Below the pieces are notes generated by a model, which saw nothing but the letters and a program-made list of their open reading frames with translations, searched no databases and was not told where the DNA came from. Made by a program: the position numbers and the translations under genes. A stretch of DNA of 38,118 bases from Gonapodya prolifera JEL478 (taxonomy: Eukaryota; Monoblepharomycota; Monoblepharidomycetes; Monoblepharidales; Gonapodyaceae), in assembly GCA_001574975.1 (NCBI GenBank), contig KQ965793.1:217572-255689 (forward strand), given 5' to 3'. Shown here one piece after another: positions 1 to 38,118 of the stretch (positions are counted from its first letter, which is position 1; every line of letters starts with the position of its first letter).

Positions 1-411
<411 letters not shown>

Positions 412-689
412 GAGCTCAGATGGGCGTTTGATTGGGAAAGTTCGACGTTTGTTGCTTTTATTTGACAGGCAACTTGAAATTATTGAAAAGCGTTTTCGTA
501 AAGTCTTTGTCTATGTTGGCAGTATTTGAAAAGAATTTATCTGTCCCAAAACACCCAACATGGATGATGTGCATTTGTCTCATTGACATGATTCAAATGA
601 GACCGAACTGGACTAACCGGCAGAAACGGCCCCGGATAGACTGATTGCCAACACATTGTGCAAAACCACATACCAAAAGTCCATTCACG
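412..689. other. intergenic, nothing recognised
   Basis: This AT-richer stretch separates the end of the catalase-peroxidase gene from the 3' end of the inverted transporter pseudogene. No open frame of family resemblance, RNA gene or clear repeat was seen. Confidence 0.5.
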
Positions 690-872
690 CCACATCTCAA
701 CTGTGCGCAGCCTCCTCAGATCTTGACTCTCCACTTCCACCCAACGAGTTTCCACCTCATAGCGGCAGTGAAGCAACTTGGGACGTCTCAAACTGCGCGC
801 AGCCTCCTCAAATCTTGACTCTCCACTTCCAACCAACGAGCTTCCACCTCATGGCGGCAGTGAAGCAACATG
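690..872 (-). repeat. 92-bp tandem duplication at the transporter pseudogene 3' end
   Basis: Two adjacent units, about 690-780 and 781-872, both start with a (C/G)A(C/T)(A/G)TCTCAA core, then a CTG(T/C)GCGCAGCCTCCTCA block and end in GGCAGTGAAGCAAC. On the minus strand each encodes the last transporter residues (the CFTVAMRWKLVGW-like segment, stop and some 3' sequence). The copy at 9.7-11.7 kb has this segment once, so the duplication happened after, or only in, the pseudogene. Confidence 0.85.
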
Positions 873-2441
873 CGACCAGGAGCACTGTTCCCGTGTAAAC
901 CATGACGGGGACAAAGTTCTAGTCGTACCCCGTGGGAGACTGTGGGTTCGGGGTCGTGTGGGAGTCGAGAATGCGCCGCCTGCGAGGTTGCCTAGGATAG
1001 CGCCTGGTGAGGGAGATGTTGAGGACAAGGCGGGGGCGGGAGGGGGGGGGAGGTGGAGGGATGAACTGGTCGGATGTCAGTGCCATGGGTACATCAGGTA
1101 GTTGATTCAGTTCTTACCGAAAACAAGCGACAGCATGACGGGGCCCATTCAGGATGCCGAGTCTTCAGGCCCAAACATAGCGGCGAGGACTATTGGCATT
1201 TGCGAAAAGAACTGTGCTCCGGTAGCACCGAACTATCAATGTCGAGTTACAATACGCGGTAATGAAGATAACGTCAACGTCAACACGAACACGAACACGT
1301 CGCTATCCACTCACCGCCAACGAAAACCCCAACAGGCTTCCTCCTCGCGTTCGGCCACAGCGCCAGACACAGGACGCCTCCAATAACATTCCACACGAGA
1401 AACAAATTGAGCGCGCCAATGCGGTTCATGAAGATGCGCGACAGGCTCGTGACGGCGTTTTGAAGGCCGAGAATGAAGGCGCCGGTTTGGGGCGCGAGGC
1501 CGATGGATGTGGCGTATGCTGGTGGAGGTGGGCGGTGGGAGGCCGTGGGCGGTAGGAAGTGATGTGGAAGTGATGCGAGAGGGGTACGTGAAGTGCAGTG
1601 TGGACTACTTACTGGTAATGAATAACATTGGCAGGGCGTATGCGAAGTTGATGATTGCCGAGCTCATAAAGAGGAGTACAAATGAGGTGTCTCGGAATGA
1701 CGAGAGGTTGAGCATGGGGCCGGTGCGGGGCTTCATGGTTCCGAATAAGTAGTCGTAGGACTGTTGATGAGAGCTCTATGCGGCCACGAAGCTGCTACTT
1801 ACCCTGGGGGCGTCCGCGTTTTGACCAGGAGGGCTGCAGGTGCAATGGCTCATGGGAAGACATTAATTTGGTGCGAAGTCTCATCGGGAATGCACAGTCA
1901 ATAGAACGAACCTCCGAATGTGATAAACCCATTTATTCGCAGCGCCCAAACATGGCCCAGACGGTCGAAGAGTAGCTGAGTTAAATTTGCTGTTCGTAGT
2001 CAAGCGATAGCGTGATTTTATCCCGAAGCCTCATTGAAATCGACGAGACATATCCGACTTACACCATGCGAGTCCTCCCACCCCAGCCCCCGTACTCGCC
2101 AAACTCATCGCAAACCCCCTCCGTTTCCCAAACCACCCCGGAATCGCCGCGAGGGAGACCATCCAACAGGCCTGGGTTCCCATGCCATTCAAGACGCCCT
2201 AGGACAGAACGACCATCCAGACCTGGTTTGGTCCGGCAAAGGAGGTGATGGCGTAGGACGCACACGAGACGACGCAGCCGCACAGGACGACGGTGCGGTA
2301 CCCACGGCTGTCGGCGAGGGTGCCCAAGAAGGGCGCGACGAGACAGCCGCGGCGTTGGTGAGACCGCCGGCCATGGTCAAGACTGTTTGCGATGTGCCGG
2401 GGAAGATGTTGCCTTGGAAATAGTAGCGCTGACGGTGGATG
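690..2441 (-). pseudogene. decayed inverted copy of the MFS/monocarboxylate-type transporter at 9708-11708
   Basis: The reverse complement aligns at DNA level, exons and introns included, with about 10136-11708, so it arose by genomic duplication, not retroposition. The first exon (N-terminal tail and TM1) is missing; similarity starts at about 2441, at the equivalent of the second exon. Disabling lesions compared with the other copy: a 1-nt deletion near 2347-2352 (Ala-Gly-Cys region); CAG to TAG at 2199-2201; a 1-nt deletion in a G/C run at about 1806-1810 (the Pro-Pro-Arg loop codons); AGA to TGA at 1149-1151. It also has a 12-nt deletion in the sixth-exon equivalent and a tandem duplication of the last coding segment (690-872). 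Several splice donors are still readable, for example at 1764-1800, so decay is recent. Family: major facilitator superfamily, fungal monocarboxylate-permease/MCH type. Confidence 0.85.
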
Positions 2442-2949
2442 AAAATTTTATCCTCGGCTGAAATCGACTCGTGAACTCTCTGCGCCCGGCGGGAAGAACC
2501 CCTTACCCGTCACGTCAGACCACGGTCGCGACTGCCTGTCCCCGCGGAACAACAATGGAACAGCGTGCGAGACTTGTGCAGAGAGCAGGCGCGCAGCGCC
2601 GACAAGATTAAACCATTCATTTTTGGATACCGAGAAAGACAGGATGCGTGTGCAAAAGCAGGCAGGATTAGTGCTCCAATTGAGGGGCAGCAAGATCGGT
2701 TCGGTCGGCAGAGAGGACTGGAAGGACGAGAGTAGGTCGTCACGTCGATATCGCTTGTATCCCACATCGTGTTCCACGGGTCCAGCGCGCTCGGATAAGA
2801 AAAGAGTATAGCGAACAAAGTGATTCATTGTGTCGCGCAAAATATCCACCGGAGGTTGGACAGAGAGTCAGGTTCCGTATGTGTGAAACGGTCCTCACCT
2901 TTGAACGACCAAATCTTTGAAGTCCAAGACTGTTGAACAACTTCCATCG
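2442..2949. other. no gene recognised
   Basis: Open frames occur on both strands but none shows family motifs, plausible splice structure or a convincing start. The transporter homology stops at about 2441, so this may be the outer duplication breakpoint. Confidence 0.4.
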
Positions 2950-3489
2950 TCAATGGCGAAACCCATTTTTGGGGGGGGCACAAGCGGCGCCTTTTGCCCA
3001 GTTATGAGTTCTGAAACTCAGAAACTCGGACTCTACCAGCAACCCAGTCGTGAGATTGAGACTTTCTTTATATTTCCGCCCGAAATGCAAGGATCTTGTG
3101 AGCCGCGACGAATTCAAGCAGGGTTGTCGAAACCAGCGACCCAACTTCTGCATCGTCAATTCCTCCTCCGGTAGGGGGATCGATATGAGCGGCACGACAT
3201 CCTTAGGCAGCTCTTTTGCGAGAATCGTCTCGAAACCGCGTTTCGATTCGCGATGGATCGGTTGGAGGTGGGTTGGGAGGGAAATGGTTTGGAGGAGTGT
3301 ACTGTCGGTGGCTTGCGCAGATGTGAGCGTCGACTGGAAGCAAGCGAAGCTGGATTCCCACTCCCACTGATTCGTTTGACTGCATCGTCCCTTTTCAATC
3401 CATCCATTGATTGCTTCCGACGGTTGAACACACGACCGCAGGAACCGTACTTTGGATGACACCTGTTGGGCCGCAGCCTTAAGACTCAT
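2950..3489 (-). CDS. hypothetical protein, 179-codon uninterrupted frame
   Basis: A single frame runs from ATG at 3489 to a stop at 2950, divergent from the F-box gene with only about 34 bases between the two start codons. I recognise no domain. The product would be basic and polar with no signal peptide, membrane segment or repeat; a patch reading LAKELPKDVVPLISIPLPEE looks protein-like but is not diagnostic. The frame could be chance, or the 5' region of a spliced gene. Its only support is length and a head-to-head position that would share a promoter. Confidence 0.25.
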   Translation of the reverse strand: MSLKAAAQQVSSKVRFLRSCVQPSEAINGWIEKGRCSQTNQWEWESSFACFQSTLTSAQATDSTLLQTISLPTHLQPIHRESKRGFETILAKELPKDVVPLISIPLPEEELTMQKLGRWFRQPCLNSSRLTRSLHFGRKYKESLNLTTGLLVESEFLSFRTHNWAKGAACAPPKNGFRH

Positions 3490-3523
3490 TCCCTTTGGAT
3501 CGCACTCATCTCTCGGCTATAGC

Positions 3524-4827
3524 ATGAGACAGACACGCAAAGCGGCATCGAAAGCGTCGGAGCCCATCAGCCTCCATTTGAAGGGAGAGAGTCACACGAA
3601 GAAAGCCACCAGTGAAGGTTATTCTCCAGGCCTTTGATAATTTGTCACTGACACAGATACCGCAAAGCAGAATCAGTTGCAGACGCACTCGAGACCAACA
3701 TCCTTCCGGCAGTACCAAAGCGGCGATTGAACAACGATCAGGAGCTCGAAAACGACGGTGAGAACGAGTCACCACCCAAGCGGCAACGGAAGAGCAAGGA
3801 CAAGAAGGAGATCAAAGAGCTCGCAAACCTTCATAATTTACCGCTGGAAATTCTTGAAAGGATCGTGATGTGAGTTGGGGCAGGTAGAATCGTGTTTTCT
3901 TATCATCGTGGTCTGGACGACGTGATCCGGAAACCATCAAAGGAACTTGAAGCGCTGCTCCAACGCAGTCGCCCGATTGGCTCTAGTGAACAGAAATTTA
4001 CATTTTCTGGTTGGTGGGCTGGATTTCTGGAGGGAAGTCGCCATCGTTTCCCCTTCATGTCTTCGTCACCCCTCGTGGTTTCACAAGACGTCTTTCGTTC
4101 AGAAACTCCACTTGTCACCCCCAAATCCAAGGACTCGGAAGTACCGCACTTGGTTTGCGGTCGTTAGAAGGAAAGGGTGAGTGCGGATGAAGGGAAGTTC
4201 GAGCTAATGACCAACTTCATGAAGCTATTTGTCCCCGCTCAGCACGAATCTATGCCATTGGTGCTACGAAATCGTCCCCCAAAACGACTTGCACATCTTT
4301 GGTCCCGAGCAATGCTTCGCCCGTCTCTGCTCCACGTGCTGGGTGCGCAAGTGGCAGTCTGAAAAGATCAAGATGGCAGTCGCTGCGGCGGTAGGAGCAG
4401 GAGCAGCACCGGTTCCGACTCCACGAGTGCCGGGCAAAAACCACAAGTCGGGAAAGATCAACAAGGGCGGCTCGAAGCACTGCTACCACATTTCTGATGC
4501 GGACTTGGTGAAACTCGTGAGTGGCTCGACGGACCTCTGAGATGCGAATTTAGATACGACGCGTGGTAGCACATTAACGTCTTTGATAACAAAGCCATGC
4601 GTGAACAGGTCTGGCCCCAGTCTGGTCGAGGATATACCAAGCAAGTTTGGGAGGAGGTGAGCTGTCGATGCCGGAGCTCGTCATCCCGCCACACGAGTTC
4701 ACCCTTTTATTGGCTCCAGACTTGCCATCTTTTGGACGCTTTTGAGTTGGAGAGAGAACGGAATCGGACCTGCGCTGCGACTCTCAGAAAGTGGACTAGG
4801 AGCGCTAGCACGTCAGGCACTGAGTGA
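3524..4827 (+). CDS. F-box protein with a downstream Cys-rich (putative zinc-binding) region
   Basis: Six-exon model with all phases closing: 3524-3617, 3677-3869, 3943-4176, 4243-4516, 4570-4656, 4720-4827 (about 329 residues). A basic Lys/Arg-rich N-terminus, including PPKRQRKSKDKKE (a possible nuclear localisation signal), leads into an F-box-like segment, LHNLPLEILERIVM, continued in the next exon by CSNAVARLALVNRNLHFLV and WREVAI. F-boxes bind Skp1 and recruit substrates to SCF ubiquitin ligases. After the F-box comes a cluster CHWCYE...CFARLCSTCW, a CxxC...CxxC pair that could bind one zinc; a Gly/Pro/Lys-rich stretch and CYHISDADLVKL follow. Alternative choices exist for the second acceptor (for example 3659) and the C-terminal end. 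The substrate is unknown. Confidence 0.7.
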
Positions 4828-5196
4828 GTGGGATGTAAAATCTCCGGTAAGCGCCTTGGGTCGTAGCTGAAACCGCTCATCAAATTAACCGCAAGCGTAT
4901 TCGCGATTGGGTGTTTCGATACATCACATGGGACGGGTTCTTAGCGAAGCACTGTAATTATAGCACTAACTTGTTCTTTCTTTTTTGATGTGAAACAGTG
5001 AATTGATTCTTCAAGGAAAATTGTTACAGCGTGTGGTTTATCCTCCATAATCCAGACACAAACTTGAGGCTAAACAGGTCCAAACAGGGGGCTTATTTAG
5101 GCGCCATTTTCCCGCCCATCCGAAGATATATTAAAATGCACCACCGTCCACGGTTCACAGTCCCAGCCTATCCAGTGTGTTGGAAACCACGCTTGT
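4828..5196. other. intergenic or 5' region of the next gene
   Basis: No coding potential recognised. It contains AT-rich sequence around 4970-5035. It may hold the promoter or an unrecognised first exon of the AttH-like gene. Confidence 0.4.
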
Positions 5197-6517
5197 TTGA
5201 CTTGCTCAAGGTGGGCCGTGGCGGTTCAAGTCAGGGATGGCCAATCGACAGTTTTGCCATTGACTGTTGCGACAATGCTCGAGACACTCTCATGCAAGCG
5301 GCCCGAGTTCCCGCCATCCACCCGCGAGAACAACGGGGTGAGTGCTGCCCTTTCGTGCAAGTGGACTCTTCGCAATGATTTCATCTCCGTTTGCGATGCC
5401 TGGGCAGACCCTGATGAACATGCACGATGTCAGGAAGACTCTCGCGTACGTCACCGAGGATACGGGAAACGTCAACAAGTGAGTCGTCATGCTCTCAAAT
5501 GATGGTCCCGCACTTCCGCACTCACTTCATTCCCTCGGCGAACCCACTTTCATCGTCTACATGATCTATTACATCACCTCCACCACCGGTCTCAAATTCC
5601 ACGTCAACACCAACCTCGGCGTGCGGGGATCTAAGCATGTGGGCACCTTTTTGTCGTTCAACGACTTGCAGACCATGCAAGCCAGGGGCGCCTCCACCTA
5701 GTTCCGGGCTCTGCCCAACATGATCTCCTCAGCATCAAGAGCGTTCCTCAGTCGGCCACGGCGTCCGAGGGAGGTGATGGATGGACGAACACGCCCATGG
5801 ATCTGGATTTCAACCCACGGGGAAAAACTTCTACTACGGCGGAGACGGCGGGATTCAGCTCTTGCCGTCGTCGCACGACCCGGGCGTGGCGATCTCACCA
5901 CATGGGTGAGGTGAAATTCTTTGCTCTTATCGTCTTTGAAATTATCCCGCACAACCTTCACTCACGGTTCACTTCCATCACCGACACAGGGGAACCCAAC
6001 TTGTCGTCTCACCGGTACGATCTCCGTTGACGGTGCGACGCACGAGATCGACACGGCCAACTCTTTCACCCTATTCGAGCGCCAATGGGGCAACTTCACC
6101 TGCCTTCCCGTTTACTGGGCGCTGTGGTTCTTCCTCGAGACCGGCGAGGTCATCATCTCGTGGGATCTGGGTCCGTCCACCCGGGAAGGGCGCGCCGAGA
6201 CATCGTTTGCCTCGGTATGGCACCCGAGCGGGCGGCATGAGATGCTCCCCGTGGGCGAGGCCACGCGGGGCAGCGACCCGTCCGTGAGTTCCGAAAACGG
6301 TTTCGTGTACCGGAACCATTACGTGCTGGACTTGCCCGCGAGGAACGCTAGGTTCGAGGCCAAGAAATGGTTCAGAGACGCTGGTTTGACGGCCAAGCCT
6401 ACTGGAAGCAGGTACATTGATATTTCGGAGAGTTATTGCGAAGGCACCGCGCTGTGGGAAGGGAAGGAGGTTAAGTTCTTCGGGCGCCTCGAGCAGTACA
6501 GCGATGTCAGGCCGTGA
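5197..6517 (+). CDS. AttH/CrtC lipocalin-like protein (kievitone-hydratase-like), frame interrupted
   Basis: The C-terminal half is clear: from about 5994 the exon reads GTISVDGATHEIDTANSF, then LFERQWGNF, WALWFFLETGEVIISWDL and RYIDISESYCEGTALWEG, ending at 6515-6517. The (Y/F)xRQWG motif and the W-rich beta-strands match fungal AttH-like proteins such as kievitone hydratase, which act on hydrophobic small molecules; the substrate here is unknown. The preceding exon, ending just before the GTGAGG donor at about 5906, encodes NFYYGGDGGIQLLPSSHDPG. Upstream of it WTNTPMDLDFNPRGK lies in another frame, so one base appears to be missing in the A-run at 5823-5827. A further stop (TAG, 5699-5701) separates it from the exon at about 5525-5698. 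The N-terminal structure and start are not resolved. It is a pseudogene or a gene with a local sequence error; both fit. Confidence 0.5.
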
Positions 6518-6603
6518 GGTAAATGGCGCAAGGCGTTGGCGGGTTGTGGAGGAATCTTTGTAGGATCTCAAGTGTTGGGAGAGAAATCGAAAAAGCAGCA
6601 CGA

Positions 6604-6609
6604 AATAAA
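6604..6609 (+). terminator. possible polyadenylation signal AATAAA
   Basis: AATAAA lies about 87 bases after the stop codon of the AttH-like gene. Position is the only support. Confidence 0.35.
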
Positions 6610-7243
6610 TGTCCCATTAAAGTTTTGTTGCGCCAAAATGAAAAAAGGTCGGGGATTCGGCCACTTTGCAAATTCAGCCGTGCACTTTCGATCGCCACCG
6701 CATCAGAAAGAAACACATCCCGCCACCGGGAATCTCCGATTCAAATCCGCAAAGACGTACGCGAATCTGCTGTGAGTCTCTCCCGCGCCTGCGATTGCCG
6801 CGTGTCATGTTGACCCACCCCAACTCGTGTTTCATCGATCATCCACCAGTTACTCCGCCCAGTATGTCCATTTCCCGTTCAATCCACTGCAGAAGCATCG
6901 TCTCACTATGCTTTTCTTCAATCTTTCCCCCCAATCCGCCATCGGCCCACCTTAACCACTCCCTCGTCTCAGCAACCACGTAAGCACACATTCCACATCG
7001 TTCGTTCCATCGATCGCCAACATCTCACTGTCTACTTTCCCGCAATCCTGTCCCATCTATGCACACAATCTTTCTTTCCATCGATCGCCAAAATCATACT
7101 CTCCACCTTTCTCCCAATCCAATCCCACCCATGCCTCTAACCGCACAGCACCGCGGGAATATCGGAGGACCTAAGCCCCGTGCACATTAGCATTCACCAG
7201 ACACGCACCGTTACCTCTCTTCTTTCAAGCCAAATATCATCAA
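6610..7243. promoter_or_regulatory. C/T-rich upstream region of INO1
   Basis: No gene is recognised. The stretch 6820-7243 is strongly pyrimidine-rich on the plus strand and carries degenerate tandem units (see the repeat at 7005-7140), ending just before the INO1 start codon. C/T-rich tracts are common in promoters and 5' leaders of highly expressed fungal genes; that role here is inference. I did not find a convincing yeast-type inositol-responsive element. Confidence 0.4.
7005..7140. repeat. 71-bp degenerate tandem repeat upstream of INO1
   Basis: TTCCATCGATCGCCAA occurs at 7005-7020 and again at 7076-7091, each followed by similar pyrimidine-rich sequence containing CAATCC-TCCCA-C-ATG. 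A weaker third unit may start near 6829 (TTTCATCGATCATCCA). The duplication sits 100-240 bases before the INO1 start codon. Confidence 0.75.
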
Positions 7244-9493
7244 ATGTCCCCTAACGCCCTTGCCAGCCCCACAAACGGGCACTCAAACGGCCACGCCAAC
7301 GGCCACTCAAATGGCACCGGTGCCAGTGCCAACCCACGTCCCACTTTTGTCGTCAACTCACCCTATGTCGAGTACTCCGACGAGGCCATCCTCAGCGAGT
7401 ACACGTACCAGAACACGCTCGTCGAGACCCAGGCCGATGGCACGCTCAAAGCCACGCCGATTGAGACCGTGTACAACTTCAAGGTCGAGCGCAAGGTCCC
7501 CAAACTCGGCCTCATGATGGTCGGATGGGGAGGCAACGTACGTTTCCTTTCTCTCAAAATTTTCACTACTGTCATCCAAGCTGACCCTGTATGCACTTTG
7601 TGGCCACGCCTCCCCCAGAACGGCTCCACGGTCACCGCCGCCATCATCGCCAACCGCCGTCATCTGAACTTCCGGACCAAATTCGGCCCCCAGCCATCCA
7701 CCTACTACGGCTCCATCACGCAAGCGTCCACGGTCAAGCTCGGCGTGGACAAGCACGGGGCCGAAGTCTACGTTCCCCTTTCCTCCATGCTCCCCATGGT
7801 GCACCCAGACGACATGGTCCTTGGCGGATGGGACATCTCGGGCGTGGACCTCGCCCACGCCATGGAGCGCGCGCAAGTGCTTGAACCCGACCTACAGAGC
7901 CAGGTGTGGGAGGAGATGGAGAAGCTCAAGCCGCTGGCCGGAGTGTACTACCCGGACTTTGTGGCGGCAAATCAGGAGGAGAGGGCGGATAATGTCGTCA
8001 AGGGGACCAAGCAGGAGCATTTGGACAAGATCAGGAAGGATATCCGGTATGTGTTGAATCTTAGTTGGTGGCTGCGGTGGAATCGCCTTGACAATGTCAC
8101 CCCACACCCTCAGTGAGTTCAAGGCGGCCAATGGCGTCGACAAGATCGTTGTCGTCTGGACCGCGACCACCGAGCGTTACTCCGACGTGGGTAACCGTTG
8201 ACTTTCTCAGTCAATATTATCCTCCCGCCTCACCTCGCACCATTGCGCCCTTACCGTACCATACACAGATCATCACCGGCATCAACGACACCTCCACCTC
8301 GCTCCTGAACGCCATCGCCACCTCGCACTCCGAGGTCAGCCCGTCGACCCTGTACGCCGTGGCGGCGATTCTCGAGGGCGTTCCCTTCATCAACGGCGCG
8401 CCCCAGAACGCGCTCGTTCCGGGAGTCGTGGCTCTCGCGGAGGAGAAGGGCGTGCATGTTGGCGGAGATGACTTCAAGAGCGGCCAGACCAAGCTTAAAT
8501 CCGTCCTTGTGGATTTCTTGGTCGGGGCCGGGATTAAGCCGTTGGGGATCACGAGTTACAATCATTTGGGTGCGTTGTGTGGTTGGCGTGTTTGGTGAAA
8601 GAGAGGATGTGGGCTCATTGGGGTGTTTGGTGTGACAGGGAACAACGACGGCAAGAACCTGTCCGCGCCCCAGCAGTTCCGATCCAAGGAGATCTCCAAG
8701 TCGAGCGTCGTCGGTGAGACTATTTCGTTGCGTTTCGTAGCTCCCCCTTCCATTTCTCACTCCCCTAAACCACCACCCTGTGTGCCATTTGACAATGAAG
8801 ACGACATGGTGGCGTCCAACTCGATCCTGTATAAGAAGGGTGAGCACCCGGACCATACCGTGGTTATCAAGTACGTCCCGAGCGTGAGCGATGGGAAGAG
8901 GGCGTTGGATGAGTACTACTCGGAGATTTTCATGGGGTGAGTTATTGGCGTCTCGCGCGATGATAAGAACATCCCTCAAAATGCCGGCACCTTACCCATC
9001 CCGATAATTCAGTGGTCGCTCCTCCATCTCGATCTACAACGTCTGCGAGGACTCTCTCCTCGCCGCGCCGCTCATTCTCGACCTGGCCATCCTCGCCGAG
9101 CTCATGACCCGCATCTCTTACCGCGTCCCGGCCGAGCACGAGGACTTTCGTTCCTTCCACGCCGTGCTGTCCATCCTCAGCTACATGCTCAAGGCCCCCG
9201 TAGTGCCCGACGGCACCCCCGTCGTGAACGCGCTGGCGAGGCAGAAGGCGGCGATTGAGAACTTGTTGAGGGCATGCGTGGCGTTGGTGAGTTTGGCGGT
9301 GGTGCTTGGTTGTAGTGTTCGTGTGCTGATTTTGATGACTGTGGTGTTATGCAGCCCCCAAACAACGAGATGCTTTTGGAGCACAAGGTGGGTTGTCGTG
9401 ATCTCGAGCGCTGTTTCGGCAAGGTCTTACCTATTTCACATTTTCCATCAATTGCAGGCCTTCCACAAGACGACCTTCATGTCTAAAGATTGA
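7244..9493 (+). CDS. INO1: inositol-3-phosphate synthase (9 exons, complete)
   Basis: Converts glucose 6-phosphate to 1D-myo-inositol 3-phosphate with NAD, the first step of inositol and phosphatidylinositol synthesis; cytosolic. Exons 7244-7537, 7619-8046, 8114-8186, 8269-8569, 8639-8713, 8801-8936, 9013-9286, 9355-9387, 9458-9493 close in phase and give about 549 residues, normal for the family. Visible signatures: [10 protein letters not shown] joined to [13 protein letters not shown] (NAD-binding loop), [73 protein letters not shown] and [15 protein letters not shown]. The third donor is GTGGGT at 8187, chosen because it gives a gap-free alignment to the yeast protein around ERYSD-IITGIND. 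The first about 30 residues are a low-complexity Asn-Gly-His tail ([14 protein letters not shown]) without family counterpart. Confidence 0.97.
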
Positions 9494-9561
9494 GAAATAT
9501 GCAAAGTGTTGCCGTGACTTGATGCAACATGTAGCTCGAAGGGAAGAGGGACAATAATAAA

Positions 9562-9567
9562 AATAAA
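9562..9567 (+). terminator. possible INO1 polyadenylation signal AATAAA
   Basis: AATAAA lies about 70 bases after the INO1 stop, within the A-rich stretch 9553-9568. Positional evidence only. Confidence 0.4.
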
Positions 9568-9707
9568 GGAGCTTGAAAATCATATCCACACAGTTCGAGC
9601 TCTGATAATAGCAAGGGAGTTGCTATTTTGTAGGGTTCAGATTGCGATTCCGGATAAACCTTCTCATAATTTCAAATTTCGTTACAGACTCGAATCCAGA
9701 CTTCGGA

Positions 9708-11708
9708 ATGCCACCCGAGGACTCGATCGCAGTCACAGAGAGAAATGAACCACTCCCCACGTCCGCTTTCCCTCCCCCGCCTGACGCTAAAGCGGCATCG
9801 GAACCATTCAATCCCGAATATGAAACTAATCCCAAACGGAGCGTGGAGTTAGCGAAGATCGAAACAGAGCAAAAACCAGAGACTCTGCTGTCGCCTCCCT
9901 CGTTCGATGAACCGCCAGATGGAGGCTTCGATGCCTGGGGGACCGTAGTGGCGTATTTCGTCATATCCTTTGTATCAGTTGGAAGCTTGTTCAGCTGGAG
10001 TGTCTATTTCGTGAGTCCACGATCTCTATTTGGTGCAATTGGTGAGAAGTGTGTCAATTCGTTGTCTTCTCCAAAAAACACCAAAATTATCTGATTCAAC
10101 CATTTGACCTGTGAAACCATTCGGCAATATGACAGCGTTACTATTTTCAAGGGAATATCTTCCCGGGCACATCACAAACGCTCTACACCATGTCGGGCGG
10201 CCTCTCCAACGCTGCAGGCTGTCTGATCGCCCCGTTCCTCGGAACCCTCGCCGACAGTCGCGGTTACCGCGTCGTCGTCCTATGTGGCTGCGTCGTGTCG
10301 TGCGCGTCGTACATAATCACTTCGTTTGCCGGACCAACACAAGTCTGGATGGTCGTTGTGTTCCAGGGGATCCTCAACGGTATGGGAAGCCAGGCATGTT
10401 GGATGGTTTCCCTGGCCGCAATCCCAGGGTGGTTCGGGAAACGGAGAGGGTTTGCAATGAGCTTGGCGAGTACGGGGGCAGGTGTGGGGGGGCTCGCATG
10501 GTGTGAGTGGAATACTTCTCATCGATTTCAAAGAGTTTCCGAAGTAACATCACGCGATCGGTTGCCCATTCACAGCAAACTTAACTCAGCTTCTCTTTGA
10601 CCGTCTGGGCCATGTGTGGGCTCTCCGAATAACCGGCTTCATCACCCTCGGAGGTTCGCTCTATTGCCCGTGCATAAGCATAAGCCCTAGCACAACACTG
10701 ATACCTTCCTTTCAGCCATCGCACCTGCAGCTCTCCTCGTGAAAACGCGGACGCCTCCCAGGGTAAGATGCTGTTTCCTGGCCGCATAGAGCTCTCATCA
10801 ACAGTCCTCTGCCATTTCGGAATCAAGCCCCGCACAGGCCCTCTGCTCAACCTTTCTTCATTCCATGACACGGCCTTTGTGCTCCTCTTTGTCGGATCCG
10901 CTATAATCAACTTCGCGTACGCTCTACCAATGTTCTTCATCACGAGTAAGTAAGTCGCAAAAGCTGCACATGCGCACGGCCATTTACATTCGGCAACCGA
11001 CTACCTTCCACAACAGCATACGGCACGTCCATCGGCCTCGCACCTCAAACCGCCGCCTTCATTCTGGGTCTTCAAAACGCCGTCACGAGCCCCTCACGAA
11101 TCTTCATTGGTCTCCTCATGGATCGCATCGGCGCGCTCAACGTGTTTCTCGTGTGTAACGTCATCGGCGGTGTCCTGTGTCTGGCACTGTGGCCCAATGC
11201 GAGGACATTGGGGAGTTTGATTGGGTTTTCGTTGGCGGTGAGTGGATTGCGTTGTGGAGCTGAGGTTCATGTGAATCAGTAGCATATAACCTGATATCAT
11301 CGCTAGTTTGGCGCCACTGGAGCCCAGTTCTTTTCGCAAATGCCAATAGTCCTCGCCTCTGTGTTTGGTCCCAAGGATTCAGCGTCCAGAATGGGGCTCG
11401 TCATGCTGTCACTCGTTTTCGGTAAGGATCAGAACCACCTCTCTGATCTTCATATCTCACCACTCCACTCTCCCTACCCTGACCTAAACCTTTCTCTGTC
11501 CGTCTCTCCAGGCGCCGTCCTAGGCAACTTCGCCGGCGGTCGCATTCTCGACTCGCACACGACCCCGAACCCACAATCACCCACAGGGTACGACCAGGAC
11601 TTCGTTCCCGTGATGGTGTACACGGGAACGGTGTTCCTGATCGCGTGTTGCTTCACGGTGGCAATGCGGTGGAAGCTTGTTGGGTGGAGGTGGAGAGTCA
11701 AGATATGA
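9708..11708 (+). CDS. MFS transporter, fungal monocarboxylate-permease type (8 exons; frame conflict between exons 4 and 5)
   Basis: Exons: 9708-10010, 10136-10502, 10576-10649, 10716-10762, 10805-10945, 11017-11237, 11307-11421, 11512-11708. The cytoplasmic N-terminus ends PPDGGFDAWGTVVAYFVISF, the typical PDGG-aW start of fungal MCT-like proteins. Then follow YYFQGNIFPGTS, the loop-2/3 motif GTLADSRGYRVVV, GWFGKRRGFAMSLA, GHVWALRITGF with LLVKTRTPPR, and six more hydrophobic segments ending FTVAMRWKLVGW. The family is proton-coupled uptake at the plasma membrane; yeast relatives include Mch5 (riboflavin). The substrate is not predictable. Exon 4 ends in phase 0 at its GTAAGA donor, but the CAACAG acceptor leaves exon 5 in phase 2. 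The decayed copy has seven more bases there, which would restore the frame, so this copy too may be damaged or may use unusual splicing (for example donor 10739 with an acceptor near 10793). Confidence 0.8.
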
Positions 11709-12188
11709 GTGGGATGCGCTGCGCGCAGTGGATGCCGTGAAACGCATGTCGCATGTAATGTTTTGCTTCGTTCAGTCTCGGGTCCAGGCGGGTACATCCA
11801 GAATCCTGGTACACAGAGTTGAGCTCCGTCGAGTTACAATGAGATTCATAGCACGACATACCTGCCGGTAGATTTAAAAGCGGATGAGAGCAAAGAGACT
11901 TTGTTCGGTTCCGCGAATGAGAGGAGTGAAAGTTGTTAGAGATGTCCTATGTATTTATACATGCGCCCATTGGTTGTCCACCCATTGGCTCATGTTTATT
12001 TCTATTGCGCAGGCTCGTTGCATCGGCCACAGTTGGCTCTCAAAGATCTGATAAAAAACTAGATTCAGAGAACGATGGTCTATCGCATGATAACAGGCTC
12101 AAATGCACTTTGTAATTATAATACGCCATCCAAGCAATCCACCTCCCCGTGGCAAAGTCCACCACTGCTCGACCAACCACGTACGCAA
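11709..12188. other. intergenic between convergent transporter and PRPP synthetase genes
   Basis: Contains the 3' flanks of both genes. No further gene or RNA recognised. Confidence 0.45.
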
Positions 12189-14213
12189 TCACCCCACGAC
12201 ATCCAACTCGCCCATCCCATCCGGCACGTTCCCAAAAAGGTACGACACGCTCTCGCCGTTATGCGTGCGGCGAATGGCTTCAGCAAGCGTCATGGAGATG
12301 TCGATGGTTTCGATCTTGGGACACAGCAGGGCCTTGTCCTCGTGCGGGATGGAGTTGGTCATAACGAGTTTGGTCAGGGGGGAGGAGTTGATGATGGAGG
12401 TCGCTTTGCCGGAGAGTACGCCTGGCGAGGTCGGAGTGGTAGTGGTGCGAGCGCAAAGGACGAGGCAGTGGAGCGGCGAGAGCCGGTGGAATCAGATTCA
12501 AATCATGAGGACATAACCTCCCAGTCAGCAACCCACCGTGCGTCACAGCCGCATACACCCTCGTCGCACCATTCTCAATCAGCACCTCGGCGGCCTTTCC
12601 CAGCGTCCCGCACGTATCCGCCATATCGTCCACCAACACGGCCACCTTCCCCCTCACGTCCCCGACCAGGATCATTTTCGAGACCTCGTTGGCCTTTTTG
12701 CGTTCTTTGTGGATCAGCGCAAAGTCTACGCCGAGCTTGTCCGCCATTGCGGCCGCGCTGTGGTGGGAGGAATTGGTACGGACGCCAGGGCAAACAGACA
12801 TAAAAGAAAACCACCCACCGTTTAGCACCCCCCGCATCCGGACTAACGATAATACAATCCAGGGTCTTACACTCGGGAACATTATCCCTGACCCACTTGC
12901 ACATCATGGGCTCGGCGAACAAGTTGTCGACGGGGATGTCGAAGAACCCCTGGATCTGCGACGCGTGCAGGTCCATCGTGATCAAGTGGTCGCACCCGGC
13001 TTTGGTGAGCATGTTTGCGACGAGTTTGCCGGTGATTGGGGCGCGGGATTTGTCTTTGCGGTCCTGTGAGGGTGGGACGGGGTGAGAGCGGGTACGGTGC
13101 AGGAGCCATAGGTCGTGGGACAAACGGGCGCACGCAAGGATCTGTACAATCCTCCCACGCTACTCCATGAGACGTCAGTAGTCTCAGAAAGTGTCCATGT
13201 CGTCAGCAGAGATCCACATGGACACTGGACAGGACAACTGGAACTTTCGACTTCGTTCCTCGAATCCATACCTCCACAAGCCTTTCTAACAAACGCTCCA
13301 GATCCATCCCCGTCCCACTGGATACAGATTCCTGGCTAGTGTCTGGTAATCCTGTCCCGCTCATTCCACATTTCACCCTTCATGGCAAAACTGTTCCACC
13401 AATCGCGGGTACCTCGATCATCCTCCTCCATATTATCCATGCCAGCAAACCATCCACCAAGAGCCACACCGAACGCTCAAGCTGTTTCACCATTCCTTGT
13501 GTATCCCCAAGTCCTGAGTACTCGAAGAACACACCTGACGAGCGTAGGGGTAGCTAGGGACGACGGCGGTGATGCGTCGGGCGGACGCAGAGCGACAGGC
13601 GTTGATCATGATGAGGAGTTCCTGTTTATGAGACAAAACAGGCGCGATGTGAGTGGTGGGAGTTTGGCATGGAGGGAATGTTTAGAGGCACGGCAATTTT
13701 TGGAACCAAGACGGTACAACCCCGACTCACCATGAGAGCGTCATTTATTTCTCCAGCTCCAGTCTGTATGATGAACACATCCTCGTCTCTGACGCTCTCG
13801 CCGACGGTGACAGATGTTTCCTGGTTGCTGTATTTCAGGACGGCGACGCGGGCGAGCTCCTTGAGGGGAGAAGACAAAGGTAGCAAGATAGCCAGGAGGT
13901 AGAAAGGATGATCGTGAGAGGTGGTGGAGGTCGATTCGGAGAGTGGGGAAAGGTTGACTCACGAGGCCCAATCGTCTGGAGGCGAGGGGACAGAAAAGAC
14001 CGAGGTAAAGAAAGCAAAAAGATCGACGCAGAGTGATTGAAGATAAGGAGAGTGTACAAGAAAGTGATTGAGCGACGGTTGCGAAATAAGAGGCAGGAAA
14101 GAGAAGACATACTTTGCGACGAGTTTCGCCAGCTGCAGATGCGAGTTTCCCGCGAAAATCTTGATTGAGTTTGTTGTCGATCCGTGGCCCGCGAGCACGT
14201 TTGTCTGCGCCAT
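12189..14213 (-). CDS. PRS: ribose-phosphate pyrophosphokinase (PRPP synthetase), 7 exons
   Basis: Makes 5-phosphoribosyl 1-diphosphate from ribose 5-phosphate and ATP for purine, pyrimidine, NAD, His and Trp synthesis; cytosolic hexamer. Exons on the minus strand: 14213-14113, 13975-13963, 13859-13731, 13621-13535, 13063-12819, 12757-12537, 12421-12189; phases close and give about 342 residues. Seen: [38 protein letters not shown], the flexible-loop segment [63 protein letters not shown], the PRPP-binding loop [12 protein letters not shown], and the C-terminal [17 protein letters not shown] 10-residue tail ([13 protein letters not shown] region) extends past the yeast end. Exon 2 is only 13 nt; intron 4 (13064-13534) is 471 nt, far longer than its neighbours. 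Which PRS paralogue it is cannot be said. Confidence 0.96.
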
Positions 14214-15165
14214 CGCTGCGGCGTGTGGACCTGGGAAAAGGCAACAACGTGTGGGTGTGAACTGTGGTCAACTGAGACTGCAAGATTCTCAAGAAAATTA
14301 GTACTTTGATTCGTTGAAAACCACTACCAAGCTTCCCGACCTCTCCAGCTTTCGTTGCGAGTCTCCTCTTTTATGGCTGCCCGGCCGCCTACTTCCATTC
14401 CCAGATCCTAACGACATTGCCATTAGGTGGACACTAGCTGTCCTAAAGGCGGGGCTGCTCCCCTCGTTCTCTCACACCAAAAGGAAGGAGATCAGGTGAG
14501 GACGGGATGCCAAACATTCCAACCCAGATTTGGCGCGCCCAACGTACACAGTTATGCACGGACTGCTGTCTCATATGTACTGAGCCATCCTCACTCCTAA
14601 ATTTCTATTCGTCTCAATTTACATTCGCTTCTACTGAAACCTCACCTATAATGACAGCATGCAATAGAATGAGAATGTAAGTACTGCAGTTGAGTTGGAA
14701 TTACCGACAACCTTTTTCACTTTGACGCTTCGCAACGAGCTGAAGACGGAACCGAGACGGAGCGGAGCAATAAAATCAGTTACTATCAGGTAAGTACATG
14801 ACGGTTTTGCTTATCTCTCCGAAAAATGAACCCCGAGAGTCTCCCGAAACTTGGCGGCAGAGCGGGAGTCTTGGCACACGTTTCCGGCAAGTTCCACGAA
14901 ACATGGTCAAATTACGATATGTTTGCATTAATCAATACCGTCACCGCGTCGGGTATTCTGCTGGAAATCTGAGGCCCTTGAAAGCTTGCAATACGATACC
15001 TGGTGTCAGAATAAACTTCGCCACGTGCCACGTGAGGTTTCAGATATACACACCTCCGAACTACCTGCACCCGACCTGTGGTGGAAAGGGCAGGTGGCGG
15101 ACGGCAATTAATGCAAGGGAGCCGCGCCGATATAAAGCACCTGATGCGGATGATGCCTTGCCACA
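14214..15165. promoter_or_regulatory. divergent intergenic region between PRS and the Cys-rich gene
   Basis: No coding motif recognised on either strand. It must hold both promoters. On the plus strand TATAAAG at 15130-15136 lies 30 bases before the ATG of the Cys-rich gene, which would imply a very short 5' leader or a TATA-like chance match. Confidence 0.45.
15130..15136 (+). promoter_or_regulatory. TATA-box-like element
   Basis: TATAAAG, 30 bases before the chosen start codon of the Cys-rich secreted protein gene. Confidence 0.35.
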
Positions 15166-17214
15166 ATGCGGACAATTCGGGCAGCGATCGCTGTCTTCGC
15201 GACGGCCATCGCACTCACACTCGTCCCGCACGCCACCGCTCATAACGGCATTGCAGACTGGCAGACTTGCAACCCCGGACTCGACTACTGCGTCTCGTCG
15301 AATGCCGTCTGCTGCGTGGTTAAAGCCGACGTGGCAGCCAACAAGTTCACTTGTCGACCCAACGCGGACTGTGGGTTGGGCAATGTGTCTTCCTCTCTGT
15401 TGTGGTTTGGTTTCTAATGTATTACATGCGTCATCCACGTCGGCAGCATGTGCTGGAACCGCCACCAAAGAATGGGTCACCTGTCAAGTGAACGGCCAAA
15501 CGTACTGCTCTGCACAGTTTGACACGTGCTGTGTCGCTCAGGCGGACGCAAGCTCGGGAAAGCGCACGTGCAGGTGAGAGCGCTCGGCAATGTGGCATGC
15601 CTCCAATTCAGTAAACAACCTCCATTTGCATTCACATGTGACCTCGACTTGAAAGACCCTATGGCCAAGGTAAGCCTCCACCTCCCACCTATCACGAACT
15701 ATGAAAAGTCCTCACCAATTCCCTCTCGGTCTTTCCACCCCTCTTCGCAAGACTGCGCTTCGTCGTCGACCCCACCGCCACCACCCCATCGACGCCACCT
15801 CCACCACCGCCGCCCCCGCCTCCCAGTAGCGGAGTTACCGACTGGGCGACATGCTACCCTGGATCAACGTGGTGTGCGAACTCAGCTTCTCAATGCTGTA
15901 TCGCAAATGGGGATGGTAACAAGTACACGTGCAGGTGGGTTGTTTGCATTCTATTCAAAGCGATGTTCACTCGAACTTAGCACTGTTTGATGTTCAAGGC
16001 CATACGGTCAAGGTATGCCTTCTTCTTCTTCCGACTGACGTTTCCAAGTATTTCTAATACCGTAACGGTCACACAACCCAGACTGTGGTGGATCATCACC
16101 TCCACCTCCACCATCGAATCCACCACCACCACCACCTCCCAGTGACGGAGTCCCCGACTGGGGGACGTGCTACCCAGGGTCGACTTGGTGCTCGAACTCG
16201 GCTTCCCAGTGCTGTATCGCTGATGGAGATGGAAGCAAATACACGTGCAGGTATGATCTTTGCAGTGCGGTTTTATAGTGGATTGGGGTTTGTTTGACGT
16301 TGAATTTGTGTGCATTAACTAAATACTGACACCTTGAAGACCGAATGGTGATGGTGAGTGAGCTCTTAGCCCCTATTCGTGGACCCTCACTCACACGCAA
16401 CGTTTACTGCAGGCTGCTCTGGTGGAGGCGGTGGAGGAGGAGGCGGCGGGGGAGGCGGCGATCTCGTGGCCGACGGACAATCATGCAGTCCCGACGGACC
16501 AGGCTGCTCGAACCCAAACTCGGTGTGCTGTTGGCCGTATGGGTACGCTGGATGGTACACGTGAAGGTGGGCAGTGACAGTGCTTTGTTGGCAATGGGGA
16601 TGTGGACAAACCTGAACGAATACCGGTTCGTCGAAACCAGGGATCCATCATCGTGTTACAGTGGAGTGCCACCACCTCCACCACCTCCACCGCCAGGTGG
16701 CGGCGGTGGCGGAGGAGGAGGAGGAGGAACTGGAACACCGACTGCAATCCAGCAATGCGAGGGCAGGAATCCCCCAGGTAGAGATCCCACGGATCCTGGC
16801 GCGTACGCTTATGCATGTTACAAAGATGCCAAGTGCTGCTTTGCGTGAGTATGTCTACTGATACAACGAGGTTCCGCTTCCCCTGAAATCTCCTTTTCAG
16901 GGAGCTGGGAGAATTCTTTCTCTGTCCAATGCTTGGCTTCATAACAGGGGCTCTTACCCTTGAGGAGGTATACCTTTCGCAGGCTTCCATGTTGCCGCAG
17001 CGTGTGAATTGGTGAGCCATTCCTGTAATGACCCTTTGATGATGGGGAAGCATAATTGATGGTGACGACTCTTCTTTTCTAACACGAATCAAAGGAGGCC
17101 CAAACTACTGCAGACAGTCAGGACTGTGCTAACCCTACCAACTGCCGCTGCGTTTACAACAGTTACGGAACGGATGGGAACTGTATCCACAATGGTCGCA
17201 ACATCTGTTCTTGA
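15166..17214 (+). CDS. secreted modular Cys-rich protein with Pro-rich and Gly-rich linkers (many exons, some micro-exons)
   Basis: The start ATG at 15166 gives a signal peptide (RTIRAAIAVFATAIALTL... cleaved near ATAHN). Modules follow with the pattern W-x-TC-x5-C-x6-CC-x(8-10)-(Y/F)TC-R: module 1 15241-15370, module 2 15447-15573, module 3 15752-15934, module 4 16082-16250, and a variant module 5 16413-16560 (CSPDGPGCSNPNSVCCWPYG). Three 14-nt exons (15656-15669, 15999-16012, 16340-16353) join modules, each adding P-(Y/N)-G-(Q/D). Linkers: PPPPPP-type runs before modules 3 and 4, Gly13 before module 5, Pro9/Gly11 at 16672-16730. The final exons (16641-16844, 16983-17011, 17095-17214) encode further Cys pairs (CYKDAKCCFA; CANPTNCRCVYNS), stop at 17212. 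No known domain assigned; a cell-wall, adhesion or carbohydrate-binding role is a guess. Problems: a frame break in the C-run near 15779 (one C short), TGA in place of TGC in module 5, and an unresolved phase between the exons at 16844 and 16983. Confidence 0.7.
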
Positions 17215-17519
17215 ATAAACGAGCCGAGGGCGAGCGTGATTTTGTACTCAGAAGTTTTGATGCTCACGTACTTATAGGTGAAATAGAAGTGAAGTGACTA
17301 CTCCATCGCTCTGGTGGTAAACTGTGGAGAAGCGGACAACATGTGTGGTTAATGGGTGGCCATGCGGTCCCAACCACCTCTCAAGTTCTCCATCATGCAA
17401 AATTTCTTGAGGTGAGAGATTCGGGACGTATTCGGCACTCGTCTTTTTCTGACAATCAGCCCGTGCACTTTTCTCCAAACTTGGACCAAAGCAAACCAAG
17501 TCAGCTCTGCGATCGCGCG
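17215..17519. other. short intergenic region, Cys-rich gene to ENP2
   Basis: Nothing recognised apart from flanking untranslated sequence; the promoter of the ENP2 gene must lie here. Confidence 0.45.
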
Positions 17520-20233
17520 ATGACGGAGACAGCGCCGCTGCAGGTGCTGCACTCGCAGACGAAAGTCTACAAACTCACGACGAATCAGCGGACGGCGCTG
17601 CCCGACTGGCTCGCTAAGCAGAACAAGAGACTCCGATACGACCCAGGTGAGTCCACTGCTCTTCCTTTTATCTATACTTCCTACTTACGCTATTCCCCGA
17701 TGACAATCATCCCTTATAATGGCCTCGCTACCCACTGTCACTCCGAACTTCAGAATGGCGAAACCGGATTGAGCTGATCCAGGACTTTGGGTTTCCCGAA
17801 GCTTGCGTACGAATAAAACCCACGAGAGATGGAAAGCACATCGTCGGAACAGGTACGCTCCTTCAGGCCTTCGCTCCGACGCCGCTATCTTACTAACTCT
17901 CCCACAAGGGGTCTACAAACCCCAAATGCGTGTCTGGGAGCTCTCGGACTTGTCCCTTAAGTTTGAACGACATACGGACTGTGACACAATCCAATTTGAA
18001 GTGGGTTTCTTCGGTGTTGCTGGGAAAAACGGGAAAAGGACTCCAACCCACCTAATCACCCTCATTACTCGCATGTTCAGCTGCTGTCGGACGACTGGAC
18101 AAAATCCGTCCTCCTTCAATCGGACCGCACGCTGGAGTTCCACGGACAAGGAGGAATTCACTACCGAACTCGTATTCCCAAGGTTCGTCTGACGTGTCTC
18201 CTGCTGCACCACGACCGCCGAATCTCCTAAAACACACCTTCAGTTCGGCCGCGACCTCGCCTACCACCAACCCAGCTGCGACCTCTTCATTTCCTCTTCC
18301 TCGCCCTCCATCTACCGCCTCAACCTCAACCGCGGCACCTTCCTCCCTCCCTTCGAAACAGCCACTACAGGCATCAACGCCATCCAAGTCAACCCGCGCC
18401 ACGGCCTCGTGGGTATGGGTGGCGAGGAACTCAAAGCCGAGTTTTGGGACCCCAGGGCACGACGACGCGTGGCATCGCTGGACATCACACCCCACGTCGC
18501 GCAATACATCCTCCCCACCCTTACCTCATTGGACCCCTCCAGCCCCGCCTACGTACCCCCAGCACCGCCCTCAATAACCGCCCTCTCCTTCGACCACGAC
18601 GGCTTGCACATGGCCGTCGGAACGTCGTCGGGAACCGTCCACCTCTTCGACTTGCGCAACCCCTCACCCCGCCTCATCAAAGACCACGGCTACTCCGAAC
18701 CCATCACCTCGTTATCGTGGCACGGGGGGTCCTCTTCGGTGGTCTCCTCGTGCCGGCGTGCCGTCAAGGTGTGGAACCGCGACTCGGGCAAACCACTCGC
18801 GACCATCGAGCCGGAGTACCGCGTGAACGATGCGGCGCTGTTCGACGACTCGTGTGGGATGATTCTGGCCGCAACTGAGTCCCAGTACGTCGAGACGTTT
18901 TATGTCCCCGAGTTGGGACCCGCTCCGCGGTGGGCGTCGTTCTTGGAGAACTTGACGGAGGAGATGGAGGAGGTGCATCATGGTGGTGTTGGGTATGACG
19001 ATTATAAGTTTGTTACGAGGAAAGAGTTGGCAGAGTGAGTTGTTTGTTTGTTGTTGTGTTCCTACCGGGTCCAGGTGAACCTAACCTACCGAACCTATGT
19101 TTTTCGAACCCCATGAAGTCTGGGCCTGGACCACCTCATCGGCACACCCGTCCTGCGGGCCTACATGCACGGCTTCTTCGTGGACCTCCGCCTCTACCAA
19201 CGCGCCAAGTCCATCGCGAACCCATTCGCCTTTGACGAGTACCGCCGCAAACAGGTCGAGGAGCGTCTGGCCAAGGAAAAGACCACGCGCATCTCCCGGC
19301 CCGACTTGAAGGGACTCCCCAAAGTAAACAGGAAGCTCGCGGAGCGTATGTTGAGGGAGGAGAAGAAGGCCGCGAGGAAGGCGGCCGGGAAGCTTGCAGA
19401 AGGGGAAGAAGGGGAGGCACCAGCCGCCGAGCAAAGGGATGCAGCTGGAGACTTCCCCGCCGCCGCGCCCTCGGCTACTGCGCTTTCGGACGCGCGGTTC
19501 AAGGCCCTGTTTGAGGACGAGGAGTTCCAGGTGGACGAGGAGTCGGCCGAGTATATCTTGCACCACCCTGAAGCTCGCGAGGCGAAGCGGGTGGCGAAGA
19601 GGGGTGTGGAGAGCGATGAGGAGGATGGAGGTAGTGACGAGGAAAGCGACGTGGAGAGTGAAAGTGAGGAAGAGGGTAGCGACGAGGAGGACGAGGAAGA
19701 GGATGAGAGCGCAAGCGAGGAGGACTCGAGGCGAAGGCCTATTGCAAAACCAGGTGCGTCATCACGGTTCAGCACCCTTCGCTGTACCCAACTGACCCGT
19801 GTCCCATTCACCACAATCAGCATCCACCCGCCGCCCACCTCGTCTCGTCCCCGTACGTCCCGGCTCCTCCACATCCTCCGTCTCTTTCGCCGAGCGTGCG
19901 CGCACCGAGGGTCGACCACGCGAGGACCGCGCCGGCTGGAGCGGGTCGCGGTCTGGGGAGAGGGAGATGCGGTTCATGCCACGTGGCAAGAGGGGCCGTT
20001 TTGAAAGGGACGAGGATGAGGGTGAAGATGGCGGGGAGGAGCGCAGGCAAAAGAGGGGTGTGAGAGCGCTGAAACTCAGTGGGGGGGGAGGTGGAGCGTG
20101 GAGGGGTGGAAGAGGAGGTGGACGGGGAGGCGGGGGCGGAAGAGGGGGTGGACGAGGTGGTGGACGAGGCGGTGGAAGGGGAGGAGGGAGGGGAGGGAGG
20201 GGAGGAGGAAGGGGAAGGGGAAGGGGACGGTGA
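17520..20233 (+). CDS. ENP2: ENP2/NOL10 nucleolar WD-repeat protein, 7 exons
   Basis: A component of the small-subunit processome for 18S rRNA maturation in the nucleolus. Exons 17520-17646, 17754-17852, 17909-18000, 18081-18182, 18244-19034, 19119-19753, 19821-20233 close in phase, about 752 residues. The family core is clear: the N-terminal VYKLTTNQRTALPDWLAKQN, then WRNRIELIQDFGFPEAC, GVYKPQMRVWELSDLSLKFE, a beta-propeller (IYRLNLNRGTFLPPF, FDHDGLHMAVGTSSGTVHLF, WHGGSSSVVSSC) and the hallmark GLDHLIGTPVLRAYMHGFF followed by FVDLRLYQRAK. An acidic stretch (about 19600-19735, Glu/Asp/Ser-rich) and a C-terminal basic tail follow. The last exon ends in an extended RGG/GR-rich segment of about 45 residues from 20074 (GGGRGGGRGGGRGG type), which may bind RNA; the sixth acceptor (AAG at 19118) places Asp where relatives have an acidic residue. 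Confidence 0.95.
20070..20230 (+). repeat. RGG/G-rich low-complexity repeat in ENP2
   Basis: Purine-rich imperfect repeats of GGNGG(A/T) units encode the Arg-Gly-Gly tail. The plus strand has many runs of three or more G, so G-quadruplex formation in DNA or RNA is possible. Confidence 0.8.
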
Positions 20234-20658
20234 TCTCGGTGGTGGGAAGACATGATTATTTTGTACATAGGAGCACTCTCATAGATGGTACTGCACGTAT
20301 GCAATTAATAGAGACGACGAAAGGGGTCTCAAACTGACGCTGGATACGTGGGCGTCATTCAGCACTACTTGAAAATGTATTTTTGGCTGTCGATCAACTC
20401 GAGTGCGTCTCCAAAGCCCAAACAAGAAAAATATGACAAGACCACTATTACTCTTATTGCAAAAGGTCAGCTCAAGGGGAGAAAATTGGGTTCAAAGATG
20501 GGAATGATGGGGGAATAGCAATGGCTGCTATCAAGGCGAATGCTTGTTTTGATCCATCTGCTGGTGGGTTGCAACTCCTCTGTGAAAGCAGGTAGCATGA
20601 GGGTAATAGCGTCGGCAATAATGATTGATCTTGGAATGCACAGTCTCTCCTGGCCAGT
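20234..20658. other. intergenic between convergent ENP2 and RING genes
   Basis: 3' flanks only; nothing else recognised. Confidence 0.45.
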
Positions 20659-22434
20659 TTACGTATAGAAGGTTCTCACCTGAACAGACATACCGATGTG
20701 TGGAGCCACGTCACATCCTTAGTACTCGACGAGCAGCAAGAGTACTCACAACTTGATTGATGTATTTCCTACATATGGGGCACTTCTCCCGTTTATAGTG
20801 GAGGTTCGTGGCACAGAACGTGCACAGGGCGATGTGGCCACTAGAAAGAAACCCATTCGTTCAGCTCTCGAGGACAGAAGAGGTTAGCATTTGAGATCAC
20901 CCCACCATGGCACGAGTACGGCTTGCTTGGGACGGTCGAAGCAAACGACCTAAACCGAAGCGTCCATTGAATGCAGATCAGAATGCTCCACTGACAGGAA
21001 GCTACTCACGCAATGCTCGCTGCCTCTCGCAGAGCCTGCCCCTTCTCCACATCCACCTCCACTTCCACTTGCTACTGGCATCTCCTGCACCATCCCTGCA
21101 CCGTCCATCACATTGGCCTCCTCAGCAGCTCTCGCCAGCGCCGCCTCGAGGAGTAGCTGGACGTCGAGCACCGCGTGGTTCCCCGGTGAGAGCGACTCAG
21201 CGACGGCGATGACCCGCGAGGGCGGCCAGTCCATGATCATGCAGACTTCGCCGACGGGGCCGGATAGGACCGAGGCGAGGGGTGTGGGGGAGTTAATGGG
21301 CATGCGGTCGGGAAAAGGGGTGGGTGCCGGCGGGCCAGGGTGATGGACGCCGTTGGACCAGGATGAGAAGCCCGAGGGCGGGGGTGGTGGGATCTGAAGC
21401 TGGCTGGAGGACGTGGGCATAAAGCGGGCCTGGCGAATTGGGGGTGGCGGGGGTGGAGGTGGGATGTTGGACCTGGGCAAGTCGTCGGCTGCCGTGCGCA
21501 TCCAAGCTTCCAGCACGGCAGCTAGAGAAGATTGGTTTGACGGACGAGTGAGAGGTGGCGGGGGTGGAGGTGGTGGAAGTACCAAGTTCCGAGGAACGGG
21601 CTGCGGTGGTGGGGGAGGAATGACGCTCCGCCCCCGAGATGTGGGCTGCGGTGGAGGAGGGGGAATGACGGCACTCCCAAGGGTAGTAGAGAGAGGTGGT
21701 GCTGGTGAAAGTGGGGGTTGCACCCACGACACGATGATGGATGACCTTCGAAATGGTAATGGCGGCGGGGGAGGTGGAGAAGGTATGACGCCACTAGGTC
21801 GAATGGCGTGGGTTGGAGGAGAGATAACACCTGACCGAACTGGTGGAGGAGGGGGAGGGGGCGCCCGTGGGATGTTGTTCATATCTTGTTGTATATACGA
21901 AGGTGGCTGTGTGGCGCTTGCCAGAGGTGTTGACGTTGCCTCAGGTACAGGACTCAGTGGAGCAGACTGCTGCTCCGAGATGAATGGAACGTTCTCTTCG
22001 CTTACTGGAGGGGAAGGGAGAGACTCCCCCAGAGAGCCCCCGCTCCTGCGATCGGGAAAGCGTGTCGGGAGTGCCGGTGGGACGACGCGTGCGGGCGGTG
22101 GAGGTGGGGGAACGCGAGGCAGTGAGCGATACTGCGGGTGAGACGATAAAGATCCCGACGACAAGCGCCGGTGTGTTGGTGGAGCGGGTCTCGCCACGGG
22201 GAGAATTGGGGGCTGACGCAACGGTGGCGACATGACCCGGCGGACGGGAGGCGGCCCGGAGCGACGCGTGGAGAAGGATCGCGAGAGACCTGCAGGGAAG
22301 TAGCGTGCGTGAGTGTTTGGCAGCCAGAGAGTGCGGTCACCATATATGGAATTATATGCGCGGCCGCGGTGAATTCGCAACTCGCCTTGCGACGGCGGCA
22401 GAGTCGCTGCATTCGCGTTTTCGGGCTCGTCCAT
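20659..22434 (-). CDS. proline-rich protein with C-terminal RING-HC finger (putative E3 ubiquitin ligase), 4 exons
   Basis: Exons on the minus strand: 22434-21010, 20949-20906, 20840-20750, 20679-20659; phases close, about 526 residues. Residues 1-400 are Pro-rich with at least eight runs of 5-8 prolines (IPPPPPQP, VLPPPPPPPPLTRP and similar), the kind of tract that profilin, WW or SH3 domains bind. Near residue 400-440 an alpha-helical patch (IMDWPPSRVIAVAESLSP, LLLEAALARAAEEA) precedes the RING. The RING is spread over three exons: EHC-VVCFDRPKQAVLVPC, GHIALCTFCATNLHYK, REKCPICRKYINQVV, i.e. CxxC-x11-C-x-H-x3-CxxC-x10-CPxC. The last seven codons give VRTFYT, similar to the hydrophobic RING tail of IAP-type dimeric ligases (known families end RTFLS or similar). 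Expected role: substrate ubiquitylation; partner unknown. Confidence 0.88.
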
Positions 22435-23160
22435 GCGCGTCTTGGTAGAGTGAAACGGTAAACGAAAGGAAGATCCCTTGTCGAAAACAGAAGATACCCC
22501 TTGCCGTGGCCGGGTGATAGTTCAGGACCAACCTGAGTTCTCCTGAGCAGAAGGTTTTCTTATTTTTATTAGATTCAGTGGAGTGTTTGCAGAGTAGAAT
22601 TCGTAATGTTTTTGCATGTTGTTTTCGGGTACAACTTATTCTTCCACTTCGGGAATTAACTGCAGCAGTCATTTCTCGTTCGTCGATCATGCTCGGCAGC
22701 CGTCTGTAAATCTCTCGGACTGCTTGTGATATGACCTTTCTTTGGTCAGTCATTCACCCCACATAGCCAAGAAGTATTTTAACATTCACAATTCCCGAAT
22801 GATATTCTTCCTTGGACCAGCCATCAACGATCAAGACAAAAACGATAGGGTTATAACCGACGCAGCATAAGTCACTGGGAGATATTCCGATACAACCCTA
22901 TGCCACCCCACAGACGGCCACCGCACGTGCCCCACCTGTTTTTGTCAAAAGAACAACAGAACTCGAAACCATAATTTCACCTAGTGTCTGCACACATACA
23001 ATGTTACACGTACTGCAATGTATTTAGAAATAATTTCACTTTGAATGACGTCGATGTCCCCAAATAAAGAGTAATTCATAGGATCACACGTAATTTGTAT
23101 TGCCCGCCGGCAAAGTTGCGCGCAAGAACCCATTCCAGCTCCATACCGCAATTCATCACG
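22435..23160. other. intergenic, nothing recognised
   Basis: About 0.7 kb upstream of the RING gene and downstream of the ankyrin gene (both minus strand). AT-richer than the coding regions; no gene motif, tRNA or repeat recognised. Confidence 0.45.
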
Positions 23161-24619
23161 TCAATCCTGACACTTCGTCATCTGTCCATCTGACCAAACG
23201 CACAACCCTATCCACGTCCGCTCTCTATAAGAAATCACCATCTTGCGATCGCAGTAACCATTGTCAAGGTTTACAGCCCACGGGTCCCCTCCCTTCGCCA
23301 ACAAAATGGGGAGCATCTTCATCGCGCTTCTTTGTGTATTTGACGCAAGTATAAGCGCCATCCTGCTCCTACAATTGACTGATACTCCACGAGACAGAAG
23401 TATATTCAGAAATGCGACTGTACCGACTTGCTGAACCGCCATTAGGAAAAGGTCTTTCTTTCAAGCTTGAAATGCCGTGGTCCGCAGCTGCACGAACTGC
23501 TTGAACAGCCTGCGGCCCCAAATCTGATGTGAAAACGCTGCGTGCAAGATCGTGCTGATGATGCAGCGACACTATTTCTGCTCGACCATGTCGTGCAGCA
23601 GTGACAAGGAGGTGATCCTGTACTACGCGATTCCATGGTACAATTTCGAGAAGAAACTTCACCATCTCAAATTTGCCACTCGCCACCGCAGCGGAAAGCG
23701 CTTGCCTGTCCTGGGTATGAGTGTAATCCCCACCACTAAGGAGCAAATTCACAAATTTCATTGAGCCCCTCTTGGCTGCTGCCACAAAGAGATGATTTTT
23801 CTGACGATGGAATACAGAGCGGGTGGATGGATGTGTTGTTTAAACTTTCAGAACTGTACTGTCATCTTCCGACAAAGGCAGGCGGAGGAAAGGCAGATCC
23901 TTAAACTCTCTCAATTCAGGGCTCGCATCCAAAAAAGGCGTCCAAAACGTCCATTCCCACATTTCTGCATGCCCATTGGAGAGCTCTGTGTCCTTGTTGG
24001 TTGGTCGTCGCCCCTTTATAGAGCAAGAGTCGCACAATCTCGATGTGATCCCCTTCTGTGGCACTAATGAGAGGGTACTAGTCACTGTTAATGTGCGCAC
24101 CCGATTCGATCAAAAGCTCCACAATCTCTTTGTGAGATTTTTCAGCCACAGTTGCAAGGGCTGCATCACCAGCACGACTACACGCTGGCGCTCCAGCTTC
24201 GAGTAGGAACCTGACAACGGTAACGTTGCCATAGTTTGCTGCCAGGCGAAGCAGCATTCCATCCCCAATGCCGGGTCCGCGGCGTTGCTGATGAGCAACT
24301 TCACCAATTGCTTTCCTTGAACGAATTGCCACCTCGAGATGGAATACAGGTGCAAATGGCCAGCGGCGTGCATTTTTCCCGTTTACATTCCATGGCACGT
24401 GGAGAGGACCTGTTGGAGCACTACCAGATCACCATGGTGTATTTCCGCCAGCAGGGCATGTTGCGTGGTGGAATAGTGGCGTAGCGCCCGTGCTACAATA
24501 CCATGTGGATCCGCAAAGATCGAATACAACGACTTGTTGAGAGAACTGTAGGGAAGGGCGAGTCTGTGTGGGCAGAAGGTCCAGATTCGCGACGGGGATC
24601 CTGACGCCACGACATCCAT
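23161..24619 (-). CDS. ankyrin-repeat protein, frame broken (possible pseudogene)
   Basis: Read on the minus strand. An N-terminal segment from 24619 (LALPYSSLNKSLYSIFADP, then VARALRHYSTTQHALLAEI and GDLVVLQQVL) resembles an F-box-like or cap segment followed by ankyrin repeats. Repeats follow: QLVKLLISNAADP / LLRLAANYGNVTVVRFLLEAG / ALATVAEKSHKEIVELLIESG (24370-24080), then GSMKFVNLLLSGGD, ALSAAVASGKFEMVKFLLEI, LLVTAARHGRAEIVSL (23785-23560) and MKMLPILLAKGGDP (about 23300). These fit the x-LLxAA--G---VV-LLL-G pattern. The frame must change by one base near 24271-24275 (a CCGGG run), and stops lie between the repeat blocks at about 24070-23790, which could be introns. Ankyrin-repeat proteins bind protein partners; nothing indicates which. 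A frame opening at 24716 might be an earlier start. Confidence 0.55.
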
Positions 24620-24807
24620 CGTTAGTGCTAAACGGGGTGGGAGAGTTGGGAACAGATTCCACGGAAGAAATGCCGGCTAAATCTGAAGAGTCTGATCTTC
24701 GTCTCAGACATTGCATTATATACTCCGATACAAGTTAGACTGCATCCAAAAGCCCGACATTGGGCCTAAGAATATGAATTGGGTGGTTTACTTCATCGCC
24801 CATCCAC

Positions 24808-26160
24808 TTACGGCCCAGGCTTCCCTCCGTCCACCACGTGCTCCCCATCCGTGACGAAGCTCTCCTCATCCGAGGCCAAAAAACACCGCAAATGAGGCCA
24901 CTTCAGAAGGATCGGCGGCCCGATTCGGTATGCTATGCTGCTCAAAGTGTTTATAGGCCTCCGGCGCCATTTCCCGGAAGTTCTTTAATAGAGTCTCGTC
25001 AAATCTATACAAGTGTAGAAAGACATGACAAACTTACTTGGAACTGCACTGGAGTCGATCCGAAATTAATCCCATTTTGAACTTTCAAAGAGGACTGTAG
25101 AAAACGCACCACGGAACTCAACAATTTCGCTTGCTTCTCGCAACTCACAGATAGTATTGCACCGCACTCTGTATCCGCTCACAAGTCGGCAAACCCCTTT
25201 GAGATGCCCCGGACGGCCTACTTGAACGTGCTGTACGAGAGCATGCCTCCCACAGTCCCCATTCCAATCATGGAAGAGATGGTGATGATCGAGGACCATT
25301 CCTACCATACCCCCCCAAAAGCGTGTGTGAGTGGGTTTAAATGACGTTGGGAGGGCATCAGCATCTTACAGTAGCTGTGTTCTTCATATGGAGTGAACAC
25401 CTGAGTGCGAATGAGATCAAGTACGATGAAGGAAGCGGAAGATTTAAGAGGACCCTTGCGGTGAGGACATAATGCGTTGACGCACCATACTTGAATGTCT
25501 AGTTTCATTCACGATCAGGATCACGACTTTGCCCAAAAGTATATCACTATACCTTTTGCCCCCCCTAACTCCCTTCTGTCATATTCAAATTTGTACCTTT
25601 GTCCTTCAGAGTAATGTTATGCGCGCCGCCCTTTGCCACTTTGGGCGAAAGGTCGCCTCCGGCGTTGTTAACCTGATGATGATCATGACGTTGTGACGTG
25701 AGTTCGAGGCTCCAGAAGTTGAATGTCAGGTGATGCGTGCAGAAAGCGTACCAGAATATCAAGAACGCCCCTGATTCGGGAGAACCAAATGATGCGAGCA
25801 AGAGCGCAGGAGCTTCTCAACGATTCCTTTTCATCTTCCTTGTGGGGAGAGACGAACAGCGGCAGCCAAATAGCTTTACAGCTAGCTTTTCGATGATGGA
25901 AACGACCTCTTTGATCGGGAGGCCGGATGATGGGCACGACGATCAGTTCGATTCAACCACGCCGACACCAAACTGTTGGCGGCAACTCGCGACGCCAGAC
26001 ATGTTCTCACCTTTTCCGTCCTGTTCCCGTTTTGGAAAATCGCTAATGGCGACTTGTGCCCTTTCCCTGGCGAAGGCGAGCGATATCGCCCGCCGGATCC
26101 GCTCCGAGGCGGACCCGTTTACGAGGGTGACTCGTTGGAGGCCCTGGATGTGGAATCAAG
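24808..26160 (-). pseudogene. decayed short-chain dehydrogenase/reductase (SDR) gene with introns
   Basis: Pieces in the right order on the minus strand: N-terminal VTLVNGSAS then RRAISLAFARERAQVAISDF (26130-26035; the GxxxGxG cofactor loop reads SERIR, losing key glycines); AIW...VS.KEDE-like segment (about 25880-25840); QVNNAGGD (about 25690, the NNAG motif); SSIITISSMIG and the YxxxK active site as YSTFK (25285-25221); EMAPEAYKHFEQHSIPNRAA with SEVASFAVF (24975-24880); LASDE..FVTDGEHVVDGG to the TAA at 24810-24808. Breaks: TAG directly after the YSTFK lysine (25220-25218), a TGA about 14 codons later, several frame changes, and an extra base in the T6 run (plus-strand A6, 24878-24883). Splice borders are still visible, for example GTGAGT-type at about 25145 with TTCTACAG near 25096. 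Family: NAD(P)-dependent oxidoreductases of unknown substrate. Confidence 0.65.
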
Positions 26161-26838
26161 GTGGTAGATGTGAGATTGTGTGTGTGTGGTGTGATGAAGC
26201 CGGATGGGAGTTGGCAATGAACGGTGGATATGTTGACTTCCTATCGACATGGTGTAAAAGCCCAGAGAGCGGCGGGCCTTTTAAAGGCGTGGATAGATCG
26301 CTGGGAGACGGATCATCAGTGGGAGACGTGTTTGGCTTATGCAAGGTTGGCGGCGCAAAGATTAGGCTTTTCGCGGATCCAACCTCAGTGTCACGTGGTC
26401 CAGACCGCTGGATCGAATCATTAGCAGAGTAAGAGCTCGCGCGAGTCTTATTGGAGTCTATCGCCGCCAAAATCCTTTTTATCTGACGACATGGCTGTCT
26501 TCGCAACAACATCGATCGGAGTGGATTGATCCCACCTTCGCCGAACTTGCTCCGAACCTGGCCTGCCCGATTTTTCGTATGTACCGAAAATGGGGATAAA
26601 CTACAAAATATCCAACAGAAAGTTCAAGAACAAGAAGTTCGTGTGGGAGTCGGAGATGAAAGATGAACGATGGAGCCGATTGGCTTACACGGAGACAGCC
26701 GCCAGTCGGGCAAGGAGTGCCGCCAAGATTAATTTAGAGATTGAGGAGGTGAATAGTCGAGTTCAGCATGTTTTCGATCCACATCATCTTTCTAAACGGG
26801 GGTGATCTGTCGATGAATAGCCCCGCCCAAAATCCTCA
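26161..26838. other. no gene confidently recognised
   Basis: Several overlapping open frames on the plus strand, none continuous or with recognised motifs. A piece at about 26405-26590 reads plausibly as protein (NPFYLTTWLSSQQHRSEWID) but lacks a start and ends in a stop, so it may be a fragment of another decayed gene or chance. It also holds the promoter of the following gene. Confidence 0.35.
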
Positions 26839-27445
26839 ATGCACACTTTCGATCCCCACCTACGAGCCGTAGACCACCTTACATCCGAGTCTGTAGACGG
26901 TCTCCTCTTTCGCTCGATTGCGGAGGCAGTCCAACGCAATTTGGCGGACGACGACGATGGGACGCTCGGGGATGCCATGGCAATGGCTAGTGGAAAACTA
27001 CGAGGGGAGTTGGAAGAAGAGGATGTTGCGAGGATCAGGGAGGACGAGGAGCGGGAAATGGATGATTCAATTTGCTTGACTGCGGTGAGGGAGGAGTTGC
27101 AGAAGGTGAAGAAGAGGGAAGAGGAGCTCATTCGAAGAGCGTGGGACATGCAAGTGGTGCTTATTTGCGTTTCATTGCTGTTGACGGGTTTAGCTGTTTT
27201 AATCAAGTTGATCTTCCTCCCCGCAGGAATACGCGCGTGGCCCTGTGCCTTATTGGTATGAGCTTGCAGGACGCGACTTCAATTACGAGCTGGTCAAGTC
27301 CCGCCTTGTTCTTCAGCCGGGCTTTTCGGCATTACAGGCAATGTGCTTCCAGAGGAAAGACCAGCTGCTGCGACTGGAGGATTTGAGGCGGAAGGTGGAA
27401 GGGGGGCAGAGGGCCGTGTCGTCGTTTGATATTGCGGTGCCATAG
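26839..27445 (+). CDS. hypothetical coiled-coil protein, 2 exons
   Basis: Exons 26839-27153 and 27227-27445 join in phase 0 (donor GTGGTG, acceptor CCCGCAG) to give about 177 residues. The middle (about residues 50-105) is rich in Glu, Arg and Lys with heptad spacing, for example ELQKVKKREEELIRRAW, and probably forms a coiled coil. The second exon begins EYARGPVPYWYELAGRDFNY and ends with another charged helix (RKDQLLRLEDLRRKVEGG). No signal peptide or membrane segment. I do not recognise the family. The clean splice and amphipathic pattern suggest a real gene; upstream exons cannot be excluded. Confidence 0.5.
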
Positions 27446-27845
27446 ATGGATTCCTCGAAAGACGAGCCGGCAATTGCATGTTGATGGTCCCTGACTGTAA
27501 GGATAACAGGCAATGCCGGGCACTATCAAGAACAGTTCCGCTCCCTCACGTGTTTTTCTCCATGTGTTGCTTCACTAAACAGACGCGATATATTGCTAAA
27601 TGTTATTTTTTCACGTATTAACGCTACGATGTCCTAGACACGAGTGTACGACTCCCAACAGACGTGAGGCACTCGCAAAGGCTAAACAGAAAAAATCGCT
27701 ATTTAAAAGCGTGAAAGATTGTCTCCCGTCCCTGGCTGTATTCGTGTCGTGAATCCTTGATGGGGACTCGGCATGTGCATTGACTTTCGGCCGCACCCGT
27801 GCAAGCCTCCAATCCGGCCAATTGATACCCCTCACCTTTACATTC
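27446..27845. other. intergenic, upstream of the RRM gene
   Basis: Nothing recognised. Long minus-strand frames that cover 27611-28345 are antisense to the RRM gene and show no family motifs. Confidence 0.45.
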
Positions 27846-29549
27846 ATGGCGGTATTCGGGCGCGAGGACGAAGAAGTGAGAATCGACTTGGATGGTTTCA
27901 CCTTCTGCTGCGTCTGACGCTCAGCCGTTTCCCTTTGTCCTCGCTCGGTGACCAACGCCACTCGCTCCTCTGTCCCAATCTTGCGTCTCCAATTTCTCCT
28001 TTTCCGACTATTCCTGGCGGAGCGCAGATATGCACGCTCTTCGTCGTGGGCTTTCCGGAGGACATACAGGAGAGAGAGTTCCAGAACATGGTCGGTGGTG
28101 TTTGTGCTCAGTCCTAAAAAAAGTCCTCTCCTCTCACCGACCCGCTCTCGCACGCCGCGCTCACTTGCGCACATGATCTCGCGGGAATCTCTCCGGACGC
28201 TCGTGTAGTTCATTTTCAGCCCTGGATTCGAGGCAGCGGCCCTGAAGAAACCGGAGGAGGAAGATCCGGTCATGAGGCGACAGATTGTGAGTTCTTCCTT
28301 TCGCCTCAATCTCTCGCTTTTTGCTCGTACTAACCAAAATTGCATTTGTCGACCATGTTTTCGCGTTTCGGCGGCCAGATTGGGTTCGTCAAGTTCCGCA
28401 CAAAACAGGACGCTTTGGAGGCGAGAGATATACTAACGGGTCGAAAGGTTAGTTCGTTCTCTACCGAATGATGATATCCGCATTATGTATGATACATTTT
28501 GCCCTTTTATCCCGCCCTTTTCAAACTCCCAGGTGGACGCACATCGCGGCTCCACTCTCAAGGCGGACCTTGCTCGAAAGAACCTCCATACCAGACGAGG
28601 ACTCACCATCGATTACGCACCGAGCAGCAACTACTCCTACGCTACACACGTTCAGCACTACGCAAAGCGATACAACAGTCCCCTTCACGTCAACCCCGCC
28701 CAAATGCGATTCCAATACCCAGCGGGCCATGTTCCCTTCCAGCCACACGCTGACCGCTCGGGAGCAACACCAAGGCAGTACGCACTCCAAAATCAGCCGG
28801 GATCGATGAGCCCTCTGTCACAACAATCGTATTTGTCCGAACAAGATCTCTCATACCCAGGAACTTTCATCGGCAAACCTCCTTCGCGACCCCCGTTCTC
28901 TCCGCAACTTCCTGTGGCCGCTGAACCTCCTGATATGCACCGACGGGGACGGTCCTTCCCCGACCTATCCCCCATTCTCACTCGGTCAGCGAGCTCCGGG
29001 CCGGCTCCAAATCGAGACCCGGGAGGGCTCGCAGCTCTTGCTGCATCCCACCTGCCAAGCCCATCTCCTGACATGGGATCACTTTCCGCTGATGCAGTGG
29101 ACCAGTTTGGTTCATACGAGGTCCATCAGCTTAGGTCTTACAGAGGTTACGGCTCAAGCCTTGGCTCACAACTGGGCCACCGCTCGTTCCCTCGTTCGGT
29201 TTCTGAACGTGATATCTCTACCATTGACACATCCCAGTACGCTCCGTTGACTCCCCTCGCCTCCCTCGGCAGCTCGGGCTCGGGTGGGGATCGTGGGGCA
29301 CCATACAACGCCCATTTCGGGGGCTCATATCGCGGTTACGGGTCGAGTTCAGACTCTGTGAGTGGATACGCCGACTTCCTTCTGGAGCGTGACGCGACGA
29401 GAGTGAGCTCTCACAACGGAAGGACACTGAGTGGGTCAAGTTCTGCCGACCTGGACAGTTTGGCGAGCGCAGAACTCCTCAGTAGCTCTGTGGAGAAACT
29501 CTTACTGGAGAGTGGTAAGCTCAACGAAGGCGCCAGGGTTGGAAATTGA
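27846..29549 (+). CDS. RRM protein of RBPMS/couch-potato (Whi3-like) type, 5 exons
   Basis: Exons 27846-27875, 28028-28090, 28209-28286, 28379-28447, 28533-29549 close in phase, about 418 residues. The single RRM starts almost at the N-terminus: RNP2 is CTLFVVGFPEDI, then FSPGFEAAALKKPEEEDP, RNP1 is IGFVKFRTKQDAL, then EARDILTGRKVD and LKADLARKNLHTRR. The FxPGFE and ST-LKADLAR-N features place it with RBPMS/Cpo proteins and fungal Whi3-like factors, which bind CAC-containing mRNAs and regulate translation or cell-cycle mRNAs. The remaining about 310 residues are low-complexity, rich in Ser, Pro, Tyr and Gln with motifs RSYRGYGSS repeated twice (at about 29137 and 29327), suggesting a disordered, condensate-prone tail. 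The start at 27846 was chosen because exon 1 (GREDEE) splices in phase to RNP2. Confidence 0.85.
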
Positions 29550-30154
29550 GAATGCAGTCGTTTCGGCACTGTATTCTCTGGAGTCCGGTCGCCACACCAC
29601 GGAGAACACTAGCAGCCCACATGATGCCCCTTATACCCGCAAGCAGCTGGACAAGACTACTGCCGGGACATTTTTCAGTAACTTCAACTCCCTTTTAAAG
29701 CAACCATGCACGACTGCATGCAGACGATGACAGGATACCACCCCCTTTTCCATTTTTTCCACCAACCACGTTAACACTACATCAGCGGATTACCTTCTTG
29801 CTTTTTTTCTCTTTTGCTTTCCATGACACTCACATGACCCATCACCCACACAATCCTCCGCGGGGTCGAAGCTCACGTGAAGGTGGTTCTCAAAAATCTC
29901 CAGACATACCAGCGGAAGAACGATTTCTGGTCTTGTTCCATCTCGTCAGTCTGCTCTCTGGACACTAACGTTAGCTGAACCACATTGGTCCTTACTTTTA
30001 TGTAAATTTCAAGTGTACTGAAAGAAATTTGGAAGTTCTGTATCCTGGGATGAAATTATATTTTAGCTTCAAAAGTCGGTTGTTCCTACAATACAGCATA
30101 TTGAATTCTGTGAAGCCCACAGAACTGGAAGTGATTGATTCACCAACCGGATCA
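29550..30154. other. intergenic between RRM and RTT106 genes
   Basis: 3' flank of the RRM gene and promoter of the RTT106 gene. No gene or RNA recognised. Confidence 0.45.
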
Positions 30155-31863
30155 ATGTACGTCACAAATCCGCGTTCGTTCCTCTGGTGATTGACCTCAC
30201 CGTTTCTTTCGGTGAACCTGGCTGGCATCGTTCGACCACCAACTGATTTCAACCCGCGCCGTCTCTTCAGGCTAGCAGCAATTCACGACCCGATTCTCCG
30301 CGTCGATGTGGAAACTTTTGTGGGATCCAATCCGGCATCAGCTCCATTGATTGGGCGAATCATTGCCCACTTTGTCGGCGTCCCACCTTCGGAAATCTTG
30401 ATCGGGAATGGGAAGCGGACCGTAGCGGACGTGGAAGAGGATTTGAAGACCGAAGGATTTTCGAACGGTGGCCTGGTACGAAGCGGGTCGTCTCAGAAGA
30501 AACCCCGCATGGAAAGTCCCCCGTTCCAACCCTTGTTCACTGCCCGGGAGGTTTCTTTCCAGAGTCCCATCCGCAAGAAGCTTGACCTTGTCATTGGACA
30601 AGACGGCCTCAGACTTCTCGGAAAGGGAGGGACGTCAGAGCTTGATCTTGCCCTCAACAATCGTGAAAGGAAGGTTCTCTGCGTTCCAACTCCCGACAAA
30701 GCGAAGGAAGGACATTTTACGGTCGCAATTTTTTTCGCGACCGAGTCGGGAGAAACATCAAGCCCAATAGGGTCGGCTTCACAGGTGGAGCCGCTTGTGT
30801 TCACGCTGGACGATAAACCCTTGAATGTGGTCGACTCATCCAGTTCGGTTACCTCCACGAGTCTAAAGAAGGCAGACTTTCTTCGCTCACTCTCCCAAAA
30901 TTTGCATTGCTCTGTTGTTGAGCCTGACATTGGCTCTTTCCAATCGTCCCGAAAAACGACTGCTTCAGGTGTGAAGCATCGAGGACCGAAGTATTTTGCA
31001 TCCGTATACCTCGGAGCAAAAGAATCTTTCCTTTTCCCTCTTGCTGAAGGTGTCTTTGTGGGAATGCGGAAGCCTTTCTTGTTCGTGCCTGTGCAGAATG
31101 TGAGTAACATTTTCTGTACTTGATATCCTATTTTCGGTGCTAAGCATTCCTTCCAGATTAAGAGCATGAAGTTGTCATCAATTGTGGGTGGCTAGTAATA
31201 ACTGTTGGGGCGACTCCGAACTATCACAGCACTTCTGCCTTTAGACATCTCGAACCTTCAACTTGGACCTGACGGTTAGCACTGAAGTAATCACAGCACC
31301 TGGTTTTCTCCCCAAACCTTCGGCAAGCGGAAGTGCAACACTTGAGTTCTCTATGATCGATCACGAGGAATATGAAGGTTGGACTTCTTTCTCGCTTGCT
31401 CCTGGCCGTGTGTCTTTCTACCGATATCCTTAATTTGCGCTTAGGTATTATGTCATACATTCGAGAACAAAAATCAGGATGGGATACTCTATCTACGGGC
31501 GTTATTACCGAGCGAGTCGACGGGGAAGCACACACCACCGATTCAAACTTGGACGAAGGGGCAGAGGTGGCGGACCTGAGCAGTGATGAAGATGATGAGG
31601 ATTACATGTCCACGGAATCCAGCGAGGAGAAAGCTGTGCGCGGATCCAGAAGAATGACGCGATCGCGAGCAAAGGGTGTTGCTTTGCAAGAACTACCGGA
31701 AGATGGGAAAAGCGACGAAGATTTGGACTCAGATTCAAGTGAAGATGAAAGTAGTGGGACCGGTAGTGAGAGTGACGTTGAAAACGGTGAAGAGAGTGAC
31801 GCTGGAAGTGACGAGGCGATGTCCGCAGCAGAAGAAGACGTTGATGAACTGGCGGATGGTTGA
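30155..31863 (+). CDS. RTT106: RTT106-like histone chaperone, 5 exons
   Basis: Exons 30155-30186, 30271-31099, 31157-31183, 31245-31377, 31445-31863 close in phase, about 479 residues. The tandem PH-like Rtt106 fold is visible: first PH region LDLVIGQDGLRLLGK, LCVPTPDKAKEGHFTVAIFF; second PH region KYFASVYLGAKESFLFPLAE, VFVGMRKPFLFVPVQN, SRTFNLDLTV, then EFSMIDHEEYEGIMSYI, a segment diagnostic for the family. The C-terminal about 120 residues are acidic (SSDEDDEDYMSTESSEE; DSDSSEDESSGTGSESD), as in histone chaperones. Known role: binding H3-H4 acetylated at H3K56, nucleosome assembly and heterochromatin silencing. Exon 1 is short and supported only by phase (ATG at 30155); the non-ATG frame upstream of 30271 has a stop, so some upstream exon is needed. 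Exon 3 is 27 nt. The gene ends 92 bases from the CFAP52 stop (convergent). Confidence 0.88.
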
Positions 31864-31955
31864 TCACGGTCCATGATTGACTCTTTTGTGCTGCATGATA
31901 TAATACCGACAATTGCATACACATGCTTCTAATAAGTGACAATCAAACACCCAAT

Positions 31956-34299
31956 CTAAATACCTGGCATCCTCCACCTGTAAACGGCACCCTCGGCGCT
32001 CACTGTAAGCACGGTTTTCTGATCTGGGCTGATGCGAACTTTCAATATATCGGCGGAATGCCCGATTCCGACCCCTATGACTGTACCCTCCTCATATCCG
32101 TAAATCTTCACAAGCTTGTCGGAGCCACCGACGACGAAGAGCCGCCCATCAGAAGAAATATCCAAACCGTTGATAGCATCTGACTGGGACGCTTCGATTT
32201 CACGAATAAGTGAGCCATCAAATGCTTCCCAGTAAGCAACCTTTGAATTAGCGATTGCCCATTGAACAATAGCCATGCGTTGAAGCCATAAAAGGGACAA
32301 ACCTTCCTATCCGTGCCACTGGTAAGAAGTTGTGATTCATCAGGAAAGTATACAACAGCTTTGAAGAAGCTTGGAGCAAAGAGAACTTGGTTTCGCACAA
32401 AGCGAGTGAGATCCCACACAATACATGATCCGTCTTGGCTTGAACTGACACACTCGAGGTTGTTGCGTCGTATTTTGATGCACGTCACTGTTCCCTTATG
32501 CTCTTTCATGGACTGCTCCAGAGATTGGACCTGTCTCGTCACTTTCCACACACGAACTTGACCATCATTCCCACCCGAGACGATTCGATAGTCTCCGAGG
32601 CTGTTGAATGCGTCCGTCACAGCAAGGGTTGTTACTCCGCCCTTATGCGCCTCGTTGATCTCAAACTGCAATCGCCCAGTTTGCGGACCAAAAGCGCGAA
32701 TCTTCCCATCAGTCCATCCAGATACAAGACTGCTTCCGTCTTTCTTGAAAACGATGCACTTGCACTCGAGATTCGGGACTGCGATGCGAAGAAGCTCTTG
32801 TGATGTGCTGGCATTCCAAAGACGAATTTGGTCCGATGCTGTGGCAAAAACTTCCGAAGACTCCCTGTTCCAGCACTTGCATTAATCGCCTGAGACAACC
32901 AAAGTAGTAAAATAGAAGACTCACTCGGGGAAGCAAACGTCATTCACGGCATTATAGTGACAGGTGCGTTTAAGCTTTGCCGCAAAATCGTTTGCATTCA
33001 GCTGGTAGATATTCGACAGTGAAGTACCAGCGTACAGGTGATCGTTGTCGACAAAGGTGAGTGACGTTACTGCTCCTTCCACCTTCGTTGTTCTAAGAGC
33101 ACATGAAGGTGATTGGAGCTCATCAGTGAAAATCCTCAAAGTTTGGACTCACTTGAGAATGTCGAATTTTCCCAATCGAAGAGCCGCAATTGTGCCATCT
33201 CCACAGCCAACCAAGATTGTCTCACCAGACGGGCGAAGCGCGATCGATGTTATGCCCAAGCTAAAGAGGTCCTAAACGGTTGCGAAAGGAAATTAGGACG
33301 AGAAAGCTTCGGTTGGATTTCATTTCAACACGACAAGAGTTTCTTTCAACAGGAACCTTTTCTTTTGGCGGGCCAGACTGCTTGAAAAGCTTGGTCTTGA
33401 GTGAAAGCTGCAGCAAGTCCCCAGTTGTCGTCCCGCAATACATTGATTCGTCAGACGAATCGATGGTAATCGACTTCACAATACGTTTCAGTTGTCCAAG
33501 TTGGCAGTCTGTTGGATGCATTTTGCGCTTCTGCGTATCCAGTTCCCATACCCTGAGAGTACCATGGCCACCTGATACGAACGTTGTGTCGGAGTTATTG
33601 AGGTATGCTAGCGCTGTTGTAACTCCCGATGTTTCTTTGGAGGCGACTGCGCCGCAAACGGCGACACCTCTTTCGACATCCCACGCGATGAGAGTGGCGT
33701 CGTCCTCTCCTCCAAGCGATACGAGATACTTCTCGTGGGGAGAGAAGGCGATCTTTTGAACTTTGACCTTGTGGAGGCTTAAGCGGTTGAGAAGCTTCCG
33801 GGTTGCAAAGTCCCATATAATGATATCAGCCTATCAATGCATTACTTGAGTTACTGTGAGAGCAATCGGCTTCAGAGAGAAAGTCGAACCTGGAATCCCA
33901 TGTGTGTCACCTGTCCACTCGCGATGAGTCTCCCACTTCTGGACACAGCAACACAGCTGATTTGGTTCGTGTGCCCCTGCAACATCGAAAGATGAGCTCT
34001 GAACCAGACTTCGCGCTTGTATTCAACAATATGGTGATTACCGACCTGTAGAAACTCTTGCGAGTTCGGCTTATTGTCCTTCTCCAGAACCACATTCGCT
34101 CCCACGGAATATATGAGGTGAACGCCATCAGGATGCTATCACAGATTCCGCGATGAGATCGGGGTATCTGTGTCGCGGGGATTTCCGATTTGCGTGGTCT
34201 CACTTTGATGAATCCACCGGGAACAGTCCCTCCAAACGCAACAGTTGTTTCAAGCTTCAGTGATACCGGAGGATTCGATGTTGTTGCGGAAGCCGCCAT
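31956..34299 (-). CDS. CFAP52: cilia/flagella-associated protein 52 (WDR16), 8 exons
   Basis: Exons on the minus strand: 34299-34204, 34135-34046, 33976-33890, 33830-33357, 33271-33153, 33092-32925, 32864-32303, 32240-31956; phases close, about 626 residues, close to the animal orthologue (about 620). The WD40 double propeller matches CFAP52 segment by segment: FIK-HPDGVHLIYSVGANVV, GHTNQISCVAVSRSGRLIAS, VSLGGEDDATLIAWD, GGHGTLRVWELD, QLGQLKRIVKSI with YCGTTTGDLLQL, IVSGGNDGQVRVWKV, EHKGTVTCIKIRRNNLECV, SSQDGSCIVWDLTRF, LLTSGTDRKVAYWEAFDGS, GVGIGHSADILKVRISPDQK. CFAP52 lies inside axonemal doublet microtubules, so the organism makes motile flagella, i.e. zoospores. The start is the first ATG in a frame joining PH-D loop 1. 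It shares a divergent 111-base promoter region with LCL2. Confidence 0.96.
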
Positions 34300-34410
34300 C
34301 TCGCAAAAGGAACGTGAGGAACAATCAGTTGGACCGTGTTTAATCGGGAGGGAACTTTCAGTTTGCCAGCATCGCTTGTGAAGTATCCACCCCCCGATAT
34401 TACACCGCAG

Positions 34411-34986
34411 ATGAAACTTGTCCGATTAGCGCTCACAATTCTCTTGGCTCTAACACTTTCGATTGCTGCGCAAGCTTTCTTCGAGCAGGTTTAGTACGAT
34501 ACCTCAATTGACACTTCTATCCACGATCCTTACGTTCCGTTACCCCCGGTCCAACGTTAAAGTTTTTCCAGGAAGGTCAACGCGGTGAAGATCACCGGGA
34601 GGAATCAAGTGGAACCGACAGAGCAGCGAATGGGGGTGGGTGAAAGGTTTCGATTCATCCACTTCGAATGCCTTCTGAGAACCTCTGAACAAAATTTCAG
34701 ACTGCCCGGGTTATCTCTGTAAAGACACTAAGATCTGCGTGGACTTTCCTAAGGTGGGTGGTTCGAATGCATAAGATGTTGAAACCGCTAGTATGCTAAC
34801 ACTTCAACATGTGATAGGACTGCCCCGTAAGTTCATGAACATACACGTCAGCCGAAAAGTGACAGCCGCAACCATAATAACCGGTTTATCGATTTCCAGT
34901 GCAAGAACGCGTTGTACCGAAAGTGCATGATTGGTGTGGACCATTTTGTTTGTGTGAGAGGCGGTGGTGAATGTCCTCTAGCGTGA
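34411..34986 (+). CDS. LCL2: LCL2-family small secreted protein, 5 exons with a 9-nt micro-exon
   Basis: Exons 34411-34488, 34572-34635, 34701-34753, 34818-34826, 34900-34986 close in phase, about 96 residues. Exon 1 is exactly a signal peptide (VRLALTILLALTLSIAAQA). The mature protein has the LCL2 Cys pattern: CPGYLCKDTKICVDFPKDCP, CKNALYRKCMIGVDHFVCV. In yeast LCL2 (long chronological lifespan 2) is a small secretory-pathway protein linked to ER-associated degradation; the molecular role is not established. The fourth exon, GACTGCCCC, encodes only Asp-Cys-Pro and is flanked by a TGATAG acceptor and GTAAGT donor; without it the conserved CPC-type cluster would lose a cysteine. Fungal LCL2 proteins are usually about 120 residues, so this one is slightly short in its linker. 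Confidence 0.85.
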
Positions 34987-35083
34987 CAATTTTCGAGAAT
35001 GGGTAGTGGTTTTGTCAGATTTTGCCATAAAATTTGTGCGCAAAGTTTTTCCGCACTGGTTCGTCCCTCCAACTCGAGCCATC

Positions 35084-35579
35084 ATGCAGCGCCTTCCCCT
35101 TGGAGCAGTCCGCACCCTCGCGCCATTCTTGCGCGCAGGAGCGCGAACGGTGGTTGCCCGTCGTGGTTACAGGACAGACACTCCCGGATTCCTGCCTTCT
35201 CTGAAACGACCCTTCGACACCCAAACCACAGTCGGTGAAATCTACGATGCTCTTTTCGTAAAATGGCCCTACAAAGGACTTTGGTGGCTTGTTCCGTTCG
35301 GCTGGTTCATGTCGTACACCTTCCAGGCGACGTGAGTTCTTCGATTGGTCTTAGATGTTCCGGCGGGACAAGGAGAAATGAATCTGTGGACACCGCACCG
35401 TAGCTTGTGTGGGAAGACGTCTCATGAGTGATGCTCTCATCTGGAGATGGTAATGGGTATCTCTCAGTGCCTAACTGACCCTTTCTTCCAATTCTTTCAG
35501 ACCTATTTCAGAGGCGGAAAAGGAGGCGCTGAGGGCTAGAGATGCGAAGTTGAAGTCCTTGGAGTTCCACCAAGAGTAA
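35084..35579 (+). CDS. small probable mitochondrial membrane protein, 2 exons
   Basis: Exons 35084-35331 and 35501-35579 join in phase 2 to give about 108 residues. The N-terminus looks like a mitochondrial targeting sequence: Arg-rich, no acidic residues (QRLPLGAVRTLAPFLRAGA, then RTVVARRGYRT). Then comes a conserved-looking segment VGEIYDALFVKWPYKGLWWL running into a short hydrophobic stretch (WWLVPFGWFMSYTF) that could span the inner membrane once, and a charged C-terminal helix (ISEAEKEALRARDAKLKSLE). This architecture resembles small accessory subunits of respiratory complexes or ATP synthase, but I cannot assign a family. Splice sites are standard GTGAGT..TTTCAG. Confidence 0.65.
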
Positions 35580-35874
35580 TGGTATGTTTGCAATATTGAA
35601 GAATCCATGAATGGCGCACCCTGACGCTGCTATTCTTGCCTCTGGTTTTTTCCTCTTAATGTTAATCATCTAGCAAATCGATTTCGCGGTTGTCGTTCGC
35701 TGTTCATTATGTGTTGAATGTATCAGAAATGAAATTCGCGAGTGTTCGGACTTGACTGTCTTGATATTCACAAGGGCAATTTTAGAGTGTCAGAAGAATC
35801 GTCCCAATGTATGATAGGTGCAATTTGCAGGGTGTACAGACAGGTCTTCAACAGTGGTGTGTTGCACTGCCAGC
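35580..35874. other. short intergenic region
   Basis: Separates the small mitochondrial gene from the GH63 gene. Nothing recognised. Confidence 0.4.
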
Positions 35875-38118
35875 ATGTCGATGTCCCCAACTACCCGCCA
35901 TCGGCGCTTGGGCGGCATTGCAGCTCTGATCTTCATCATTTTAGGGGCTCGTGATGGATTTTCTACGCCGATTGACCAAGCACTCCCTTCTCACAATCGA
36001 TCCTTGTTGCATGGAACATACTTGCCGAATCTTGTGAGTTGACGGGGTATACGGCAGTACAATGCACCAATCGATAACAAGACTACCTCTTGGTACCTGA
36101 AGTACTTCGGAACGAAGTCTCGCGTCGCGAATGGTGTTCGGACTGGTCTGATGTGGTTTGGAGTTGGGGAGGGGAACTATAACGGACTGCACAGTGGGTT
36201 CATGGTCTTTCCACCGAGTTCTATTGGTACTCGGTGACGTTAGTTGATTCTGGGGCAGATATTCGCCATACTTCGGAGCAAGATGACAAGAGAGGATCTT
36301 ATGGTTGGGAATTGCATGATGGACGAACGTTTGGATCGCAATGGATGGACGACCATGAAAACAATGCCAAGCTTCGAACGGATTTTGTGAAGTTTCATGA
36401 GTCTGGCCAGAGTGGGACGATTCCTTATGTCGACCATTGACAACCTCCATAACACGATTCCACAACAGCTGGGGACTGGGGCGTTCGCATTACCGGCAGC
36501 AAGATTAGACCTTCTGGTATGTTGTTCAATTCTTGCGTCTGAGTTCGACTGCTGGCTGATGGTGGGCATCAATAGAAGAAGCAAAAGTTTCTGTAATATA
36601 CTACGTCGCGTTGGAAGGGGAAGGGACTTTGCGACTTCAAAGCAAGGACTTTCAGCAAGTACGTCACTTTCGATCGCTGGCGCTGGTGTGATCTTAAGAG
36701 AAGCTCCATAAGGATCCCGAGATTCCAGCTGTATTTGAAGGCGTTACGCCCACTCTGGGCTCATTCACTCTTTCGATCTTCGATAGTGCGTGCGAATTTC
36801 GAATGAATAGGTCTCCCTCGTACGTTAAACTCGGCCATTCAGGCATCGACAACCAACCCCCGTACGAAGCGGAATCCGATCAAGACGAATCCGCGCATCT
36901 TCCGGATATCAATCAAGCCCATTTTCTAGGGAAGAGAATTGATCCTGCCGCCGCCTGGGAAGCTCGAAGCGAGTGATGTGTGGCACATACCCCGAAAATT
37001 GATGATCGCGGCTCACCAACTGGCGTTCTTGCAATTTGAAGGTTTCGCACAACAAGAGCTTTCAGATAATGCACAATCCATCCTGTCAGGAATGACACTT
37101 ACGTCGGAGTCCCAACCGCCGCAACCAGGATTTCTCCTTTCCCTTCCGGACACTGAAGAAGAGGGATCCAACATTTACTTTTTCCAGATCACCGTCAAGG
37201 CTCCATTTGAGGTGAAAATTTTTTCCCATTCCAATCTCTTTGCTTCAAGAAATTGATTGGTGTTTTTGAAAGCTGAATGCAGTCTTTCTAAATGGACCCG
37301 CGGCAGTTGAAAGATCAGCAACAACTGGTAATCGCCTTTTGTCCACTATATTCATCGTATCAAAATACTTACAAAGTCGCTTATAGCAACCTCTCGCCGA
37401 AAACTTGTTCCCAGTCTCATGGACAAACGAAAGCTCGCTTTTAATCAGAAGTTCAGAACCGTGTTCCAGTTACCTCCAGATATCCGGCAAAGTCACCTCA
37501 AGTTTGCTCAATATTCTCTCTCGAATCTTCTTGGCGGTATTGGCTACTTCCATGGTGACAGTATCAACATAAGGGAAGGATTCGGAGTCGATCCACCTCA
37601 AGAAGCACTTGTTCGCGCCGAAACCCGCGAACTCTTCACTGCCGTTCCCTGTCGACCGTTCTTCCCTCGAGGCTTTCTTTGGGACGAAGGGTTCCATCTT
37701 CTCGTCATCCAGGCATGGGACACCAGTTTAAGGTCTGCACTACCTTTTATCACGTCTCGCTTGTTCACACGCTTCACGCTGCATTTGTTTGCGTTGCGTA
37801 GTTTGGATATCCTGCAACATTGGGTGTCACTCTTTGACGAAAATGGCTGGGTTGGCCGGGAGCAAATCTTGGGCGCAGAGGCACGAAGTAGAGTGAGTGA
37901 AGCTCGTCTAAATCTCACCGCAATTTGTTCCATAAATTGATTCACATGGACTACAGGTCCCCGAGCGTTTTATTCCTCAGCATCCAATGATTGCAAACCC
38001 ACCAACCTTGGTTCTGCCGTTGTTGTCACTTTTGGATCGAGTCCAATCACAAGAACAAGAATTCGACACTCAACAAGGAACGCCAGGTGTGAAATCCCCG
38101 ATCGTTCTCTTTGCTTCA
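35875..38118 (+). CDS. GCS1: mannosyl-oligosaccharide glucosidase (glucosidase I, GH63), 5' part; runs off right edge
   Basis: Removes the outermost alpha-1,2 glucose from Glc3Man9GlcNAc2 on new glycoproteins in the ER lumen (GH63; yeast CWH41). Exon 1, 35875-36033, encodes a signal anchor (GGIAALIFIILGARDG) and LLHGTYLPNL. Then 36103-36193 YFGTKSRVANGVRTGLMWFG; 36259-36411 IRHTSEQDDKRGSYGWELHD and DFVKF; about 36470-36517 DWGVRITGSKI; later exons 36640-37210 with SIAGAGVIL, then APEDPEIPAVF and GFLLSLPDTEEEGSNIYFFQ; the catalytic half from about 37419: RKLAFNQKFRTVFQL, NLLGGIGYFHGD, then RPFFPRGFLWDEGFHLLVIQ (the Asp of WDEGFH is the family's general acid), LDILQHWVSLFDENGWVGRE, QILGAEARSRVPERF and HPMIANPPTLVLPLL. 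The C-terminal part with the catalytic Glu lies beyond 38118. About ten introns are implied; exact borders after exon 4 are approximate. I saw no frame break I could be sure of. Confidence 0.93.

Follow-up and report, generated by a model that had tools for sequence, protein, structure and literature searches.

A family of six-cysteine modules, in arrays and beside GH5-type enzymes, as a candidate undescribed carbohydrate-binding-like module

The gene at 15166-17214 (+ strand) of the window, that is, of the whole 38-kb stretch of DNA analyzed here, raises the question of what its repeated cysteine modules are and what they do. It opens with an ATG at 15166 and closes with a terminal TGA at 17212-17214. 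The initial annotation had described its product as a secreted-looking modular Cys-rich protein, and this description holds: the N-terminus is signal-peptide-like (judged by eye), and the Cys modules that follow are joined by Pro and Gly linkers. The exon borders are predictions; they come from aligning the gene to a paralogue on contig C42 in this genome, an alignment in which exons are well kept and introns poorly kept. This paralogue, an open copy with 11 exons by predicted borders, encodes a signal-peptide-like start, five Cys modules with three 14-nt micro-exons, Pro/Gly linkers, and a Cys-rich C-terminal domain for which no Pfam match was found. Upstream of the ATG, a block at about 15118-15150 is nearly letter for letter the same in the C42 copy and contains a TATA-like box (approximately 15131-15143, + strand) of presumed function.

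All predicted exons lie on the + strand. Exon 1 (15166-15370) encodes the signal-peptide-like N-terminus and, from 15247, Cys 1 to 5 of module 1, the C-terminal tail of this module (36%) lying beyond the intron. Exon 2 (15447-15573) carries Cys 6 of module 1 and Cys 1 to 5 of module 2, whose tail continues in the first of the gene's three 14-nt micro-exons (15656-15669). Exon 3 (15752-15934) provides Cys 6 of module 2, a Pro linker, and module 3; the second micro-exon (15999-16012) extends the tail of module 3, and exon 4 (16082-16250) supplies its Cys 6, another Pro linker, and module 4. After the third micro-exon (16340-16353), in the tail of module 4, exon 5 (16413-16566) opens with 13 Gly and holds Cys 6 of module 4, this Gly linker, and module 5. 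Exon 6 (16641-16844) encodes the tail of module 5, a Pro and Gly linker, and the start of the Cys-rich C-terminal domain, which continues in exon 7 (16901-17011) and ends with the terminal TGA in exon 8 (17095-17214), the left border of the latter being uncertain by a few bases. The annotation had counted at least four modules; five are present, and the fifth carries a TGA in place of its fifth Cys. It had also assigned one exon to each module, which is right for Cys 1 to 5, sharing a single exon, and wrong for Cys 6, which sits in a later one.

The repeated Cys modules are real. The strict pattern C-x5-7-C-x5-7-CC-x9-12-C occurs four times in the six frames of the window, always inside this gene, and in 100 dinucleotide shuffles of the window its mean count was 0.02, with a maximum of 1. 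Each module has 40 to 45 residues and six Cys, spaced C-x6 (x7 in module 2)-C-x6-CC-x10 (modules 3 to 5) or x12 (modules 1 and 2)-C-x6-C after predicted splicing. Of the spacing first proposed, C-x5-C-x6-CC-x(8-10)-C, the x6 middle loop was correct, and the x5 and x8-10 loops were one or two residues short. In module 5 of the C42 gene, the sixth Cys follows the fifth after x4 instead of the x6 of the other modules, again by predicted splicing. Between Cys 5 and Cys 6 lies one intron in module 1, as in the modules of contigs C90 and C91, and in modules 2 to 4 two introns with a 14-nt micro-exon between them. The modules begin with D-W-x-T-C and have K-Y/F-T-C-R-P near their end. Among 10 spliced modules from four gene groups, all six Cys and the Thr and Arg flanking Cys 5 were invariant. 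The Trp that follows the leading acidic residue was present in 28 of the 34 aligned module rows (absent in 6), and a Tyr or Phe preceded Thr-Cys in 24 of them (absent in 10). These aromatic positions may have a stacking role; since they are not universal, a shared stacking surface is uncertain.

Searches of Pfam and NCBIfam with the modules gave nothing at the cut-off, and the earlier view that no named family has this layout agrees with what we found in Pfam, NCBIfam, and the PDB. In particular, no strong profile match of the modules to a described domain family was found, the outcome that the initial annotation had named as able to refute it. The 12 + 10 module sequences had no match to PF00187 (CBM18, Chitin_bind_1) at E values up to 10 and none to PF00734 (CBM1), nor did any module match PF02013 (fungal dockerin, CBM_10) in Pfam at E values up to 10. 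With hhalign, the modules aligned to the CBM18 domains of this genome (six taken) at a probability of 2.2 and to its CBM1 domains (also six) at 0.4. Several weak Pfam scores were discarded as below the cut-off or compositional: Disintegrin (0.076), PUA_4 (0.033), PRIMA1 (5.1), IglC (0.03, in 1 of 12 sequences), LCE (0.0045, in 1 of 10), TIL_2 (0.0083, for the last window exon), and proline-run matches to the C90/C91 and C54 tails. Two scans of viral contigs and one of prokaryotic contigs revealed no convincing relative; the three loci from these scans were rejected because on translation they were short chance matches in unrelated frames, without the Cys pattern. No such module is named in the open-access literature that we searched, and the family looks undescribed.

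CBM1 is a small disulfide module of cell-wall enzymes, and differs from the modules in Cys order and aromatic pattern. Fungal dockerins (CBM_10) occur on GH enzymes as short tandem repeats rich in Cys, a layout like that of the modules described here. The same genome lists 24 CBM1 and 20 CBM18 places and has the flagellar family IFT46, in line with the zoosporic fungus proposed by the annotation. In the chytrid Batrachochytrium dendrobatidis, CBM18 arrays occur with and without enzyme-like domains (PMC3569864). These hevein-type arrays share with our modules a small Cys-stapled unit beginning C-C-CC-C-C, several copies per protein, the presence or absence of another domain, and expansion in a chytrid. 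The CBM18 pattern, CG-x7-C-x4-CCS-x4-C-x6-C-x3-C, nevertheless differs from C-x6-C-x6-CC-x10/12-C-x6-C, which has neither CG nor CCS.

The Cys order had also been compared with cystine-knot frameworks. The knot spacing rule in PMC6889267 is C-x2-7-C-x3-10-C-x0-7-C-x1-17-C-x4-19-C, and modules 1 to 4 fit it after predicted splicing (x6/7, x6, x0, x10-12, x6). The modules on contig C5 exceed the rule in their first loop, one of the four by a smaller margin than the other three. A single AlphaFold model, built from four window sequences with module 1 in its unspliced reading, was poor (pLDDT 64.4, pTM 0.35); it matched no PDB fold at E values up to 10, and the two chains compared with it gave no match at Z 2. 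The sole PDB sequence match of the modules was Xt3a, which looks knot-containing, at an E value of 0.53 over 19 residues, and is not significant. As far as sequence goes, the cystine-knot likeness is formal only: order and spacing agree with the rule, but the model is poor and had no fold match. The modules share Cys order and spacing with knottins (inhibitor cystine knots). With SCREPs, a layout class of secreted proteins with tandem Cys-rich domains (PMC6262176), they share tandem repeats of a Cys-rich domain, and the window-type proteins have this layout, with secretion judged by eye from the N-terminus. They have no significant sequence or fold match, and, unlike either class, some are joined to a GH5 enzyme.

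Protein searches of the genome placed modules on the window contig (C63) and on C42 (two copies), C54, C9, C91, C90, C104, C39, C32, C44, C8, and C5, with one weak extra match on C25. We count 36 modules on 12 contigs, that is, 33 pattern rows minus one out-of-register C5 match plus four C5 modules read separately. This number takes in both C42 copies and the stop-bearing module 5 of the window gene and leaves out partial pieces found by tblastn alone (e.g., on C25, C32, C42, C54, C90, C91, and C39). By their predicted sequences, the six-Cys modules form a multigene family whose C-terminal partners vary: the Cys-rich domain on C63 and C42, with a distant version on C54; a domain of about 110 residues on C90 and C91; and a GH5 domain on C104, C9, and C39. 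The module genes on C5, C8, C32, and C44 have short or ill-defined ends. The C5 locus (L023, G000:C5:410500-417500) has four modules at about 2586-3760, in which a Gly/Ser-rich stretch is inserted between the first two Cys; by eye, the sequence retrieved downstream showed no recognizable enzyme. The 110-residue domain of C90/C91 was also found at G000:C33:46500-51500 (L027, 39% identity) and G000:C137:67000-71500 (L028, 35% identity). On C33, another type of Cys-rich repeat and more than 20 consecutive Pro precede it. The family offers a readable case of module and exon shuffling, with one kind of module and at least three different C-terminal partners, one of them also standing behind another Cys repeat.

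The join to GH5 is best seen on C104. The frame downstream of the modules scored 26.3 bits against PF00150 (GH5), modestly over the cut-off of 23.5, and the joined model of modules and GH5 scored 26.1 bits. The frame matches solved mannanases in the PDB, namely 4qp0 (E value of 8e-8, the best usable row), 3pz9, and 8gf3; the top rows were designed repeat proteins in which one 23-residue stretch was matched repeatedly, and they were set aside. Its Asn-Glu, which we take to be catalytic, aligns with the Asn-Glu of 4qp0 and 8gf3. The catalytic domain of C104 resembles these mannanases, as by paralogy do those of C9 and C39, while the window gene has no GH5 and the N-terminal modules have no PDB match. 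A search of the genome with the C104 domain returned three loci, C104, C9, and C39, the latter two counted as GH5 by paralogy to C104 and the last one fragmentary. Two module stretches lie N-terminal to the GH5 at all three. By predicted splicing, the last C104 module runs through C-R-P-G-G-Q-D-C across an intron and a Thr linker then leads in frame into the GH5; an extra intron must be assumed between the two modules, since the linker frame otherwise has a TGA. On C9, again by predicted splicing, the path into the GH5 runs in frame through a 14-nt micro-exon and a Pro linker. In the predicted gene models of C104 and C9, a separate module and a carbohydrate-active enzyme thus belong to a single protein. 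A genome-wide GH5 search found at least 12 places and missed the GH5 of C104, C9 (53 kb), and C39, so that it says little on module-free enzymes. The C104 frame (L018, G000:C104:39500-44500) ends in a stretch that is hydrophobic by eye and could be a membrane or GPI-type anchor.

Many CBMs first came to notice because a separate module recurred next to an enzyme that cuts polysaccharides. The reading we prefer, to which we give an even chance, is that the six-Cys units make up an undescribed family of carbohydrate-binding-like modules, occurring in arrays or on an enzyme. Because some modules are joined to an enzyme that cuts mannan or cellulose, they probably grip polysaccharides, and the substrate-binding role suggested by the initial annotation is strengthened by the GH5 join, which speaks to architecture and not to binding itself. 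We infer that a secreted protein, spliced as predicted, would carry several such modules on Pro- or Gly-rich linkers, and that each disulfide-stapled module would grip a polysaccharide (mannan or cellulose) weakly, with avidity providing the grip of the whole array. In one architecture, a GH5 mannanase-like enzyme would be kept on its substrate by a pair of modules; in other architectures, that of the window branch among them, five modules and a Cys-rich end without a recognized enzyme would make a lectin-like binder of walls or substrates. The other small Cys-stapled binding modules of the genome (CBM1 and CBM18), the low dN/dS between window and C42 modules, the largely kept aromatic positions, and the CBM18 arrays of Batrachochytrium are consistent with this. 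Against it, the modules match no known CBM, the aromatic positions vary in some rows, the structure model is poor, C104 needs an extra intron, and the enzyme is of a single type at three loci, most module loci showing none. A stronger version is more tentative and, in our estimate, falls somewhat short of an even chance: a new CBM family with its own six-Cys fold, of zoosporic fungal origin, exon-shuffled, and borne both on GH5 and in lectin-like arrays with interchangeable C-terminal domains. The separate exons of Cys 1 to 5 and Cys 6 and the repeated intron positions would fit such a spread by exon shuffling.

Other roles are less probable. The modules and their long Pro and Gly linkers might form an extracellular coat or glue, for instance on the zoospore cyst or rhizoid, without a specific sugar site. 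The arrays and the several enzyme-free C-terminal domains suit such a structural or adhesive wall protein, which we nonetheless consider unlikely, as it leaves unexplained why modules sit on the GH5 type at all three loci. The same short tandem Cys units on an enzyme could instead dock onto a partner protein in the manner of fungal dockerins and assemble enzymes together with array proteins in a complex or on the cell wall, with the enzyme-free arrays as scaffold or partner; docking appears improbable, given the lack of a Pfam match to CBM_10 at E values up to 10. Least probable, and quite remote in our judgment, is a cystine-knot array acting like an effector or inhibitor on a channel or protease of other organisms. 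The knot-type spacing under the rule of PMC6889267, the Xt3a match, and the SCREP layout class (PMC6262176) would agree with it, but that match is not significant, no fold match was found, the modules are joined to GH5, and their low dN/dS is not that of rapid change.

If the preferred reading holds and the modules bind sugars, they would represent a novel means by which an early-diverging fungus keeps enzymes, and perhaps itself, attached to polysaccharides, in addition to the CBM1 and CBM18 modules of this genome. The C42 and C104 genes, which read open, are simple test material, as their modules are short, disulfide-stapled by prediction, expressible, and assayable.

The history of the window gene can be read against its C42 paralogue. 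A C42 segment (locus L001) matches window positions 14256-18119 at about 82 to 92% DNA identity, including the downstream neighbor, presumably a NOL10-like gene, and C42 carries the module gene twice, as a tandem pair. No counterpart of window positions 20000-36000 was found on C42. Since 14256-18119 is shared and 20000-36000 is not, the sharing is, on this sequence comparison, a segmental duplication; a whole-genome duplication as the source of the C42 copy was considered and is not supported. Modules 3 and 4 of the window gene are 86% identical, bearing out their description as nearly identical. Their origin by recent exon duplication does not follow: the C42 gene holds a counterpart of each, so the module 3/4 duplication looks older than the split of the two copies, for which dS is 0.44. 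In a module tree of 32 columns, the module 4 pair had weak support (95/49) and the module 3 pair had no clear grouping. Between window and C42 modules, dN/dS was 0.079 over 180 codons, with single modules ranging from 0.042 to 0.236 (dS of 0.24 to 0.95). This low value suggests that the modules stayed under constraint for the greater part of the period after the copies split.

The window copy is itself damaged. Relative to C42, its frame slips by one base after 15785 (in the Pro linker of exon 3) and once more by one base after 16966 (exon 7, C-terminal domain), and a TGA stands at 16562-16564 where C42 has the fifth Cys of module 5. The first C42 copy of the tandem pair is broken and internally shortened, the C54 copy has its start and module 1 in different frames, and only one of the four copies of this branch is open throughout. 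Assembly errors in an intact and expressed window gene could account for this, since one-base shifts make up two of the three lesions and a common source of error could explain the frame breaks of the first C42 copy and C54 as well. We regard this as a minority possibility: the exons of the next gene (17520-18001) align to C42 without any indel, which argues against general base-calling trouble, and the TGA of module 5 reflects a substitution rather than an indel. As a duplicate of the open C42 gene, the window copy has probably become a pseudogene or been truncated recently; either its loss is recent or a truncated product with modules 1 and 2 may still serve. Elsewhere in the window, positions 23155-24589 have a paralogous stretch on the same contig, about 58 to 60 kb upstream (G000:C63:181966-183658), at 73 to 80% identity.
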